Shown here: piece by piece, positions 1 to 64,000 of the stretch
How positions within the stretch are numbered: position 1 is the stretch's first letter
Layout: every line of letters starts with the position of its first letter
Assembly (NCBI GenBank): GCA_947476925.1
Contig: CANJSF010000007.1
Coordinates: forward strand, 1 to 64,000
DNA from: Rhodospirillaceae bacterium
GTDB taxonomy: Bacteria; Pseudomonadota; Alphaproteobacteria; Rhodospirillales; Rhodospirillaceae
DNA length: 64,000 nucleotides
Direction of reading: 5' to 3'
Translations under genes and position numbers: made by a program
Notes under the pieces: model-generated
The model's input: only the letters and a program-made list of their open reading frames with translations
What the model was told of the DNA's origin: nothing
The model's database searches: none

Positions 1-222
1 CACCCTCTCCGCCATGCTTCGCTTTTGTTAACGAGCGCCCTGCCGAGTGACAGCTGCGTCGCGCGCGCCCTGAACTCCTGCCATTGCTGCCCTGGCCGGC
101 CTCACTCAGGTCAGCAACGCGGCCGCGTTTTGGCCATTCGGCTGCCCTCGTTTGGGGATATCGGAAACTCCCTGGCCCCAGCAGATTGCGCCACACCCTG
201 ACCCCTCGACAGGTAATTTGGC
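1..222. other. Left edge, no gene assigned
   Basis: No convincing gene lies here. One forward frame is open from base 1 to about 202, but its translation is rich in Cys, Arg and Ser and resembles no protein I recognise. The last bases contain a weak AGG about nine bases before the response-regulator ATG. A promoter for that gene probably lies here, but I could not pick one out. Confidence 0.3.
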
Positions 223-1419
223 ATGGCTGACCGCATTCTGTTTATCGACGATGAACCCAATGTCTTGAAGGCATTCAAGCGCATGCTTCACGGCGATTTT
301 GAGGTCGCCGCCGCCCAAAGTGGCGAAGAGGCGATCAAGATGATCGACCAGAAGCAGCAATTCGCGGTGGTGGTCTGCGACATGCGCATGCCAGGCCTTG
401 ACGGTGTCACGACGCTCAAAAGGTTCGCCATTGAAAGCGCTGAAAGCGTGCGGATCATGTTGTCGGGTAATGCCGATCAAGACACAGCCGTACGGGCCAT
501 CAACGAAGGGCAAATTTTCCGATATCTCAGTAAGCCCTGCGAAGAAGGCGAACTGCGCCAAACCATCAATGCAGCCATCAAACAACACAATCTGATCGTC
601 GCGGAAAAGACGCTGCTGGAAAAAACGCTGATGGGCAGCGTGCGTATGATGATGGACGTCTTGTCCGTATCGCAACCTGACGCTTATGGCCGCGCTGCGC
701 GCGCGCGCAAATGGGTGAAGCCTTTGGTGAAATGCCTCAATGATCGCAACGTGGGCGACGATGCGCTCACCAAGCAACGTAGCGTATGGGAAATTCAACT
801 CGCCGCCATGTTATGGCCCATTGGATTGATCTCTGTTCCGCCAGAACTTGTTGTGCGCGCTCAACACTCCCCGGAAACGATTTCGGCACTGGAAGCCGAG
901 GTGATGGCGCGCGCCCCAGAAACGGCGCATCGACTGGTCGCGCATATTCCGCGCATGCAGAATGTTGCCGAAATGCTGTTGTACCAAGATCGCAGTTTTG
1001 ACGGAAAAGAAGGCTGGCCCACAGACGGCCCTAAGGGCGTCGCCATTCCCGAAGGCGCGCGCATCTTGCGCGTATTGAAAGATTTGTCCAACGCCGGGTC
1101 ATCGGAAACGCCCGACCCCGATATGGTCGCGGTTCTGCGACATCAGGCGGACTTGTACGACCCCGCGATCCTCGGCGCTGCCATGGTGCTGTGGGGGCAG
1201 CAGAGGGCGGACAACGTCGTTGAGCTGCGCAAGCAATATAGCCTGTCGGTGTTTGCACTCATGCCTGGAGATTACTTGCTGTCGGATATTACCACGGAGA
1301 GTGGCGGACTGTTGCTGGGCAAGGGCAACCAAATCAGCACGGCTCAAATAGATCGTCTCCGCAATCGCACGAAGCTCGACAAAGTCATCGAACCAATTGT
1401 GATTGAGCGAGAAATTTGA
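223..1419 (+). CDS. Response regulator with receiver domain and degenerate HD-GYP-like domain
   Basis: A cytoplasmic two-component response regulator. Residues 1-120 form a receiver domain: acidic pair D9/D10, phospho-acceptor D53 in VVCDMRMP, S81 in LSGN and K104 in SKP. Residues about 135-395 follow the layout of an RpfG-type HD-GYP cyclic-di-GMP phosphodiesterase (a block ending LISVPPELV, then APETAHRLV, then IPEGARILRV). The catalytic positions are changed: the usual HDIGK reads WPIGL, and the usual HHE before the D-G pair reads YQD. Phosphorylation-dependent signalling is likely, while c-di-GMP hydrolysis is unlikely. No histidine kinase is adjacent, so the partner is unknown. It converges on corA, 57 bases away. 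Confidence 0.85.
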   Translation: MADRILFIDDEPNVLKAFKRMLHGDFEVAAAQSGEEAIKMIDQKQQFAVVVCDMRMPGLDGVTTLKRFAIESAESVRIMLSGNADQDTAVRAINEGQIFRYLSKPCEEGELRQTINAAIKQHNLIVAEKTLLEKTLMGSVRMMMDVLSVSQPDAYGRAARARKWVKPLVKCLNDRNVGDDALTKQRSVWEIQLAAMLWPIGLISVPPELVVRAQHSPETISALEAEVMARAPETAHRLVAHIPRMQNVAEMLLYQDRSFDGKEGWPTDGPKGVAIPEGARILRVLKDLSNAGSSETPDPDMVAVLRHQADLYDPAILGAAMVLWGQQRADNVVELRKQYSLSVFALMPGDYLLSDITTESGGLLLGKGNQISTAQIDRLRNRTKLDKVIEPIVIEREI

Positions 1420-1476
1420 TCGATGCCGATATTTGGTCTGGTCGCCCAGGCCAGACACGCGGCCACGACATCGCAC

Positions 1477-2442
1477 CTACAGCCAGCCTGCGCGTTTGAA
1501 ACGAAGATAAAGCGCGACGCACACCAGTATGATGGTGACCAGCGCAAATGGATATCCGTAGGCCCATTCCAGTTCGGGCATGTTCTTGAAGTTCATGCCC
1601 CAAATCCCGGCCATCGAAGTGGCCGCAGCAAATATACCACCCCAAGCGGCGAGCTTTTTTGTCACGTCGTTTTCGTCGATGGTGACGATTGATAAGTTCA
1701 CTTGCATAGCAATGGCGATGGTGTCGCGTAACCCATCGATAGACGTATTAATGCGCGCCAAGTGGTCGTAGACATCGCGGAAGTATTCCTGCGTGTTCAG
1801 GCACATGGCTGGTACGCGCCCACCGTACAGCTTGCCAGCGCCTTCCATCAGCGGAAACGCAGCGTGTTTGAGCGTCACCACTTTGCGTTTGAGCGCATAC
1901 AATCGCTCGATATTTGAGCGCGCCTTGCCCTTAGAAAAAATTGTTTCCTCAATTTCCTCAAGTTCAGTTTCAAGGGTATCAAGCACGGGGAAGTAGCGGT
2001 CGACAACCGAATCCATGAGCGCATACAGCACAAAGCCCGAGCCATGTTTCAACAGGTGCGGCTCACGTTCGCAGCGGTCGCGCACGCCCAGGAAATTCTG
2101 ATTACTGCGGTTGCGCACCGAAAGAATGTAATTGTGTCCGACAAAAATCGCGACTTCGCCTATATGGAGCTCGGTTCCCTCGGGCTCGACCAAGTGGATA
2201 ACCGCAAATACACTTTCGCCGTACTCTTCGATCTTAGGGCGTTGATGGCCCACCAGAGCATCTTCCACGGCTAGTTCATGCAAGCCGAACTCGGCTTTCA
2301 TTTCGGCAAGCTCGGGTGCCGTGGCATCTTTCAGCGCCACCCACACAAAACAGTCGTCCTGCCCAAGGTACGTATGAATGTCGCCGGTGGGGATATCGGC
2401 GATTTTTTTGCCATTTTTATAAGCAATGCAATTGATCAGCAT
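1477..2442 (-). CDS. corA: CorA-type magnesium/cobalt transporter
   Basis: An inner-membrane divalent cation channel of the CorA family (Mg2+, Co2+). The 321-residue protein has a long acidic cytoplasmic N-terminal domain and two C-terminal membrane helices. The first helix ends in the diagnostic GMN (WGMNFKNMPEL), followed by GYPFALVTIILV and a short basic tail. The length is normal for the family. I chose the ATG at 2442 because GGGGA lies about eight bases upstream; a longer frame extends to 2505 but adds residues unlike CorA. The gene converges with the response regulator and diverges from the secreted protein at 2625. Assignment is secure at family level; the transported ion is inferred. 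Confidence 0.93.
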   Translation of the reverse strand: MLINCIAYKNGKKIADIPTGDIHTYLGQDDCFVWVALKDATAPELAEMKAEFGLHELAVEDALVGHQRPKIEEYGESVFAVIHLVEPEGTELHIGEVAIFVGHNYILSVRNRSNQNFLGVRDRCEREPHLLKHGSGFVLYALMDSVVDRYFPVLDTLETELEEIEETIFSKGKARSNIERLYALKRKVVTLKHAAFPLMEGAGKLYGGRVPAMCLNTQEYFRDVYDHLARINTSIDGLRDTIAIAMQVNLSIVTIDENDVTKKLAAWGGIFAAATSMAGIWGMNFKNMPELEWAYGYPFALVTIILVCVALYLRFKRAGWL

Positions 2443-2624
2443 GTCGCATTTCCCCAAAGCGTTCGAACACCCGCAATGCCATTCTATCCAGGATCGTGGC
2501 AACAATGCATGTGAAGCTTGGATTGTGCGCCGATTTTTGGGACTAATCCCAGCAATGGCATCCGTCGTCGGTCCGGTTTAGTCTGGTGGGCAATGTCAGG
2601 GGCAGTCAAAAGCGAGGTGGCGTT

Positions 2625-3206
2625 GTGAACCCAAGGCTCAGATCGAAACTTATAATCACCGCAACTCTTTTGGGCGCTGTGGCGTTTGTGGCTGGCCCAT
2701 CGCATGCACAATCCAGTGAATTCAACGCGCGCCTGATGGCGTGCCGGGCTATTGGCGATGTCACTGCCAGGGTGGCCTGCTACGACCGCTTGGCTGATGG
2801 CTTGCGGCCTGCGCCCCCGTCCGCTGTGACCGCGCCGGTCGTGCCCGCGCCACCCGTGCCACCCGTGCCAACGTCACAACCTCAGCGTCCTGTTGCGCCG
2901 CCTGTTATGGCCGCACCTGCCCCAACCAGCCGATTTGGGCCCGATGATTTACCCCTTCAAAAACGCGACCCCGAAGCGGCTCAGTTGCCCAATCAAATCG
3001 TCGCCAAAGCAGTTGCTGTTACGGCTGATCGTCAGGGGTATGTCACGGTGACGCTTGATAACGGGCAAACGTGGCGCCAGACCGAAGGCCCGGAGATGCG
3101 AATTTTACCAGGGGCCGAGGTTAAAATCCGCAGCGCCATGATGGGGTCGTACTTGCTTTCGCTGACGTCGGGCAATCGCTCGGTGCGGGCCAAGCGCGTC
3201 AATTAG
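2625..3206 (+). CDS. Secreted hypothetical protein with proline-rich linker
   Basis: An exported protein of unknown function. It starts with a Sec signal peptide ending near SHAQS. A short conserved-looking segment with the spacing MACRAIGD...ACYDRLA follows, typical of small alphaproteobacterial envelope proteins. Next is a Pro/Ala/Val-rich linker of about 50 residues, then a compact C-terminal domain of about 65 residues (VTLDNGQTWRQTEGPE, AMMGSYLLSL, RAKRVN) that looks like a small beta-barrel. The two cysteines could form a disulfide. I prefer GTG at 2625, which has GAGG about nine bases upstream; an in-frame ATG at 2586 would put 13 extra residues before the signal. It ends 12 bases before the rRNA methyltransferase and may share its transcript. 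Confidence 0.7.
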   Translation: MNPRLRSKLIITATLLGAVAFVAGPSHAQSSEFNARLMACRAIGDVTARVACYDRLADGLRPAPPSAVTAPVVPAPPVPPVPTSQPQRPVAPPVMAAPAPTSRFGPDDLPLQKRDPEAAQLPNQIVAKAVAVTADRQGYVTVTLDNGQTWRQTEGPEMRILPGAEVKIRSAMMGSYLLSLTSGNRSVRAKRVN

Positions 3207-3218
3207 TCATCCATTCGA

Positions 3219-4028
3219 ATGTCGGACGCAAAAGTCATTACCAGCCTGACCAACGCAACAGTGAAATTGTTGGCCAGCTTACGGCTCGAGAAATTTCGCC
3301 AAGAGCACGGCCTGTTCTTGATGGAAGGAGTGCGTACACTCACAGATGCACAACACGCTGGTGCTATCCCTCACATTCTTGCCTATCGCGAAGATGTCGG
3401 CAGTCAAGCGAATGTGCGCGAACTTGCCAATGCATGTGCTCAGGCGGGCGGTAGCGTTATCGCGGTGAGCGAGGAGATTTTGTGCAAAATCACGCAGAAA
3501 GAAAATCCGCAAACGCTGATCGGCGCATATCCGATTCAGCGTCGCGATTTTGCCGAGATTGATGCGCAAGTCGGCCGTGTGTTCATCGCGCTTGATCGGA
3601 TCCGCGACCCCGGCAATTTAGGCACGATTATCCGCACCGCGGATGCCGTCGGAGCTGCAGGCGTGTTGCTGATTGGCTCGTGTTGCGATGTGTATACGCC
3701 CGAATGCACGCGAGCCAGCACAGGCTCTATCTTTCATATTCCGATCTTTGCGGGGACCGAACAACGTTTTCTCGAATTGGTCGGGACGTGGCCGGGTCTC
3801 GTCATCGGCACAGCAACAACAGCGCGCATTGATTATCGCCAAACACCATACCAAAAGCCCAGCTTGATTGTGATGGGCACCGAGCAAAGTGGGCTGTCAG
3901 ATGTGATTGCGAAAGCGTGCCGCCTCATGGTGCGCATTCCCATGCATGGCCGGGCAGAGTCGCTCAATGTGGCGGTGGCCTCGTCGCTAATGCTCTATGC
4001 TGTGCATGATGGGCTCGCCAATACTTAA
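3219..4028 (+). CDS. TrmH/SpoU-family RNA 2'-O-ribose methyltransferase
   Basis: A SAM-dependent methyltransferase that methylates a ribose 2'-OH of structured RNA, probably 23S rRNA (the RlmB/TsnR side of the family). Residues 1-100 form the substrate-binding domain with the typical LFLMEGVRT segment. Residues 120-269 form the trefoil-knot SPOUT domain. All three SpoU motifs are present: DPGNLGTIIRTAD at 130-142 with the catalytic Arg139, GTEQSGL at 220-226, and IPMHGRAESLNVAVA at 240-254. The length of 269 is normal. Its last four bases overlap the convergent gmhB. The exact RNA target cannot be read from sequence. Confidence 0.88.
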   Translation: MSDAKVITSLTNATVKLLASLRLEKFRQEHGLFLMEGVRTLTDAQHAGAIPHILAYREDVGSQANVRELANACAQAGGSVIAVSEEILCKITQKENPQTLIGAYPIQRRDFAEIDAQVGRVFIALDRIRDPGNLGTIIRTADAVGAAGVLLIGSCCDVYTPECTRASTGSIFHIPIFAGTEQRFLELVGTWPGLVIGTATTARIDYRQTPYQKPSLIVMGTEQSGLSDVIAKACRLMVRIPMHGRAESLNVAVASSLMLYAVHDGLANT

Positions 4029-4555
4029 ATTTTCAGCGCCTCGGTAACAAACTTGAGCAAGTTACCACCGGGAAACAAGTGGCCTGGAATACCGGCGGCC
4101 GTGGCCGCCGCAATATCAGTCTCGCGATCCCCAATCATAAAACTTGCCTCGCGCTGAACCGGCCATTCGGCCATTAACGACAGCAACATGCCTGGCGCAG
4201 GCTTGCGGCACTCGCACGCCTGACGATAGGCAACCACGTCTCCATCAACAAAATGTGGGCAATAGGCGAAAGCGTCAATACGCGCGCCTTGGGCTAGCAA
4301 TTCAGCGGCCATCCATTGGTGCAAAGCGCGCACATCGTCTTCGGTGTAGAGTCCGCGTGCGATGCCCGATTGATTTGTCACCACAAACACAAAAAAATTC
4401 TGCTGATTGAGGAGCGCGATTGTCTCAGCCGCACCCTCAACCCAGCGAATCTGGTCGGGCTTGTGGGCAAACCCGGTATCGAGGTTCAAAACCCCATCGC
4501 GGTCTAGGAAGGCCGCCCCGCGTTGAATGTGTTTAGGCTTGGGTGCTGGTGGCAT
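4025..4555 (-). CDS. gmhB: D-glycero-D-manno-heptose-1,7-bisphosphate phosphatase-like HAD protein
   Basis: A cytoplasmic HAD-superfamily phosphatase expected to remove the C7 phosphate of heptose bisphosphate during ADP-heptose synthesis for LPS core. The HAD nucleophile motif is FLDRDGVLN with D18 and D20. Motif II is TNQSGIARG at 60-68. Zinc ligands C99, H101, C114 and C116 have the GmhB spacing. The C-terminal acidic motif is GDRETDI. HisB-N phosphatases share this fold, but no histidine gene is near and the zinc loop favours GmhB. The 176-residue length fits. No other heptose gene is in the window, so the pathway role is inferred. It converges on the rRNA methyltransferase with a four-base overlap. 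Confidence 0.85.
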   Translation of the reverse strand: MPPAPKPKHIQRGAAFLDRDGVLNLDTGFAHKPDQIRWVEGAAETIALLNQQNFFVFVVTNQSGIARGLYTEDDVRALHQWMAAELLAQGARIDAFAYCPHFVDGDVVAYRQACECRKPAPGMLLSLMAEWPVQREASFMIGDRETDIAAATAAGIPGHLFPGGNLLKFVTEALKI

Positions 4556-4644
4556 GAGATCAATTAGGCCGTGTCACGAGAGCAGATATTCGATGTAAGC
4601 TACCCGCAAGCGAAGTTCAATCGCACGTCGCGCGCGGTGGTCAC

Positions 4645-6153
4645 ATGCGTCAATTTCAGGTTCTCGGTTTTGTGCTTGCAGCATTGCTGACAGCTTCAAT
4701 CCCTGCCTCTGCGGCCGAGCGTACCATACGATTTGCCCTCACCACGTTGCCCACGCGGCTTGGCAACCCCTACGCCACATCATCGACGCCAAGTATTACA
4801 ACAATGTCGGCCATGTACGAAGGCCTGACGCGCATTGCTCCAGACGGCACGCTGAAACCTTGGCTTGCGGTATCGTGGACCAATATCGACCCCAAAACAT
4901 GGCGGTTCGTTTTGCGCCGCGATGTGGCGTTCTCAAACGGTAAGCCGTTCAATGCGGCTGCCGTCGCTGCGTCGGTTGATTACATGGCCAACCGAGCGCG
5001 TCTGGCGACCGACGGCCTTGTGCGAAGTGATTTGCCGCCGTTGGAATCTGCCCGCGCGGTCGATGAATTCACGGTGGAGATTGTGACCAAAAACCCCGTG
5101 CCCACATTTCCGCGCTACGCCGCGGTGGTATTTGTTCCCGAGCCCGGTGCCTTTGCGGCCTTAGGCCCAGATGAGTTTGCCAAAGCGCCCGTCGGCACCG
5201 GGCCATTCATGCTTGAGAAGTGGGAGCCCAATAAAGCCACATTCAATGCCTTCGCTGGATCGTGGCGCAAACCCAAAATGGCACGGTTGGAAATTATCGA
5301 ATTGCCCGACGCGACCAGCCGCGTGCAGGCCATTATCTCGGGCCGCGCCGACATCGCTGTTGGGCTTGGCCCAGACGATGTGCAAGCGCTCGAGGCCGCT
5401 GGGCACAAAGGCGTGAGTTGGCGCGATGGCGGCGTGAGTGCCATCTCATTGGTCAATACGCGCGAAGGTCCACTGAGCGATGTTCGCGTGCGTCGTGCGC
5501 TCAACCTTGCGGTCAATCGGGCCCCAATCATCGATATCATTTTTCAAGGCCAAACCGTTGCCGCCAATCAGCCCGCGGCTCGCGGCGTGCTGGGGTATGT
5601 GGCCGAGCTTCCACAACTCGCCTTTGATCCCCTCAAAGCCAAAGCGCTTTTGGCCGAGGCTGGCTATCCCCAAGGCTTTAAGTTTGTCATGGAAACATCG
5701 GTCAATTCAGGGGCATCCATCTCGGCGTATCAACAAGTGGCGGCCGATTTGGCCAAGGTTGGCGTCACCATGGAAATCCGCCCAGTCCAAGCCCCGCAGT
5801 ATTTGCAAAACATTTTTGTCACCGGCAACTTCGCCGATGCGGTGGTCGTGCCTTGGCAAGTGGCGCCCACGATCGATGTTATGCGCGCCATCAACATTCA
5901 TTCCTGCCTGACGCTAAAGCCCTGGTACTGCGACAAAGACGCTATGCCGATAATTACGGCGGCCTTGGCGGAATGGGATGAGGTGAGGGGACTCGCCATG
6001 CGGCGCGAGCTGAGCAAAAGATATCATGATCAAGCTCCGGCGATCTTTTTGTACGAGCAAGTTTATTTTGCAGGCCTGAGCAAAACAACCACCGGCTTTG
6101 CCGACAATTATGGCCTGGTGTCCTATGAAGATATTGTTGTCGGCGGCCGGTAG
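4645..6153 (+). CDS. ABC transporter substrate-binding protein, family 5 (peptide/opine type)
   Basis: A periplasmic solute-binding protein of SBP_bac_5, the family that delivers oligopeptides, nickel chelates, opines or oligosaccharides to an ABC importer. The 502-residue protein opens with a Sec signal ending near ASAAERT. Family blocks follow: SAMYEGLTRIAPDGTLKPWL, the RRDVAFSNGKPFNAAAV segment, GTGPFMLEKWEPN, RVRRALNLAVNR and KALLAEAGYPQGF. It lacks a lipobox, so it should be free in the periplasm. The closely related second copy starts two bases after its stop, so the two are probably co-transcribed. No permease or ATPase gene lies in the window. The ligand is unknown. Confidence 0.88.
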   Translation: MRQFQVLGFVLAALLTASIPASAAERTIRFALTTLPTRLGNPYATSSTPSITTMSAMYEGLTRIAPDGTLKPWLAVSWTNIDPKTWRFVLRRDVAFSNGKPFNAAAVAASVDYMANRARLATDGLVRSDLPPLESARAVDEFTVEIVTKNPVPTFPRYAAVVFVPEPGAFAALGPDEFAKAPVGTGPFMLEKWEPNKATFNAFAGSWRKPKMARLEIIELPDATSRVQAIISGRADIAVGLGPDDVQALEAAGHKGVSWRDGGVSAISLVNTREGPLSDVRVRRALNLAVNRAPIIDIIFQGQTVAANQPAARGVLGYVAELPQLAFDPLKAKALLAEAGYPQGFKFVMETSVNSGASISAYQQVAADLAKVGVTMEIRPVQAPQYLQNIFVTGNFADAVVVPWQVAPTIDVMRAINIHSCLTLKPWYCDKDAMPIITAALAEWDEVRGLAMRRELSKRYHDQAPAIFLYEQVYFAGLSKTTTGFADNYGLVSYEDIVVGGR

Positions 6154-6155
6154 TC

Positions 6156-7667
6156 ATGTCCGCCATGCGACGTCATTTTCTGTCGGCAGCATCGCTTTTA
6201 ATAACTCTGGCGCTGATCAGCCCCGCGCATGCGAAGGATGACACCATCCGCGTGGCTACCTCGACATTGCCTTTGCAGCAGGCAAACCCTTTCACCAGCG
6301 CCTTGATGCCTACCATCACCACGACGGGCGCGGTTTTTGATACGCTGACAAAGTTTAATCGCGCCGGTCAACTCGAACCCTGGCTGGCGCTCAGGTGGGC
6401 CCGTACGGATGGCAATACCTGGCGGTTTGCGTTGCGCCCAGGCGTGACATTCTCCAATGGTAAGCCGCTCAACGCCGCATCAGTTGTTGCCGCTGCCAAT
6501 TACATCATCAGTCGCACGCGGCTCACCGAGAACATCGTGCGCGAAATTCCAAAAATGATATCGGCGCGTGTCGTCGATGATCTCACGGTTGACATTACCA
6601 CAGCGGAGCCATCGCCGCTGTTTGCGCGGTATGCCAGCATGTTAGTGGTGCCCGATATCGCCGCACTGGATGACGTTGGCATCGAACAATTCGCCAAGGC
6701 GCCCGTCGGCTCAGGGCCCTATCAATTGGTCGACTGGTCGCCGGCGCGCGTTACGTTTGTGGCGAACGAAAAATCTTGGCGCAAGCCAATCATTCCTAAT
6801 CTTCAAATTCTAGTGCTGTCTGATACGATTGCGCGCACGCAAGCGCTGTTGTCCGATCAGGCTGATATCGGCGTCTTCTTGGGCCCCGAGGAGTACGAGA
6901 TGCTGACTCAAGCCGGGCACCAAGCGCTGGCCTGGGCCGACGACACGGTGAACGGACTTGCCCTGGTCACAACGCGCAACGATTCGCCGTTTAAAGATGT
7001 GCGCGTACGTCGCGCGTTGAACATCGCCATTAATCGACCGCCGATGCTCAAGGCCATTTTTGCAGGCCAAGCCAAGCCTGCCAATCAACCCGCGACGCGC
7101 GGTGAGTTTGGTTATAACCCCGACTTGCCGCAGTTTGACTATGACCCGGCAAAAGCAAGGGCACTATTGCTGGAGGCGGGCTATCCAAACGGCTTTAAGT
7201 TTACGATGGAAATGACCGGCGCCTTCAGCGCGTATTTGGCCGTCTACCAACAAATCGCTGCCGATTTGAAACGGGTTGGCGTTGATGTGGAAATTCGCAC
7301 CATCGCCTCGCCGCAATTTTTAAAAAACGTTTTTATGACCGGCGAATACGCCGAGGCGTTTAACATGCCCTGGACCGGCGTGCCCGTGGGTGACCTTTTG
7401 CGCGGCGTCGAAATGCACTCGTGTGCGCACAACGTGCCGTGGACCTGTGACAAAGCAATCATGCCGCTGATCGAACGCATCAAAGGCGAATGGGACGAAC
7501 AAAAGTCACTGGCGTTGCGCCGCGAACTCATGGCCTATTATCACGACCAAGTGCCCGCGATTTTTATTTATGAAAGTGTGACGTTCTCTGGGGCCCGCAA
7601 AAACGTGAAGGGCTTGACCGATATGTTCGGCTTTATCCCTTTCGACCGCATTTCATTTAAAAATTAG
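6156..7667 (+). CDS. ABC transporter substrate-binding protein, family 5, tandem paralogue
   Basis: A second periplasmic SBP_bac_5 protein of 503 residues, colinear with its neighbour throughout. It has a signal peptide ending near SPAHAKDD, then PFTSALMPTITTTGAVFDTL, RPGVTFSNGKPLNAASV, GSGPYQLVDWSP, VRRALNIAINRPPML and LLLEAGYPNGFKF. Two adjacent cysteines positions apart near residues 430-438 (HSCAHNVPWTCDK) are shared with the first copy and may form a disulfide near the binding cleft. It arose by tandem duplication and then diverged, so the pair may bind different ligands of one class. The start has an alternative ATG three codons downstream. Its last four bases overlap the convergent small gene at 7664. 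Confidence 0.88.
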   Translation: MSAMRRHFLSAASLLITLALISPAHAKDDTIRVATSTLPLQQANPFTSALMPTITTTGAVFDTLTKFNRAGQLEPWLALRWARTDGNTWRFALRPGVTFSNGKPLNAASVVAAANYIISRTRLTENIVREIPKMISARVVDDLTVDITTAEPSPLFARYASMLVVPDIAALDDVGIEQFAKAPVGSGPYQLVDWSPARVTFVANEKSWRKPIIPNLQILVLSDTIARTQALLSDQADIGVFLGPEEYEMLTQAGHQALAWADDTVNGLALVTTRNDSPFKDVRVRRALNIAINRPPMLKAIFAGQAKPANQPATRGEFGYNPDLPQFDYDPAKARALLLEAGYPNGFKFTMEMTGAFSAYLAVYQQIAADLKRVGVDVEIRTIASPQFLKNVFMTGEYAEAFNMPWTGVPVGDLLRGVEMHSCAHNVPWTCDKAIMPLIERIKGEWDEQKSLALRRELMAYYHDQVPAIFIYESVTFSGARKNVKGLTDMFGFIPFDRISFKN

Positions 7668-8044
7668 CGCGCCTTGAGCACGCCCGAGACAAACGCCGCT
7701 TCGCCAGCCGGGCCAATGCCCTCATAGAGCGATTGATAGACCCTGCGTGTATAAGTGCGCCGCTCTTCCTTCATTTTCTCGCGAAACTCCGGCGTCGGCT
7801 TGAAGGCTTCAATCATCTCGGGCGTGACCTTGCCCTCGGTCGCCAGCAAATACTCAGTCACCATTTGCCGGTCACGGATGATCCACATCTCTGCCCCCAA
7901 CTGCAGGACGATCTCGAGCAAATGGTCGATCATCGGGTCTTTGAAGTAATGCGGATGGCCCCGCTCAAAACCCGGCAGTTCCTTCACATAGTCGAGGCCT
8001 TCACTTAGTTTTTTGGCGCGCTCGTCGGGCGTCTGCTTGCTCAT
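7664..8044 (-). CDS. Hypothetical 126-residue protein
   Basis: I do not recognise this protein. It is small, charged and mostly helical, without a signal peptide or membrane segment, so it should be cytoplasmic. Visible parts are a GFERGHPHYFKDPMIDHLL segment with two histidines, a middle EMWIIRDRQMVTEYLL helix, and a basic MKEERRTYTRRVYQSLYEG stretch. The start has AGG about eight bases upstream. It begins 26 bases after the stop of the methyltransferase gene on the same strand. The two are probably one transcript, so it may serve the same substrate or pathway. Confidence 0.65.
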   Translation of the reverse strand: MSKQTPDERAKKLSEGLDYVKELPGFERGHPHYFKDPMIDHLLEIVLQLGAEMWIIRDRQMVTEYLLATEGKVTPEMIEAFKPTPEFREKMKEERRTYTRRVYQSLYEGIGPAGEAAFVSGVLKAR

Positions 8045-8070
8045 CGATCAACCTATCTCTGTACGAAGAA

Positions 8071-9162
8071 TTAAACCGGCTTATCGCCGACGCGACCCGC
8101 GCGGCCCAGCTCTTGCGGATCATGCGAACGCAAGGTGAAGCCTGCCTGTTCCATCAACGCTTCCACATCGCAGGTGACAAAGCCGGGGGCATAAGGCTCG
8201 CCGTTGTCACACGCATCCATCAATCCCATGAAATTGGTGCCTCCACTGCGGTTCTTGGCGCTGAAGAAATCCCACAACACAAATACACCGCCGGGGCGCA
8301 GCACACGCTTAGCTTCGTTCAGCACCCGTTTAATCACGGGCACCGGAATTTCATGGAACAGCAGATGCGCCGTGACAACGTCGAAATGGTTGTCCGGGAA
8401 ATCTAAATCTTCCGCCGGCATTTGCGCGTAATGCACATCCAGGCCCTGTTGGATCGTACGCCAGTGGGCATAACGCACCATCGGCGCGCCGATGTCGGTG
8501 CCCCACACCTCGGCATCGGGGAAGCGCTTCTTCAGCCCGCATGCCATTTGGCCAATCGAGCACCCTACTTCCATCACGCGCTTGACCACGCCGTCTTTGG
8601 GGGTGGCAGTTTTATCCGCCATGGAATGGTGCAGCGAGTCGGCATCGCCAGCGCCGCCAAAGAATATTTTCGTGCCGTAATCGTAGGTCAGCGCACCCAA
8701 GGTTTTGCCCGTATACCCGCCGGGCTGAATGTGAATGTCGACAGTGGCATAGGCGGGGTAGACAAAGTTGGGGTCCCACGTCACCGAGCCGGGGCCCGTC
8801 TTGTCGGCTTCGTTCAAGGCTTGCTCAAATTCAGACGCTTTCATGCCGTAGGATTCGGCGATGCGCTGCCAGTAAGATTCCTGCAACGTGCGTTTCACAC
8901 GGAAATAAGTGGCAATCTCGGGCACTTTCATCACTACGCCCTTGATTGCTTCTGGGCTGTTGGGGAGGTTGCCCGTGGCTTTAGCGGCAGCGTCCAATTC
9001 GCCAGCGCCGAGTTGGCCAATGTTTTGGAACTGCGCGTACATGAGAATGTTGCGGGCATCTGAAACGAAGTCGCAATAGGCTTCGTCCGCGCGCTTCAAC
9101 AACTCCGGCGAGTTGCCGTTAAATCCGCGTGTCAGCAGTGATTTTGTGTCGATATGGCCCAT
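8071..9162 (-). CDS. Class I SAM-dependent methyltransferase with N-terminal extension
   Basis: A cytoplasmic class I methyltransferase of 363 residues. The SAM-binding core lies at about 190-330: motif I VMEVGCSIGQM, the acidic motif II residue in WGTDIGAP, LDFPDNHFDVVTAHLLFHE, and RVLRPGGVFVLWDFF. About 180 residues precede the core and contain no domain I can name; they may bind substrate or form a dimer. The layout recalls natural-product or lipid C-/O-methyltransferases, but no substrate can be assigned. The start has AGGA about nine bases upstream. It is the first gene of a two-gene leftward unit and diverges from rlmI. Confidence 0.8.
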   Translation of the reverse strand: MGHIDTKSLLTRGFNGNSPELLKRADEAYCDFVSDARNILMYAQFQNIGQLGAGELDAAAKATGNLPNSPEAIKGVVMKVPEIATYFRVKRTLQESYWQRIAESYGMKASEFEQALNEADKTGPGSVTWDPNFVYPAYATVDIHIQPGGYTGKTLGALTYDYGTKIFFGGAGDADSLHHSMADKTATPKDGVVKRVMEVGCSIGQMACGLKKRFPDAEVWGTDIGAPMVRYAHWRTIQQGLDVHYAQMPAEDLDFPDNHFDVVTAHLLFHEIPVPVIKRVLNEAKRVLRPGGVFVLWDFFSAKNRSGGTNFMGLMDACDNGEPYAPGFVTCDVEALMEQAGFTLRSHDPQELGRAGRVGDKPV

Positions 9163-9294
9163 GGGGCATCATCCTCATTGGTGCAGTCCATATTATATGT
9201 CGATAGTAAGTCTCACATCGTTGATTTCCATCAAAAAAGTACGCAACGTTCACCTACAGGCTGGCTCGTGTCGCCTCCTTTAAATGGGCTAAAA

Positions 9295-10488
9295 ATGACC
9301 ACAACCAAACACCCACGTCTTCGCCTCAAGCCCGGTGCCCACAAACGCTTGCGCACAGGCCATCCGTGGATCTATTCCAACGAAGTGGCCATGGACACCG
9401 TTGCCAAAGCCTTGGTCCCTGGGGGCGTCGTGACGGTCGAAGATGCTGGTGGCACGCCGCTGGCCACGGCGCATTTCAATCCCAAGCCCCTGATTAGCGC
9501 GCGCCTTCTCGACGCCGCGCCTGATGTTGCGATTGATGCGGCTTGGTTTGCAGCCCGTCTTCAACACGCGCAATCCTTGCGCCAGAAACTCACCGCCGAG
9601 CCATTTTATCGCTGGGTTCATGCGGAAGGCGACAATTTGCCCGGCCTGATTGTCGACCGGTGCGGCGACGTGGTGGTGGCGCAGCCCAACACGGCGGGCA
9701 TGGATCTAGCCATGCCCGACATTGTGGCCGCCATTGAAAAACTCATCGCGCCCAAAGCGATTATTTTGCGGGGCGACTCATCCTACCGAGCGCTCGAAGG
9801 TTTGGACGATGTGACGCGGGTTCTCTTGGGCGATGTCGCGCCGCCGATTAAAATCAACGAGAACAGCCGCACATTTTTTGCCGATCCCTTGGGCGGCCAA
9901 AAAACAGGATGGTTTTTTGATCAGCGCGACAATCGCGCCTTTGTTGCCACGTTTGCCAAGGGTGCAGCTGTGCTCGATCTTTATACTCACACCGGCGGTT
10001 TTGCCGTTGCGTGTGCTGCGGCGGGTGCCAAAAGCGCGCTGGGCGTCGATGGCTCTGCGCTAGCGCTCGATTTGGCCACCAAGGCCGCTACCGCAAATAA
10101 GGTTGCGGAAACTTGCAAATTTCAGCGCGCCGACGTGTTTGATTTTCTTGAAGCTGCCCACCAGCGCAAAGATAAGTTCGATGTGGTGGTGGCTGATCCA
10201 CCGGCCTTTGTGAAATCGCGCAAAGACCTCAAGCCCGGTTTGCAGGGCTATCGCAAATTGGCGCGCCTGTGTGCCAGCATGACAGCGCGTGGCGGAATTT
10301 TCTTTATTGCCTCGTGCAGCCATAATGCGCCGTTGGCCGAGTTCACCGAGGCCGTTGCGCGGGGTATTGGTGATGCGGGGCGCGCGGGGCGCATCCTTCG
10401 AACGTCAGGCGCCAGTGCCGATCATCCGGTTCATTTGCAACTGCCTGAAAGCGCGTACTTGAAAGCGCTGACAATCGCGCTGGATTAA
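9295..10488 (+). CDS. rlmI: 23S rRNA (cytosine-C5) methyltransferase RlmI-like
   Basis: A cytoplasmic rRNA m5C methyltransferase of the RlmI/YccW family, which modifies C1962 of 23S rRNA in E. coli. Residues 1-75 form a PUA-type RNA-binding domain (GAHKRLRTGHPWIYSNEV). The Rossmann core contains FFDQRDNR, motif I LDLYTHTGGFAVACA, VVADPPAFVKSRKDL and the FIASCSHN segment carrying the catalytic cysteine. From ATG 9295 the protein is 397 residues, matching the E. coli length. The frame stays open back to 9154, but those 47 residues do not resemble the family. Its stop overlaps the convergent TPR-methyltransferase by four bases. Confidence 0.92.
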   Translation: MTTTKHPRLRLKPGAHKRLRTGHPWIYSNEVAMDTVAKALVPGGVVTVEDAGGTPLATAHFNPKPLISARLLDAAPDVAIDAAWFAARLQHAQSLRQKLTAEPFYRWVHAEGDNLPGLIVDRCGDVVVAQPNTAGMDLAMPDIVAAIEKLIAPKAIILRGDSSYRALEGLDDVTRVLLGDVAPPIKINENSRTFFADPLGGQKTGWFFDQRDNRAFVATFAKGAAVLDLYTHTGGFAVACAAAGAKSALGVDGSALALDLATKAATANKVAETCKFQRADVFDFLEAAHQRKDKFDVVVADPPAFVKSRKDLKPGLQGYRKLARLCASMTARGGIFFIASCSHNAPLAEFTEAVARGIGDAGRAGRILRTSGASADHPVHLQLPESAYLKALTIALD

Positions 10489-11387
10489 GCGGATATGGCG
10501 GCAACGATCAGCAGGCCCGGCACATCGATCTTGCGCTCTTGCCGGAATGAACTGTGGGTCAAGGTCATCAAGTTTAGTCCCGCCGCGCTCACGCCGTCCG
10601 TGACATAACCTTCGTTGTGGCTAAAACGTTGATCGGCACCCAATCGGAATTCTGCCTCAGTGCTCACTTGCAAAGTGAAAGCTAACAGGCCGCCGGGCTG
10701 CAAGGCCGTCGCAACGGCCATCATGACGGGTGCTAAATCGCCGACATAAACCAACACGTCAGCCGCCAAGATCAAATCAACGCTGACCCGCTCACGCGTT
10801 AGCGCTTCTTGCAAGGATGAATGCGCCAGTTCGTCGTATATGTTTTTGCTTTTCGCCTCGGCTAACATGCCGGCAGACAAGTCCACGCCCACCAGTGTGG
10901 TCACGAGATCGCGAATGGCAGCGCCCATCAGGCCCGTGCCGCAACCCAGGTCGAGGCATCGTGCAAATCTACGGCCAGGAAAGTGCGCCGACAGCGCATC
11001 TCGAATTTGTTTCGGCGCGTTGTACTTCAGACCCTCGACCAGGGCCTTATCAAAACGCTTTGCGTATTGGTCGAACAGTCGCTCAACATAGGCTGGCGAT
11101 AAACTTCTCACGGGTGCCAAGCCCAAGGCAGCGAGCTTGGCCGCCGCCCCCATCGAATCGCCGGGGTCGATGGCCAGATAGGCTTCAAACGCAACCGTCG
11201 CGGCCTGGCTTTGGCCCGCTGCCGCCAGCATCTCGGCCAGCACGAACCGGCCCTCAGGCCATGCGGGCACCAACTCTAGTGTCTGACCCATCAGCTCAAG
11301 GGCGGCTTGCTCATCGCCCCGCTCGCGCAGTTGCATGGCAATCTCGAAGCGCCGGTCAGCGGTGGGGTTGCCCGAAGTTAAGGTCAT
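10485..11387 (-). CDS. TPR-containing SAM-dependent methyltransferase
   Basis: A predicted cytoplasmic methyltransferase with an N-terminal helical repeat region (about residues 10-85: RRFEIAMQLRERGDEQAA, WPEGRFVLAEMLAAAG, AYLAIDPGDSMGAAAKL). The class I core follows: CLDLGCGTGLMGAAIRD, VGVDLSAGMLAEAKSK, ILAADVLVYVGDL, and LQPGGLLAFTL. This TPR plus methyltransferase layout is a known group of uncharacterised proteins (COG4976 type). The linker YVERLFDQYAKRFDKAL is typical of it. The substrate is unknown. The start is uncertain: ATG 11387 is used here, and an in-frame ATG at 11414 adds nine residues; neither has a strong Shine-Dalgarno sequence. Confidence 0.82.
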   Translation of the reverse strand: MTLTSGNPTADRRFEIAMQLRERGDEQAALELMGQTLELVPAWPEGRFVLAEMLAAAGQSQAATVAFEAYLAIDPGDSMGAAAKLAALGLAPVRSLSPAYVERLFDQYAKRFDKALVEGLKYNAPKQIRDALSAHFPGRRFARCLDLGCGTGLMGAAIRDLVTTLVGVDLSAGMLAEAKSKNIYDELAHSSLQEALTRERVSVDLILAADVLVYVGDLAPVMMAVATALQPGGLLAFTLQVSTEAEFRLGADQRFSHNEGYVTDGVSAAGLNLMTLTHSSFRQERKIDVPGLLIVAAISA

Positions 11388-11496
11388 GGCCGCATCTATA
11401 CCTGTCCGCGCCATTTTTCACATCTGTGCCGTTGCAAAGCAGGGCCCAAGGCGATAGGGAACGGCACATCATTTATCCATGATTTGAGGTTGCCCC

Positions 11497-12525
11497 GTGC
11501 CCGTCTGTCAACCCGCCGAGTGGGATGCTCATCAGGCTGTGTGGTCCGCCTGGCCCAGCCATGCCGACCTTTGGCAAGAAGACTTAGAACCTGCGCGTGC
11601 TGAAGTGGGCGCCTTGTTCAAGGCCATTGCTGATGTCGACCCTGTCACGCAAAAGCCGCGCGGCGAGGCGTTGAAGATTCTCGCCTGTGGTGATGAGGCG
11701 GTGACCTCTGCAAAGGCTGCGCTAGCCGGAACAGGGGCAGAAATTTTTGCCGCCACCTTTGGCGATATCTGGCTGCGCGATACTGCGCCCATCTTTGTGA
11801 GAAATGCCAATAAACTGGAAGCGGCGTGCTTTCGCTTCAATGGTTGGGGCGGCAAGTATGTGCTGGAAGGCGACGATGGCGTGGCCGGCTTTGTTGCAGC
11901 TTGCGCGCAATTGACTGCCAACCTCAACAATTGGGTCCTGGAAGGTGGATCGATTGACGTCGATGGCCAGGGCTCGGCGTTGACCACACGGCAATGTTTG
12001 CTGAATGCCAATCGCAACCCAACGCTCACTCAAGCCGACATCGAAGCTCGGTTGAAGTCGGGCCTTGGCATCGAAAAATTGATTTGGCTGGGCGACGGTT
12101 TGCTCAACGACCACACCGATGGCCATATCGATAACATTGCGCGCTTTATCGCACCTGGCGTTGTGGCGTGTATGGAACCGTCGGGATCGGATGACCCCAA
12201 CCGCGATGCACTGGGTGCTATCATTGCCGACCTGAAGGCTGCGACCGACATCAACGGCCGCAAGCTCGACGTACAGACCATTCCTTCGCCAGGCCTTGTG
12301 CCCGACGACGAGGGCGAGCCGATCCCGGCCAGTTTCATGAATTTCTATATCGCCAATACCACGGTCGTGGTTCCGGTCTATGGCACGGCGTTTGATGACG
12401 CTGCCGTGGCCGCCATCGCCAAGCTGTTCCCAGGTCGCAAAGTTGTGGGCCTTCGCGCCAATCACATTCTCACCGGCGGTGGTTCATTTCACTGCATCAC
12501 GCAGCAGCAACCTTTGGTAAGGTAA
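11497..12525 (+). CDS. aguA: Agmatine deiminase
   Basis: Hydrolyses agmatine to N-carbamoylputrescine and ammonia in the cytoplasm, the first step of the agmatine route to putrescine. It is a peptidyl-arginine-deiminase-fold enzyme of 342 residues. Catalytic elements are visible: WLRDTAPIF at 92-100, the EGG at 149-151, NDHTDGHIDN at 204-213, and nucleophile C333 in GGGSFHCITQQ. The GTG start at 11497 has GAGGT seven bases upstream. The next gene, four bases after the stop, is aguB, which completes the pathway; this pairing strongly supports the call. Confidence 0.95.
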   Translation: MPVCQPAEWDAHQAVWSAWPSHADLWQEDLEPARAEVGALFKAIADVDPVTQKPRGEALKILACGDEAVTSAKAALAGTGAEIFAATFGDIWLRDTAPIFVRNANKLEAACFRFNGWGGKYVLEGDDGVAGFVAACAQLTANLNNWVLEGGSIDVDGQGSALTTRQCLLNANRNPTLTQADIEARLKSGLGIEKLIWLGDGLLNDHTDGHIDNIARFIAPGVVACMEPSGSDDPNRDALGAIIADLKAATDINGRKLDVQTIPSPGLVPDDEGEPIPASFMNFYIANTTVVVPVYGTAFDDAAVAAIAKLFPGRKVVGLRANHILTGGGSFHCITQQQPLVR

Positions 12526-12529
12526 GCGC

Positions 12530-13375
12530 ATGACCAATGTAACCGTTGCCGCTTTGCAATGCGCCTATTCAACCAATATGGCCGAGAATATCGCGCGCGT
12601 GGGCGATTTGATTGCCGATGCCGCCAAAAAAGGCGCGCAAATCATATTGCCTACGGAGCTCTTGCAGGGGCACTACTTCTGCCGCGAAGAGGCCGAGCAT
12701 CATTTTGACAGCGCTTACACCGTGGCCGAACACCCGGTCGTGAAGGCCTATACTGTCTTGGCCAAAAAACTGGGCGTGGTGATTCCGGCCTCGATCTTCG
12801 AGCGCGATGGGCAGCACTATTATAATAGCCTGGCCATGATCGACGCTGATGGGGCGGTGATGGGCGTTTACCGCAAAAGCCACATCCCTGACGGCCCGGG
12901 CTACGAGGAAAAGTTTTACTTCAAGCCCGGCAACACCGGCTTCAAAGTGTGGAACACCAAATTTGCCAAAGTCGGCGTAGGGATTTGCTGGGACCAATGG
13001 TTCCCCGAATGCGCGCGCGCCATGATGCTGATGGGGGCGGAACTGCTGTTCTATCCCACCGCGATCGGATCAGAACCTGAGAACCCGACATTGGACACCA
13101 AAGACCTATGGCAGCGCGCTATGATCGGCCATGCGGTGTCCAACGTTGTGCCCGTAATCGCCGCCAATCGCATTGGCAACGAACACGGCCAAATTTTTTA
13201 TGGCAGCTCGTTCATCACGAATCATCGCGGCGACAAAGTGGCCGAGTTTGGCCGCACCGAAACGGGCGTGCTGGCGGCCAGCTTTGACATCGACGAAATT
13301 CGCCGCAACCGCGCAGCCTTTGGCTTCTTCCGCGATCGCCGCCCGGAGCTCTATGGGATTTTGACGGAGAAGTAG
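12530..13375 (+). CDS. aguB: N-carbamoylputrescine amidase
   Basis: A nitrilase-superfamily amidohydrolase that converts N-carbamoylputrescine to putrescine, CO2 and ammonia. The catalytic triad is visible: E43 in LPTELLQG, K116 in YRKSHIP and C153 in GICWDQWFPE. The 281-residue length and the DGPGYEEKFYFKPG stretch match AguB rather than a general nitrilase. The gene starts four bases after aguA and has no promoter of its own in that gap, so the two form an operon supplying putrescine. No arginine decarboxylase lies in the window, so agmatine must come from elsewhere or from outside the cell. Confidence 0.95.
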   Translation: MTNVTVAALQCAYSTNMAENIARVGDLIADAAKKGAQIILPTELLQGHYFCREEAEHHFDSAYTVAEHPVVKAYTVLAKKLGVVIPASIFERDGQHYYNSLAMIDADGAVMGVYRKSHIPDGPGYEEKFYFKPGNTGFKVWNTKFAKVGVGICWDQWFPECARAMMLMGAELLFYPTAIGSEPENPTLDTKDLWQRAMIGHAVSNVVPVIAANRIGNEHGQIFYGSSFITNHRGDKVAEFGRTETGVLAASFDIDEIRRNRAAFGFFRDRRPELYGILTEK

Positions 13376-13413
13376 TCTTTCGCTTGGCGCGGTAAATGCG
13401 ACCAGCAAAGAGC

Positions 13414-14694
13414 TTATGCCTTGCCGCGCTTCTTGTCGTACCCGGTTTTAGCTGCGTATCTTTCAACATCGGACAGCACGCGAAGTAAATTGCCGCCCCA
13501 GATTTTTTCGATCTGGGCTTCGGTGTAGCCGCGTTTCACCAATTCCAGTGTCACGTTGAAGGTTTCGCCAGCGCCGCTCCAGCCTAAAATACCACCGCCG
13601 CCATTGAAGTCCGACGCAATGCCCACGTGATCTACACCAATCAGCTTCACGGTGTAGTCGATATGGTCGGCTAAGTCTTTGATGCCGGCTTTGGGAAATT
13701 GCAGCTCAATGGCATCAGACTTGGCGCGGTAAGACGCAACTTGGTCAGGCGTTAGCTTGGCCATGTCGGCAAAATCTTTAATGCCGAACTCCACCCAAAG
13801 CGCGGCCATGGCGTCGGTCTTGCCTTTCGGCACAGCGCGCAAATAGGTGTCGAAGGCCACCATCTGCGCCACGCCGTTGCTCTTTTTAATGGCCAGCAAC
13901 TCTTCATCACTGAGGTTGCGTGGGTGTTTGAACACGCCGTTCACGCCCGAGTGCGAGGCAATCACCGGGGCTTTGGAAGCGGCAATGATATCAAGCGCGG
14001 TTTGTTTTCCGGCGTGCGAGACATCGTTCATAATGCCAAGCTCATTGCAGCGCTTCACAGCCTGCTTACCCAACGCCGATAGCCCGCCGTGCAGCGGCTT
14101 GAACTCGCCCTCGCTGCGATTCACCGGCATTGATGAATCGCCCAGTTGATTGTGCCCAATGTGCGTGTGGCCAAAATAGCGCGCGCCGTAATCGTAGAAT
14201 ACGTCGAGAAGACCGATTTCTTCGCCAATCGGGTAGCCGTTCTCAACGCCAATCAGCGCTACCTTTTTTCCGGCTGCCGTAATGCGGCGCACATCTTTTG
14301 CCGTATACGCCAATTCCCACTTGTCGGGGTACATTTGCTCGGTGACTTTGTGAATTGCCGAGAACTTAATCATCGCGTCGGACAATGCTTTGGCGTAGCC
14401 CTGCGTGCCCAACTCACCTTGGCCGACAAAGACAATTAGGAATGTCGCATCCAACCCGCCTTCAACTTGCGTCGGCAAATGTACTTGCTGACCGCGCGGG
14501 CCGGGCTTCATGGGGTCATAGGCCTCGCTGCCGTAGTTGGCCGGGATATCCACGTGCGTATCAACGGCAATGACGCGGTCATGAATGCCACGCGCCCTTG
14601 CAATCAATTCGGTATCAGTTTCAGCCCACGCGGTTGATGTGGTCAGTGCCAGGGTTGCAACTGTGGCCATCAAAAACGTTTTGGCATTGATCAT
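13414..14694 (-). CDS. M19-family membrane dipeptidase homologue, exported, active site intact
   Basis: A periplasmic zinc dipeptidase of the renal dipeptidase family (M19), which cleaves dipeptides including some with a D-residue. The 426-residue protein has a Sec signal ending near TAWAETD. Metal and substrate residues are all present: H47 and D49 in DTHVDIP, bridging E151 in GVENGYP, H227 in NDVSHAG, H248 in IASHSG and H257 in KHPRN. An aspartate in VGIASDFNG also fits. ATG 14694 has GGAG six bases upstream. It lies 31 bases after meaB on the same strand and may be the last gene of that unit. Compare with the degenerate paralogue at 20102. Confidence 0.88.
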   Translation of the reverse strand: MINAKTFLMATVATLALTTSTAWAETDTELIARARGIHDRVIAVDTHVDIPANYGSEAYDPMKPGPRGQQVHLPTQVEGGLDATFLIVFVGQGELGTQGYAKALSDAMIKFSAIHKVTEQMYPDKWELAYTAKDVRRITAAGKKVALIGVENGYPIGEEIGLLDVFYDYGARYFGHTHIGHNQLGDSSMPVNRSEGEFKPLHGGLSALGKQAVKRCNELGIMNDVSHAGKQTALDIIAASKAPVIASHSGVNGVFKHPRNLSDEELLAIKKSNGVAQMVAFDTYLRAVPKGKTDAMAALWVEFGIKDFADMAKLTPDQVASYRAKSDAIELQFPKAGIKDLADHIDYTVKLIGVDHVGIASDFNGGGGILGWSGAGETFNVTLELVKRGYTEAQIEKIWGGNLLRVLSDVERYAAKTGYDKKRGKA

Positions 14695-14725
14695 TTTGAT
14701 CTCCGTTGTTTGTCGCGTGCGCGTA

Positions 14726-15736
14726 TCACACGCCGAATGCTTTGAATAAATGCTCAACGCCAAGTGCCGGTGTTAGGCGCCCATCGGCGACGTCGTGCTC
14801 TAGGCCCGGAATCAAGGCTTTAACTTTGGCATCTGATTTGAGCCGTTGAACGAGGCGGTCGTCGACCATGGCCCACATCCAGCGAATTTGTTGCGCACGC
14901 CGCTTTGCCGTCGATTCGCCCGACGCACTGGTCAGCTTTTTGTGCGCTGACAGTTTTTCCCATACATCATCAAGCCCACGGTTTTCCATGGCGCTGACAC
15001 TCACCACCGGGGGGCTCCATGTGGGGGAGGCAGGCGTGATGATGCGCAGTGCGTGGCTGTAATCAGCCGCCGTGGCTTGGGCGCGCTTGATGTTGTCGCC
15101 GTCGGCTTTGGTAATGGCAATCATATCGGCAACTTCCAGCACGCCTTTTTTTATGCCCTGCAATTCATCGCCACCACCGGCGATCATGAGCACCAAAAAG
15201 AAGTCGACCATCTCCGACACTGCAATTTCGCTTTGGCCGACGCCTACGGTCTCGACCAAAATCACATCAAAGCCAGCGGCTTCGCACACCAAAACCGCCT
15301 CGCGCGTTGCGCGCGCCACGCCGCCTAAGTTACCGCTCGTCGGCGAGGGGCGAATGTAAGCGTTCGCGTCGACCGATAGCCGCGCCATGCGGGTTTTGTC
15401 GCCCAAAATCGACCCGCCAGTACGTGAACTGGTGGGGTCCACGGCCAGCACCGCCACCTTATGGCCCAGCGCCGTCAACATGCTGCCGAAAGCGTCGATG
15501 AAGGTGCTTTTGCCTGCGCCTGGTAAACCACTAATGCCGATACGTTGTGATTTGCCCGTGTGGGGCAACAACTTCACCAGCATTTCTTGGGCTATCGCCT
15601 GATGCTCTGCTTTACGTGATTCAATTAGCGTAATCGCGCGCGCGAGAATGGAGCGATCACCACGCCTAACACCATCGACATATTGATCGAGAGAGAGGGT
15701 AAGCGTTCGTGATCCGTTCGGCCCTTCCGTCGGCAC
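14726..15736 (-). CDS. meaB: Methylmalonyl-CoA mutase-associated GTPase MeaB
   Basis: A G3E-family P-loop GTPase that guards methylmalonyl-CoA mutase: it gates cofactor transfer and protects or reactivates the B12 enzyme. Walker A is GLPGAGKSTFIDAFG, followed by AVDPTSSRTGGSILGDKTRM, the VETVGVGQSE switch segment and the ITKADGDN guanine-specificity motif. The length of 336 residues is normal. The start is GTG, six bases after the mutB stop, so it should be co-translated with the mutase. It is also known as ArgK, but no arginine-transport role is suggested here. Confidence 0.95.
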   Translation of the reverse strand: MPTEGPNGSRTLTLSLDQYVDGVRRGDRSILARAITLIESRKAEHQAIAQEMLVKLLPHTGKSQRIGISGLPGAGKSTFIDAFGSMLTALGHKVAVLAVDPTSSRTGGSILGDKTRMARLSVDANAYIRPSPTSGNLGGVARATREAVLVCEAAGFDVILVETVGVGQSEIAVSEMVDFFLVLMIAGGGDELQGIKKGVLEVADMIAITKADGDNIKRAQATAADYSHALRIITPASPTWSPPVVSVSAMENRGLDDVWEKLSAHKKLTSASGESTAKRRAQQIRWMWAMVDDRLVQRLKSDAKVKALIPGLEHDVADGRLTPALGVEHLFKAFGV

Positions 15737-15742
15737 AGGGAT

Positions 15743-17953
15743 TTATGCTCCGTGACTCAGAGCTGCGCTGAGTTTGGTCAGCAAATCACCCGCGGCCTCG
15801 GAAATCACCGTTCCCGGCGGGAAGATGGCAGCTGCGCCGGCTTTGTAAAGCGCGTCGAAATCCTGCGGCGGAATCACGCCGCCCACCACGACCATGATGT
15901 CGGCTCGGCCCAGTTTTTTGAGTTCGTTCTTTAAAGCCGGAACTAGCGTGAGGTGGCCAGCCGCTAAAGAACTGGCCCCAATAATATGCACGTCGTTTTC
16001 AACCGCCTGCTTGGCAGCTTCCTCGGGTGTTTGGAACAGCGGCCCGATGTCGACGTCAAAGCCCAAGTCGGCAAACGCGGTGGCAATCACCTTCTGCCCG
16101 CGATCGTGGCCGTCTTGGCCCATTTTGGCGACCAGAATGCGCGGACGGCGGCCTTCTTTCTCGGCGAAGGCGGCGACCTGAGCCAAGGTCTTCTTCATCT
16201 GTTCGGAATTGGCGCCCACTTCTTTTCTATACACCCCCGAGATGGATTTAATCTCGGCCACATGACGGCCATACACTTTTTCAAGCGCACTGGTAATTTC
16301 GCCCACAGTGGCTTTCGCGCGTGCTGCGTCCACCGATAAAGCCAACAAGTTTCCTTGCCCGGTTTGGGCGCAAGCCGTTAGAGCGCTCAGCGCGGCATCA
16401 ACTTTGGCTGGGTCGCGTTCGGCTTTCAAGCGTTTCAGTTTTTCAAGCTGGGCCGTGCGTACCGCAGTGTTGTCGACCGAGCGAACGTCGATATTTTCTG
16501 CGCCTGCAGGGCGGAATTTATTGACGCCCACCACAGTTTGCCGTCCTGAATCGATACGCGCCTGGGTGCGTGCGGCGGCTTCCTCGATGCGCAGTTTAGG
16601 AATGCCAGCTTCAATGGCTTTCGCCATGCCGCCCAAACCTTCGACCTCTTGAATATGCGCCCAGGCTTTTTGCGCCAAGTCGTGCGTCAGCCGCTCGACG
16701 TAGTAGCTACCGCCCCACGGGTCCACACTTCGTGTGGTGCCGGTTTCCTGTTGAATGAACAACTGCGTGTTGCGGGCAATGCGCGCAGAAAAATCTGTGG
16801 GCAGTGCTAAGGCTTCGTCGAGCGCATTGGTGTGAAGTGACTGCGTGTGGCCTTGTGTCGCGGCCATGGCCTCGATGCAGGTGCGCGTCACGTTATTGAA
16901 AACGTCTTGCGCCGTCAGGCTCCACCCCGAAGTTTGACAATGCGTGCGCAAACTAAGTGAGCGGCTATCTTTCGGGTTAAACTGTTTGATCAACTTCGAC
17001 CACAGCAGCCGCCCCGCACGCATCTTGGCGACTTCCATGAAGTAATTCATGCCAATGGCCCAGAAGAAGCTTAAGCGTGGCGCAAAAGCGTCAATGCTCA
17101 TGCCCGCGTTTAGACCAGCGCGCACATATTCCACACCGTCGGCCAGTGTGTAGGCCAATTCCAGGTCGGCCGTCGCACCGGCTTCCTGCATGTGATAGCC
17201 GGAAATAGAAATCGAATTGTACTTGGGCATTTCTTTCGCCGTGTAGGCGAAGATATCCGAGATCGCCTTCATGCTCGGCGCAGGCGGGAAAATGTAGGTG
17301 TTGCGCACCATGAACTCTTTCAGAATATCGTTCTGAATTGTCCCCGATAGTTGCGCAGGCTTCACGCCCTGCTCTTCAGCCGCTGCAATATACAGCGCCA
17401 AAATGGGGAGCACTGCGCCGTTCATGGTCATTGACACGCTCATTTGGTCGAGCGGAATGCCCTCAAACAACGTGCGCATGTCATATATCGAATCAATCGC
17501 CACGCCCGCCATGCCGACATCGCCAACCACGCGTGGATGGTCGCTGTCATAGCCACGGTGCGTGGCTAAATCGAACGCAATCGACAAACCCTTTTGGCCT
17601 GCTGCCAAATTGCGTCGGTAAAAGGCGTTGGAATCTTCGGCAGTTGAAAAACCTGCGTACTGACGAATCGTCCATGGCTGGGTCACGTACATCGCCGCAT
17701 ATGGCCCGCGCAAGTAAGGCGGCAGGCCAGGGCGCGTATCTAGAAAATCGAGCGGTGCGGTATCGGCGCTCGTATACAGCGGCTTGACAGTAAGGCCCTC
17801 GGGCGTTTGCCAGTTAGCTTCGGTCAAAGGTTTGCCAGCGTCATGGGCAGCTTGCTGCTGCCAGTCGGTCGATGACATCACGCCCGAGTTGGATGTGGAG
17901 GCCAGCCCCACATCGGCGAAGTTTGGAATTTTTGCGCCCGAGACTTTGTTCAT
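15743..17953 (-). CDS. mutB: Methylmalonyl-CoA mutase large subunit
   Basis: The catalytic alpha subunit of adenosylcobalamin-dependent methylmalonyl-CoA mutase, interconverting (R)-methylmalonyl-CoA and succinyl-CoA. The 736-residue protein has the N-terminal TIM-barrel substrate domain ([34 protein letters not shown]) and a C-terminal cobalamin domain with the base-off DxHxxG motif: D614, H616 and G619 in GQDGHDRG. Later blocks [10 protein letters not shown] and [11 protein letters not shown] line the cofactor. It starts five bases after mutA and ends six bases before meaB, so the three form one operon. No propionyl-CoA carboxylase or epimerase lies in the window. Confidence 0.96.
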
Positions 17954-17958
17954 GGCCG

Positions 17959-20013
17959 TTATCCTGCCACCAGTTTTTGATGGCCCGCGCTTAACACCGC
18001 CAGCACATCGCAGCCCATATATATAAAGTCATCCACACCGGCAGCCTTGAGCATATTCTCCGCCTCACCGGCTCGTCCGGCAAGATAGAGTGTGGCCACG
18101 CCTGCCGCTTTCAAGGCTTTCGCCAACAACGCGGCGTGGGCGGTATATAGTGTGTCGGTCGAACAGATGACGGCAAAGGCCGCGCCCGTGGCGCCAAATT
18201 CTTTAGCTATCGCGGCTACATCAACGCCACCCGCGCCCATGATGGCTTCTATGCCGCCAGCTTCAAAAAAATTCTTGGCGTAACTGGCACGTGCCGTGAA
18301 GTCAGCAGCGCCCCCGATGTTGGCCACAAAAACTTTAGGGCTTACGCCAAACTTTGTTTTAAACGCATCGGCCTGATCGCGTAATTGTTCGAAGCCATCA
18401 GCTAATCGATGTTGCGGCAAGGGCGTCATGGTGATCGGGCTGCCCGCCAGTGCCTTGGCCATGGCCAGCACATTTGCGCCTTCGCTTGCTGCCTTCACTA
18501 ATGCAGCCATCAATGGGCCGTCGGCGGGCTCGGGCACTTTAGCAATGGTGCCCACGGGCCCCTGATCGCGACGTGTCAACACGGCTGCGATGTCGGGGTG
18601 ATCGGCAGCAATCGAGTCTTCGTGGATATTGGCGAACTCACTCACGCCCGTCAGCGTATCTTTACGGCGTGCTAGGTTCTTCGTGCGCTCGGTTGCGACG
18701 GCTGCAATTTTTTGCGCAATAAGGCCCGACATCAAAGCCGTTGCCATACCACCGGCGCGTTCGATCTCTTGGAAAAATGCCCACGCGGCTTCGGCCACTT
18801 TGTCGGTGAGCGTTTCAAACAGGTAAGCGCCACCGGCGGCATCAACCACTTTGTTGGCGCCGGTTTCTTCCTGCAGCACAATTTGGGTGTTGCGCGCGAT
18901 GCGTCGGCCCAGTTCGCGCGAGTAACCCAATGCACTGTCAAAGGGCAGTACGCTCACAGCGTCCGCGCCGGCAATGCCTGCTCCAAAACACGCCACGGTC
19001 GTGCGCAAAATATTCACCCACGGATCGCGTTTGCTCATCATACGTGGTGCGGTCAGCGCCGTGATCGGCGCGGTGCGTTTTTCCGGACTAGCACCGCAGG
19101 CCTCGGCAATCCGGCCCCACAATTTCCGTGCGGCTCGAATTTTTGCCACGGTTAAAAACAAATCAGCATCAGCAGCCAGCGTAAAGGCCATTTGCCCGCA
19201 CGCGGCATCAATATCGATTCCGGTATTCACAATCGCACGCAGATACTCAACGGCTGTGGCCATCACGCACGCAAGCTCTTGGGCTTCGCCCGCCCCCGCC
19301 GAATGATAGACAATCGATTTTAGGTTCAACGCGCGCGCGTTGGGATAGGTTTTGGCCACGTAGGCGGTCGTGTCGGCCATGCGCGCCAACACAACATCCA
19401 TTGGCACAATCAATTTGCCCGCTGCGGCAAAAGTCGCCAACGGATCGGTGCCAAGATTAAAGTGAACTTGCTCGGGCTTGAGTCCCTGGGCTGTCATCAT
19501 TTGCATAAAGACGGCTGACAGCGGCACCGATGGTCCATTGGGTTCCAGCACAACGGGGGCCAGATCCAGGTAGACGCCCTTCAGGGCGGTTTGAAAATCT
19601 TTTAGCGAACGAACGGCCACGCCATTCTGGCCTGAGGGGTCAATTTTCAAGACGATGGATGTGGCCCCGCCCTCTAGGTCTTCTAAAATTTGCTGATTGG
19701 CGATCTCGGGGTCGGGGTGGCCATGAACTTGGCGAATATCCCAGCCCGATTGCGATGTGCTCAGTGCGGATGTGCCGCGCGTATATGGCGCGCCGCCCGG
19801 AAAACCGGTTTGGGCCGACCAATCGGCTTTGGTATAAAGTGGTTTGATGGCGAGGCCGTCGTAAGTGCGGCTCACCAGCTTCTTATCAAAGGGTGCGCCA
19901 GCCAATACTTTGTCGATTAACTTCAGCCACGCTTCGTCTGTGGCGGCGGGAAAATCAGACGCCAGCGCCAAAATTTCGGCATCGGATGGGGCGTTGGAAC
20001 GACCGTCGGCCAC
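17959..20013 (-). CDS. mutA: Methylmalonyl-CoA mutase small subunit
   Basis: The non-catalytic beta subunit of heterodimeric methylmalonyl-CoA mutase. It has 684 residues and parallels MutB, with a degenerate barrel ([38 protein letters not shown]) and a C-terminal B12-like fold. That fold lacks the DxHxxG histidine: the equivalent stretch reads [19 protein letters not shown]. This loss is normal for small subunits, so it is not damage. The start is GTG at 20013 with GGAG upstream. It is the first gene of the mutA-mutB-meaB unit, 88 bases after an M19-like lipoprotein gene on the same strand. Confidence 0.94.
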
Positions 20014-20101
20014 GCTCTAAACTCCAGGGCTAGAACACTTACGTATCAGCGTTCTTAGAACCTCGGGGCTGGACCGTCAAACCGGGAAAACCGCTTAAAT
20101 C

Positions 20102-21358
20102 TTACTTGCCCGCTGCCTTTTCCACGGCTTTCCAGGCGCGCAGGAAGTTGCCGCTCCACAGCTTGCCGATGTCGCGCTCGCTGTAGCCGCGCTTGACAAG
20201 CTCTTTGGTCAGGCCCGGCGCCTCGGCCGCGGTTTTATAGCCAATGATCCCGCCGCTATGCTCCATGTCGGTCGCAATGCCCACATGGTCAATGCCAATG
20301 AGCTTCACGGCGTAGTCGATGGAGTCGGCCATATCAACCACTGTGGCTCCGGCATTGGCCCAGCGCTCACGGTATCCCGTCATGGCCTTCATAAATTCGG
20401 GCATCTTTTCTTTGGGCAATTTCGCGCCCGCATCGGTGAATGTTTTTAGCCCGAAGCTTTTTTCAATTGCGGCCAAGTCGTCTTGCTGTTCCTTCGGCGC
20501 GTTCTTGAGGTAGCTGGCAAAGGCGACGATGTGCACCACGCCACCTTTGGCGGCGATGGCTTTCATTTCTTCGTCGGTCAAGTTGCGGCTTGTATCAACT
20601 TTGGCCTTTACGCCCACGTGCGAAGCCACCACCGGCGCTTTGGATAACGCGACGGCTTGCATCACGGCATCTTTGGTAATCTGCGAGACGTCGATGATGA
20701 TACCCAATCGATTCATCTCAGCTACGGCTTGTTTGCCCAAGGGCGTCAGACCGCCTTGTGCGCCCTCTTTGTCGCCAAATTTATCTTGGGGCCGGTTGCT
20801 ATCGGCGAATTGGTTGTTGCCCGCATGGGTGAACGCCACCATGCGCAAGCCACGACCGTACAAGTCGCCAAGCCATTTTGTGTCTTCGCCATAAGGATAA
20901 GCGTTGACGACCGACAGCACGAGGAAGTGTTTGCCGCTTTTGACTATGCGCGCCACATCATCGGCGCGCCGCGCCATCTCAATGCGCGCGGGGTAGGTGC
21001 TCAACATTTTTTCGATGGCGGCAAGTTTTGTGTCCATTTCCTTGCGGGCCTTGGCGTAGTTCTCGGGCGTGCGGGTGTTCTGCAGCGCAAACAAGACGAA
21101 CGCGGCTCCATCTAACTTGCCGGCGTCCATCTTCGGCAGGTCCACTTGCATCTTGGTGTCTTTGCCCGCGTCCTTGTCGCCAGCCATGAAATCCAGCGGA
21201 ATATCCATCTCGGCATCGAATGTGATGACGCGCTCATGAATCGCCATGGCTTGCGCACCGAGGTCGACCGATGTCGATGGTGCGGGTGCCTTGGCCGCAC
21301 AGCTCGCCAAAACAACAGCAAGCGCAGCTATCGAAATGCCCCGAAAGAATGTGCTCAT
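20102..21358 (-). CDS. M19 dipeptidase-like lipoprotein, probable pseudoenzyme
   Basis: A paralogue of the dipeptidase at 13414 and colinear with it, but with a lipobox (LASC, C20) in place of a plain signal, so it should be a lipid-anchored envelope protein of 418 residues. Most metal and substrate residues of the family are replaced. The first His of HxD is E50 (DAEMD), the bridging Glu is V151 (SVVNAYP), the substrate His is Q226 (IDVSQIT) and the second-metal His is T256 (DTSRN). Only H247 and D52 remain, along with the late aspartate (GIATDME). The fold is intact and the frame unbroken, so it is not a decayed pseudogene. A binding or structural role, or an altered metal centre, is more likely than dipeptidase activity. 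ATG 21358 has GGGAG six bases upstream. Confidence 0.85.
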   Translation of the reverse strand: MSTFFRGISIAALAVVLASCAAKAPAPSTSVDLGAQAMAIHERVITFDAEMDIPLDFMAGDKDAGKDTKMQVDLPKMDAGKLDGAAFVLFALQNTRTPENYAKARKEMDTKLAAIEKMLSTYPARIEMARRADDVARIVKSGKHFLVLSVVNAYPYGEDTKWLGDLYGRGLRMVAFTHAGNNQFADSNRPQDKFGDKEGAQGGLTPLGKQAVAEMNRLGIIIDVSQITKDAVMQAVALSKAPVVASHVGVKAKVDTSRNLTDEEMKAIAAKGGVVHIVAFASYLKNAPKEQQDDLAAIEKSFGLKTFTDAGAKLPKEKMPEFMKAMTGYRERWANAGATVVDMADSIDYAVKLIGIDHVGIATDMEHSGGIIGYKTAAEAPGLTKELVKRGYSERDIGKLWSGNFLRAWKAVEKAAGK

Positions 21359-21505
21359 GGATATCTCCCAAACGTCTGCCAAGATGGTACCTGTCGCTTG
21401 GTCAGCGGTCGACTCTTTCGGGGGGCCTGCCACATAAATAGAATGCATCGAGAAAAATCACCTTTTTCGGTTCCCGTTTGCTGAAATTCAGTCTTCAATC
21501 AGGCC

Positions 21506-22063
21506 ATGGCCAGTTTCGAACGTCCCGCTGATCCCAACATTGCACCCTCGCCCTGGGTGTTGCGCTTTGCCGCGCTGATTACCCCCCACGGTACCGTGTT
21601 GGATGTGGCGGCTGGTCATGGCCGACACACACGAGCGTTGCGCGCGTTGGGTTTTGGTGTGCTGGCCACCGATGTCGATGTGGCAGGCCTTGCCGATTTG
21701 CGCACCGATTCAGGGGTGGTGATTTCGCAGCTTGATTTAGAAACCGGCGCTTGGCCATTTGTTGGGCGACAATTCGACGCCATCGTTGTCACAAACTATC
21801 TACATCGAGCCCAATTCGCTCATTATAAAGAGGCCCTGGCTAACGACGGCGTGTTGATCATTGAAACATTCGGCCAAGGCAACGAGCTTCTGGGTCGCCC
21901 TCGCAACCCAGAATTTCTGTTACGCCCCGGCGAGTTGCTCGAAGCATTTTCATCCTCATTGCATATCGTAGCCTATGAACATGGCGCCGAACACGAGCCA
22001 CGCCCCGCCGTACGCCAAAGGCTTTGTGCCGTGAAAACAAATTCGCCGGTGTTGTTGCCATGA
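21506..22063 (+). CDS. Small class I SAM-dependent methyltransferase
   Basis: A 185-residue cytoplasmic methyltransferase of the TehB/UbiE-like fold. Motif I is VLDVAAGHGRHTRALRALG, the acidic motif II residue is in LATDVDVAGL, and later parts are FDAIVVTNYLHRA and DGVLIIETFGQGNE. The protein has no extra domains and no known target. The frame looks real because motif I is complete and its stop overlaps the ATG of the next gene in an ATGA arrangement, which suggests translational coupling to a periplasmic binding protein. It diverges from the M19-like lipoprotein, with 147 bases between them. The Shine-Dalgarno sequence is weak. Confidence 0.75.
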   Translation: MASFERPADPNIAPSPWVLRFAALITPHGTVLDVAAGHGRHTRALRALGFGVLATDVDVAGLADLRTDSGVVISQLDLETGAWPFVGRQFDAIVVTNYLHRAQFAHYKEALANDGVLIIETFGQGNELLGRPRNPEFLLRPGELLEAFSSSLHIVAYEHGAEHEPRPAVRQRLCAVKTNSPVLLP

Positions 22064-23553
22064 AATCGCTGCTTGTTTTATGCGGGCTGCTGACAAGCTT
22101 CGCGGCCACAGCCAGCACCATTCGTGTGGCTTACATTTCGCCGGCCATTGCATTTGGCGCGCCGTTTTCGCGTGATGAAGGTGGGGGCGTGCGTTACTCG
22201 ATCTATGACACGCTCACTGTGGTCGCAAGCGGCGGTCAACTCCTGCCGGGGCTCGCAGAGTCTTGGGTGATCGAAAACGATACCACATGGGTGTTTAAGC
22301 TTCGCTCCGGTGTGGTGTTTTCGAACGGTGAAGCCTTTGATGCCGCCGCAGCCGCAGCCGCAATTAACAGCTTGATCGACCCCGCTCTGCGGTTTGCGCG
22401 AGCGCTTGATGTGCCAGGCCTGGTTGGCGCGCGCGCTCGTGACGCGACGACGTTGGAAGTCACCACAGCCAGACCCGACCCGCTTTTGGCGCGCCGCATG
22501 AACATGGTGCCCATTCCGGCTCCCAAGGCTTGGGTTGAGATGGGACCGGATGCTTTTGCCAAAAATCCAATCGGCACCGGGCCTTTCAAGATTACGCGCT
22601 GGGGGGCTGCTGGCTATCGGCTTGAAGCGGTGCCCACATCGTGGCGCAAGTCGAAGCAAATTAATGTGATCGAGACAACGATTGTGTCCGATGCGGCAGC
22701 GCGCATTAAGGCGCTGCTGTCTGATCGTGTTGATATCGCCTTGGGTCTTGGGCCCGACGATATCGACGAGGTCAAAAGCGCGGGCTATGAGACGCTGGTG
22801 ACGCCAGTACCGAGCGTTCTTGCCGTTGCTTTCCGCACAGTGCGCGATGACGCCGCCCCGCTGAAAGACGTGCGCGTGCGGCGCGCCCTTAACCACGCCG
22901 TCGACAAAGACGCGATCGTCAAACAAATCCTCGCGGGTACGACACGCGTGGCAAGCCAAGGTACGGTGGCCGGCATCCCGGGGTATGACCCCAACCTTAC
23001 GCCCTTCGCATACGATCCCGCCAAAGCGCGAGCATTGTTGACCGAGGCGGGATATCCGAACGGATTTAAGATGGTGATGTTGGTCTATGGCGGGTTGCTG
23101 CCCAACGACACCACGGTGTTTCAAAAAGTCGCACAAGACTTGGGCGCTGTGGGCGTAAAGGTGGAGCTGCGGTCCATGACGTTCCCCGATTATGCACGGC
23201 GATTGTTCAACGGCGATTGGGAAGGAATTGACGCCTTCTCCAATGGATGGCTCAGCGTTGGCGTGGGCGATCCGGTGCGGGCGGTCGATCAGTTTTCGTG
23301 TAGCTACAATGCCCCCTTCTTTTGCCAACCCGACATGATGCCGCTAATTGATGCCACGCGCTCGGAGATGGATCCCTTCAAACGCGATAAACTCATGCAA
23401 AACGTCATGGCGGCCTTCAACCAAACGGCAGTGGCGCTGTGGTTGGTCGAATTTTCGACCATCACGGGGATTTCGCCACGCGTCAAAAACTATGCGACCC
23501 GCTCGGACGGAACCGGAATCCTCTTTGAAGGAATGACGCTGGACGGCAAATAG
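22060..23553 (+). CDS. ABC transporter substrate-binding protein, family 5, third paralogue
   Basis: A periplasmic SBP_bac_5 protein of 497 residues, related to the pair at 4645 and 6156. It has a short Sec signal ending near AATASTIR, then YDTLTVVASGGQLLPGLAES, RSGVVFSNGEAFDAAAA, GTGPFKITRWG, VRVRRALNHAVDKDAIV and LLTEAGYPNGFKM. A Cys pair (QFSCSYNAPFFCQ) sits where the other two copies also have cysteines. The ATG at 22060 overlaps the methyltransferase stop; a longer frame from 22024 would bury the signal. As with the other copies, no permease or ATPase gene is adjacent. The ligand is unknown. Confidence 0.87.
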   Translation: MKSLLVLCGLLTSFAATASTIRVAYISPAIAFGAPFSRDEGGGVRYSIYDTLTVVASGGQLLPGLAESWVIENDTTWVFKLRSGVVFSNGEAFDAAAAAAAINSLIDPALRFARALDVPGLVGARARDATTLEVTTARPDPLLARRMNMVPIPAPKAWVEMGPDAFAKNPIGTGPFKITRWGAAGYRLEAVPTSWRKSKQINVIETTIVSDAAARIKALLSDRVDIALGLGPDDIDEVKSAGYETLVTPVPSVLAVAFRTVRDDAAPLKDVRVRRALNHAVDKDAIVKQILAGTTRVASQGTVAGIPGYDPNLTPFAYDPAKARALLTEAGYPNGFKMVMLVYGGLLPNDTTVFQKVAQDLGAVGVKVELRSMTFPDYARRLFNGDWEGIDAFSNGWLSVGVGDPVRAVDQFSCSYNAPFFCQPDMMPLIDATRSEMDPFKRDKLMQNVMAAFNQTAVALWLVEFSTITGISPRVKNYATRSDGTGILFEGMTLDGK

Positions 23554-23671
23554 GCCCAAGCGCTGGTTGGGGTTTGCCAGGCGTGGCCAGAGGGCGCACG
23601 CGGTCGATTTGGCCACCTTGGGTCTGCCTACTGGCTTATGCTAGGCTTCGGCCTTAAACCGGAGGATTCCC

Positions 23672-25843
23672 ATGAATAAGATCGCCAGCCATCTCCCCGC
23701 ACTCGATGCGCAAAGCCGTCGCGGCTTTTTAGGCGCTGCTGCCGGTGGATTAACGCTGGCCATGACCCTTCCGGCTGTTCGGTCATCCATGGCCAAGGGC
23801 GACGGGGCTGCGGCCTTAAGCGCTTACGTGCAAATCACGCCCGATGACGTGGTCTCTGTTGTCGTTCCCGGCGTGGAGTTCGGCCAGGGTGTGTACACCG
23901 GCTTATCAAAAATTCTGTGCGAAGAGTTGGAGGCTGATTTCAGCCGTATCGACATCAAACTCGCCACGGCCAACATGGCTTTCGCCAACCCCGCCAAAAA
24001 GCGTCAAAGCACGGGCAATTCCGATGCCATCATTGGCTACATGCCGGTGTTGTTGAAAACCGGTGCGCAGGGTCGCGAAATGCTGGTCGCAGCTGCCGCC
24101 AAACAATGGAACGTCAAACCCGACGAATGCCGCGCCGAGAGCGGCAAGATTTTCCATGATGCTTCTAAGCGTAGCGTGACGTTTGGTGCGGTCGCCGCCG
24201 CCGCCGCTAAGTTGCCGGTTCCAGCCGAACCCAAGTTGAAAGATCCATCAACTTGGAAATTGATCGGCAAAGATTTCACCCGCAAAGACACGCCTGCGAA
24301 AGTCGACGGTAGTGCCAACTTCGGCGCCGACGTCGCGCTCGAAGGTTTGTTGGTTGCGACGCTGACGACATCGCCTGTGTTTGGCGGTCAAGTGAAGTCG
24401 TATGACCGCGCCGCTGCCATGGCCGTAAAGGGCGTGGTCGCGCTGGTCGATATTGATAATGGCTCAGGCACCGGCGGTTTAGCCGCTGTGGCTGAGAATT
24501 TTTACCAAGCCAAAAAGGCGCTCGATGCCGCCAAAATTGAGTGGGACTCCAAGGGCGGCGAAAATTTCAGTTCAGCTCAGCATTCGCGCGATTTGCGGGC
24601 AGCCCTGAACGAAGAGGGCAAGCCCGTTGCACCGTTCAAAAAAGGCGATGCGCCGGAAGCCTTTAAAACTGCGGCCAAAACACTTGAGGCGATATATGAA
24701 GTGCCGCTGCTGGCCCACGCCTGTATGGAGCCGATGTCGTCAACGGCGCTTATCACTGACGCGAGCTGCATGATCTGGTCACCTGCCCAAAACCAATCAG
24801 CGTCACACGAGCTGGCGGTCACGATGACGAAGTTGCCGGCCGACAAAGTAACGCTTCAAAACACATTTGCGGGCGGCGGCTTTGGCCGCAAGTGGGAGTT
24901 AGATTTCACCCGCCAAGTGTTGCAAATCGCTATGGCCGTGAAGGGTCGGCCCGTGCGTCTGTATTGGACACGCGAAGAAGATATTCAGCACGACTATTAT
25001 CGCCCTGCTTATGTATCGCGCGTGCGCGGCGCGCTCGACAAAGACAACAATCTCATCGCCCTTAGCGCTAAAATTGCTGGGCAGTCGATGCTGGCGTTTC
25101 AAAAGCGCCCCGCGCCGGTGGACTTTACCTCCATCGGTGGGTCGATTAATCCGGTTTACGGCGTGCCCAATACGTCCATGGAGTATGTCGAAAAAAATCC
25201 AAACGTTCCCGTGGGTTTTTGGCGTTCGGTCGCCAGTTCGCAACATGGCTTTACGTCCGAGAGCATGATCGATGAAATGGCAGCGCTCGCGGGCAAAGAT
25301 GCTTTTGAGTTCCGCATGACCATGCTCAAAGACAAGCCGCGCGAACTCGCAGTTCTAAAACTCCTCAAAGAAAAATCAGGTTGGGGCACAAAGCTGCCCG
25401 CAGGCGAGGGGATGGGCTTAGCCTTTACGCCGGGCTTTGGCTCGGTCGTGGCGCAAGTGGCTCATGTCTCGGTGAAGGGCGGCGAACTGCGCGTGAAAAA
25501 AATCACCTGCGTGGCTGACTGCGGCACCTTGATCGAGCCCAATAATGTGCTCGCTCAGCTCGAAAGTGGCATGGTCTACGGCTATTCGGCGGCGGTGTTT
25601 GACGAGATCACCATCGAAAAGGGTGCAGTCAAACAAAGCAACTTCAACGATTATCCCATGCCAACATTGGCCAACACGCCGGAAATGGAGATTCACCTCA
25701 TTCCCAGCACCACCAAACCAGGTGGCGTCGGCGAAAGCTCGGTGCCTGCGGTGGCCCCGGCCATTGCTAACGCGGTGTTTGCGGCCACCGGCCAGCGGAT
25801 TCGCAAGTTGCCGCTCAAGAACGCTGGGTTAAGCGTCGCTTAA
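23672..25843 (+). CDS. Tat-exported molybdopterin hydroxylase large subunit (IorB-like)
   Basis: The molybdopterin-binding subunit of a xanthine dehydrogenase-family hydroxylase, of the isoquinoline 1-oxidoreductase beta type. These enzymes hydroxylate aldehydes or N-heterocycles with water as oxygen source. The 723-residue protein begins with a twin-arginine signal (QSRRGFLGAAAGGL), so it is folded with its cofactor before export. Family motifs are VVVPGVEFGQGVYTGL, LLAHACMEPMSSTA, GGGFGRKWELDFTRQ, GFWRSVASSQHGF and the C-terminal GVGESSVPAVAPAIANA with the likely catalytic Glu. The start has GGAGGA six bases upstream. The usual small 2Fe-2S partner (IorA) is not encoded next to it or anywhere in the window. 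Confidence 0.88.
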   Translation: MNKIASHLPALDAQSRRGFLGAAAGGLTLAMTLPAVRSSMAKGDGAAALSAYVQITPDDVVSVVVPGVEFGQGVYTGLSKILCEELEADFSRIDIKLATANMAFANPAKKRQSTGNSDAIIGYMPVLLKTGAQGREMLVAAAAKQWNVKPDECRAESGKIFHDASKRSVTFGAVAAAAAKLPVPAEPKLKDPSTWKLIGKDFTRKDTPAKVDGSANFGADVALEGLLVATLTTSPVFGGQVKSYDRAAAMAVKGVVALVDIDNGSGTGGLAAVAENFYQAKKALDAAKIEWDSKGGENFSSAQHSRDLRAALNEEGKPVAPFKKGDAPEAFKTAAKTLEAIYEVPLLAHACMEPMSSTALITDASCMIWSPAQNQSASHELAVTMTKLPADKVTLQNTFAGGGFGRKWELDFTRQVLQIAMAVKGRPVRLYWTREEDIQHDYYRPAYVSRVRGALDKDNNLIALSAKIAGQSMLAFQKRPAPVDFTSIGGSINPVYGVPNTSMEYVEKNPNVPVGFWRSVASSQHGFTSESMIDEMAALAGKDAFEFRMTMLKDKPRELAVLKLLKEKSGWGTKLPAGEGMGLAFTPGFGSVVAQVAHVSVKGGELRVKKITCVADCGTLIEPNNVLAQLESGMVYGYSAAVFDEITIEKGAVKQSNFNDYPMPTLANTPEMEIHLIPSTTKPGGVGESSVPAVAPAIANAVFAATGQRIRKLPLKNAGLSVA

Positions 25844-25916
25844 GCCTATCTAAGTCATTGATTTTAGGCCTTTCGCGCCCTTCTTCCTCTGTCTAAACTG
25901 ACCTGGGGAGAAGGGA

Positions 25917-26867
25917 ATGCGGCGCTTTGCCATAGCCACGGCGATCTTATTGTTCAGCGCTGTTGCAGGGCTTGCACCTGCGGCCTCGCAAGGCCTGCGA
26001 ACAATTCAAGATTGCCCTACATGTCCCGAGGTGATTGCCATTCCAACGGGCTCATTCCTGTTTGGGACCAACGCCGGAAGTTTCGAACTCGACAAGGTGG
26101 GTCGGGGACGGGCCGAGGCGGGCCAGGTTAAAATCAATATCAATCAGTCCTTTGCTATGGGTCGCACCGAAGTGACGCGCGCCCAGTACGCCGCATTTGT
26201 CGCGGCAAGCGGCTATAACCCCGAGACGAAGTTCTGCCGCGTTTGGGATCAAGATGGTGGACGGTTTTCAGACGTGCCGGGGCGCAACTGGCGCGATCCC
26301 GGTTTGGTCACACCCCCACAGGACGATCACCCGGTCACGTGCGTGAGTTGGGATGACGCCGTGGCCTATACGCAGTGGCTCAGCAAACAGACGGGCAAAC
26401 GTTATCGACTGCCCAGCGAAGTTGAGTGGGAATATGCCGCGCGCGCCGGATCTGACAAGCGCCGCTTCTGGAGCGATGATGCCTCGGAAGGCTGTGCTTA
26501 CGCTAACACTTACGACCTCACAGCGCGGCGCGCATACGCGTTGTCTTGGGCGCATGTGGGTTGCGCCGATGGCTTTGCCGATGTGGCGCCCGTGGGCTCA
26601 CTGTTGCCAAATAATTTTGGCCTTCAAGACGTTGTGGGAAATGTTTGGGAATGGGTGGCCGATTGCTTCACCACATCCAAGATTGGCCGTCCCAAAGATC
26701 AACGCGCATGGGTGTGGGACGGTTGTGCCGATCGGGGTTTGCGGGGCGGCGGTTGGATGACCGCACCTGATCGCAGCCGCGTTGGCTTTCCGGCAGGCGA
26801 CCCGCCAACCGATCGCTATTCGTTCTTAGGTTTTCGTGTCGCGCGAGATCTTGAGGCGGGGGAATAA
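25917..26867 (+). CDS. Exported SUMF1/FGE-like protein 1 (eight-cysteine type)
   Basis: A periplasmic protein with a formylglycine-generating-enzyme (SUMF1) fold, 316 residues. A Sec signal ends near PAASQG. Then come QDCPTCPEVIAIPTGSFLFG, GRTEVTRAQYAAFV, HPVTCVSWDDAVAYTQWL, RLPSEVEWEYAARAG, GNVWEWVADC and LRGGGWMTAPDRSR, ending FLGFRVARDL. True FGEs have two catalytic cysteines just after the RGG-aromatic motif; here those sites are Thr and Ser, so formylglycine formation is not expected. Eight other cysteines could form four disulfides. This is the first gene of a four-paralogue unit; its TAA shares a base with the next ATG. Related non-FGE members act in ergothioneine or pyoverdine pathways, but the role here is unknown. 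Confidence 0.85.
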   Translation: MRRFAIATAILLFSAVAGLAPAASQGLRTIQDCPTCPEVIAIPTGSFLFGTNAGSFELDKVGRGRAEAGQVKININQSFAMGRTEVTRAQYAAFVAASGYNPETKFCRVWDQDGGRFSDVPGRNWRDPGLVTPPQDDHPVTCVSWDDAVAYTQWLSKQTGKRYRLPSEVEWEYAARAGSDKRRFWSDDASEGCAYANTYDLTARRAYALSWAHVGCADGFADVAPVGSLLPNNFGLQDVVGNVWEWVADCFTTSKIGRPKDQRAWVWDGCADRGLRGGGWMTAPDRSRVGFPAGDPPTDRYSFLGFRVARDLEAGE

Positions 26868-27805
26868 TGCTCGGGATTCGGTTTTTACTTATCGCTGCAC
26901 TGACGAGTATGCCGTTGGTGGCCAACGCTGCGCCCGCGGCCGGAAGCGCAGTGAAAGACTGCCCCTCGTGCCCCGACTTGGTGGTGGTTCCTGCGGGTCA
27001 ATTCCGCATGGGCACACCCAAAAGCCAAGTGGCAAATAACGAAACCGGCGAAGCGCCGCCGGTGCAAATGACGATTCCCAAACCATTTTTACTCGGGCGC
27101 ACCGAGGTGACACGCGCCGAGTTCGAAGTTTATGCGCGCGAGAAAAATTTCGAACCCGTGGGTTTGTGCCGCGTGTGGAATAGAACCAAGGGCCGCTACG
27201 ACGACGATAAAAATCGCACGTGGCGCAAACCCGGCGTGCCCGAAGTACCGCTGGCCAATCATCCCATCAGCTGTGTGAATTGGTTTGAAAGCAAAGACTA
27301 CATCGCCTGGTTGGCAGCAAAAACCGGCAAGCCTTATCGGTTGCCGACAGAAGCAGAGTGGGAATATGCCGCGCGTGCGGGCTCGTCGGGTCTGAACCCG
27401 TGGGGGCCGGACGAAAATGGCTGCAAGACCGCCAACGTGTACGACATCACCACCATGAAGAAGACACCGCTGGCTTGGCCGCATGCCATGTGCGTGGATG
27501 GCTTTGCTGATATCGCCCCTGTGGGCTCACTCAAGCCCAACAAATTTGGCCTTTACGATATGATTGGTAACGTCTGGGAATGGGCCGAGGACTGCGCCAC
27601 CAAAAGCCATGTGGGCCGCCCGCTCGATGGTAAGGCGTGGGTATGGGAGGGCGGCTGCAAGCGCGTTATTCAACGGGGCGGTGGCTGGTTTACATCACCC
27701 GAGCGCGCCCGGCCTGGCTACCATGGTGATGCTGCGGCATTAGATCGGTTTGACTTTGGCGGCTTTCGGGTCGCCCGCGACCTGACGGCGGAGGAACAGA
27801 AATGA
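26867..27805 (+). CDS. Exported SUMF1/FGE-like protein 2 (eight-cysteine type)
   Basis: Second tandem paralogue, 312 residues. A Sec signal ends near ANAAPAA, followed by KDCPSCPDLVVVPAGQFRMG, LGRTEVTRAEFEVYA, GLCRVWNRTKGRY, HPISCVNWFESKDYIAWL, RLPTEAEWEYAARAG, GNVWEWAEDC and IQRGGGWFTSPERAR. The catalytic cysteines of FGE are absent, while all eight group cysteines are present. Its start codon overlaps the upstream stop (TAATG) and its own stop overlaps the next ATG (ATGA), so translation of the unit is probably coupled. The region after the first cysteine pair differs most between paralogues and may set substrate choice. Confidence 0.85.
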   Translation: MLGIRFLLIAALTSMPLVANAAPAAGSAVKDCPSCPDLVVVPAGQFRMGTPKSQVANNETGEAPPVQMTIPKPFLLGRTEVTRAEFEVYAREKNFEPVGLCRVWNRTKGRYDDDKNRTWRKPGVPEVPLANHPISCVNWFESKDYIAWLAAKTGKPYRLPTEAEWEYAARAGSSGLNPWGPDENGCKTANVYDITTMKKTPLAWPHAMCVDGFADIAPVGSLKPNKFGLYDMIGNVWEWAEDCATKSHVGRPLDGKAWVWEGGCKRVIQRGGGWFTSPERARPGYHGDAAALDRFDFGGFRVARDLTAEEQK

Positions 27806-28770
27806 AATCGTTTACGTTCGGGCTGTTGCTGTCAATTTGTGCCAGTGGCGTCGTTGTCGCTGCTGAAGATGCACCGGTGGCCAGCGCATCGGCCAAAATC
27901 ATCCGTGACTGCCCTACGTGCCCAGAGATGGTCGTGGTGCCCGCGGGCAAATTTGTCATGGGCACGCCCGGCGGATCGGAAGAAGTTGAAGAATCCACCG
28001 GTGAGTCATTTCAATTACCCGTGAACATCGAAAAAGCCTTTGCCCTGGGCAAAACAGAAATCACCACGGCGCAATATGCCGACTTTGTACGCGAAGCTGC
28101 TTATAAGCCTGATCCCGGCTGTCGGCTGTGGAATGATCGGTGGCTCAATGACCCCAAAAGCGATTGGCGTGGCGATGGCCTGCGCAAAGCGCCCAAGCCC
28201 AATTTTCCAGTCACCTGCGTCAGCTGGGTCGACGCCAAAGCATATGCAGCCTGGTTGAGCAAAAAAACCGGCAAAACCTATCGCCTGCCGTCTGAATCGG
28301 AGTGGGAGTACGCGGTGCGTGGCGGCACAACAAGCCCGCGCTATTTTGGGTTTAACTCATTTGAAGGTGTGTCTATCTCGCTGGCCTGTGACAATGGCAA
28401 TGTCTACGACGTCACGGCGCAAAGCGCTTATCCGTTCCCCTATCCTTACGCGCGCTGCAAAGACAACTTCGCTGATTTAGCGCCTGTCGGCTCGTTCAAA
28501 GCCAATCCGTTTGGCCTTCATGACATGATCGGCAATGTCGCCGAGTGGGTGGAAGATTGCTACACCGCCAGCTATTGGGGCCGTCCGCCCAACCAGAAAG
28601 CCTGGGTGTGGCAGGGCGGTTGCGAGACGCGCGGCCTTCGCGGCGGCGCCTGGACAAGCCGTCCTTCTGAAGCGCGCTCGGCTCAGCGCCAAAATGCAGC
28701 AGCCTCAACCCGCACGACATACATCGGTTTTCGAGTCGCGCGCGATGTCGCCGAAGGAGAAGCCAAATGA
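27802..28770 (+). CDS. Exported SUMF1/FGE-like protein 3 (eight-cysteine type)
   Basis: Third tandem paralogue, 322 residues, with a Sec signal ending near VVVAAED. The blocks are RDCPTCPEMVVVPAGKFVMG, LGKTEITTAQYADFV, PGCRLWNDRWLND, FPVTCVSWVDAKAYAAWL, RLPSESEWEYAVRGG, GNVAEWVEDC and LRGGAWTSRPSEARS. It has the same eight cysteines and no FGE catalytic pair. It departs from its sisters in GNVAEW (for GNVWEW) and in an insertion FNSFEGVSISL before the fifth cysteine. ATGA overlaps join it to both neighbours. Confidence 0.85.
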   Translation: MKSFTFGLLLSICASGVVVAAEDAPVASASAKIIRDCPTCPEMVVVPAGKFVMGTPGGSEEVEESTGESFQLPVNIEKAFALGKTEITTAQYADFVREAAYKPDPGCRLWNDRWLNDPKSDWRGDGLRKAPKPNFPVTCVSWVDAKAYAAWLSKKTGKTYRLPSESEWEYAVRGGTTSPRYFGFNSFEGVSISLACDNGNVYDVTAQSAYPFPYPYARCKDNFADLAPVGSFKANPFGLHDMIGNVAEWVEDCYTASYWGRPPNQKAWVWQGGCETRGLRGGAWTSRPSEARSAQRQNAAASTRTTYIGFRVARDVAEGEAK

Positions 28771-30191
28771 AGCGGCTTTTGATTTTGCTCAGTGTCTTGG
28801 CCGCCCCCGTATTTGCGCAAGACAACCCCGAGGCTTCGCTTAAGCCCGGCAGTGTTGTGAAAGACTGCCCCACATGCCCGGACTTAGTGGTGATTGCCCC
28901 TGGTGAATTCATGATCGGCAGTCCACCGGAAGCCGAAGATGTGGATGTCAGCCGAGGCGAAACGCCGCAGGTGAAAATAAAAATCGCGCGCGGATTTATG
29001 ATGGGTCGTTACGAAGTCACGTTCGGTCAGTACAAAGAATTCATGCGCGAGTCAGGCTACCAGCCGCCCAAAAAAGCCTGCCGCGTGTGGGACAATGAGT
29101 TTGTCGATAAAGACGACGCCACATGGGAAAACCCCTATCAACCGGCCAAGCCCTTACCCGAACATCCCATTAGCTGCGTCAGTTGGAACGACGCGCAAGT
29201 GTTCATCGCTTGGCTGAGCAAAAAGACTGGTAAGGCGTATCGCTTGCCGACCACGTCTGAATGGGAGTACGCGGCGCGCGCCGGTACGACCACATCGCGA
29301 TTCTGGGGCGACGGCACCGACGAAGCCTGCGACTACGCCAACACCTACGATATTTCCAGCAAAGAGAAGTATCCATTCTCGTGGAGCTTCTCGCCGTGCA
29401 AAGACGGCTATCCTGAACAAGCGCCCGTGGGCAAATTCAAACCGAATCAATTCGGCGTCTACGACATGATCGGCAACGTCTGGGAATGGACGGCCGATTG
29501 CTATGCCGGTTCGCACCAAGGTCGCCCACGGGATGGCCGGGCATGGAACTGGGAGGGCGGCTGCGAAGCGCGTGAGACGCGCGGTGGCGGTTGGATGAGC
29601 GCGTCTGAACGCAACCGCATCGCCTGGCCGGGCCGCGACCCCGCCACGCGACGGCTGAACTATTTCGGCTTCCGCATCGCGCGCGATTTAGATGCGACTT
29701 ACACACCCAACTACGACGGCGCGCAAATTCGCCGTGTCACCCTGTATAGCGGCGATATTGCCAAGGCGAAGAAATTTTGGATCGACGCTCTGGGCTACAA
29801 AGTCCGCCTCGATAACCCGGCCTTTGGCGGCGCGGACATGGCCAAGACGCTGAACCTGAACAAAGATGCGCGTGCACACTTTGTGATTCTGGAGCCGGGC
29901 AAAACTGACGGCCCGCTCATTGGCCTCATGGGCGCCACCGGCCAACAACTCGCATCGTTGGACCGCGCACCCGATCAGGCCCCCAAATCGGGCGACAGCA
30001 TGTTAGTGATCAAAGTCAAAGACATCGCCGCGACCTTCGCCAAACTAAAGGATGTGCCGGGTGTGCGCGTCATCACGCCGCCTTCAGCACTGAATGGCAA
30101 CGGCGGCACCGGCGTGGTGGGGGCCGAGGGCACAGTGCTCTCGCCCGATGGCACGCGCGTGATCATTCAACAGGTCGAGCCTGGCGGGTAA
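28767..30191 (+). CDS. Exported SUMF1/FGE-like protein 4 fused to a VOC domain
   Basis: Fourth tandem paralogue, 474 residues, the longest. After a Sec signal (ending near PVFAQDN), residues about 25-310 repeat the SUMF1 domain with KDCPTCPDLVVIAPGEFMIG, KACRVWDNEF, HPISCVSWNDAQVFIAWL, GNVWEWTADC and TRGGGWMSASERNR. Residues 312-474 form a vicinal-oxygen-chelate (glyoxalase-like) domain: RRVTLYSGDIAKAKKFW, LGYKVRLDNPAFGG and TVLSPDGTRVIIQQ. The usual first metal His of a VOC strand is Arg here, so metal binding is doubtful. The frame is continuous across the join and the stop lies at the VOC end, so the fusion is real. The amine oxidase gene starts 16 bases later. Confidence 0.86.
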   Translation: MKRLLILLSVLAAPVFAQDNPEASLKPGSVVKDCPTCPDLVVIAPGEFMIGSPPEAEDVDVSRGETPQVKIKIARGFMMGRYEVTFGQYKEFMRESGYQPPKKACRVWDNEFVDKDDATWENPYQPAKPLPEHPISCVSWNDAQVFIAWLSKKTGKAYRLPTTSEWEYAARAGTTTSRFWGDGTDEACDYANTYDISSKEKYPFSWSFSPCKDGYPEQAPVGKFKPNQFGVYDMIGNVWEWTADCYAGSHQGRPRDGRAWNWEGGCEARETRGGGWMSASERNRIAWPGRDPATRRLNYFGFRIARDLDATYTPNYDGAQIRRVTLYSGDIAKAKKFWIDALGYKVRLDNPAFGGADMAKTLNLNKDARAHFVILEPGKTDGPLIGLMGATGQQLASLDRAPDQAPKSGDSMLVIKVKDIAATFAKLKDVPGVRVITPPSALNGNGGTGVVGAEGTVLSPDGTRVIIQQVEPGG

Positions 30192-30207
30192 TTCAGGAAT
30201 ATCGCTC

Positions 30208-31653
30208 ATGATCAACCTCACGCTCCCCCGCCGCACATCACTGAAATTTCTCAGTGGTGCAGCGCTGGCGACATCGGCACTGACAGCGCGGCCCCTCCAT
30301 GCCGCAACCAAAGAGGCCGATGTCATTATCGTCGGAGCCGGTTTGTCGGGACTCATCGCAGCCTGCATTCTTGAAGAGCAAGGCAAAACGGTGGTGGTGG
30401 TCGAAGCCAAAGACCGTGTCGGTGGGCGTTGTTACACCATGACGGATCTGCCGGGCCGACCGGAAGCGGGCGGCAGTTCTGTCGGGTCCATGTACGCTCG
30501 CTTTCTCGATTGGTGCGATCGGTTCGGCATTAAGCGCACGGGCGAGCAGGGTGGCGGCAAACCCGAAGTCTTCGGGCAGGTTTACAACATCAAAGGCCAA
30601 AACATTTTGCGCAAGGATTGGGCAAGCCATGCGCTTAACCCGTTCCAAGGCGATGATAAAAAAATTACGCCCGATGGATTTCGATTCCAAATGCTCGAGC
30701 GTTACAAATCGTTCGACGATTTGGAATCGTGGGTGGAACCCAAGCTGACCAAAGACGACACGTCGATGTTTGATCTGTTCCGCGCCAAGGGTCATTCCGA
30801 CGAGGCGATTTCATTAGGTATTGGCGCCAACCCAGGCTACGGCCACACGCCTTATGATTTGTCATCGGTGCATATGTTCCACGTGTGGAACTTCGCCAAA
30901 AGCCAAGCGCTCGGCGGAACACCGCAGTTTTGGGACATCGACGGCGGCAATCAAAGCTTGCCAAAAGCCATGGCCAAATCGCTCAAGGGCGACATCTTTT
31001 TGAAAACCCCAATCGCCGCTGTTCGCAGCGATGCGCGCGGTGCCGAAGTAATTGCGGCCGATGGACGCACATTCAAAGGCAAGGCCGTGTTGATGACGCT
31101 GCCGTTCTCGGCCCTTCGCTTTGTCGCATTTGATCCGGGTTTGCACGGCGTGCAAGCCGAAGCGGTGAACACACTTCCTTATGGGACGTGCTGGCATGCC
31201 TTCCTGTCGGTGAAGGGCAAATTTTGGGAAGCCGATAGCATGCCTGCTGGCATGTGGTCTGATGGCCTGGTGGGCCGTGTCTCGGCTATGCGCAATGAAC
31301 AGGACGTCATCGGGCTTTATGCATTTCTCACCGGCAAACAAGCCATGCGCCTCAGCCGCATGAGTTTGGAGGCGGGCGGTGCAGCCTATGTGGCTGAGCT
31401 GGCCAAGCAACGCCCCTCAACCAAAGGCCAAGTGAAAGTTGAACGCGCCTGGAGTTGGGTCAACGACCCCTATGCCGGCGGCATGTACGCCTATTGGCGC
31501 CCAGGCATGATTGCGAAATTCAAAGACTCCATGGCGAAGCCCGCGGGCAAAATTCATTTCGCCGGTGAACACACATCCGACTCCACGCGCGGCCTGGAAG
31601 GCGCGCTGGAGTCAGGCGAACGCGCCGCCTACGAGATGCTGGAAAAAATCTGA
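30208..31653 (+). CDS. Tat-exported flavin monoamine oxidase family protein
   Basis: An FAD-dependent amine oxidase-fold enzyme of 481 residues that should oxidise an amine or related C-H bond in the periplasm with release of H2O2. The N-terminus is a twin-arginine signal (LPRRTSLKFLSGAALATSA). The FAD dinucleotide motif is VIIVGAGLSGLIAACILEEQ with VVVVEAKDRVGGRC. The C-terminal FAD contact is FAGEHTSDSTRGLEGALESG. The substrate is unknown. It follows the SUMF1-VOC gene by 16 bases and is probably the fifth gene of that unit, so the SUMF1 proteins and this oxidase may work on one compound or one complex. A paralogue lies at 49017. Confidence 0.88.
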   Translation: MINLTLPRRTSLKFLSGAALATSALTARPLHAATKEADVIIVGAGLSGLIAACILEEQGKTVVVVEAKDRVGGRCYTMTDLPGRPEAGGSSVGSMYARFLDWCDRFGIKRTGEQGGGKPEVFGQVYNIKGQNILRKDWASHALNPFQGDDKKITPDGFRFQMLERYKSFDDLESWVEPKLTKDDTSMFDLFRAKGHSDEAISLGIGANPGYGHTPYDLSSVHMFHVWNFAKSQALGGTPQFWDIDGGNQSLPKAMAKSLKGDIFLKTPIAAVRSDARGAEVIAADGRTFKGKAVLMTLPFSALRFVAFDPGLHGVQAEAVNTLPYGTCWHAFLSVKGKFWEADSMPAGMWSDGLVGRVSAMRNEQDVIGLYAFLTGKQAMRLSRMSLEAGGAAYVAELAKQRPSTKGQVKVERAWSWVNDPYAGGMYAYWRPGMIAKFKDSMAKPAGKIHFAGEHTSDSTRGLEGALESGERAAYEMLEKI

Positions 31654-31683
31654 ACGCGGCTTGGGAATCGGCCCCAAAAGCAA

Positions 31684-31710
31684 GCGGCGGATCGGGGGAC
31701 GATCCGCCGC
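31684..31710. repeat. Perfect 11-bp inverted repeat between convergent genes
   Basis: GCGGCGGATCG and its exact complement are separated by five bases, between the stops of the amine oxidase and the Rieske oxygenase. The stem is strongly GC-rich and could act as a two-way transcription block, but no T-run follows on either side, so a simple intrinsic terminator is not assured. Confidence 0.5.
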
Positions 31711-31775
31711 CTATTCGCTCGCGCGTGCTTGGGGAAGCGTGGACGTTGGCGCGAGCAATTTCGATTAAAGGTGCG

Positions 31776-32930
31776 TTATTCGGCTGCGGCCTTGATACCC
31801 GCCTCGGTCGTACGCATGGGCACCGGGTCAATCACCCAGCCCTTCGACTCGCGACGTGCAGGCGAAGGAATGGCGAACACAGCCTTGCCGCGCATCGCCA
31901 CAACTTTGTCCATATCGATCCGCCAGCCGCGATTTTCCCAGTCCTTGCAGAACTCGCGGAATCGCGCGATGGGCACGTCGGCCGGCATGAACACCTCGTG
32001 CGTATTTGTGCGCGGTGTCTCGATCGGTTCGATGTCTTCTAAGATCAGCTTGTCCTGTTTGGCGACATAGAGATTGCGCTCCATGATGCGTTTGTCATCG
32101 TCTTCGGTGGCCAGGAAGTTGCGCAAGGTCACCAGATAAACTTGTGTGTGCCGTTCATCGATTGGTGTTTCGTACAAATATTGATGAATGTGAGCGTGCG
32201 GCGAGGGGTGAATATGCGTCCACACGGCCGAAGGGCCATGATGACCTGTGCCTGCTTCGATGAACGCATTCTCGGTGCGCCCGCTGGCCGCGCGCATGCG
32301 CGCTTCGGGCAAGGGAGGCGAGTGCATCTTGTTAAAGAAGCCGATACCCCAGGTACTTTCCTTCATGTTCAATTCGTGTACGCGGTAGTCATCGCGCTCG
32401 CCCGAGAACCCGTGGGTATCATGCACATATTCATTATGTGCAGGGTCAATGGAATTCTCGATGGAGCGCTTATAGTCGATGTTCCACACGCCGGGCTGTT
32501 GCACGGTCGCGCGCCAGCCGTCTTTACCGTACTCAGGAATTTCCATAATGGGCGGGCGTTCGGCTTCCGGCAGATCGCCCAAAAAGACGAAGATCAGTCC
32601 GTACTTTTCCTGCACCGGGTATGCGTCAATTTTGGTGCGCGCCGGGATTTTTCCATGCTCCGCGCCGTCCACAGGCCCCAGCGACGGAATCTTCACGCAC
32701 GCACCGCCGCCCTTAAAGCGCCAGCCGTGATAGGGGCACTCCACAGTATCGCCACGGACCTTGCCGCCCGCCAACGACCCGCCGCGATGGGTGCAGACAT
32801 TTGATAAACACTGCGCTTGGCCTTTTGAATCGCGGAACAGCACAAACGTGTGGCCCAACATTTTGACTTTGACAGCCTGATCTTTCAGATCGGCCGCTGT
32901 GCTCGCCACATACCAAAAATTGATGAACAT
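31776..32930 (-). CDS. Rieske non-haem iron oxygenase alpha subunit
   Basis: A cytoplasmic ring-hydroxylating or demethylating oxygenase alpha subunit, 384 residues. The Rieske 2Fe-2S ligands are C46, H48, C65 and H68 (NVCTHRGG, VECPYHGW). The mononuclear iron site is in SIDPAHNEYVHD: D162, H165, H170. The C-terminal domain is of the SRPBCC-like catalytic type. ATG 32930 has GAGGGG five bases upstream; a longer frame to 33005 is less likely. No ferredoxin or reductase gene is adjacent, so electrons must come from elsewhere. The substrate is unknown; members act on aromatic acids, choline-like amines and steroids. Confidence 0.9.
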   Translation of the reverse strand: MFINFWYVASTAADLKDQAVKVKMLGHTFVLFRDSKGQAQCLSNVCTHRGGSLAGGKVRGDTVECPYHGWRFKGGGACVKIPSLGPVDGAEHGKIPARTKIDAYPVQEKYGLIFVFLGDLPEAERPPIMEIPEYGKDGWRATVQQPGVWNIDYKRSIENSIDPAHNEYVHDTHGFSGERDDYRVHELNMKESTWGIGFFNKMHSPPLPEARMRAASGRTENAFIEAGTGHHGPSAVWTHIHPSPHAHIHQYLYETPIDERHTQVYLVTLRNFLATEDDDKRIMERNLYVAKQDKLILEDIEPIETPRTNTHEVFMPADVPIARFREFCKDWENRGWRIDMDKVVAMRGKAVFAIPSPARRESKGWVIDPVPMRTTEAGIKAAAE

Positions 32931-33063
32931 CGTTCCCCTCCAACACTGGTGTTTGTGTGCGTGAACACTGACAGCAAGGTGAGGAATCGATTTGACCTGT
33001 ATCAAGTTCCTGGGCCGATGTTTGCCTTGGCTAACGTGTGGTCAGGTGGGCCGTGATCAGGCG

Positions 33064-33984
33064 CTATTTAGGTAACGTGAGCGCCACGCGAAAGCCCAAC
33101 AGCTGGCTGTGGTAGACCGCCGGGTCTTTGCTTTGGCTCATGGCTTTCAGCCAATCGGTGCCCGAGGCCCATGCACCGCCGCGCGGCGTGTGCGCCATAC
33201 AATCGCCCCCGTCCTCCGTCATCCACGCACGGCCATCGGTGGGCACTTTGCTCATGTCGGCATGGAAACAGTCTTCGCTCCACTCCCAGGCGTTGCCCAG
33301 CATGTCGTGCAGGCCCCAGGCATTGGGCTTGAAAGAGCCGACAGGGGCCAGACGCTCCCAGGTGTCGTTGCAGGCAAACACGGGGCCGTAGCTGTACAGC
33401 CGCCGGTAGGTGTCATCGGCGACATTGGCATACTCGCAGGCTTTGGCGCTTTCAGGGCCCCAAAACCATGGCCCACGCGTACCTGCGCGCGTGGCGTACT
33501 CAAATTCAGTCGATGACAGCAGCCGATAAGGCTTGCCGGTTTTTTTGCCCAGCCATTTCACAAATGCCGTGGCGTCTTGCCAACTCACGCACACCACAGG
33601 TGCGTCATCGCGCTGCGGTTGGCCGGGGTTGTCCCAGGTGTAGCCTTCGGTCTGACCGATAATTTTATTGAAGCCCCACGTGTTGCACGACGTGGTCGGG
33701 CTGGCGTACTTGGTGTCTTTCACGAATTGCCGGTACAGCGCTCGCGTGGTCTCGGTTTTGGCCACTGCGAATGAATATGCAATGTTCACTTCGCGCACTG
33801 GGCCCCAACCTGCTTTCATATCTTGATCCCAAGGCTCGGCACCCAGCACGGCTTTGCCCGTTGGCAGCACCACCATCTCAGGGCAAGTCTCGCAATCTTT
33901 GAACGTATCACCGGCTTTTTGTTCGGCGGCGAAGGCCTGAACCCCAAATGCTAAGCCGACGGCGAAAATTGCGAGTGCGTGCAT
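33064..33984 (-). CDS. Exported SUMF1/FGE-like protein 5 (eight-cysteine type)
   Basis: A fifth SUMF1-fold paralogue, 306 residues, outside the tandem unit and on the other strand. A Sec signal ends near VQAFAAEQ. Then KDCETCPEMVVLPTGKAVLG, AKTETTRALYRQFV, TSCNTWGFNKIIG, APVVCVSWQDATAFVKWL, LSSTEFEYATRAG, GNAWEWSEDC and TPRGGAWASGTDWLK. The eight-cysteine pattern is kept, and the FGE catalytic cysteines are absent. It is the most diverged of the five: RLP becomes RLL and GNVWEW becomes GNAWEW. The adjacent Rieske gene lies downstream on the same strand, 133 bases away. A divergent lipoprotein gene begins 163 bases on the other side. Confidence 0.84.
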   Translation of the reverse strand: MHALAIFAVGLAFGVQAFAAEQKAGDTFKDCETCPEMVVLPTGKAVLGAEPWDQDMKAGWGPVREVNIAYSFAVAKTETTRALYRQFVKDTKYASPTTSCNTWGFNKIIGQTEGYTWDNPGQPQRDDAPVVCVSWQDATAFVKWLGKKTGKPYRLLSSTEFEYATRAGTRGPWFWGPESAKACEYANVADDTYRRLYSYGPVFACNDTWERLAPVGSFKPNAWGLHDMLGNAWEWSEDCFHADMSKVPTDGRAWMTEDGGDCMAHTPRGGAWASGTDWLKAMSQSKDPAVYHSQLLGFRVALTLPK

Positions 33985-34147
33985 GATAGGTCTCCAACGA
34001 CTTTCCCCAGCATAATCAATCGCGGTGGCATCTCAACCGATCAAGGTGGAATGGTTTTCTCTTTCTCCATCGCCAAGCCCCTTGCCAAACCGCCGGATTT
34101 GCATTGTCATTGATGTTATTGAACTCGATGTTCTGGGGAGAACGCAC

Positions 34148-35293
34148 ATGTCACCTTTCAAGTTGGCCGCCCTGTCTGCTACCGCCCTCGCACTCACCGC
34201 TTGCGCTGACATGAAAAGCAGCTCGCCCAATCCGCTCGCGGGGATGAACATGGAGCAGCGCATTGCTGCCATGGCGCCAATCATGACGGGCACAGAGCTG
34301 TCCAACTACATGATCCCCAACATCCCCGAAGCGGCGGAGGCTTATTACGGGCCAGACTCAAAACTCTTGATTGCGCAAACGCGCGACCTCGACGCCAAAA
34401 AAACCTCGATGGGCACGGCTGGCGCGTTGACGTGGATTTTTTCCGACGATGGCAAAAAATCCTGGCGGGTGAATGACGGCGGACAAGATGCCTGCTCGTA
34501 TATTTTTCCCGACAATAAGCGCGCGATCTTTACATCGACGCGCGACCATACGGATATGCCTGTCGGCAATTGGTCGGACTCTAACGACTATCCCCAAGGC
34601 GCAGAACTTTATATCGCCGATTTAGACGGCAAAAATCGCAAACGCTTGACCAACAATAAATATTACGAAGCCGAAGTATCCGTATCTCGCGACGGCAAGC
34701 AAATTGTGTTCGGCCGCCAGATCGACGGCAAAATGGATTTGTGGATCATGAATGCCGACGGCACGGGCGAGCGCCGCCTGACGAATACGCCCGATTGGCA
34801 AGAGGGCGCGCCGTTCTTCATGCCCGGAGATGACCGCATTATGTTCCGGGCCTGGCGCGCCAGCGAGTACGGCAAAGTTCGCCCCACGCCTATGACAGTG
34901 TTCACCATCAAAACAGATGGCACCGATTGGCGTCGCTATACCTACGACCAAGACATGAACTGGGCGCCATTCCCGGCGCCTGACGGCAGGCACTATGTGT
35001 TTGTGCGCGTGGCAGATTTGAAAACCAATAACTGGGACGTGTTCCTGGGGGACTTGGCCGGCACGCCGCCCAAGCGCCTGACCTTTAATGACAAGTTCGA
35101 TGGCTTCCCGGCGGTCTCGCCCGACGGCAAAAAAATGGTGTTTGCGCGCTCCACCGGCGAGCGCTTCATGAGTGGAATTAAAACTTTCATCATGGATATT
35201 TCGTCGCTGGGCATTGGCACCAAGAACGAGTTCAACCCCAATTGGGGTATGCCGATGCAAGACGACCCGCCGCAAAAGGCAGAAGCAAAATAG
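34148..35293 (+). CDS. TolB-like beta-propeller lipoprotein (PD40 repeats)
   Basis: An envelope lipoprotein of 381 residues with lipobox LTAC (C19). From about residue 65 to the end it consists of WD40-like PD40 repeats: ELYIADLDGKNRKRLTNNKY, VSRDGKQIVFGRQIDGK, LWIMNADGTGERRLTNTPDW, FTIKTDGTDWRRYTYDQD and VSPDGKKMVFARSTGE. These repeats form a propeller like that of TolB, but the TolB N-terminal domain and tol-pal genes are absent, so it is not TolB itself. It probably binds a protein or glycan at the membrane. ATG 34148 has GGGGAG about eight bases upstream. The DUF1838-like gene starts three bases after its stop. Confidence 0.82.
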   Translation: MSPFKLAALSATALALTACADMKSSSPNPLAGMNMEQRIAAMAPIMTGTELSNYMIPNIPEAAEAYYGPDSKLLIAQTRDLDAKKTSMGTAGALTWIFSDDGKKSWRVNDGGQDACSYIFPDNKRAIFTSTRDHTDMPVGNWSDSNDYPQGAELYIADLDGKNRKRLTNNKYYEAEVSVSRDGKQIVFGRQIDGKMDLWIMNADGTGERRLTNTPDWQEGAPFFMPGDDRIMFRAWRASEYGKVRPTPMTVFTIKTDGTDWRRYTYDQDMNWAPFPAPDGRHYVFVRVADLKTNNWDVFLGDLAGTPPKRLTFNDKFDGFPAVSPDGKKMVFARSTGERFMSGIKTFIMDISSLGIGTKNEFNPNWGMPMQDDPPQKAEAK

Positions 35294-35296
35294 TCA

Positions 35297-36211
35297 GTGA
35301 AGCTTCTCCGTCGCTCAGTTTTACTTGGCGGATCAGCAGCTCTGCTTGCGCGATCGGCCTTCGCCGCCACGCCATCGCCGGGCGCAGGAGATTTGTTTCC
35401 CGACCGTTGGTCCGAGACGCTGGCCTACCTGAAGCTGCGCGCACGCGCCAACGACGGCGATGCTTGGTATTGGTTCTCGGGGACTATTGATCTGCTGCCC
35501 CACGGCGAGAAGGGCCTGACGCTCGTCAATATCGACTGCCTGAATTTGCGGCGCGTGAAGCAAACCGGCGATAAAAAATTTAGTGTGACCATGTGGGAGG
35601 GGGCGGTGTTTACCGACCCTGCCACGGGTAAAATTGCCGAGACGATCCTCAATCCGTTGAATGGCCGCACAGTCGAGCCGATGCATTACCGTGAGGGCCC
35701 CACCGAATTTATCGCCGACGAAGCAGGCTTTCGCACTTTGCCCCGCGAAAACGCCTCACCCTTAGCTGCTTCGTCGTTCGATTTTACCTGGACCTTGGGC
35801 GGCGGGCACGTGTGGGTCGAGCGTGGCCAGAAGCTTGATATGGTTAATCCGTTTACGCCCGAGCAATGGCCGCTTGAATCGGCCGGCATGCGTCTCCATG
35901 GCGCGAATTCCTCAACCCTCCATGGGCTGTGGAAAGACGTAATGGATGCCAAGCAGCCCATGCCGCCCGCCGATATGGTGTTTACGTCCTCGGGTGATTG
36001 GTTCCCGTGGATGCTTATGGGCCAACGGCCCGGCAGCGTGCTGTACCGCGCCAAAGGCCCGCGCTTTCAAAGCATTGACGAGGCGCCGGCGCGGGTCTGC
36101 AAGCTGGTGGAAGCCAAGCACCCGGAGCTGTTCCGCCCCATTCCCTGGACCGAGAAGTACGGCGGCGTGATCACCGACCATCTGCGCCAACGCAAACCCG
36201 TAAAGCCTTAA
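35297..36211 (+). CDS. DUF1838-like exported protein
   Basis: An exported protein of 304 residues that I match by memory to the DUF1838 group, for which no function is known. The signal MKLLRRSVLLGGSAALLARS has a double Arg and could use Tat. Conserved-looking parts are DAWYWFSGTIDLL, MWEGAVFTDPATGKI, ILNPLNGRTVEPMHYREGP and GDWFPWMLMGQRPGS. The many aromatic residues suggest a binding cleft. The start is GTG, three bases after the TolB-like lipoprotein, so the two are co-transcribed. Other members are seen near oxygenase and amine-oxidase genes, which fits this neighbourhood. Confidence 0.72.
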   Translation: MKLLRRSVLLGGSAALLARSAFAATPSPGAGDLFPDRWSETLAYLKLRARANDGDAWYWFSGTIDLLPHGEKGLTLVNIDCLNLRRVKQTGDKKFSVTMWEGAVFTDPATGKIAETILNPLNGRTVEPMHYREGPTEFIADEAGFRTLPRENASPLAASSFDFTWTLGGGHVWVERGQKLDMVNPFTPEQWPLESAGMRLHGANSSTLHGLWKDVMDAKQPMPPADMVFTSSGDWFPWMLMGQRPGSVLYRAKGPRFQSIDEAPARVCKLVEAKHPELFRPIPWTEKYGGVITDHLRQRKPVKP

Positions 36212-36221
36212 GTAGCGCCGC

Positions 36222-36233
36222 CCAAACGTTTGG
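36222..36233. promoter_or_regulatory. 12-bp perfect palindrome upstream of membrane-protein pair
   Basis: CCAAACGTTTGG lies between the DUF1838-like stop and the first membrane-protein gene, about 52 bases before its start. Its right end overlaps a -35-like TTGGAT. It could be an operator for a dimeric regulator. No second copy was noticed near other genes in the window, so this is weak. Confidence 0.3.
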
Positions 36234-36285
36234 ATTAGTCTTGTTGCGTCTGTGGTTATGTCAGCCGGACCCTGGGGAGGGACCA

Positions 36286-37182
36286 ATGATTGCAGCACTC
36301 AAACGCCCGCCTTTTATCGGCGCTATCGCCTTTGCCCTCGTTTTTATTTTCACCGCCATCGGCCATTCGGTGATGGTGTTGATTATGGATATTTTTGGCA
36401 GCGCGCAGTTTCTCACTGCCTTTATGCAAGGCCTACTTGGCACGGTGATGATCTATGTGGGCGTGCGTTACAATGACAACGAAAACGTCGCCACGTGGTT
36501 GGGGTTCTTCGGCGGCTCATGGTTGTGGGCCGGCTGGGTCGAGTTTTCCTACGTCTACTTCTCTCGCCATGTGGGTATCGAGCCCATGCCTTTGGGTGGC
36601 GGGCGTCAGCAACTCCCGGAATATCTCCTGTTGCCCTCTAGCATTGGGTTTTTGTTCACCACGCTGGTCTTTTTCTATTTCAACCGCGAAACGCGCTGCA
36701 ATGCGTTTCGCTGGATGCACAAACATCTTCATACGCCGGTTGGTAAACCCACGCTCAACTACCAACGCAACATCGCCACCATTGTCGCGATGGAGAAATT
36801 CTACATCACTTGGTTTTTCTACATCGTCCTGCTGCTGGCCTACGACAAGCGCATCATGGGCGCGCAACACCCAGGCATGTACGTGATGTTTTTCTTGTTT
36901 GGCGTTTGGTCGTTGTACCTGCTCAACCGCTTGCGCAAGTACACACGGCTACCATCAGCATTTCGTTACGCCATCGCCACAGCGTTGGTGGCCTGGAACA
37001 CTGTGGAGATTCTCGGCCGCTGGCGATTTTTGAAAGAAGTCTGGGTTGAGCCACAAAAATACACGGTGCAAATGGCGCTGATTGTCGGAGCGTTTGTCAC
37101 TGTCTTTGTCATCTTCGCGTTGTTCCCCAGTGTCGACACCCCCGACAAAGACGACGCGCGCGCGCCACAGCCCGCTGAATAG
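36286..37182 (+). CDS. Unknown multi-pass membrane protein, tandem copy 1
   Basis: An integral inner-membrane protein of 298 residues that I do not recognise. About six hydrophobic helices are visible, starting with PPFIGAIAFALVFIFTAIGH. Distinctive parts shared with the next gene are ATWLGFFGGSWLWAGWVEFS, NRETRCNAFRWMHKHLH, PTLNYQRNIATIVAMEKFY, ITWFFYIVLLLAYDK and WNTVEILGRWRFLKEVWVEP. The tail is acidic and proline-rich. Repeated Trp and His within or next to helices could hold a cofactor or metal. ATG 36286 has GGGGAGG six bases upstream. The gene follows the lipoprotein/DUF1838 pair by 74 bases and may be in the same unit. Confidence 0.72.
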   Translation: MIAALKRPPFIGAIAFALVFIFTAIGHSVMVLIMDIFGSAQFLTAFMQGLLGTVMIYVGVRYNDNENVATWLGFFGGSWLWAGWVEFSYVYFSRHVGIEPMPLGGGRQQLPEYLLLPSSIGFLFTTLVFFYFNRETRCNAFRWMHKHLHTPVGKPTLNYQRNIATIVAMEKFYITWFFYIVLLLAYDKRIMGAQHPGMYVMFFLFGVWSLYLLNRLRKYTRLPSAFRYAIATALVAWNTVEILGRWRFLKEVWVEPQKYTVQMALIVGAFVTVFVIFALFPSVDTPDKDDARAPQPAE

Positions 37183-37200
37183 ATAAAAAGGAAACCAACC

Positions 37201-38100
37201 ATGATCGCTATTCTCAAGCGCCCCCCGTTTATTGGCATATTTGCGTTTATGTTAGTCCTCCTGTTGCAGGGCCTTGGCCACGCGCAAATGGTGCTGCAGG
37301 AAAAAATATTCGGCGAGGAGTACGTTTTCCAAAGCGCGGCCATCATGGGTGTGATCGGCATGGCCTTGGTCTATTGGGGGGTGCGCCTCAATCACAATGA
37401 AAATGCGGCCACCTGGTTGGGCTTCTTTGGCGGCACGTATATTTGGGATGGCTGGTGCGAATTCTCCTATGTTTTTTATGCCCACCATTTGGCTGTGGCG
37501 AACTTGGTTGAGAATCGCGAAATCGTCACCAGGGCCGAGTACCTGCTTATGCCATCATCCATCGGCGTATTGTTGTCTACACTCGTCTTTTTCCTTTTCA
37601 ATCGCGAAACCCGCTGCAACGCGTTTCGATGGATTCACAGGAACTTGCATCTCCCCGTCGGCAAACCGACGCTGAACTACCAGCGCAATATCTCCACCAT
37701 CGTTGCCATGGAAACGGTCTATCTCACTTGGTTCTTCTACCTGTTCTTGTTGATTGCCTACGATAAACAAATTCTGGGCGACGATCATTGGGCCATGTAC
37801 CCCATTCTGTTCATGTTCATTGTCTGGTCGGTTTACTTGCTCAACCGCCTACGCAAATTCAGCCGCTTGTCGTCGGCTTTTCGCTACGGCATTCCCACGG
37901 CTATCATTACCTGGAACACTGTTGAGATTCTGGGCCGTTGGAACATCTTCACTGAAGTGTGGATCGAGCCACAAAAATATACGGTGCAGGTGCTGGTGAT
38001 TTTGGCGGCATTCATCACAGTAGCAGTGATCTTTGCGCTGTTTCCCTCGACGGAGAAACCAGACGAGGATGACCGCCCCACGGTACAGCCCGCCGAATAG
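37201..38100 (+). CDS. Unknown multi-pass membrane protein, tandem copy 2
   Basis: A close paralogue of the previous gene, 299 residues, with the same helix layout: PPFIGIFAFMLVLLLQGLGH, ATWLGFFGGTYIWDGWCEFS, NRETRCNAFRWIHRNLHLP, PTLNYQRNISTIVAMETVY and EILGRWNIFTEVWIEP. The two differ mainly in the second helix and in the loop after WDGWCEFSYVFYAHHL. Conservation of the central block in both suggests the function resides there; the copies may form a heterodimer. It starts 18 bases after copy 1 with AAAAGGAAACC as ribosome site. A strong intrinsic terminator begins 20 bases after its stop, closing the unit. Confidence 0.72.
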   Translation: MIAILKRPPFIGIFAFMLVLLLQGLGHAQMVLQEKIFGEEYVFQSAAIMGVIGMALVYWGVRLNHNENAATWLGFFGGTYIWDGWCEFSYVFYAHHLAVANLVENREIVTRAEYLLMPSSIGVLLSTLVFFLFNRETRCNAFRWIHRNLHLPVGKPTLNYQRNISTIVAMETVYLTWFFYLFLLIAYDKQILGDDHWAMYPILFMFIVWSVYLLNRLRKFSRLSSAFRYGIPTAIITWNTVEILGRWNIFTEVWIEPQKYTVQVLVILAAFITVAVIFALFPSTEKPDEDDRPTVQPAE

Positions 38101-38120
38101 CCGCATCTGGACATTGGCTC

Positions 38121-38152
38121 AAAATGCCCGTCACTATGGCGGGCATTTTTTT
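38121..38152 (+). terminator. Intrinsic terminator after the membrane-protein pair
   Basis: AAAATGCCCG pairs with CGGGCATTTT around a nine-base loop, and the 3' arm runs into seven T residues. This is a classic rho-independent terminator for rightward transcripts ending at 38100. The ATG and Shine-Dalgarno of the TPR gene lie directly after it. Confidence 0.88.
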
Positions 38153-38164
38153 ATGGAGAACGCG

Positions 38165-39541
38165 ATGTTGCGCGATGCCCATGGGCTTGAGGTTACGGCC
38201 GCCAACCGGGCGGCTGTTGATTCGTTTGATCAAACGCTGATCTCGTATCTCGCGTTTGCGAACGACATCGGCCTGCGTTTGAAAGACACGCTAACGCACG
38301 ACCCCGACTTTGCGCTGGCGCACTGCTTCAAGGGCTATCTGTTCTTGCTCATGGGTGCAAAAGCCTTGGTGCCTCGTGCGGCCAAAGAGCTCGCACTTGC
38401 TCAGGCACAACTTGCGCGAACCACGCCGCGCGAGCGGTTGCATGTAAAAGCGCTGGAAGCTTGGTGCATGCTCGACCTGCAGGGGGCCACAAATGCGTGG
38501 GAAGCGGCCGCGCGCGATCACCCGCTCGATGTTCTGGCCGTGAAGATGCTGCACTACACGCACTTCTATATGGGGGATTCCCAAAACTTGCGCGATTCAG
38601 TTGGGCGCGTTTGGCCTGCTTGGCACGACAAACTTCCGGCCTATGGCTATATGCTCTCAATGCGCGCTTTCGGGCTGGAGGAAACAGGCGACTATGATCA
38701 AGCGTTAAGCCTGGGATCGCGCGCCCACGACATCAACCCCAACGATGCCTGGGCCGTGCATGCGGTGGCGCATGTGTATGAGATGCGCGATCAGCGGCCT
38801 GAAGGTTTGGCGTGGCTCGAACAATGCATGGCGGGCGGTGGCACACAGTGGCACAATTTCCGCTATCACTTGCGCTGGCACCAGGCGCTGGTGCTGCATG
38901 AAATGCAGCACTACGACAAAGTTCTGGCGCTCTATGACAGCGCGGTTTTTAACCCTCAATCAGACGAGTATCTTGACCTCGCCAATGATACATCGCTTCT
39001 CCTGCGGCTCGAGATGGCGGGCATTAACGTTGGGTCTCGTTGGGAATCTCTGGCCGAGAAAATCAAATTGCGCATCGACGAGCATTTGCTCACTTTTGTT
39101 GATGCGCACTTCATGATGCCGCTCGCCACATGTGCGCCCGACCACGCCAATCAGTTCCTGGCTTCCATTAATGCATATATGGACACGGCTGAGGATACCT
39201 ACGCCGGCGTTTCTCAATCGGTCGCGCGTGATTTGTGTGCCGCTGTGCGCTCCTATCAAGCCGGTCAGTTCGATGCTTGCGTTGAGGCTCTGGAGCCGGT
39301 GCGTTCGCTGGTTCATCTCATCGGTGGCAGCCACGCCCAGCGAGACGTCTTTGCCGAAATGCTGATCGAGGCGGCTGTCAGGTCGGGCCGGCTGCCATTG
39401 GCGCGGTCATTATTGTTTGAGCGCGTCAGCGCCCGCCCGCGCAACGTGCGCGCCTGGAACAGGCTGGCCTATGTATTGCGTCAACTTGGCGACGTCGACG
39501 GAGCGATCCGCGCCGCGCAGGGCGCCAACGGCGCCGTCTAA
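38165..39541 (+). CDS. TPR repeat protein, TTC38-like
   Basis: A cytoplasmic helical-repeat protein of 458 residues that resembles the bacterial relatives of tetratricopeptide repeat protein 38. No signal or membrane helix is present. Typical stretches are DPDFALAHCFKGYLFLL, HVKALEAWCMLDLQGA, HPLDVLAVKMLHYTHFYMGD, MRAFGLEETGDYDQAL and AWAVHAVAHVYEMRDQRPEG. The histidine-rich AVHAVAHVYEM signature is characteristic. Its role is unknown; such proteins are scaffolds or possible hydrolase relatives. ATG 38165 has GGAG six bases upstream; the frame is open further back but through the terminator, so the earlier starts are rejected. It converges with the gene at 39538, overlapping four bases. Confidence 0.78.
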   Translation: MLRDAHGLEVTAANRAAVDSFDQTLISYLAFANDIGLRLKDTLTHDPDFALAHCFKGYLFLLMGAKALVPRAAKELALAQAQLARTTPRERLHVKALEAWCMLDLQGATNAWEAAARDHPLDVLAVKMLHYTHFYMGDSQNLRDSVGRVWPAWHDKLPAYGYMLSMRAFGLEETGDYDQALSLGSRAHDINPNDAWAVHAVAHVYEMRDQRPEGLAWLEQCMAGGGTQWHNFRYHLRWHQALVLHEMQHYDKVLALYDSAVFNPQSDEYLDLANDTSLLLRLEMAGINVGSRWESLAEKIKLRIDEHLLTFVDAHFMMPLATCAPDHANQFLASINAYMDTAEDTYAGVSQSVARDLCAAVRSYQAGQFDACVEALEPVRSLVHLIGGSHAQRDVFAEMLIEAAVRSGRLPLARSLLFERVSARPRNVRAWNRLAYVLRQLGDVDGAIRAAQGANGAV

Positions 39542-40245
39542 TTTGTCACAGCCGAGGTTTGCTTCGGCGCGGGCGTGTAGTTTTTCAACTTCACCGTAAT
39601 CATGCCGTCGTCTTGCCAAGGGCTCACGTCAAACTCAACGCCCAGCACTTTGGCATAGGCCATGAAACGCGGCGTGGTCCAGTTTTCATGGATCCATTTT
39701 TCGGTGATGTCGTTTTGGCCCAGACGGGTCGTTTGCGTCAGCACATTGCCGAAGGGGCTGCGGTAACGCCGCATGCCGGGGGCTGATTCGGTGTCCAACA
39801 CCAACTGCCAATGGCACGTGGTTTGATCGAACACCGCCTTTAACGCCATTTCCTTGTCGCCGCTTTTTTCAATCATCTTCGCCACGCGTTTCAGCATGGG
39901 CATTTCGGTGTCCACCTCATGCTGCACGGCTTCGGCAACCAATCCTTTGTTCTTGGCGAACTGCATGCCAGTCAGGTGGTGTTTCACCAGCGCGTCGTTG
40001 ACTTCATGCTGGTAGGCGTCGTTGTCGTTCATGGTTTTGACAACCATGTTCATCACCAGGCCGAGATCTCGCTCCTTGCCTTCCCAGCCAGAATAGCGGC
40101 CCAAGGTTTTTTGCTTGCTTTCAGCGCCAGCCGGCTTGCCGGGCTTCTCAGCGCTCACCGGTGCTGGGTCCGCGGCCATGGCGGGCAACATCAAAGCCGC
40201 ACCAATCGATAAAGCGATCACTGCACCAAAAGTTTTAAACGGCAT
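39538..40245 (-). CDS. Exported hypothetical protein
   Basis: A periplasmic protein of 235 residues without a family I can name. The Sec signal ends near PAMAADP, followed by a Lys/Pro/Ala linker to about residue 45. The rest is largely helical and charged: RYSGWEGKERDLGLVMNMVV, NDALVKHHLTGMQFAKN, QHEVDTEMPMLKRVAKMIEK, then a beta-rich end (HENWTTPRFMAYAKVLGVEF, DDGMITVKLKNYTP). One Cys only. The start has GGGGAGG five bases upstream. It diverges from the MFS carrier gene; about 167 bases separate them. Confidence 0.7.
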   Translation of the reverse strand: MPFKTFGAVIALSIGAALMLPAMAADPAPVSAEKPGKPAGAESKQKTLGRYSGWEGKERDLGLVMNMVVKTMNDNDAYQHEVNDALVKHHLTGMQFAKNKGLVAEAVQHEVDTEMPMLKRVAKMIEKSGDKEMALKAVFDQTTCHWQLVLDTESAPGMRRYRSPFGNVLTQTTRLGQNDITEKWIHENWTTPRFMAYAKVLGVEFDVSPWQDDGMITVKLKNYTPAPKQTSAVTN

Positions 40246-40412
40246 ATGTGCCTCCCCAAAACACTGTCGATCAGAGGTGCATTTATATACGAAAGCGCCA
40301 CACGGCGGGAGGTCTGCCCGACGCCGTTGCTGGCTCGACCACAGCGCGGGCGGTCTTGCGTTTGTGTGCCGGGCCCTGCACTGTTGGCATCCAACAAAAC
40401 GGGCGGAAATTC

Positions 40413-41684
40413 ATGCCTTTAGACGGTATCACCGATTCCCATCGTCGCCGGGCGCTGGTTTTGTTGTTCTTGGTGTCGTTGTTCAATTACGGCGACCGCA
40501 ACATGATCGGTGTGTTGGTCCCGTCCATCAAAGCCGACTTGCAGCTCAGCGATACCCAAATCGGCTTTATCACGGGGCTGGCGTTTTCGGTTCTCTACGC
40601 CTTCATGGGCATCCCGATTGCGCGTCTTGCCGATCGGTTTTCAAGGCGGGGCGTGGTGTCGATTGCGCTCGCCGCCTGGAGCGCCATGACAGTTGCCTGC
40701 GGGCTGGCGCAGAATTTCGTGCAGTTGGCTTTAGCGCGCGTCATGGTGGGTGTCGGCGAGGCGGGCGCGACGCCGCCGAGCCATGCCGTGATTGCCGATT
40801 TATTCCCCAAGGCGCGGCGCGCGTTTGCGCTTTCGGTGTATGCGCTGGGCTCGCCCATGGGCGTGATCATTGCCTACTTGGGGGGCGCATGGTTGGCCCA
40901 GGAATATGGCTGGCGGGTGACGCTGTTTGTCTTCGGCCTACCGGGCATCGCGGTCGCGCTGATCGTATTCTTTTTCCTGCCCGAGCCGCCGCGTGGTCAC
41001 TCTGATGCCCTGGCGGGCGATGCTCCCCTTGTTCCGATCCGTGTCACAGAAACGCTCAAAATCCTGATGTCGCGGCCCGCGTATCGCCATAACGCCATCG
41101 CCTCGGGCTTGTTCGCATTTTTATGGTTTGGGCTGATGTCCTGGGCGCCGTCGTTTTTTACACGCACGCACAACATGCCCATCGGGCAAGTAGGCGCGTG
41201 GCTTTCGCTGGCGTTGGGCGTATCGCAATTTTTAGGGGTCTGGATCGGCGGCATCTTGGGCGACCGCCTCGCTCGCAATGATGTGCGCTGGTACGCGTGG
41301 TTGTGCGGCATTGTGATGCTCGCCTCGACGCCATTCTATTTTCTTGTGTTCCTGACGCCGCTTCCACTTCTGGCGATCGGCGCGCTGTTCTTCCCCATTC
41401 TGATTGCCATCATGCAAAGCGGCCCGCAGCACTGGATCACGCAGGCCGTGGCAGGGCCGCGCATGCGGGCCACGGCGACTGCGCTTTACTTACTGATCGT
41501 CAACCTCATATCGGGATTTGGCGCACAAACCATCGGCATTCTCAGCGACGTGTTGAAAGATCGCTATGGCGCCAATTCACTGGGCGTCGCGTTGCTCGGG
41601 GTTGCCGTTGTTTTTAGCTTGTGGTCAGCGCTGCACTTCTTTCTGGCCGCGCGAACGCTGAAAGAAGATATCGCAACCTCTTAA
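40413..41684 (+). CDS. MFS transporter, spinster-like
   Basis: A 12-helix major facilitator superfamily carrier of 423 residues. The first helix has the LFNYGDRNMIGVLVPSIKAD pattern typical of the spinster-like group. The MFS loop 2-3 motif is GIPIARLADRFSRRGV, and the helix 4-5 region is ARVMVGVGEAGATPPSHAVI. Members of this group in proteobacteria often lie in catabolic clusters and import or export organic acids, lipids or aromatics; the substrate here is unknown. ATG 40413 is chosen because the extra upstream sequence to 40248 is not membrane-like. Its last four bases overlap the convergent SRPBCC gene. Confidence 0.87.
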   Translation: MPLDGITDSHRRRALVLLFLVSLFNYGDRNMIGVLVPSIKADLQLSDTQIGFITGLAFSVLYAFMGIPIARLADRFSRRGVVSIALAAWSAMTVACGLAQNFVQLALARVMVGVGEAGATPPSHAVIADLFPKARRAFALSVYALGSPMGVIIAYLGGAWLAQEYGWRVTLFVFGLPGIAVALIVFFFLPEPPRGHSDALAGDAPLVPIRVTETLKILMSRPAYRHNAIASGLFAFLWFGLMSWAPSFFTRTHNMPIGQVGAWLSLALGVSQFLGVWIGGILGDRLARNDVRWYAWLCGIVMLASTPFYFLVFLTPLPLLAIGALFFPILIAIMQSGPQHWITQAVAGPRMRATATALYLLIVNLISGFGAQTIGILSDVLKDRYGANSLGVALLGVAVVFSLWSALHFFLAARTLKEDIATS

Positions 41685-42217
41685 TTCCCTGACGAACGGA
41701 GCAGTGCGGCAGCCGCGCGCGCCCGTTCGCCATTGTCGTTGGCAATGGGGGCCGCGCGCAGCTTCGGCGGTTCCATCGTTTCAACGCGCTTTTTGAGGGC
41801 GGCGTTCATGGCCTCAAAGCCTTCGCGGAACATGCCGAAGTAATCGTCCTTCAGCACCATCGTCATCAAACCTTCGGCGCGCATACATTGGTGAAATTTC
41901 ACCCCGCCTTTACGCTGGGTAATGCGAAACCAATGCTCGATGGTCAACATGCCCGGTAACCACGTCCCATGTTCCCAGCGAATTTCGTGGTCATCCTCGA
42001 CCTTCACAATTGTCGGGGTAATCACATGGTTAGCTTGATTGCGACCATCCTGGGTTTTGAGCTTCATGGTCACGGTCAGGCGTTCGCCCACCATCGGGTG
42101 CCCATCAATGCCGATGATGAATGGGTTCCAGTCGGCGTAATGACGAAACGCCGCTGCGTGGTGCCACACCACATCGGGCTTGGCATCAATCTCGATAAAG
42201 GTCGCAAGGTCTTTCAT
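41681..42217 (-). CDS. SRPBCC-family protein
   Basis: A cytoplasmic START-like (SRPBCC) protein of 178 residues, a fold with a deep hydrophobic cavity for small ligands. Typical parts are FIEIDAKPDVVWHHAAAF, RHYADWNPFI, GERLTVTMKL, PGMLTIEHWFRIT and the C-terminal long helix FGMFREGFEAMNAALKKRVE. The last 30 residues are a disordered Ala/Arg tail. No catalytic residues can be named; it could bind a hydrophobic intermediate. It is divergent from the double-VOC gene. Confidence 0.82.
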   Translation of the reverse strand: MKDLATFIEIDAKPDVVWHHAAAFRHYADWNPFIIGIDGHPMVGERLTVTMKLKTQDGRNQANHVITPTIVKVEDDHEIRWEHGTWLPGMLTIEHWFRITQRKGGVKFHQCMRAEGLMTMVLKDDYFGMFREGFEAMNAALKKRVETMEPPKLRAAPIANDNGERARAAAALLRSSGN

Positions 42218-42324
42218 CGGCGTTCACACCCTGATTCGCCCCAATTTTAAGTCGAGATGACCTCGGAGTCTTGGTTATAGTGTCGTCGCTGTTGCTTTAT
42301 TTATGAATGTGTCAGTCAGGTTGC

Positions 42325-43365
42325 ATGTCAGCTTTCTCGTTTCAAAACGCCGGTGCGCCCTTAGCGGTTGCCATTCTGGGTGTCTCACATATCGACACTG
42401 CACTGGGCTTTTACCGTGATGTCATTGGGCTTGATGCCTCAGCGACCATCACCTGGGCGGGGGAGGCGTTTGAAAGGCACTTTCAATTGCCCAAGGGGTC
42501 CTCGGCCAAAGCGGTCATGTTTGGCATGCACAGCGCACCGGGCGCGGGTCCCAAAGTCGGGCGCGTGCTCGCGTTGCAGTTTAACGCCGCCGACCGCAAA
42601 GTGATCCCCACCGCAGGCGATCGAACATACCGAGGTTTGTGGAATCTCAATTTTTACGTCAGCGACATCCGCGCCACCACCAAAGCGCTCCAAGCCAAAG
42701 GCTACAATTTCTGGAGCGAACCCGTGGGCTACGAGGTCAGCGCCAAAGCCGGCGCACCGGTCGAGGTGCTGTTTGATGGCCCCGATGGCCTGGCGATCAA
42801 TTTGGTGGAGCTGACCGGTGATGAAACCACAACCGTGGGCAAACTGAAAATCGAGGTCGATGCCCTGGGCAAAACCAAAACCGGCTTTACCCAAGTGGCG
42901 ACCACATCGCACAGCATTATCCATCGCGATAAGGCGATGGCCTTTTATATGCGCGTGCTGGGTATGGAGGTGCGCATCGACGATATTCTAGGCAAGCCCG
43001 AGACCAATCACTTTTTGGGCCGCCCACCCGATGCCAAAACGCGCGCGACGTTTATGGCCGGGGCTCATCAGTTTGGCAAAGTTGCGCTGTCGCACCCGGA
43101 AAATTACACCGCACCCGATAAGGTGCCCATCGCCGTGCCCCCCAATATCGGCTACCTCGCCCAAAGTTTTTGTGTGCCCTCGCTGTTGCGCGCAATGGAT
43201 GCTTGCAATTCTATTGGCGCTGAAATTTTTTCCCCAGCAATGGAAATCGATATACCAGGCCTGGGTCTGACGGCCGCGATGATCGTGCGCAATCCGGGCT
43301 CGGGTGCGTTGATGCATCTGTTCGAAGAAGGCGCGTTGAGTTTTCGTGCAAGGGGTCTGTTTTGA
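42325..43365 (+). CDS. Two-domain VOC (glyoxalase-like) protein
   Basis: A cytoplasmic protein of 346 residues with two vicinal-oxygen-chelate modules. Module 1 begins AILGVSHIDTALGFYRDVIG and runs to about residue 165. Module 2 begins TTSHSIIHRDKAMAFYMRVLG and runs to the end. This arrangement occurs in extradiol dioxygenases, lactoylglutathione lyases and epimerases; which applies cannot be told. Likely metal ligands include the His in GVSHID and the Glu near LFEEGAL. The start is uncertain (42325 or 42307; no clear ribosome site). Its stop overlaps the TTG of the next gene, so it is coupled to an oxidoreductase. Confidence 0.82.
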   Translation: MSAFSFQNAGAPLAVAILGVSHIDTALGFYRDVIGLDASATITWAGEAFERHFQLPKGSSAKAVMFGMHSAPGAGPKVGRVLALQFNAADRKVIPTAGDRTYRGLWNLNFYVSDIRATTKALQAKGYNFWSEPVGYEVSAKAGAPVEVLFDGPDGLAINLVELTGDETTTVGKLKIEVDALGKTKTGFTQVATTSHSIIHRDKAMAFYMRVLGMEVRIDDILGKPETNHFLGRPPDAKTRATFMAGAHQFGKVALSHPENYTAPDKVPIAVPPNIGYLAQSFCVPSLLRAMDACNSIGAEIFSPAMEIDIPGLGLTAAMIVRNPGSGALMHLFEEGALSFRARGLF

Positions 43366-44369
43366 ACGCAACAACCATGCGCGCGATGGCGGCCCAAGCG
43401 CCCGGTGTGCCGTCGGTGCTTCAACTCACACAACTCGCGATTCCTGTGCCTGGCGAGGGCCAAGCGCTGATGAAAGTTGCTTACGTTGGCATGAACCCGA
43501 TCGACGCCATGGCACGCGCCGGCAAGATCGATTTTATGCCCATCGCATGGCCGTTCGTTCCGGGCCTCGAGAAAACCGGAATCATCACCGCAGTTGGGCC
43601 CGGCGTCGACAACGCACTGATTGGCCAGCGTGTCATCGCGCGTTCTGAATTTGGTGGATACGCCGAATTTGCCACGGTCAAAGCCAAGCTACTTCTGAAA
43701 CTCGACCCACGCATTGATTTGAAAACCGGCTGCGCGTATCGCGGCTGCTCATTTACCGCTTGGCATGGTCTGCACAAAGCGGGCCGCATGCAAAAGGGCG
43801 AAACGGTGCTGGTACATTCAGCAGCGGGTGCCATTGGTATTATGGCCATGCAAATCGCCAAAGATGCAGGCTGTACGGTGATCGGTCTTTGCGGCGGGCC
43901 TGAGAAAGTAGCCTATGCCAAATCCTTCGGGGCTGATCATGTCTTCGATTATTTGGAAACTGATTGGCCCGAACGCGTGAAGGCCGCCACGCAAAACCGC
44001 GGCTGCGACGTGATTTTAGACGGCAATGGTGGTGCCAACGCCGAAAAAAATATCGCGCTGGCCGCGCCGTTAGGGCGCGTTGTTTACATCGGCGCCACTG
44101 CGGGCAGTTATCCGGCGCCCATTTCGATCCCCACACTGATATTCAAAAACATCAGCGTCGTGGGCATGAACTTAGCCCCCATTGAAGACCCGCCAGGAAG
44201 TGCCACCGACCGTGCCATTATTGATGCCGCTGCCACAGGCCGCTGGAAAGTGCCCATGAGCGAGGTCGTTGCGCTTGAAGACGTGGCCGATCTCCACGCC
44301 CGGCTCGAGTCTCGCCGTGTCGTGGGCCGGGCCGTCATTCGGGTGGGCGGCGACCTCGAGTCAGCATGA
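43362..44369 (+). CDS. Zinc-independent medium-chain dehydrogenase (quinone oxidoreductase-like)
   Basis: A cytoplasmic MDR-superfamily NADPH oxidoreductase of 335 residues. The N-terminal GroES-like domain has VAYVGMNPIDAMARAG and PFVPGLEKTGIITAVGPG. The cofactor site is VLVHSAAGAIGIMAMQIAKD, followed by VIGLCGGPEKVAYAKSFGAD. The zinc ligands of alcohol dehydrogenases are absent, as in quinone oxidoreductases. The start is TTG at 43362, overlapping the upstream TGA, because AAGGGG at 43350-43355 is well placed for it; an ATG at 43377 is too far from that site. It likely acts with the double-VOC protein in one route. Confidence 0.84.
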   Translation: MNATTMRAMAAQAPGVPSVLQLTQLAIPVPGEGQALMKVAYVGMNPIDAMARAGKIDFMPIAWPFVPGLEKTGIITAVGPGVDNALIGQRVIARSEFGGYAEFATVKAKLLLKLDPRIDLKTGCAYRGCSFTAWHGLHKAGRMQKGETVLVHSAAGAIGIMAMQIAKDAGCTVIGLCGGPEKVAYAKSFGADHVFDYLETDWPERVKAATQNRGCDVILDGNGGANAEKNIALAAPLGRVVYIGATAGSYPAPISIPTLIFKNISVVGMNLAPIEDPPGSATDRAIIDAAATGRWKVPMSEVVALEDVADLHARLESRRVVGRAVIRVGGDLESA

Positions 44370-44449
44370 TCTATCGCAACGTTCAAAGCCTTGAACGGCC
44401 TAGCGAATCCCCCTAGGGTTCGTGCCACTATAAGTACTGGGGCGGGCGC

Positions 44450-45169
44450 TTGAATTTCGAAATTTTCGTATTGGCGGGCACGGCGGCATCGGTGGGGTTA
44501 ATCCATACCGTCTTGGGCCCAGACCACTATTTACCGTTTATCGCTTTGGGGAAAGCGCGTGGCTGGAGCAAGTCGCGCACCCTCGGCCTGACGGCGCTGT
44601 GTGGCGTGGGCCACGTCATGGGCTCGATCATTCTAGGGCTGGTCGGCATTGCGTTCGGTGTTGGCGTCGCCAACCTTCAATCGGTTGAACAGGTGCGCGG
44701 TGATTGGGCCGGTTGGGCCATTCTGGCGTTCGGGCTGGCCTATGCGGTGTGGGGTTTGCGCCGCGCCCACAACAGCCATCATCACCATCATGTTCACGCC
44801 CACGCCGACGGCACGACACACATGCACGATCACGACCATCATCGCGATCACGCCCACCCCCACGAGCAACCGGCCGCCCCGATGGCGTCCACGACTCCAT
44901 GGGTGTTGTTTGTGATTTTTGTGTTCGGCCCATGCGAGCCGCTGATTCCGCTGCTGATGTACCCGGCGGCGGCTCACAATTGGTTTGCCATCGGCGTGGT
45001 CGTTGTCGTTTTCGCGGCCGTGACAATTTCAACGATGGTCGCCGTGGTGGGCCTGGCGCTGTCGGGCCTCAGTGTCGTCAACTTCAAGTCGCTCGAACGC
45101 CATGCCCATAGTTTGGCGGGTGGCGCAGTGGCGGCTTGCGGCGCGGCTATGGTGTTTTTGGGGCTTTAG
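44450..45169 (+). CDS. His-rich membrane transporter, UreH/NicO-like
   Basis: An integral membrane protein of 239 residues with about six helices. Helix 1 carries IHTVLGPDHYLPF, which recalls the H-x4-D-H signature of nickel/cobalt transporters. A cytoplasmic or periplasmic loop at about 105-145 is packed with histidine (five consecutive His plus several HxH and HDH), typical of metal-binding loops in RcnA-type efflux proteins. Nickel or cobalt export, or metal delivery, is the best guess. The start is TTG at 44450 with a GGGGCGGG stretch upstream. A TATAAG at 44429-44434 may be a -10 element, although no matching -35 was found. Confidence 0.75.
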   Translation: MNFEIFVLAGTAASVGLIHTVLGPDHYLPFIALGKARGWSKSRTLGLTALCGVGHVMGSIILGLVGIAFGVGVANLQSVEQVRGDWAGWAILAFGLAYAVWGLRRAHNSHHHHHVHAHADGTTHMHDHDHHRDHAHPHEQPAAPMASTTPWVLFVIFVFGPCEPLIPLLMYPAAAHNWFAIGVVVVVFAAVTISTMVAVVGLALSGLSVVNFKSLERHAHSLAGGAVAACGAAMVFLGL

Positions 45170-45258
45170 CGACTGTTTAGGCTGGTTGTCGGGGCTTCCC
45201 CCCGGCGAGTTGGCCGACTAGATTGTGAACATGTTTTTGAGTGAGGGAGGGTTTTTAA

Positions 45259-45537
45259 ATGACACTCGGCAGTACGACGATTAAGGGCAACTTGCGCCCG
45301 AAGTTTACCAAAGAAGAAGCGGCCTTCGTGAAGCAAGAACTGGCCGAGCAAATCGACCGCTACAAGAAAATTGTCGCCGAGCAAGAGGCGCTCACGCCCC
45401 AACGCGAGAAATGGGTGAAAGAGTTTTTAGAGCGCATCCAATCCCGTGGCTTCCACGTGCATGCCGGCATGAAGCGGACCATTCCGAAAAGCGAAATTCG
45501 CCCGCGCGACGGCCGCCCGCTTCAGGTCATTTTCTAA
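45259..45537 (+). CDS. Hypothetical 92-residue coiled-coil protein
   Basis: A small basic cytoplasmic protein with no family I recognise. Residues about 15-65 form a long charged helix (KEEAAFVKQELAEQIDRYKK, VAEQEALTPQREKWVKEFLE). The end is IPKSEIRPRDGRPLQVIF. It has a strong ribosome site (GAGGGAGGG, eight bases before ATG), which supports real expression. It lies 64 bases before the cupin gene on the same strand and may be co-transcribed with it. Confidence 0.65.
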   Translation: MTLGSTTIKGNLRPKFTKEEAAFVKQELAEQIDRYKKIVAEQEALTPQREKWVKEFLERIQSRGFHVHAGMKRTIPKSEIRPRDGRPLQVIF

Positions 45538-45601
45538 ATTTCAAAATCAATCGGCGCTGCTGAGCGTGCGCGCCACGTGTAGAATGTAAAGGAAACTACT
45601 C

Positions 45602-46609
45602 ATGCCTCGTCCACATATCGAGCCGTTCGTTGATCGTGATGTCGGCTTTAAAAAGCTCGGCCTGCCCGGATTCAAAAAGGGCATCCAGTATAAAATGCTG
45701 TCGATGGACAAGGAAAACGGCTCGTGCACCATGACGGTGCAATACGACGCCGGGTTTAAACAACCGCCGGGCTTTAGCTATTCGGAAATGGAGCTCTTCA
45801 TTATGGAAGGGCACCTGATGATTGGCGGCAAACGCTGCGAGAAGGGCACCTACATTTTCGCGCCTGCCGGAACGTCGCTGCCTGCCTTTTCGACCGATGA
45901 AGGCGCGCTCGGCCTGATTTTCTATAACTTTGGCCCGCCGTCATTCCAAGAATCTGACGCCGATCACCAAAACGCTGACAAGTCTCAACAGCGTAAAATG
46001 ATCAGCTCGTATGATGGCTTAGATTGGCAAGTACCTACGCTGTTTCCGCAAACCGCACCGGGCTGCCTGCTGAAAATTCTGCACCTCGACCCCAAAACAT
46101 TTGGGATGACGTTCTTGTATTGCATGGTGCCCGGCTTCTGGCAGGACAACATCAGCTACCACGATGTCGCCGAAGAGGCCTATCACATCTGGGGAACCAG
46201 CTGGATGATGCAGTTCGGCGATTTGCCCACGGGCGGCTACTTCTATCGCCCGGCTTACATCAACCACGGTTGCTTCAAGTCTGATCTGGGCATTCTTGCC
46301 ATTGGCCGCACTGACGGCGATTTGCACAACTACTTCCACCACGATCCATTCTCATCGCCTGAAGAAAACCATCATCGCGCAGCCGCTAAATTGGCCCGCA
46401 TGAAGCCGGCGCTGTACCAGTGGATTTTGACAAACGAGCACAACCACTTGCCGCACGACTTCGAATTCCCCGATGATACTTATTCGACCGAAGGCTACGA
46501 CTCAGGCATTCACATGCATGACGACGGCACCAGCCACGCCCATAAAGCCAACGGCGCGCACAGCCACCTGAACACGCCAAAAGTGTCGAAGAAGAAGAGC
46601 AAGAAGTAG
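45602..46609 (+). CDS. Bicupin-like protein with His-rich and Lys-rich tail
   Basis: A cytoplasmic cupin-fold protein of 335 residues. The first module has the cupin pattern around GFSYSEMELFIMEGHLMIGG, KGTYIFAPAGTSLPAF. The second has YHDVAEEAYHIWGTSW and the GGYFYRPAYINHG segment. This layout resembles DUF4437-like cupins. Metal ligands are probably His and Glu in these blocks. The C-terminus adds a histidine cluster (GIHMHDDGTSHAHKANGAHS) and ends KKKSKK. Such tails can bind metal or nucleic acid. AAAGGA lies eight bases before ATG. A bidirectional terminator follows 22 bases after the stop. Confidence 0.75.
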   Translation: MPRPHIEPFVDRDVGFKKLGLPGFKKGIQYKMLSMDKENGSCTMTVQYDAGFKQPPGFSYSEMELFIMEGHLMIGGKRCEKGTYIFAPAGTSLPAFSTDEGALGLIFYNFGPPSFQESDADHQNADKSQQRKMISSYDGLDWQVPTLFPQTAPGCLLKILHLDPKTFGMTFLYCMVPGFWQDNISYHDVAEEAYHIWGTSWMMQFGDLPTGGYFYRPAYINHGCFKSDLGILAIGRTDGDLHNYFHHDPFSSPEENHHRAAAKLARMKPALYQWILTNEHNHLPHDFEFPDDTYSTEGYDSGIHMHDDGTSHAHKANGAHSHLNTPKVSKKKSKK

Positions 46610-46631
46610 AATTATTCGGTATCACGTGATC

Positions 46632-46663
46632 AAAACGCCCGCTCGTGAGAGCGGGCGTTTTTA
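46632..46663. terminator. Bidirectional intrinsic terminator
   Basis: A 13-bp perfect stem (AAAACGCCCGCTC and its complement) with a four-base loop GTGA. The 5' arm starts with A residues and the 3' arm ends in T residues, so it can stop both the rightward cupin transcript and the leftward TonB-receptor transcript ending at 46677. Confidence 0.9.
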
Positions 46664-46676
46664 TTTGAATCTCCGC

Positions 46677-48611
46677 TTAAAAATCTGCGGCAATACTTGC
46701 TTCTACGCGGCGAGATTCGAAGGCGTTGATTTGGCCCGAGGCGCTGGGCGTGACGCTGAAGGTATTTGTGAGGTTGAGACCCTGGAGCCGGAACTTGATT
46801 GGCGTGTTATTGATTTTGGTCGTATAGCGCACGCCGGCATCAACCGTGATCGCGCCGTCAATGCGGTGGGCATTGCTGACGGTAATATAACGCGATGACA
46901 CGCTTTCAAGTTTAAGGTCCAGCGCCAACCCTTGCACCGCTTTGGGGCGATACTGAGCGTTGATGCGAATCAGGCGCGGGATCGGCCCCACCTCGGTTAA
47001 ATTGCCCGTTCCAATGCTGCTGCCAATGCGGGGTCGCAACGCCACGGCCCCGGCCACCAACGTGACTTCATCGGTCAGGCCTCCAGCCACCGACAACTCA
47101 ACGCCGCTGTGTCGATTTGTACCCAACTTCCGAAACAGCCGGCCTTGATCTAAACCGTAGTAAGGTTTGTCGATCACAAACGCGTCGGCCACCAACTGAA
47201 GCCCGTTGCGAATCTGATAACGCACGCCTGCATCGATTTGTCGTGTCAGTTCCGCCGGAACAGCCTCGTCGCGATTCACGGCATTTCCCGGCGCCGTGCC
47301 CAATTCCTCCAGGCCGCGCGCGTAGCTTGCGAAAACCGCAATGTCTGATGACACATATGCCGCAGCACCAGCGTTATAAAGCAACGGAGCCTTGCTCCCT
47401 TTCACGGACGCGACATTGGCTCGTGTAAGTGTGCGTTCATACTCTGATTTTTGCACCGCCATACTCAGTTGGCCAACTTGGCTCCACACACCCTCATAGG
47501 CCACGCCGCCCGTCACTTGGCGCGTCACGCTCAGGCTCGTTGTGCCCGGGTTGAACGTCGGCTCTGGGCGGTTTGGGATCGCGGTAATCAACACGGGCCC
47601 GAATTGGCGAAGGTCGCCGCCGCCAGAGGTGCTGCTGCGGTCACGCGCGCGCGTGTTGATAAAAAAGGTGTGACGGCGCACGCCTTCAGTAAATGTTTTC
47701 GACAGCCTGATCTCGCCCGATGTTGATGTCGTCGCGCGCCGTGGCGATTTCTCGATGGCGTAATTACCAACACCGTTTGCGTTGGTGTTCAGCACAAAAC
47801 CGGTGAACGATTGCGGCGTGATGTTCTCTGACCGAAAAAGCCCCGCCTGAATTTTCCAGTCATCAGCTAAGTCCCAATGGCTCACCGCGCCATAGTTATA
47901 AAGCCGGAATCCAAAGAACAGCCATTCGGGCGAGAACAGGTCTTGCTGGCGGTATTTTGGTGAATCGTTGTCGCCGATAAAAATGCGCGGCCGATCGCCG
48001 CCTGTGGCACTGGTGTTCGTCCCGCTCCAAAACGGGGTGAGGGAGAAATTCTCGTTGGGTGTCCAATGAGCCGTCAAGCTACCAGCATAGTTTCGGTCCC
48101 GCACCGCGACTAAGTGGGCGGCATTGCGCGAGTAACTAAAGCCCACCCCCACGCTGAGCACATCTTTCACGACAGGAATCTGCGTATCGACTTCGATCAA
48201 GGGGCGCGAGTACCCAAACACAGCGCCGTATCCAAGCAGCACGCTCGTGATCGGTTTTTGCCCTGGTGTGCGCAGCTCAAAATCCACCACCCCTGTTGGG
48301 GCTGGAAACGGATAACCCTGCGCGCTAATGCCCACGTGAATCACAGAGCCGCGCAAAAGGCGGTTATTGGGCGCCGAGGCTTGATCGAAGTACAGGCCGT
48401 TGATGCGCAAATTTCCCGCCTGACTGGGGTTAAAGCCGCGCGCGCTGGCCGAGGTATAGAGCCCAATCACTTCATTGCCGACAACCGAGCCAAAGGCATC
48501 GCCCGCTTGGGCAACGGCATTTTCGCTCGTCCGCTGGGCCTGTACGGGTTGGGCGAAGACACACGCTGAGGCGCACGCCGCCAGCAAATACCTGGTTGAA
48601 CTTTGAAACAC
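46677..48611 (-). CDS. TonB-dependent outer-membrane receptor
   Basis: An outer-membrane beta-barrel receptor of 644 residues for energised uptake of a bulky ligand. A Sec signal ends near QPVQAQRT. The plug domain covers about residues 30-150 (DAFGSVVGNEVIGLYTSASA, NLRINGLYFDQASAP). The barrel fills the rest and ends in the outer-membrane consensus phenylalanine (EASIAADF). The plug is shorter than usual and no clear TonB box is visible near the N-terminus. The ligand is unknown. It is read away from the second amine oxidase, with a 405-base gap between the starts. Confidence 0.85.
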   Translation of the reverse strand: MFQSSTRYLLAACASACVFAQPVQAQRTSENAVAQAGDAFGSVVGNEVIGLYTSASARGFNPSQAGNLRINGLYFDQASAPNNRLLRGSVIHVGISAQGYPFPAPTGVVDFELRTPGQKPITSVLLGYGAVFGYSRPLIEVDTQIPVVKDVLSVGVGFSYSRNAAHLVAVRDRNYAGSLTAHWTPNENFSLTPFWSGTNTSATGGDRPRIFIGDNDSPKYRQQDLFSPEWLFFGFRLYNYGAVSHWDLADDWKIQAGLFRSENITPQSFTGFVLNTNANGVGNYAIEKSPRRATTSTSGEIRLSKTFTEGVRRHTFFINTRARDRSSTSGGGDLRQFGPVLITAIPNRPEPTFNPGTTSLSVTRQVTGGVAYEGVWSQVGQLSMAVQKSEYERTLTRANVASVKGSKAPLLYNAGAAAYVSSDIAVFASYARGLEELGTAPGNAVNRDEAVPAELTRQIDAGVRYQIRNGLQLVADAFVIDKPYYGLDQGRLFRKLGTNRHSGVELSVAGGLTDEVTLVAGAVALRPRIGSSIGTGNLTEVGPIPRLIRINAQYRPKAVQGLALDLKLESVSSRYITVSNAHRIDGAITVDAGVRYTTKINNTPIKFRLQGLNLTNTFSVTPSASGQINAFESRRVEASIAADF

Positions 48612-49016
48612 TTCGATTGCCCCCTCGGCCGCCCTTCGGCGCGCAGCAGTCTTGTCTCTCGTATTTTGTTACTGCCGTCAAACCGCGCTTGGCCATTTGG
48701 CGGGTTTTGGTTTCCTCCACACTCCCCAAAATCCCCAAACGCGCTGTCCGCCGGGCGGCCGGTATAGCCAGTAAACAATTATTTTAACCGGAGGAGCCTG
48801 TCTGCCCGCCATCCGCTCTCCATCGCCGAGCGGCGTTGACCAGCCAATGTTGACGTCTAAACTCGGTCGACGCTGACGGGGAAATTAGGACGCGCCTATT
48901 GATTCTGGCCACCAGGGTCCGATGTGGGGTAGCGAAATAAAGCCCGGCGTCAATGACCTGGCCGAAGTGGTTGTTGGGCTACCGACAGCTCCGTTCAAGA
49001 ACGAGGAAGACAAAAC
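48612..49016. other. 405-base divergent intergenic region
   Basis: No convincing gene fits here. It separates the divergent TonB-receptor and amine-oxidase genes and should hold both promoters. The amine-oxidase side has a good candidate at 48836-48863. The receptor side begins with CCTCGGCCGCCCTTCGG, which is GC-rich, and I see no clear promoter in it. An ORF of 63 codons overlapping 48596-48787 looks like chance. Confidence 0.4.
48836..48863 (+). promoter_or_regulatory. Candidate sigma-70 promoter for second amine oxidase
   Basis: TTGACC, a 16-base spacer and TAAACT give a fair match to a housekeeping promoter. A second TTGAC lies inside the spacer. Transcription from here would leave about 145 bases of leader before the ATG at 49017, long enough to hold control elements, though none was recognised. 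Confidence 0.4.
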
Positions 49017-50504
49017 ATGACATTGAGTCGCCGACATATCATCCAGGCCGCGGCCATTGCCACTACGGCAGGGCCATTGATCCGCACTGGTCGCGCCAAG
49101 GCAGCGCAATCGGCCGACGTTGTTGTGATCGGCGCAGGTTTATCGGGTCTCAATGCCGCATGGATCATGAACGATGCGGGGCTCGATGTCGTGGTGCTGG
49201 AAGGGGCCTCACGCATTGGTGGGCGCGTGTGGACAGCGCACGATGCCGTGAACGCGCCCGACATGGGCGCCAGCCAAGTGGGGCCGTCGTACGCGCGCGT
49301 GCTAGATGCGTTGGACCGCCTGGGCCTGAAGTTGATCGACGAAGATCGCGCCATCATGCCGTTTACCTATCACCTCGATGGCCAACTCATTCGGGCCAAA
49401 GATTGGGCCGATCATCCGGTGAATAAAACGGTGGGTGCAGAACGCAAGATGGCGCCCATTTCGCTGGGCAGCGGGTTGTTGGCCAAAATCAACCCGATGA
49501 AAGAGCTTGATGATTGGCTGAAACCGGAAATGGCGCCGTACGACGTGTCCGTCGCCGAACTGCTGCGCAAAAACGGCACATCCCCTGCGGCCGAAAAACT
49601 GGCAGGGCTGACGCAGGAGCTTTGGTCCACTTCTGCATTAGGTATGATGCAAGAAGCCTTTCGCGGGGCCTACGAGGCAAAATTTTCAGGCGGCAGCAAT
49701 GCCTCACGGCCCGATCAGCAGCGGGTTGAAACCGCGCCCGTCATGGACAAGTGGCCCAAAAACATTGTGGGCGGAACCGACCAACTCCCCATTCGCATGG
49801 CCGCGCAGCTCAAACGCCCTGTCATGATGAATAAGATTGTCGGTGCCATCGATATGGATGACGGCGGTGCGGACGTCACGTGCATCGACGGCACCAAAGT
49901 TCGAGCCAAGTACGTGATCTCATGCGTGCCGTTCTCGCTGCTGCGCCATATCACCATCACACCCGAGCCCGATGCGCTGCATCGCAGTGCCATTGGCGAC
50001 ATGGGCTACGCCGAAACCACGCGCGCCTTTGCCACGATCAAAGAACCATTCTGGCAACAAGATGGTCTCGATCCATCGCTGTTTACCGATACGGCACTGC
50101 GCATGTTGTGGATGCTCGACAATCACACAGGCGCACCGAATGCCCCGACCAAAGGGCCGTTCCGCGCAATGTTTGTGATGACCTGGCGCACCGCCGAAAA
50201 CGTGGCGGCGCTCTCGCCCGAGCAGGCCTCAAAATTTCTGGTCGATGAACTGGCCCGCATCCGGCCGGCCTCAAAGGGCTTGGTCACCATCAACCGCTTT
50301 CACTCGTGGGGCCGCCAACCCTTGCAGCGTGGCTGCCGTCATATCTTCAAGCCAGGTCAAGTGACGGCGTTTGCCACCGACATGATCAAACCACACGCGC
50401 GCCTGCATTTCGCTGGCGAGCATACCCGCCGTCTTGAACAGGGCATGGAGTCTGCAATGGAATCGGGTGAGCGGGCGGCGATCGAAGTTTTGAGCCGCGC
50501 TTAA
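49017..50504 (+). CDS. Tat-exported flavin monoamine oxidase family protein, second copy
   Basis: An FAD amine oxidase-fold enzyme of 495 residues, paralogue of the one at 30208. Twin-arginine signal: LSRRHIIQAAAIATTAGP. FAD motif: VVVIGAGLSGLNAAWIMNDA with VVVLEGASRIGGRVW. C-terminal contact: FAGEHTRRLEQGMESAMESG. It differs from the first copy through most of the substrate domain, so the two probably oxidise different compounds. The divergent TonB receptor and the LysR gene downstream suggest uptake and control of the same substrate. It lies alone, not next to a SUMF1 gene. Confidence 0.88.
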   Translation: MTLSRRHIIQAAAIATTAGPLIRTGRAKAAQSADVVVIGAGLSGLNAAWIMNDAGLDVVVLEGASRIGGRVWTAHDAVNAPDMGASQVGPSYARVLDALDRLGLKLIDEDRAIMPFTYHLDGQLIRAKDWADHPVNKTVGAERKMAPISLGSGLLAKINPMKELDDWLKPEMAPYDVSVAELLRKNGTSPAAEKLAGLTQELWSTSALGMMQEAFRGAYEAKFSGGSNASRPDQQRVETAPVMDKWPKNIVGGTDQLPIRMAAQLKRPVMMNKIVGAIDMDDGGADVTCIDGTKVRAKYVISCVPFSLLRHITITPEPDALHRSAIGDMGYAETTRAFATIKEPFWQQDGLDPSLFTDTALRMLWMLDNHTGAPNAPTKGPFRAMFVMTWRTAENVAALSPEQASKFLVDELARIRPASKGLVTINRFHSWGRQPLQRGCRHIFKPGQVTAFATDMIKPHARLHFAGEHTRRLEQGMESAMESGERAAIEVLSRA

Positions 50505-50514
50505 GCGATCTGCG

Positions 50515-50733
50515 CTATTTCTTGATAATGCGGGTCATAAACGACCCCCACATTGTCGTTTCGGCCACACCGAGATCACGACCGAGTTCGGTCTCATCCG
50601 CCGGTGATCCTTTGGCCCCTGGGTGACCGGACGCGTACATCCGGCGTCCGGCCCAGGGTGCCAATGCCGAGTCCCCGGATTGAGGGGAAAGGAACTCGGC
50701 AGTGGGAGATGTGTTGGCGCTGTCGTTTGCCAT
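50515..50733 (-). CDS. Possible small hypothetical protein
   Basis: A 72-codon frame, weakly supported. In its favour are AGGA six bases before the ATG and a position divergent from the LysR gene, where small genes occur. The translation (PQSGDSALAPWAGRRMYASG, then ETELGRDLGVAETTMWGSFM) is not a low-complexity shadow, but no family is recognised. It ends 11 bases from the amine oxidase stop. It may be real or chance. Confidence 0.35.
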   Translation of the reverse strand: MANDSANTSPTAEFLSPQSGDSALAPWAGRRMYASGHPGAKGSPADETELGRDLGVAETTMWGSFMTRIIKK

Positions 50734-50780
50734 GCCCCTTCCTATGCAAATCTTATATATCGGGCAAACGAATTATTTGT

Positions 50781-50809
50781 GTCATTATCATCGAGTTTAC
50801 CGATATAAT
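50781..50809 (+). promoter_or_regulatory. Candidate promoter for LysR gene
   Basis: TATAAT at 50804-50809 is an exact -10 consensus in an AT-rich island that stands out from the GC-rich surroundings. A poor -35 (GTCATT) lies 17 bases upstream, so activation by a regulator, perhaps LysR itself, is plausible. The start codon is 33 bases further on. Confidence 0.45.
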
Positions 50810-50842
50810 GTGACAATTCCAAGACACGATAAGGGGTCTGCC

Positions 50843-51775
50843 ATGGATATGGGGCTGGTTCGCACGTTTCTAGAGGTTGTCGAGACGGGTAGTTTTATCC
50901 GCGCGGCCGAATCGCTGCATGTCACGCAGTCGACGGTTTCAGCACGTGTCAAAGAACTAGAGCTAGAGCTGAAGCAGTCGTTGTTTGTGCGCCGCAAATC
51001 GGGCGTGGTGCTGACGCCTGCGGGCAAACGTTTTCAACCGCACGCACAAACCATGATGCATGTGTTGCGTCAGGCGCGCCAAGACGTGGCATTGCCCGCT
51101 GAGTTACGCGCCATCATCAACATCGGCGCGCAGTATAGCTTGTGGCAACGCATCGCATTGGCCTGGATGGCTGATTATCGCGTCGCGCACCCCGAGGTGG
51201 CGGTACGAGCTGAAGCCGGCACGCCAGAATCGTTGATGAACCACTTAGCTGATGGCCTGCTCGATTTTGTGATTATGTATAGCCCCGAAGCGCGGCCGGG
51301 CTTTCAAATCGAGAAATTGATGGAAGAAATGTTGGTGATGGCCGCAACCCGTCCCGATCACCGCGGGCCCGCCGACCCTGACTATGTGTTTGTCGACTGG
51401 GGTCGCGACTTTGCCGCATGGCATTCAGACCAATTCCCCGACTTTGGTTCGCCGGGCTTGCACGTCAGCTTAGGCGCACTGGGTCTCAGCTATATTCTGG
51501 CCCGTGGCGGGGCTGGGTTTTTCCCGCGCCGCTTGGTCGCTGCCGATGTTGCCGCCGGGCGGTTACACCTGATTGGCGGCATGCCAGAGTTTTTGCGACC
51601 AGCGCACATTATCTATCCAACCGAGTCCGGCAACGAAGCAGCTGCGCAGGCGCTTGAGTCGTTGCGCGATGCGGTACGGCTTGATCGCGCTGCTATGATG
51701 CAGGTTAATACGCCGCCTGAACCGGCTCACGCGCCTCGGCGAGGTCGCGTTCGTTCAGTTGGTAGCGCAGGATAA
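50843..51775 (+). CDS. LysR-family transcriptional regulator
   Basis: A DNA-binding regulator of 310 residues. Residues 1-60 form the winged helix-turn-helix (LVRTFLEVVETGSFIRAAES, VTQSTVSARVKELE). The effector domain follows from about residue 90. The length is typical. ATG 50843 has AAGGGG six bases upstream, so the longer frame from 50702 is rejected. It lies between the amine oxidase and the GPH-type carrier and may control either. Its 3' end overlaps that convergent carrier gene by 71 bases, which implies antisense contact between the two messages. Confidence 0.9.
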   Translation: MDMGLVRTFLEVVETGSFIRAAESLHVTQSTVSARVKELELELKQSLFVRRKSGVVLTPAGKRFQPHAQTMMHVLRQARQDVALPAELRAIINIGAQYSLWQRIALAWMADYRVAHPEVAVRAEAGTPESLMNHLADGLLDFVIMYSPEARPGFQIEKLMEEMLVMAATRPDHRGPADPDYVFVDWGRDFAAWHSDQFPDFGSPGLHVSLGALGLSYILARGGAGFFPRRLVAADVAAGRLHLIGGMPEFLRPAHIIYPTESGNEAAAQALESLRDAVRLDRAAMMQVNTPPEPAHAPRRGRVRSVGSAG

Positions 51776-53066
51776 TCAAGAACGACAAAAGGGCAAAACT
51801 CGTCGGCGCACCGACATAGGTGATCAGTATCCCACGCAAGGTTTCGGGGGACTGTTCGATGAAGCCCGTCATGCTTTCATGGAAACCGAAATAACTCAAC
51901 GCCACGCCGGCCAGCAATGCGCCGAAGGCAAACGCAGTTTTGTCCATAGCACTCCAGATGCCTGAGAATACGCCTTCGCGATTGAGTCCGCTGATTTTGC
52001 GATCATAGGCAATGGTGTCGAGCAACATCGAAAAGGCCATCAGGCTGAAGCCGCAGTTAAATGTGCCAAGACAAATCGAGATGGCATAGATGAATATGTC
52101 ATCGCCGGGCTTGACCCACCCGAAAGATAAAAAAGAGAAAAAGAAGCAAATAATTGAAATGATAAAGGTTGGCTTTTTGCCGATGCGCACCGAAAGGGCC
52201 GTCCAGGCGGGCGGCGTGATAATGACCATAATAGCCATCAGAAGCGTCATCAGGCTGACAAACGTAATCTCCTTCTTCAGGTGATATACTGTAAACAACA
52301 CGATAGTCCCGTAGGAAGCCGCAGAACCAACCAGTTGAGCAAAGTTCGCTGCGAGCAGAATCAAAAACGGTCGATTTTTTACGGCAAGTTTGACTTGCTC
52401 TGCTAACGGGACCGCCGCTTGATCTGACTCGACCAGCGGCACCGTGCGCGTACCGATAAAGGTCACGAACATTGTGACGCCGCAAACCAAACCCAACACA
52501 AGCGCCATATACTGATGGCCCGGCTCGCCGCCGCCACCTTGCACAATCAGCAACGTCGGCATGGCGTTGCTGGCGATCAGTCCAAAGCCCAAGCCTACCT
52601 GCCGCCAGCTCATCACCACCGTACGTTCGTGCATGTTTCTGGACAGCTCTGAGGCCATTGTTAAGTAGGGCACCGAATAGATGCTAAAGGCCGTGGAGGC
52701 GAGCGTGTAAATAGCGCCCACGTAAATGCCCTTTGCAGTTCCGCTCTCAAAGTGCGGAACATTGAACAGCGCAATAAACATCACGCCACAAAGAATTGAA
52801 CCCACAAACAGAAATGGCCTGCGGCGGCCCCAACGGCTTTTGGTGCGATCCGACCACAGGCCCATTAGCGGGTCACAAAACACCACCCAAAGTTTAGGAA
52901 TAAAGATTGCAGCCCCCGCCACCGCCGGCGGCACGCCGATCGCCGTGATCATGAACGGCAGCAATATCAGTGCTGGAACATCGCGGAACACCTGCCCGCC
53001 GATCCACCCGGTACCGTAGGCTGCAAACACGACATTGCTGAGCGGGCGCGTGCTGGTGTTGGACAT
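51705..53066 (-). CDS. GPH-family (MelB-like) MFS transporter
   Basis: A 12-helix cation symporter of the glycoside-pentoside-hexuronide family, 453 residues. Recognised by VVFCDPLMGLWSDRTKSRWG and RRRPFLFVGSILCGV, the loop 2-3 motif of MelB-type carriers, and YSVPYLTMASELSRN. Members import sugars or glycosides, but many alphaproteobacterial members in catabolic clusters have unknown substrates. The 3' end overlaps the LysR gene. It starts 205 bases from the end of the small secreted gene at 53271 and is separated from it by a terminator. Confidence 0.87.
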   Translation of the reverse strand: MSNTSTRPLSNVVFAAYGTGWIGGQVFRDVPALILLPFMITAIGVPPAVAGAAIFIPKLWVVFCDPLMGLWSDRTKSRWGRRRPFLFVGSILCGVMFIALFNVPHFESGTAKGIYVGAIYTLASTAFSIYSVPYLTMASELSRNMHERTVVMSWRQVGLGFGLIASNAMPTLLIVQGGGGEPGHQYMALVLGLVCGVTMFVTFIGTRTVPLVESDQAAVPLAEQVKLAVKNRPFLILLAANFAQLVGSAASYGTIVLFTVYHLKKEITFVSLMTLLMAIMVIITPPAWTALSVRIGKKPTFIISIICFFFSFLSFGWVKPGDDIFIYAISICLGTFNCGFSLMAFSMLLDTIAYDRKISGLNREGVFSGIWSAMDKTAFAFGALLAGVALSYFGFHESMTGFIEQSPETLRGILITYVGAPTSFALLSFLIILRYQLNERDLAEAREPVQAAY

Positions 53067-53154
53067 TCATCCCCCAAAGTTATTGCAACTTAGTTATAGC
53101 GCCTTGCGCGGCGCGGCCCAGACTGAAAGTTCATTCTGTCCGGGCGGACAAAAG

Positions 53155-53184
53155 AAAACGCCCAGGATAGATCCTGGGCGTTTT
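53155..53184 (-). terminator. Intrinsic terminator of small secreted gene
   Basis: A near-perfect hairpin, AAAACGCCCAGGAT, loop AG, ATCCTGGGCGTTTT. On the minus strand it ends in four T residues and follows the gene that stops at 53271 by about 87 bases. The symmetry makes it work in both directions. Confidence 0.82.
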
Positions 53185-53270
53185 CCACTATTCACGCTGC
53201 CTTTGTTTGTTTGAAACGCTGCGCCGCTGTCACAGCAGCTCGTCTCAGGTCAACTCAGTCAGCCGTGTCC

Positions 53271-53660
53271 TTATTTCTTGGCCAACAAGGTTTTGGCCTC
53301 GGCTTCGTCAATGGTGACGATTTTATCGATTAAGCACGTCGAACCGATTGGCTCCAGCACGCGAAGGGCGTCGGATGTGCAAAGTTGGTTGATGGAGGTG
53401 GAATGCGAAAACCCACCTTGGATTTTCAAGCCTCCGCAATTACTCACCAAGTCGATGCGCTTATACTGGCCCTTGCTCTTCATCTTAATCAGGATCGTTT
53501 TGTTATCGATCACTGGCGTTTGGTCAATGAACTGCAGGCGCACACACTGTTGAGTGTCGCCGACTTTTTCGCCTTCGGCTTTCACGGCCGCGGCGGTCAG
53601 CACCGCAGTCGCGAGTGCCGCAAATGTGGCCATCAGGTAGCGGCTCAATTTTTGGGTCAT
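53271..53660 (-). CDS. Small exported four-cysteine protein
   Basis: A periplasmic protein of 129 residues of unknown function, with a Sec signal ending near AVKAEGE. Mature blocks: TQQCVRLQFIDQTPVIDNKT, KSKGQYKRIDLVSNCGGLKI, INQLCTSDALRVLEPIGSTC and a C-terminal helix DEAEAKTLLAKK. Four cysteines probably make two disulfides. The pattern resembles the DUF6491-like group, by memory only. ATG 53660 has AGGGAG about eight bases upstream; the extended frame to 53768 adds a basic stretch before the signal and is less likely. Confidence 0.75.
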   Translation of the reverse strand: MTQKLSRYLMATFAALATAVLTAAAVKAEGEKVGDTQQCVRLQFIDQTPVIDNKTILIKMKSKGQYKRIDLVSNCGGLKIQGGFSHSTSINQLCTSDALRVLEPIGSTCLIDKIVTIDEAEAKTLLAKK

Positions 53661-53816
53661 GACAAACTCCCTTTCTGTTGGTCGCAATCTCGTCGGCGGC
53701 CTCGATCTACATGCTAGACCTTGCCAACCCATGATGACTAGCCTCGGGCACAAATGGGGCAAAATCATGATAATTCAAGCTCAATGATGAATCTTCACGG
53801 ATTTGTTGGTTGGGCC

Positions 53817-54671
53817 TTAGGTGGGGTTCAGGTAGGCCGCGATCGCCTTGGCTTTGCCCTCGATGCCGCCTTCGGTGCGGACCAAAACCGACCCCGGCAC
53901 AAGCTCGGCCATTTGCGCTGCCGCCGATTTCAGGTGCGGGGGCTCGGTATCGGCTTCAAGCACCAAGACCGGTCGGGTGATCAGCGGCAAGCGCTTGGTG
54001 GGCTCATAGTTAAAGGCCGCAAGATAAGGTTTGTGATAGGTCGTTAACGCTTTGAGCACATCAACAGTGTGGGCGTGCAAGTGCTCGTTGCTGGGCATGG
54101 CGCGATAGGTGCGGTGCGCAGGGTCGCGCATAAAATAGGGGAAATGAAAAATCTGATCGCGAATAAAATGAAAGGCCCAAACGAGGTGCCGCCCCATCTC
54201 GTCAGGCTTCATCTCGGGCGCGTAGTGCGCCAAAATTTCCTTTTTCAGTTCCCCATCGTATTCCGAAATACCGTCAAAAATCACACGGCCCACGCGGTCG
54301 GGAAAGAGAATCGAGAGTTCTGCGGCGGTCCTGCAGCCCGTGTGTGAGCCGTAAAGATCGACCTTATCAATGCCCAGTGCGTCTAAAACACGCCGCACGC
54401 TCTCAGCGAAATAGGTAATGTCTGGACGATCTGGTGCGGGCGCAGCGGAATCGCCATTTCCCAGTGTGTCAGGTGCGATCAGTTGCTGGGTTAGTCCATG
54501 TTGCCGCAGCGCCAGCATCAAGGGCTCTAGCCCTCGCGCCGAAGCTGGGCCCGCATGCATCAGATAAAGCGGTACCTGAGATGTTGCCGCGCTGGCCGCG
54601 CATTCACGCACGTGCACCAAGCCTTCGACAAGGCGCACAAAGCGCCGATCAATCAATACCGCGTCGCTCAT
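53817..54671 (-). CDS. Alpha/beta hydrolase-fold protein with His at nucleophile site
   Basis: A cytoplasmic alpha/beta hydrolase-fold protein of 284 residues. The oxyanion region is LYLMHAGPASARGLEPLM and the GNGDSAAP loop follows the strand. At the nucleophile elbow, where G-x-S-x-G is expected, the sequence is G-S-H-T-G with H110 in place of the nucleophile. The late acidic and His positions (ADTEPPHL) are unclear. It might be a C-C or C-heteroatom hydrolase or lyase variant, or a non-catalytic binding protein. The start is ATG 54671 with GGGGAG about nine bases upstream; 54689 is an alternative. Confidence 0.8.
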   Translation of the reverse strand: MSDAVLIDRRFVRLVEGLVHVRECAASAATSQVPLYLMHAGPASARGLEPLMLALRQHGLTQQLIAPDTLGNGDSAAPAPDRPDITYFAESVRRVLDALGIDKVDLYGSHTGCRTAAELSILFPDRVGRVIFDGISEYDGELKKEILAHYAPEMKPDEMGRHLVWAFHFIRDQIFHFPYFMRDPAHRTYRAMPSNEHLHAHTVDVLKALTTYHKPYLAAFNYEPTKRLPLITRPVLVLEADTEPPHLKSAAAQMAELVPGSVLVRTEGGIEGKAKAIAAYLNPT

Positions 54672-54760
54672 ATCGCGCGCTCCCCGCAAAATAATTACCT
54701 TAGTTTGAATCGCTCAGTCGTAGCTGCATCTGGATGCCGATTGCCCGCAATCGTCTTTGA

Positions 54761-55345
54761 ATGCAGTATACCAGCTTAAAGCTCGTATTCGGGGGAGTCG
54801 AGGCGAGCGTGTTGATCATAGCTAACTCACGCGGCCAAGCTTTTGTGGACCATTGGCGCCAACTCGCGCGCCGAGACGGCATGCTGATTCCACATTCTAC
54901 CGACTACCTCGATCACGCCCCCGCAGCCCTGATGCCGGCGATGTTCATTCAAGAGGTCTTGGATGAAGGCCTGATGGTGCGATTCATGGGCACCGAATTG
55001 GTTAGCCGTTGGCGACGCGACGATACCGGAAAAATTTTTGGTGCTCATCTCAGTGCCCAGGATCGTGCGCGAACAGTGCGTGCGGGCAAGATCGTGACCG
55101 AGCATCCCTGCGGTATGGTTCAGCATGGCGTGATGAAGACCACAGCGGAGCGTACCGCAATATTTGAAGCAATTTTGCTACCGTTGGCAGTCGAGGCCGG
55201 TCGCCCCAAACGCATGGTCGTGTTTAGCATTTTGAACGATCCGCTTGCGCGCGATGAACACGGTAAACAATTCTCGGCTCCGGGCGAGCGCGAATGGTTT
55301 GATATTGGGGCCGGCCTTCCAGCAATTCTACCGCCGTCTATATAA
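54761..55345 (+). CDS. PAS_5-type sensory protein
   Basis: A cytoplasmic protein of 194 residues that matches the alphaproteobacterial single PAS_5 domain family. The core covers about residues 25-150: FVDHWRQLARRDGMLIPHST, FIQEVLDEGLMVRFMGTELV, and GKIFGAHLSAQDRARTV. These proteins usually have no output domain and their ligand is not known. The start is not certain: ATG 54761 has no good ribosome site, while GTG 54809 has GAGG five bases upstream. It is divergent from the alpha/beta hydrolase. Confidence 0.75.
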   Translation: MQYTSLKLVFGGVEASVLIIANSRGQAFVDHWRQLARRDGMLIPHSTDYLDHAPAALMPAMFIQEVLDEGLMVRFMGTELVSRWRRDDTGKIFGAHLSAQDRARTVRAGKIVTEHPCGMVQHGVMKTTAERTAIFEAILLPLAVEAGRPKRMVVFSILNDPLARDEHGKQFSAPGEREWFDIGAGLPAILPPSI

Positions 55346-55420
55346 ATAATTATTGATACTTTCATGGTGGCGTTACATGCCCTATGACACGCAACTCTTG
55401 AACATCTGAATGGATTCTGC

Positions 55421-58051
55421 GTGGTGAGACATCTCTGGCGGCGGCTTAGCCTCTCGATGTTTGCGTTTTGTCTCGCGCCCGTGGTTGCGTGGGCTGCAGA
55501 CTCTGCAATTGAAGAAATTGTTGTCGTTGGCTCGTACCTCAAGGGCGAACGCGCCATCGCCTCGCCAGTTGTTAGCCTCACCGCCCAAGATTTTGCCGCG
55601 GCGGGTTTAGTTTCCACCTCCGACATTGCGCGCGTCTTACCTATCAACACGGGCTCGGAGTTCAACGTCGATCCGTTCACGCAAAATCTGTCGGCGGGAA
55701 CATCAAATTTCAATCTGCGAGGCCTGGGTTTGAATGCCACGCTGGTGCTGTTGAACGGCCGCCGTCAAACAAACTCGGGCGGCGTGTCCGACGATGGTTC
55801 TACGTTTGTCGATTTAAACGCTTTAATTCCATTCATCGCACTTGAGCGCCTGGATGTGCTCAAGGATGGCGCGGCTGCACTTTACGGGACCGACGCGGTT
55901 GCGGGCGTTGCGAATTTTGTTACGCGTCAAAACTTCAAGGGCGTTGAAGCGCAAATTGATTACGCCAACACGTCGCATTCGTCACAGGATGATGTCACGG
56001 CATCTGGCATCGTAGGCGGCGGAAATCAGCGTGCTCACGGCATTTTAGCCGCCAGTTATCTTCGCCGTTCGTGGCTGCCTGCGACTGATCGCGCCTATAC
56101 GGCTGGCAAGGGCTTTTCGTCCTTTGGGCAACCGGGCGCATCTGTGCTGCTACAGCGCTCGCCCGTGCTGCCTGATCTTCCTTTTGGTGTCGCAACAAAT
56201 CAACCGATCATCGATCCCGACTGCGGCGGCGCCGGCGGCGGCAGTCCTAGTCCGCGTAGCCCGCAGCCAACGGGCGTGAATAGTGGTCGTGTAGGTACCT
56301 GCACCTTTGACTTTTCGCCCTATTATCATCTCGTGCCGCGCGAGCGCCGCTTGAACAGCTATGCGAGCGGCGAGCTGCTCGTCAACGACAACGTCACGAC
56401 TTACGCTGAATCGGCATTTGCGCAAAATCATGTGCTGCGTGGAACGTCGCCATCATTTCCGATTTTGAACTCACCGATTGTTCCAGCCGACAACCCCGGC
56501 AATATTTTTCGTGTGCCTGTGTTGTTCGTGGGGCGCACGCTGGGGGAATCAAGTGGCGGCCGTTTTGTGCCACACCGCTCTGACACCTTGCGCGGGGTGA
56601 TGGGCGCCAAGGGCCAGGCGGGTCGCTGGGATTGGGATATCGCAGTCACCCACAGCCAAAATAATTTTCTGGTGCAGATCGAGGACGTTCTTAAGGATCG
56701 GTTTTTAGCCGCATTGGCAGGTCGCGGCGGGCCAAACAACAATCAATATTTTAACCCATTTGGCTCCGCCGCCCGAAGCAAGCCGAGCGACGCTACATAT
56801 AATGATCCGAAGGTCATCGACGATTTTAGTTCGTTGGTCACGTACGACTATCGCACGCGCCTCACAACATTAGACGCAACACTCAGCACCGACATTTTTG
56901 AAACACCATTGGGCCCGTGGGGGTTGGCGACTGGGGGGCAGTACCGCCATGAGCGGGTGATTGGTGATCTCGATGATCAGTTCAATCGCGAGAATTATAT
57001 TTTCTTTTTGGGCGGGCCCGATTTTGCTGGGAAACGGGAAACCTGGGCCGCTTTTGCCGAAGCACGCGGGCCAATTTTCGACACGTTGAACGCGCAGCTG
57101 GCCTTGCGCCATGAAAGCATCGGAGGACGTTTATCTTCAACCGACCCAAAGCTCGGGCTCAGTTGGCAGGCACGTCCGTGGCTTTCAGCGCGCGCTACTT
57201 TTGGAACATCATTTCTTGCGCCGTCGACATTTCAGGCCTTTTCGATCCAAATGGTGCAGGAAAACATTTTTGACCCGGTCACGGGCACGCAAGGGTTCCG
57301 CGCCATTCGCACACTTGGTGCCCCGGCCCTCAAACCTGAACAAGCCGAAACCAGTAGTCTGGGTGTGACCGTGAAGCCGACGGCTGGGCTCAGCGTGTCG
57401 GCCGATTACTGGCGTTACGATTACACCGACATCATCGTCAAACTCGGCGCACAGTCGATTGTCGATGCCAACCCAAATGATCCGCGCATTGTGCGCGCCA
57501 CGGGGCAAATTTTGCGCATCGACAGCAGCTATATCAATGCATCTAAGGCGCTGACAGATGGCCTTGATCTCAATTTGACGCAAAAATGGACAACGCCGGA
57601 TCTGGGTGAGATTACGGCCAGCGCCGAAGCCACTTGGATCAATCGCTTTATTATTCAAGACACGCCCACCGCGCCGCGTCGGAACGTGGTGGGCAATCGT
57701 AATTTTCGAAATTTTGCGCGTTCGCTGCCCGCATGGCGGACCAATGGCACACTGGCCTGGCACCGAGACGCGCACATGGCCAGCGTTACGGCGCGCCTGA
57801 TCGGTTCTTATAAGGACGATCAAAATACTAATCGGCTCATCAAAAGCCAAACCACGCTTGATTTGCAGTATGGCTATGATGTCGGCGGCTCGATACTTGG
57901 CTACGGCCGCCGCGTCCAGCTCAGTCTGGGGGCGCTCAACCTGTTCAATGCACCGCCGCCCAACGTGCTAACCAACGCGGGGTATGATTCGAAGGTGCAT
58001 GACCCACGCGGGCGCGTGCTCTATGTTCGCGTCAAGACCGCATGGCAATAA
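55421..58051 (+). CDS. TonB-dependent outer-membrane receptor, large
   Basis: An outer-membrane receptor of 876 residues. Signal peptide to about residue 25 ([14 protein letters not shown]), then a TonB-box-like segment IEEIVVVGS, a complete plug domain ([57 protein letters not shown]) and a barrel to the C-terminus. The GTG start at 55421 is used because GTG GTG immediately precedes the basic signal. The plug pattern is typical of receptors for complex organic ligands rather than plain siderophores. No transport or catabolic partner is next to it; leuC follows. Confidence 0.88.
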
Positions 58052-58124
58052 GTCTTTAAGCGCAGCTTGGCGGGGGCTGTTGCACCGCTTATACCTAGGG
58101 CGTCTTTGTAAATTGGCGAACATC

Positions 58125-59528
58125 ATGGCACGCACCCTTTACGACAAACTTTGGGATTCTCACGTCGTTCATCGCTACGACAATGGCGACTGTGTTTTGT
58201 ATATTGACCGGCACCTCGTTCACGAGGTTTCCAGCCCCCAAGCATTTGAGGGGCTGGCGGCGGCATCGCGCAAACTTCATCGCGCAAGCGCGGCCCTGGC
58301 GGTGCCCGATCACAACGTGCCAACCACATCGGACCGCTTACAAAAAATCGACGACCCCGAGTCGGTGCTACAGCTCGATGTGCTGATCAAAAATACGGCG
58401 TCTTTTGGCATGCCCTACATTCCAATCGCCGATGAACGCCAGGGCATTGTCCATGTCATCGGCCCCGAACAGGGAATGACACTGCCGGGAACAACACTCG
58501 TCTGCGGTGACTCACACACTTCCACCCACGGCGCCTTAGGTTGTCTTGCGTTTGGAATTGGCACCTCCGAGATTGAACACGTGCTGGCGACGCAATGCCA
58601 CGTCATGGCGAAATCCAGAACCATGCGTGTGGTGATCGATGGTGTTTTGGGAGCTGGCGTCACCGCCAAGGATATGGCGCTTGAGGTTATTGCGCGCATC
58701 GGTACCGCCGGCGGCACCGGCTATGCGGTCGAATACACTGGCGCTGCAGTTCGCTCGCTGTCGATGGAAGGGCGCATGACCCTGTGCAACCTGACCATAG
58801 AAGCCGGCGCACGCACGGGCATGGTGGCGCCCGACGAAACAACATTTGCTTATATCAAGGGGCGGCCCATGGCGCCTAAGGGCGAGCACTGGGAGCGCGC
58901 AGTTGCTTATTGGCGTACGCTGGTCAGCGATCCGGGCGCGGTGTTTGATACCACCGTGAACATCGATGCCGCACAGATCGCGCCGCGCGTCACCTGGGGC
59001 ACCAGTCCAGAAGACTCGCTGCCGATTACGGCGGCGGTTCCAGCGCCGGCTGATTATGCGGATGTCAATAAACGCGCGGCCGTGGAACGCTCGCTGGCGT
59101 ATATGGATTTGAAGCCCGGCGAGAAACTGAATGGTGTGAAAATTCACCGTGTGTTTATCGGCTCGTGCACCAACAGCCGCATCGAGGATTTGCGCGCCGC
59201 ATCCGTTGTGGTGAAGGGCAAGCGCCTGGCGAGCCATGTGAAAGCCATGGTCGTGCCAGGCTCGGGGCTTGTGAAAAAACAAGCTGAACACGAGGGACTT
59301 GATCGCATTTTTACCGATGCCGGTTTTGAATGGCGCGAGCCTGGGTGCTCGATGTGTGTCGGCATGAACCCCGACCGACTTGAGCCCGGCGAGCGTTGTG
59401 CGGCCACATCCAACCGCAACTTCGAAGGCCGCCAGGGCAAGGGCGGTCGGACCCACCTTATGAGCCCGGCAATGGCCGCCGCAGCAGGTATCGCGGGGCA
59501 TTTGGTCGACGTGCGACATGTGGCGTGA
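58125..59528 (+). CDS. leuC: 3-isopropylmalate dehydratase large subunit
   Basis: The large subunit of isopropylmalate isomerase, a 4Fe-4S enzyme of leucine synthesis. From ATG 58125 the protein has 467 residues, the usual LeuC length. It starts [15 protein letters not shown]. Signature parts are [13 protein letters not shown] and the cluster ligands C348, C408 and C411 ([22 protein letters not shown]). It ends with the [15 protein letters not shown] block. The small subunit gene leuD is not next to it or in the window, which is unusual as the two usually lie side by side. The frame extends back to 57984 but those residues are not LeuC-like. Confidence 0.94.
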
Positions 59529-59613
59529 TCGCGCCGATTTTGCCGGTTCGTGTTGCCTTCACCGCGGGCGTCGGGCACGATAGTTCATCACCTAATGATC
59601 AATGAGGTCTCTT

Positions 59614-60114
59614 ATGACACCCTTTGTCTCTCGCGCTTTGGCCGCAACTGCCATCGCTGCAGCCTGCGTGATGACTGCATCTGCAAGCCAAGCGGCTGAT
59701 CGCTTTGCTCCTGGCCTGTTTAACACCAACACAATGCAAGGCTGGCAGCGCGCAACCGGCGCTTCGGCCATGGCCTATTTTAATCTGCCATTTCATGCGA
59801 CCAAAAGCAGTGCCGCGCAGCCGCACATTGGCTTCGCTATGACAGCCCCTCATCGCGTCAATGGCGCGGGCGTGCTATTGCACACGCAAGCCCCAAGATT
59901 TGTCGATTTTCGGTTGAACGCCACTGACTTCAGCGGTGGGTGGACGTCGGCGATCTATGTCGGTAACTCAAAGGCCTGGACATATGATCCCACAGCCGCG
60001 CCCGGCGAGAAGGCTCACAACATGTTCGAAAGCGGCACGTCATGGGTTGTTGTTGGTCTATTAGGCGCTGCGACGCTGGCTGGCGCATTTGCTCTGACTG
60101 AGAACGGCACCTAA
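59614..60114 (+). CDS. Exported hypothetical protein with C-terminal membrane helix
   Basis: An envelope protein of 166 residues with no family I recognise. The Sec signal ends near SASQAADRF. The mature part is rich in aromatic and small residues (LPFHATKSSAAQPHIGFAMT, PRFVDFRLNATDFSGGWTSA). The C-terminal stretch SWVVVGLLGAATLAGAFALT looks like a membrane helix or a sorting tail. ATG 59614 has GAGG six bases upstream; ATG 59602 lies inside that ribosome site and is rejected. It stands alone between leuC and the dienelactone hydrolase. Confidence 0.68.
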   Translation: MTPFVSRALAATAIAAACVMTASASQAADRFAPGLFNTNTMQGWQRATGASAMAYFNLPFHATKSSAAQPHIGFAMTAPHRVNGAGVLLHTQAPRFVDFRLNATDFSGGWTSAIYVGNSKAWTYDPTAAPGEKAHNMFESGTSWVVVGLLGAATLAGAFALTENGT

Positions 60115-60172
60115 GCCCAAAGCGCCGATAAATTCACAGTATAAGTTTTTCTCAAAAAAATCTGACAGCATC

Positions 60173-60850
60173 ATGTCCAACGGTTCAATGATTTCACTCC
60201 AGGCTGCCGATGGTCACACTCTCGGGGCCTACAAAGCCATGCCCAGCGCCAAGGCCAAAGGCGCAGTCGTCATTCTACAAGAAATCTTTGGTGTGAATTC
60301 CCATGTTCAACACCTTTGCGATGAATATGCGGCCGATGGGTATGTAGCGCTGGCGCCGGCGTTGTTTGACCGCGTGCAGAAAAACATGATTGTGGGTTAC
60401 ACCGATTTTACGCCTGGGCGCGAAGCCGTGGCCAAGCTTACCGAGCAGATGTTGATTGCAGACACGCAAGCCGCAATCAATGCCTGCGCACCTGCTGGTT
60501 TTGTCGTCCCTATCGGTTACTGCTTTGGCGGTGCGGTAGCTTATTTGGCTGCTTGTAAGTGCGACGGGGTCGCTGGTGCGGTTAACTACTACGGCTCGCG
60601 CACCATTGCGCTGGCTGAAAGCATGTCACCGCGCGTGCCGGTCATGTACCATTTCGGGCTCAAGGATAAGAGCATCCCAATGGACGGCATTACGAAAATT
60701 AAGGCCGCGCATCCGTCGGGCACTTATTACCTTTATGACGACGCTGATCATGGTTTTTCGTGCGACGAGCGCCCGCAATTTTATGATGCCGGCGCCACAA
60801 AGCTCGCCAAAGCCCGTACGCTGCAGTTTCTTATCGATGTAATGCAGTAA
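60173..60850 (+). CDS. Dienelactone hydrolase family protein
   Basis: A cytoplasmic alpha/beta hydrolase of the dienelactone hydrolase family, 225 residues. Nucleophile C117 sits in IGYCFGGAVA, with D165 (GLKDKSIP) and H193 (ADHGFSCD) completing the triad and E37 in the LQEIFGVN segment. This Cys-His-Asp layout matches carboxymethylenebutenolidase, which opens lactones in aromatic degradation. No other aromatic ring-cleavage genes are adjacent, so the substrate is uncertain. It lies 11 bases before the TauE/SafE gene, so co-transcription is likely. Confidence 0.88.
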   Translation: MSNGSMISLQAADGHTLGAYKAMPSAKAKGAVVILQEIFGVNSHVQHLCDEYAADGYVALAPALFDRVQKNMIVGYTDFTPGREAVAKLTEQMLIADTQAAINACAPAGFVVPIGYCFGGAVAYLAACKCDGVAGAVNYYGSRTIALAESMSPRVPVMYHFGLKDKSIPMDGITKIKAAHPSGTYYLYDDADHGFSCDERPQFYDAGATKLAKARTLQFLIDVMQ

Positions 60851-60861
60851 AGCCAGGCGAA

Positions 60862-61623
60862 GTGCTCCACGAGATCTTTGGTTTCGATAACCTCACGACC
60901 GCATTGATCGTGCTCGCTGGTTTTTTTGCAGCGGGGCTTGCAAAAGGCACTTTTGGTCTGGGTATGCCGTTTATCGGCATCCCGGTGATGACCTTGGCCA
61001 TCCCATTCCAAACCTCGGTTGCGATGTTTGTCGTGCCAAATTTCACCGCCAACTTTCAGCAAATGCTGATGGGCGGCAAGATCGTCGTCTATCTGCGCCG
61101 TTTCAGGTGGTTGTTGGTTACCATGCTGATCAGCGTTCCATTTTCGGTGCAGTTTCTCATCAAGGTCGATCAAGATATTTGCCTCGTGGTCTTTGGGGGG
61201 CTGGCAGTTGTGTTTGCCGTCGTGCAGATGCTGCCCATGGCGCTCACCGTTACGCCTGAACAGGAACGCTGGTTGAACCCAGTCATGGGTTTATTTGCGG
61301 GCGCGCTGGCTGGGGTTTCGGGTCTGTATGGTCCAGTATTGATAATCTATTTTATGGCGCTGCGTTTATCGAAGGACGACTTCGTCGCAGCGCTTTCGTT
61401 AATGTATTTTTTGGGCTCAGCGGCGCTCTACGGCACTTTAGCGGTTGCGCAAATATTGACAGTCCAAGTGGTTGCTGCATCGGCCGTCGGCGCGGTCATT
61501 ATTGGTGTGATGGTTTACCTTGGCCAATTTGTTCGCGCGCGCATCAACGAGGCGCGCTATCGGAAATTGATACTCGTTCTGCTGATCGGGATTGGTGTTG
61601 AGATGGTCTGGCGCGCAATTTAG
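60862..61623 (+). CDS. TauE/SafE-family anion permease
   Basis: An inner-membrane protein of 253 residues with about eight helices, from the TauE/SafE family that exports sulfite, sulfoacetate or other organic anions. Recognised by FFAAGLAKGTFGLGMPFIGI near the N-terminus and the repeated FAGALAGVSGLYGPVLIIYF half. The start is GTG with AGG seven bases upstream. It may export the anion made by its neighbour hydrolase, but that is inference. The 3' end lies in the left arm of a palindromic repeat, whose first bases supply the stop codon. Confidence 0.82.
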   Translation: MLHEIFGFDNLTTALIVLAGFFAAGLAKGTFGLGMPFIGIPVMTLAIPFQTSVAMFVVPNFTANFQQMLMGGKIVVYLRRFRWLLVTMLISVPFSVQFLIKVDQDICLVVFGGLAVVFAVVQMLPMALTVTPEQERWLNPVMGLFAGALAGVSGLYGPVLIIYFMALRLSKDDFVAALSLMYFLGSAALYGTLAVAQILTVQVVAASAVGAVIIGVMVYLGQFVRARINEARYRKLILVLLIGIGVEMVWRAI

Positions 61624-61731
61624 AGCAAGCAGCGATGCATTTGGTTGGGCGGCTTGCTCTAAATTGCTGTTTGGCCGAATCCTTTTTGCAGAAAGCCGGC
61701 ATCCACTTTTCAGCACGAAGCTTGTGCTAAA
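61617..61731. repeat. Compound palindromic repeat element
   Basis: A 14-bp perfect inverted repeat (AATTTAGAGCAAGC and its complement at 61652-61665, 21-base loop) is followed by AGAAAGCCGGCATCCACTTTTC and a short AGCAC/GTGCT hairpin. The arrangement of an outer TTTAGAGC palindrome with an inner GCCGG...CCACTTTT core resembles the small intergenic palindromic repeats common in Rhizobiales and related alphaproteobacteria, by memory. It fills the gap between two convergent genes, where it may act as a terminator. Only this copy was noticed in the window. Confidence 0.6.
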
Positions 61732-63568
61732 CGTCTTCTGCGCCTTGGCGTCGCGCTTCGATTTCATCAAATCGCGGCAAGGGGCCTGCGGGCAGCGCGC
61801 CCAACCCACGCCCCAGCAACAATCCAATTAGCGTTTTCCACAGCACTTTTAAATCGAGCCCCAGCCCAAAATTTTTCACGTACCAGGCGTCGTGGGTGAA
61901 CATGTCGTCCCATGTCAGGCCTTGACGCCCGTTGACTTGGGCCCATCCGGTGAGGCCCGGCCGCATATCCAAGCGTCGCAACTGTGCTTCCGTATAGTAC
62001 GTCGTGTATTCAGCGGGGAGGGGGCGTGGACCAACCAAGCTCATGTCGCCCAGCACCACGTTCACCAATTCGGGCAGTCGATCAAGCGCAGAACGGCGCA
62101 ACACATGAGCAAACGTGGTGCGCCACGAGAGCACCAATTCGCGGTCGGCTTTGGTGGTATCGAACGTGTAAAGCCCAAAAGGTTTTCCACGTCGTCCACC
62201 GCGTAGGCGGCTGGCAAAAGGCGCCCAGCCAGCCGCAAGGAAGCCTGCTGCAATGCCCAATACGAGCGGAGACATAATAACAAGTACGGCAAGACCAATG
62301 CCGATATCGAGCGCGCGTTTAACAAACAGGGCGCGTCGCCGCAACACAGCCGCCCGCGAATATGTCGCGGCCACTTTCTCAATTGTTTGCCGGACGTCGC
62401 CGGCAATGCGCTCGGCGTTGTGTTTGCCGCTGGCCAAAGCCAAGCCTTGTTTGCCCGCACGACGAACCACATCACCGTCGCGCAGGAAATCGGCCAGATC
62501 GCGCGCCGCCGCTTCTGCGTTGCCAAGGGGCAAGGCCACGCCGGCTTGACGTCCATCAATCAGATCGCGCTGCCATCCTTCGCCTAAAACGGCAATGGGC
62601 TTACCGGCGGCCAGGCCGTCAAAAATATGACTGGCTGCATCAAGCGCGCCGTCGACAGGGCGCGACGGCACAGCCAACACAATGGCTGCTGCGTTCAGAA
62701 TCGCCGGCAGTTCGGCGCGCGGAACGGCAGGCACAAACCACAGGTTTTTTTCCAGCACATCCAAGCGGGCCGCATAGGCGTTCAAGTCCAGGCGGTCAGG
62801 CCCGTCACCAACAATGGCAAAGCGCACATCGGGCGCAATACTCTGCATGGCTGCTGCTATCTCTAGCACCTCAGCAATGCGCCGCCCGCGATGCAAGCTA
62901 CCGGCATAGACACACAAAGGCCCCCGAATGAGCTGCGGATACTTTTCGAAAACGGTCGTGCTGACATCTCGCGTTGGTAAAAACAACGCAGTATCGCAAC
63001 CATCCGGCTGAACTGAAACTTTGGCCGGCGCAAAGCCGTTCGATTCATACCAAGATTTGATGTCCGGGCTGGCGGCCAATACAAATCTTGCTGTCCACGT
63101 CAAAGCACGCAACTTAAGCGCATCGATCAAGCGCGCGAAAAAATTCTGGCGCGGATCAGTGCGCGATAATTCTGCTGCGTCAATCACCAGTGGTGTTCCC
63201 GACAGTCGCGCAAAGCAACTGGCTGCAAAACCGCCCGCCCGCGGCGGTGTTCGCCAGATCACAACATCGGGGCTGGGCTGGCCGAGCAGCGCGAAAAACA
63301 ACCTCAATCCGTGGCCAAATCCTGGCGTTGCTGTGGCGGGGTGGCCAAAACGTCGCGCGAGCGGGGCGAATTTGGCGATCATTCGCATGCGTTCGGTGCC
63401 AGTCGCCGAATGCCCGCGTGCGGTCAAACGCGTGACTGTGTGTCCACCAAGCGCCAGGCTTTTGGCGATGGCAGCCGTGCGATCATGCCCAAGGTTTTCC
63501 GGAGTCTGCACCCAGGGGTCGATGATCACGATATGTAGGGGGCTGCCGAGCTTTTGAGATAGCGACAT
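61727..63568 (-). CDS. Glycosyltransferase fused to a bacterial sugar (phospho)transferase domain
   Basis: A two-domain protein of 613 residues likely to act in assembly of a cell-surface polysaccharide or glycolipid. Residues about 10-380 are a GT4-type (GT-B) glycosyltransferase: LGGHTVTRLTARG, VCVYAGSLHRGRRIAEVLE, VPAVPRAELPAILNAAAIVL and GLAAGKPIAVLGEG. From residue 417 a domain of the bacterial sugar transferase family (PglC/WcaJ-like) follows: KRALDIGIGLAVLVIMSPLV, GDMSLVGPRPLPAEY and MRPGLTGWAQVNGRQGL. The usual catalytic D-E pair reads D496-R497, and the KFRTM motif reads TFDTT, so phosphosugar transfer activity is in doubt. ATG 63568 is chosen because earlier residues look unrelated. 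Confidence 0.85.
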   Translation of the reverse strand: MSLSQKLGSPLHIVIIDPWVQTPENLGHDRTAAIAKSLALGGHTVTRLTARGHSATGTERMRMIAKFAPLARRFGHPATATPGFGHGLRLFFALLGQPSPDVVIWRTPPRAGGFAASCFARLSGTPLVIDAAELSRTDPRQNFFARLIDALKLRALTWTARFVLAASPDIKSWYESNGFAPAKVSVQPDGCDTALFLPTRDVSTTVFEKYPQLIRGPLCVYAGSLHRGRRIAEVLEIAAAMQSIAPDVRFAIVGDGPDRLDLNAYAARLDVLEKNLWFVPAVPRAELPAILNAAAIVLAVPSRPVDGALDAASHIFDGLAAGKPIAVLGEGWQRDLIDGRQAGVALPLGNAEAAARDLADFLRDGDVVRRAGKQGLALASGKHNAERIAGDVRQTIEKVAATYSRAAVLRRRALFVKRALDIGIGLAVLVIMSPLVLGIAAGFLAAGWAPFASRLRGGRRGKPFGLYTFDTTKADRELVLSWRTTFAHVLRRSALDRLPELVNVVLGDMSLVGPRPLPAEYTTYYTEAQLRRLDMRPGLTGWAQVNGRQGLTWDDMFTHDAWYVKNFGLGLDLKVLWKTLIGLLLGRGLGALPAGPLPRFDEIEARRQGAEDV

Positions 63569-63925
63569 GGGCGCTTTATAACGTCGACCGCGCAGACAGG
63601 CCACTAGCAATGCAAAGCTAGGCACAAACTGTAGCGGGCCACACTCGTTCGGGCTGCCTAAGCCCACAAAATATAGGCACTGGTCTCCCAGTGTAACCCA
63701 AAAGCCACGTCCCAATTGCACTGCTGCACTAATCTAAATCGGTGATGGCAACGTCAGACCAATAGCCTGATCAATTTTTGCCGGCCCTTCCCCAAAAAGC
63801 CTCATGATATGAGGGGCTTAGGTGGCGAAGGAGGTAGAAATTGCTCTTGGGTGACAATTGAAAGCTGTGCCATATTGTTGGCAATGGCTGGTTTGGGACA
63901 CCCGTCTCAGATTTCGGAGTTCAAG
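63569..63925. other. 357-base divergent intergenic region
   Basis: No gene of good quality is visible between the glycosyltransferase start and the ChrR-like gene. A hairpin CCTCAT-GAT-ATGAGG lies at 63800-63814. A strong Shine-Dalgarno AAGGAGGT at 63828-63835 has no matching long ORF: the TTG at 63841 stops after six codons, and a GTG at 63851 is in frame with the ChrR-like gene but too far from the site. It may drive a short leader peptide. Confidence 0.35.
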
Positions 63926-64000
63926 ATGGCCGCGCTTCACCATCCGCAAAGCGATACCTTGTGGGCTTATGCCGCCGGAACCCTCGATGAGGCTAGTTCT
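63926..64000 (+). CDS. ChrR-like cupin anti-sigma factor, 5' end only
   Basis: The first 25 codons of a gene that leaves the window. The start MAALHHPQSDTLWAYAAGTL followed by DEASS matches the N-terminus of ChrR/zinc anti-sigma proteins, in which the His and a later HxxxCxxC hold zinc and the domain binds an ECF sigma factor. GGAG lies six bases before the ATG at 63926; in-frame starts at 63884 and 63851 exist but fit the family less well. The sigma-factor gene, usually directly upstream, is not there, so it may lie downstream beyond the window. Confidence 0.65.
   Translation, partial: MAALHHPQSDTLWAYAAGTLDEASS

Follow-up and report, generated by a model that had tools for sequence, protein, structure and literature searches.

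In the 64-kb window, the whole stretch of DNA analysed here, we found a conserved locus in which four tandem genes for exported proteins of the SUMF1 family are accompanied by genes for two exported oxidoreductases, a molybdenum hydroxylase and a flavin oxidase. By sequence comparison the SUMF proteins are PvdO-like but not PvdO itself. The locus is real and is conserved among genomes of this bacterial family. Its best explanation, to which we would give somewhat less than an even chance, is a periplasmic small-molecule oxidation pathway that would use the PvdO-like SUMF proteins and both exported oxidases. A literature search returned no published account of this locus.

The run of genes is headed by a gene for the large subunit of a molybdopterin hydroxylase / aldehyde oxidoreductase (MoCo, 23672..25843, forward strand; Tat motif SRRGFLG, PF02738 and PF20256), which ends 73 bases 5' of the first SUMF gene. 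SUMF A (25917..26867; PF03781, E 3.6e-60), SUMF B (26867..27805; PF03781), SUMF C (27802..28770; PF03781) and SUMF D (gene 4, 28767..30191) follow on the same strand and are joined by the overlaps TAATG (A/B), ATGA (B/C) and ATGA (C/D). These start-stop overlaps suggest a single transcript; scans for promoters and terminators gave matches at chance level only. SUMF D has 474 residues and is composed of an N-terminal SUMF1 domain (28767..29720, PF03781) and a C-terminal VOC/glyoxalase domain (29724..30191; PF00903, E 2e-7). The start codon of a protein of the flavin amine oxidase family (AO, 30208..31653, forward strand) lies behind SUMF D after a gap of 16 bases. A sequence-only reading of this DNA had already described four tandem, overlapping SUMF1-fold genes followed by a Tat-exported flavin amine oxidase, and both parts of that description held, as open reading frames, junctions and PF03781 domains (E 3e-51 to 3e-60) were confirmed and the oxidase showed PF01593 (E 4e-49) and the signal RRTSLKF. 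The same reading had overlooked the MoCo gene, the VOC domain of gene 4 and a fifth paralogue beside a Rieske oxygenase gene. This paralogue, SUMF E (33064..33984, reverse strand; PF03781, E 2.6e-46), is likewise an eight-cysteine protein, and the Rieske oxygenase gene (31776..33005; PF00355 and VanA_C) lies downstream of it on the same strand; Rieske genes were also found at the locus in genomes G020 and G036. The surroundings further encoded an M19 dipeptidase with a lipoprotein-type signal (20102..21448, reverse strand; PF01244, E 5.7e-85), a methyltransferase-like protein (21506..22063, forward strand; PF13649, weak) and a PD40 protein (TolB-like propeller; 34025..35293, forward strand; PF07676). 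Translation starts of the window open reading frames were computed, and signal peptides were read by eye from the sequence, with Sec-type signals in the SUMF proteins and a twin-arginine signal in the oxidase; we infer a periplasmic location for these proteins.

We compared the locus by tblastn among 16 genomes belonging to five genera (g1, g2, g3, g5 and g17). A single gene order was found in all 16: MoCo, SUMF A where present, B, C, D with or without the VOC domain, and the oxidase. On the 5' flank, methylmalonyl-CoA mutase and the M19 dipeptidase were encoded on one strand, and the methyltransferase followed by the run from MoCo to the oxidase on the other; both the dipeptidase and the methyltransferase-like gene were conserved flanks. 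SUMF E and the PD40 gene often came after the oxidase, the latter being conserved in most locus copies. Orthologues of B, C, D and the oxidase were about 46–74% identical between genera, and wherever the locus was intact MoCo lay beside the SUMF genes (in G020 a contig break falls within C, and the contig of G036 begins inside D). Among 73 genomes of the bacterial family, 13 had a true match to SUMF B and 16 had the oxidase, within the same five genera. A context comparison had been proposed as the test that could overturn the idea of a conserved set of SUMF genes and oxidase, and it found the genes to be no rare neighbours; their grouping is not due to chance. The number of four was not fixed, since A, B or C were absent from some copies. 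SUMF A was limited to genera g1 and g17 and missing from the three others, and B was missing in genomes G001 and G094, the latter with a reduced locus of only MoCo, D with its VOC domain and the oxidase, without B and C. The VOC domain was missing in G003 and G027. D was the only SUMF gene found in every locus copy, and the oxidase was always retained with it. The retention of D as sole SUMF gene in G094 indicates that D is the core, constant SUMF partner.

The MoCo protein could be assigned to the large subunits of molybdenum hydroxylases of the xanthine oxidase family by its MoCo-binding domains and by the motifs GGGFGR and catalytic GxGE, which are retained and conserved among orthologues. 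Its best PDB match and closest solved relative was 8gy3_C (aldehyde dehydrogenase large subunit, E 4.5e-71), from which the window locus differs in encoding neither a small 2Fe-2S subunit nor a cytochrome subunit. The source genome encodes about eight large subunits of this kind and three 2Fe-2S small subunits (PF01799), none of the latter in the locus, so that MoCo probably needs a 2Fe-2S partner supplied in trans. The oxidase (PF01593, 168.5 bits) showed the GAGLSG motif and the C-terminal motif of the flavin amine oxidase family, and its PDB matches were MAO-B, L-amino-acid oxidase and putrescine oxidase. The PF01593 fold and FAD motifs are thus common to MAO-B, L-amino-acid oxidases and the operon oxidases, but all operon orthologues checked had His at the position of the active-site Lys296 of MAO-B. 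An action on amines is therefore likely by family, although not assured. Oxidases adjoining other SUMF genes had Lys, Gln or Arg at this position. The VOC domain retained one invariant His only in the alignment, its 9-row profile gave no match to solved structures, and model confidence was low over this domain.

SUMF A to D all belong to the PF03781 family, with scores of 159–205 bits against a curated cut-off of 23.3. For SUMF B, the most conserved of them, AlphaFold2 gave a model with pLDDT 95 and pTM 0.93, whose best solved match by Foldseek was PvdO (5hha; E 9e-30, TM 0.79/0.88), ahead of FGE structures. Profile alignment also placed PvdO (264 bits, E 1e-77) before human FGE (155 bits), so that PvdO was the best match by sequence as well as by fold, as the likeness noticed earlier had implied. 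The best NCBIfam family of the window SUMF proteins was the PvdO family NF051459, which was matched by all 81 rows compared, but with 187–217 bits against an equivalog cut-off of 500 the window proteins all remained below it and would be classed as PvdO-like rather than as PvdO. PvdO shares with them an exported SUMF1 fold without the FGE cysteines, the DCxxCP start and six of the eight cysteines. In contrast to PvdO, the window proteins have an additional cysteine pair 5-6, usually carry Ser/Thr instead of Glu at the FGE cysteine site, and occur as tandem paralogues with a Mo-enzyme and a flavin oxidase as neighbours and no NRPS pathway. The cysteine pair that follows the RGG-aromatic motif in formylglycine-generating enzymes was missing, as had been claimed: the first site was Ser/Thr in 64 of 81 relatives and Cys in none, and the second fell, by profile alignment, in a three-residue insertion of FGE without counterpart here. 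EgtB, OvoA and SenA have an FGE-type domain in common with the window proteins, which however reached only 27–78 bits against 360–420 and lack the N-terminal iron-binding domain. FGE-like folds were also matched in PorK/GldK, CalU17, ToxD and CarF, several of them from natural-product clusters, but the similarity was below that of PvdO and the gene context differs. C-type lectins are relatives of the FGE fold, and PorK and GldK are related to it structurally.

The eight cysteines noticed earlier were invariant in SUMF A to D and also in SUMF E. Of the 123 homologues aligned, 79 carried the full set, mostly homologues from this bacterial family, so the pattern is not special to A to D. In this alignment cysteines were lost by pairs (1-2, 3-4, 5-6 and 7-8): homologues L050 and L041 lacked only 1-2, L044, L046 and L048 lacked 7-8 too, and L047 and L057 retained only 5-6. 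PvdO lacks pair 5-6, and its third cysteine falls in a gapped, unaligned stretch. Such loss patterns fit four disulfides between cysteines neighbouring in the sequence. The eight cysteines thus look like ordinary structural features of this branch, and a special role for them was not supported; because of the pairwise loss, a redox-active role is not favoured either.

The proposed oxidation pathway would act on a small molecule, for which an amine or N-heterocycle is the probable candidate, with the core oxidations performed by the Tat-exported molybdenum hydroxylase and the Tat-exported flavin oxidase. The SUMF proteins, exported by the Sec route, would be PvdO-like in function: with four disulfides stabilising its FGE-type fold, each would take up the substrate or a pathway intermediate and might assist or carry out further dehydrogenation. 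D would be the essential SUMF partner, and A, B and C, as diverged copies, may serve other intermediates or substrates. This proposal, PvdO-like action on a small molecule beside two exported oxidoreductases, is drawn by analogy with PvdO, without which the pyoverdine fluorophore does not undergo its last, periplasmic oxidation from dihydropyoverdine (PMC6206403). Since PvdO, once purified, showed neither a detectable cofactor nor activity (PMC6206403), PvdO-like catalysis by the SUMF proteins is itself unproven. Further points weighing against the explanation are the replacement of the PvdO Glu by Ser/Thr, the lack of a 2Fe-2S partner in the locus, the His in place of Lys in the oxidase, and the fact that most SUMF genes of the source genome have no oxidase nearby, with several of them standing alone beside housekeeping genes. 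A more specific version, which we regard as rather doubtful, is that a molybdenum hydroxylase, a lysine-less flavin oxidase and a series of diverged PvdO-like proteins, one of them bearing a VOC domain, work on a single substrate, the PvdO-like proteins one after another, which would represent a new periplasmic oxidation pathway. If this were true, the 15–25 paralogues per genome would mean that the PvdO fold serves this bacterial family as a general platform for periplasmic oxidases.

The strongest rival, tentative but to be taken seriously, is that the SUMF proteins are non-enzymatic secreted binding or scaffold proteins which keep hold of the substrate or bring the two exported oxidases together. 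This would agree with the lack of FGE cysteines and of an EgtB-type metal domain, with the occurrence of PorK/GldK among the SUMF matches, and with the many diverged paralogues and the fused VOC domain with its single invariant His, which fit ligand binding. The nearest relative PvdO, however, is needed for an oxidation step, and a cryptic active site in the SUMF proteins is possible. The interest of the locus rests on the conserved partnership and on the scale of the SUMF expansion. No exported SUMF1 protein of this type has been studied better than PvdO, and with this number of natural paralogues and with nameable partners, the question of how it works becomes approachable outside pyoverdine. 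If the SUMF proteins are enzymes, a large group of exported oxidases would be hidden under the label of formylglycine-generating enzyme, and if they are not, a large annotation error would be cleared.

A quick tree of 81 SUMF domains, with SH-aLRT support only, separated A, B, C and D into clades of their own (100, 100, 97 and 97, respectively) united in one clade (98), and SUMF E formed its own clade (100) outside of it. The tree points to an old duplication as the origin of the A to D array, with copies retained afterwards as distinct proteins, each its own orthogroup. SUMF C orthologues showed a conserved insertion (NSFEGVS..SLxC) ahead of cysteine 5. Only two positions (284 and 286) were each invariant within B, C and D while differing from one paralogue to another, and the search for paralogue-specific pocket residues was dropped because this was too little basis. 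The source genome encodes 22 SUMF1 proteins in 15 loci and one sulfatase, and other genomes of the bacterial family encode between 0 and 25 SUMF1 proteins each, with expansion in several genera. The tandem copies might accordingly be a plain paralogue expansion without joint function, their order being an inherited neighbourhood, and the dispensability of B and C as well as the conservation of flanking genes with ordinary roles, such as methylmalonyl-CoA mutase, would be in line with this. We consider it unlikely, as the core order has outlasted divergence to about 50–60% protein identity while genes at the edges were inserted or lost, the start-stop overlaps indicate a single transcript, and the oxidase is never lost from beside D.

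Maturation of an exported peptide or siderophore by the SUMF proteins, as by PvdO for pyoverdine, seems quite improbable. PvdO as nearest relative speaks for it, and so does the conserved neighbourhood of the M19 dipeptidase, PvdM being an M19 homologue. The M19 gene, however, lies on the opposite strand, the locus showed no gene for a precursor peptide, and the setting of PvdO, an exported protein within a pyoverdine NRPS gene set, was not recovered, as the locus encodes no NRPS. Of six operon-bearing genomes, four had no NRPS condensation domain and two had one each, and siderophore maturation was judged weak because of this near lack of NRPS domains. The peptide-modifying role that the sequence-only reading had suggested thus gained neither a precursor gene nor an NRPS link. 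Formylglycine generation, by which the SUMF proteins would activate sulfatases or other proteins, is excluded in practice, since Pfam family, fold and core motifs are shared with FGE but the catalytic cysteine is absent in 81 of 81 rows and the six genomes are nearly without sulfatases (17–22 SUMF proteins per genome versus 0–3 sulfatase matches, with none in two of the six).

Oxidases were associated with SUMF genes also outside the operon. Of 64 PF01593 genes in six genomes, 11 had a SUMF gene no more than 3 kb away, versus 1.5 expected by random placement; six of the 11 were operon copies and five were at other loci (G000:C33, G002:C6 and G028:C2), and as orthologous loci are not independent, the true independent cases number about three. 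Other SUMF loci carry genes for old yellow enzyme, GST, nitrilase, hydrolase, cupin and DUF1838 proteins. The gene content of this and the sister loci points more to catabolism than to peptide maturation. A third type of SUMF–oxidase locus, with a spacing of 6–10 kb, consists of a SUMF pair with old yellow enzyme, GST and two oxidases and was conserved in G005, G008, G026 and L036.

The fifth SUMF1-fold paralogue in the window (SUMF E) is paired with a gene for a Rieske oxygenase, both encoded on the reverse strand (31776-33984) with a spacing of 58 bases. The C-terminus of this oxygenase is of the VanA/KshA type, and the same pair was also found in another Rhodospirillaceae genome, G020 (locus L120).

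Flavin amine oxidases (PF01593) were also encoded away from the operon copy. A second Tat-type member of the family lies at 49017-50504 of the window and carries Arg in place of the usual Lys. At a further locus of the same genome (L006, 3550-10841) a SUMF gene is located between two amine-oxidase-family genes, both of which retain the catalytic Lys; the surroundings also contain nitrilase and peptide-binding genes. Another conserved SUMF pair, distinct from the window operon, was observed at loci L022, L024, L028 and L036, where its neighbours encoded old yellow enzyme, a GST-like protein, an abhydrolase, IclR, MFS and two PF01593 oxidases. Locus L014 encoded a single fused protein with a Ser/Thr protein kinase domain and a SUMF1 domain (5202-7616, reverse strand). 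The SUMF gene of L040, a record named Bordetella parapertussis, grouped among those of Rhodospirillaceae; the names of this record and of L037 (Candidatus Marinimicrobia) look wrong.

The whole genome to which the window belongs (G000) encoded about eight molybdenum hydroxylase large subunits versus only three 2Fe-2S small subunits, and the small subunits may therefore be shared among the large ones. Directly upstream of the Tat-exported large subunit, genomes G005, G008 and G027 encoded relatives of a pair found at 7664-9162 (reverse strand) of the window; one protein of this pair has a methyltransferase domain, and the other is small and of unknown family. A tandem pair of similar multi-membrane-span proteins (36241-38100), the first without a match in Pfam, was kept in G003 and G036 and was present as a single copy in G028.
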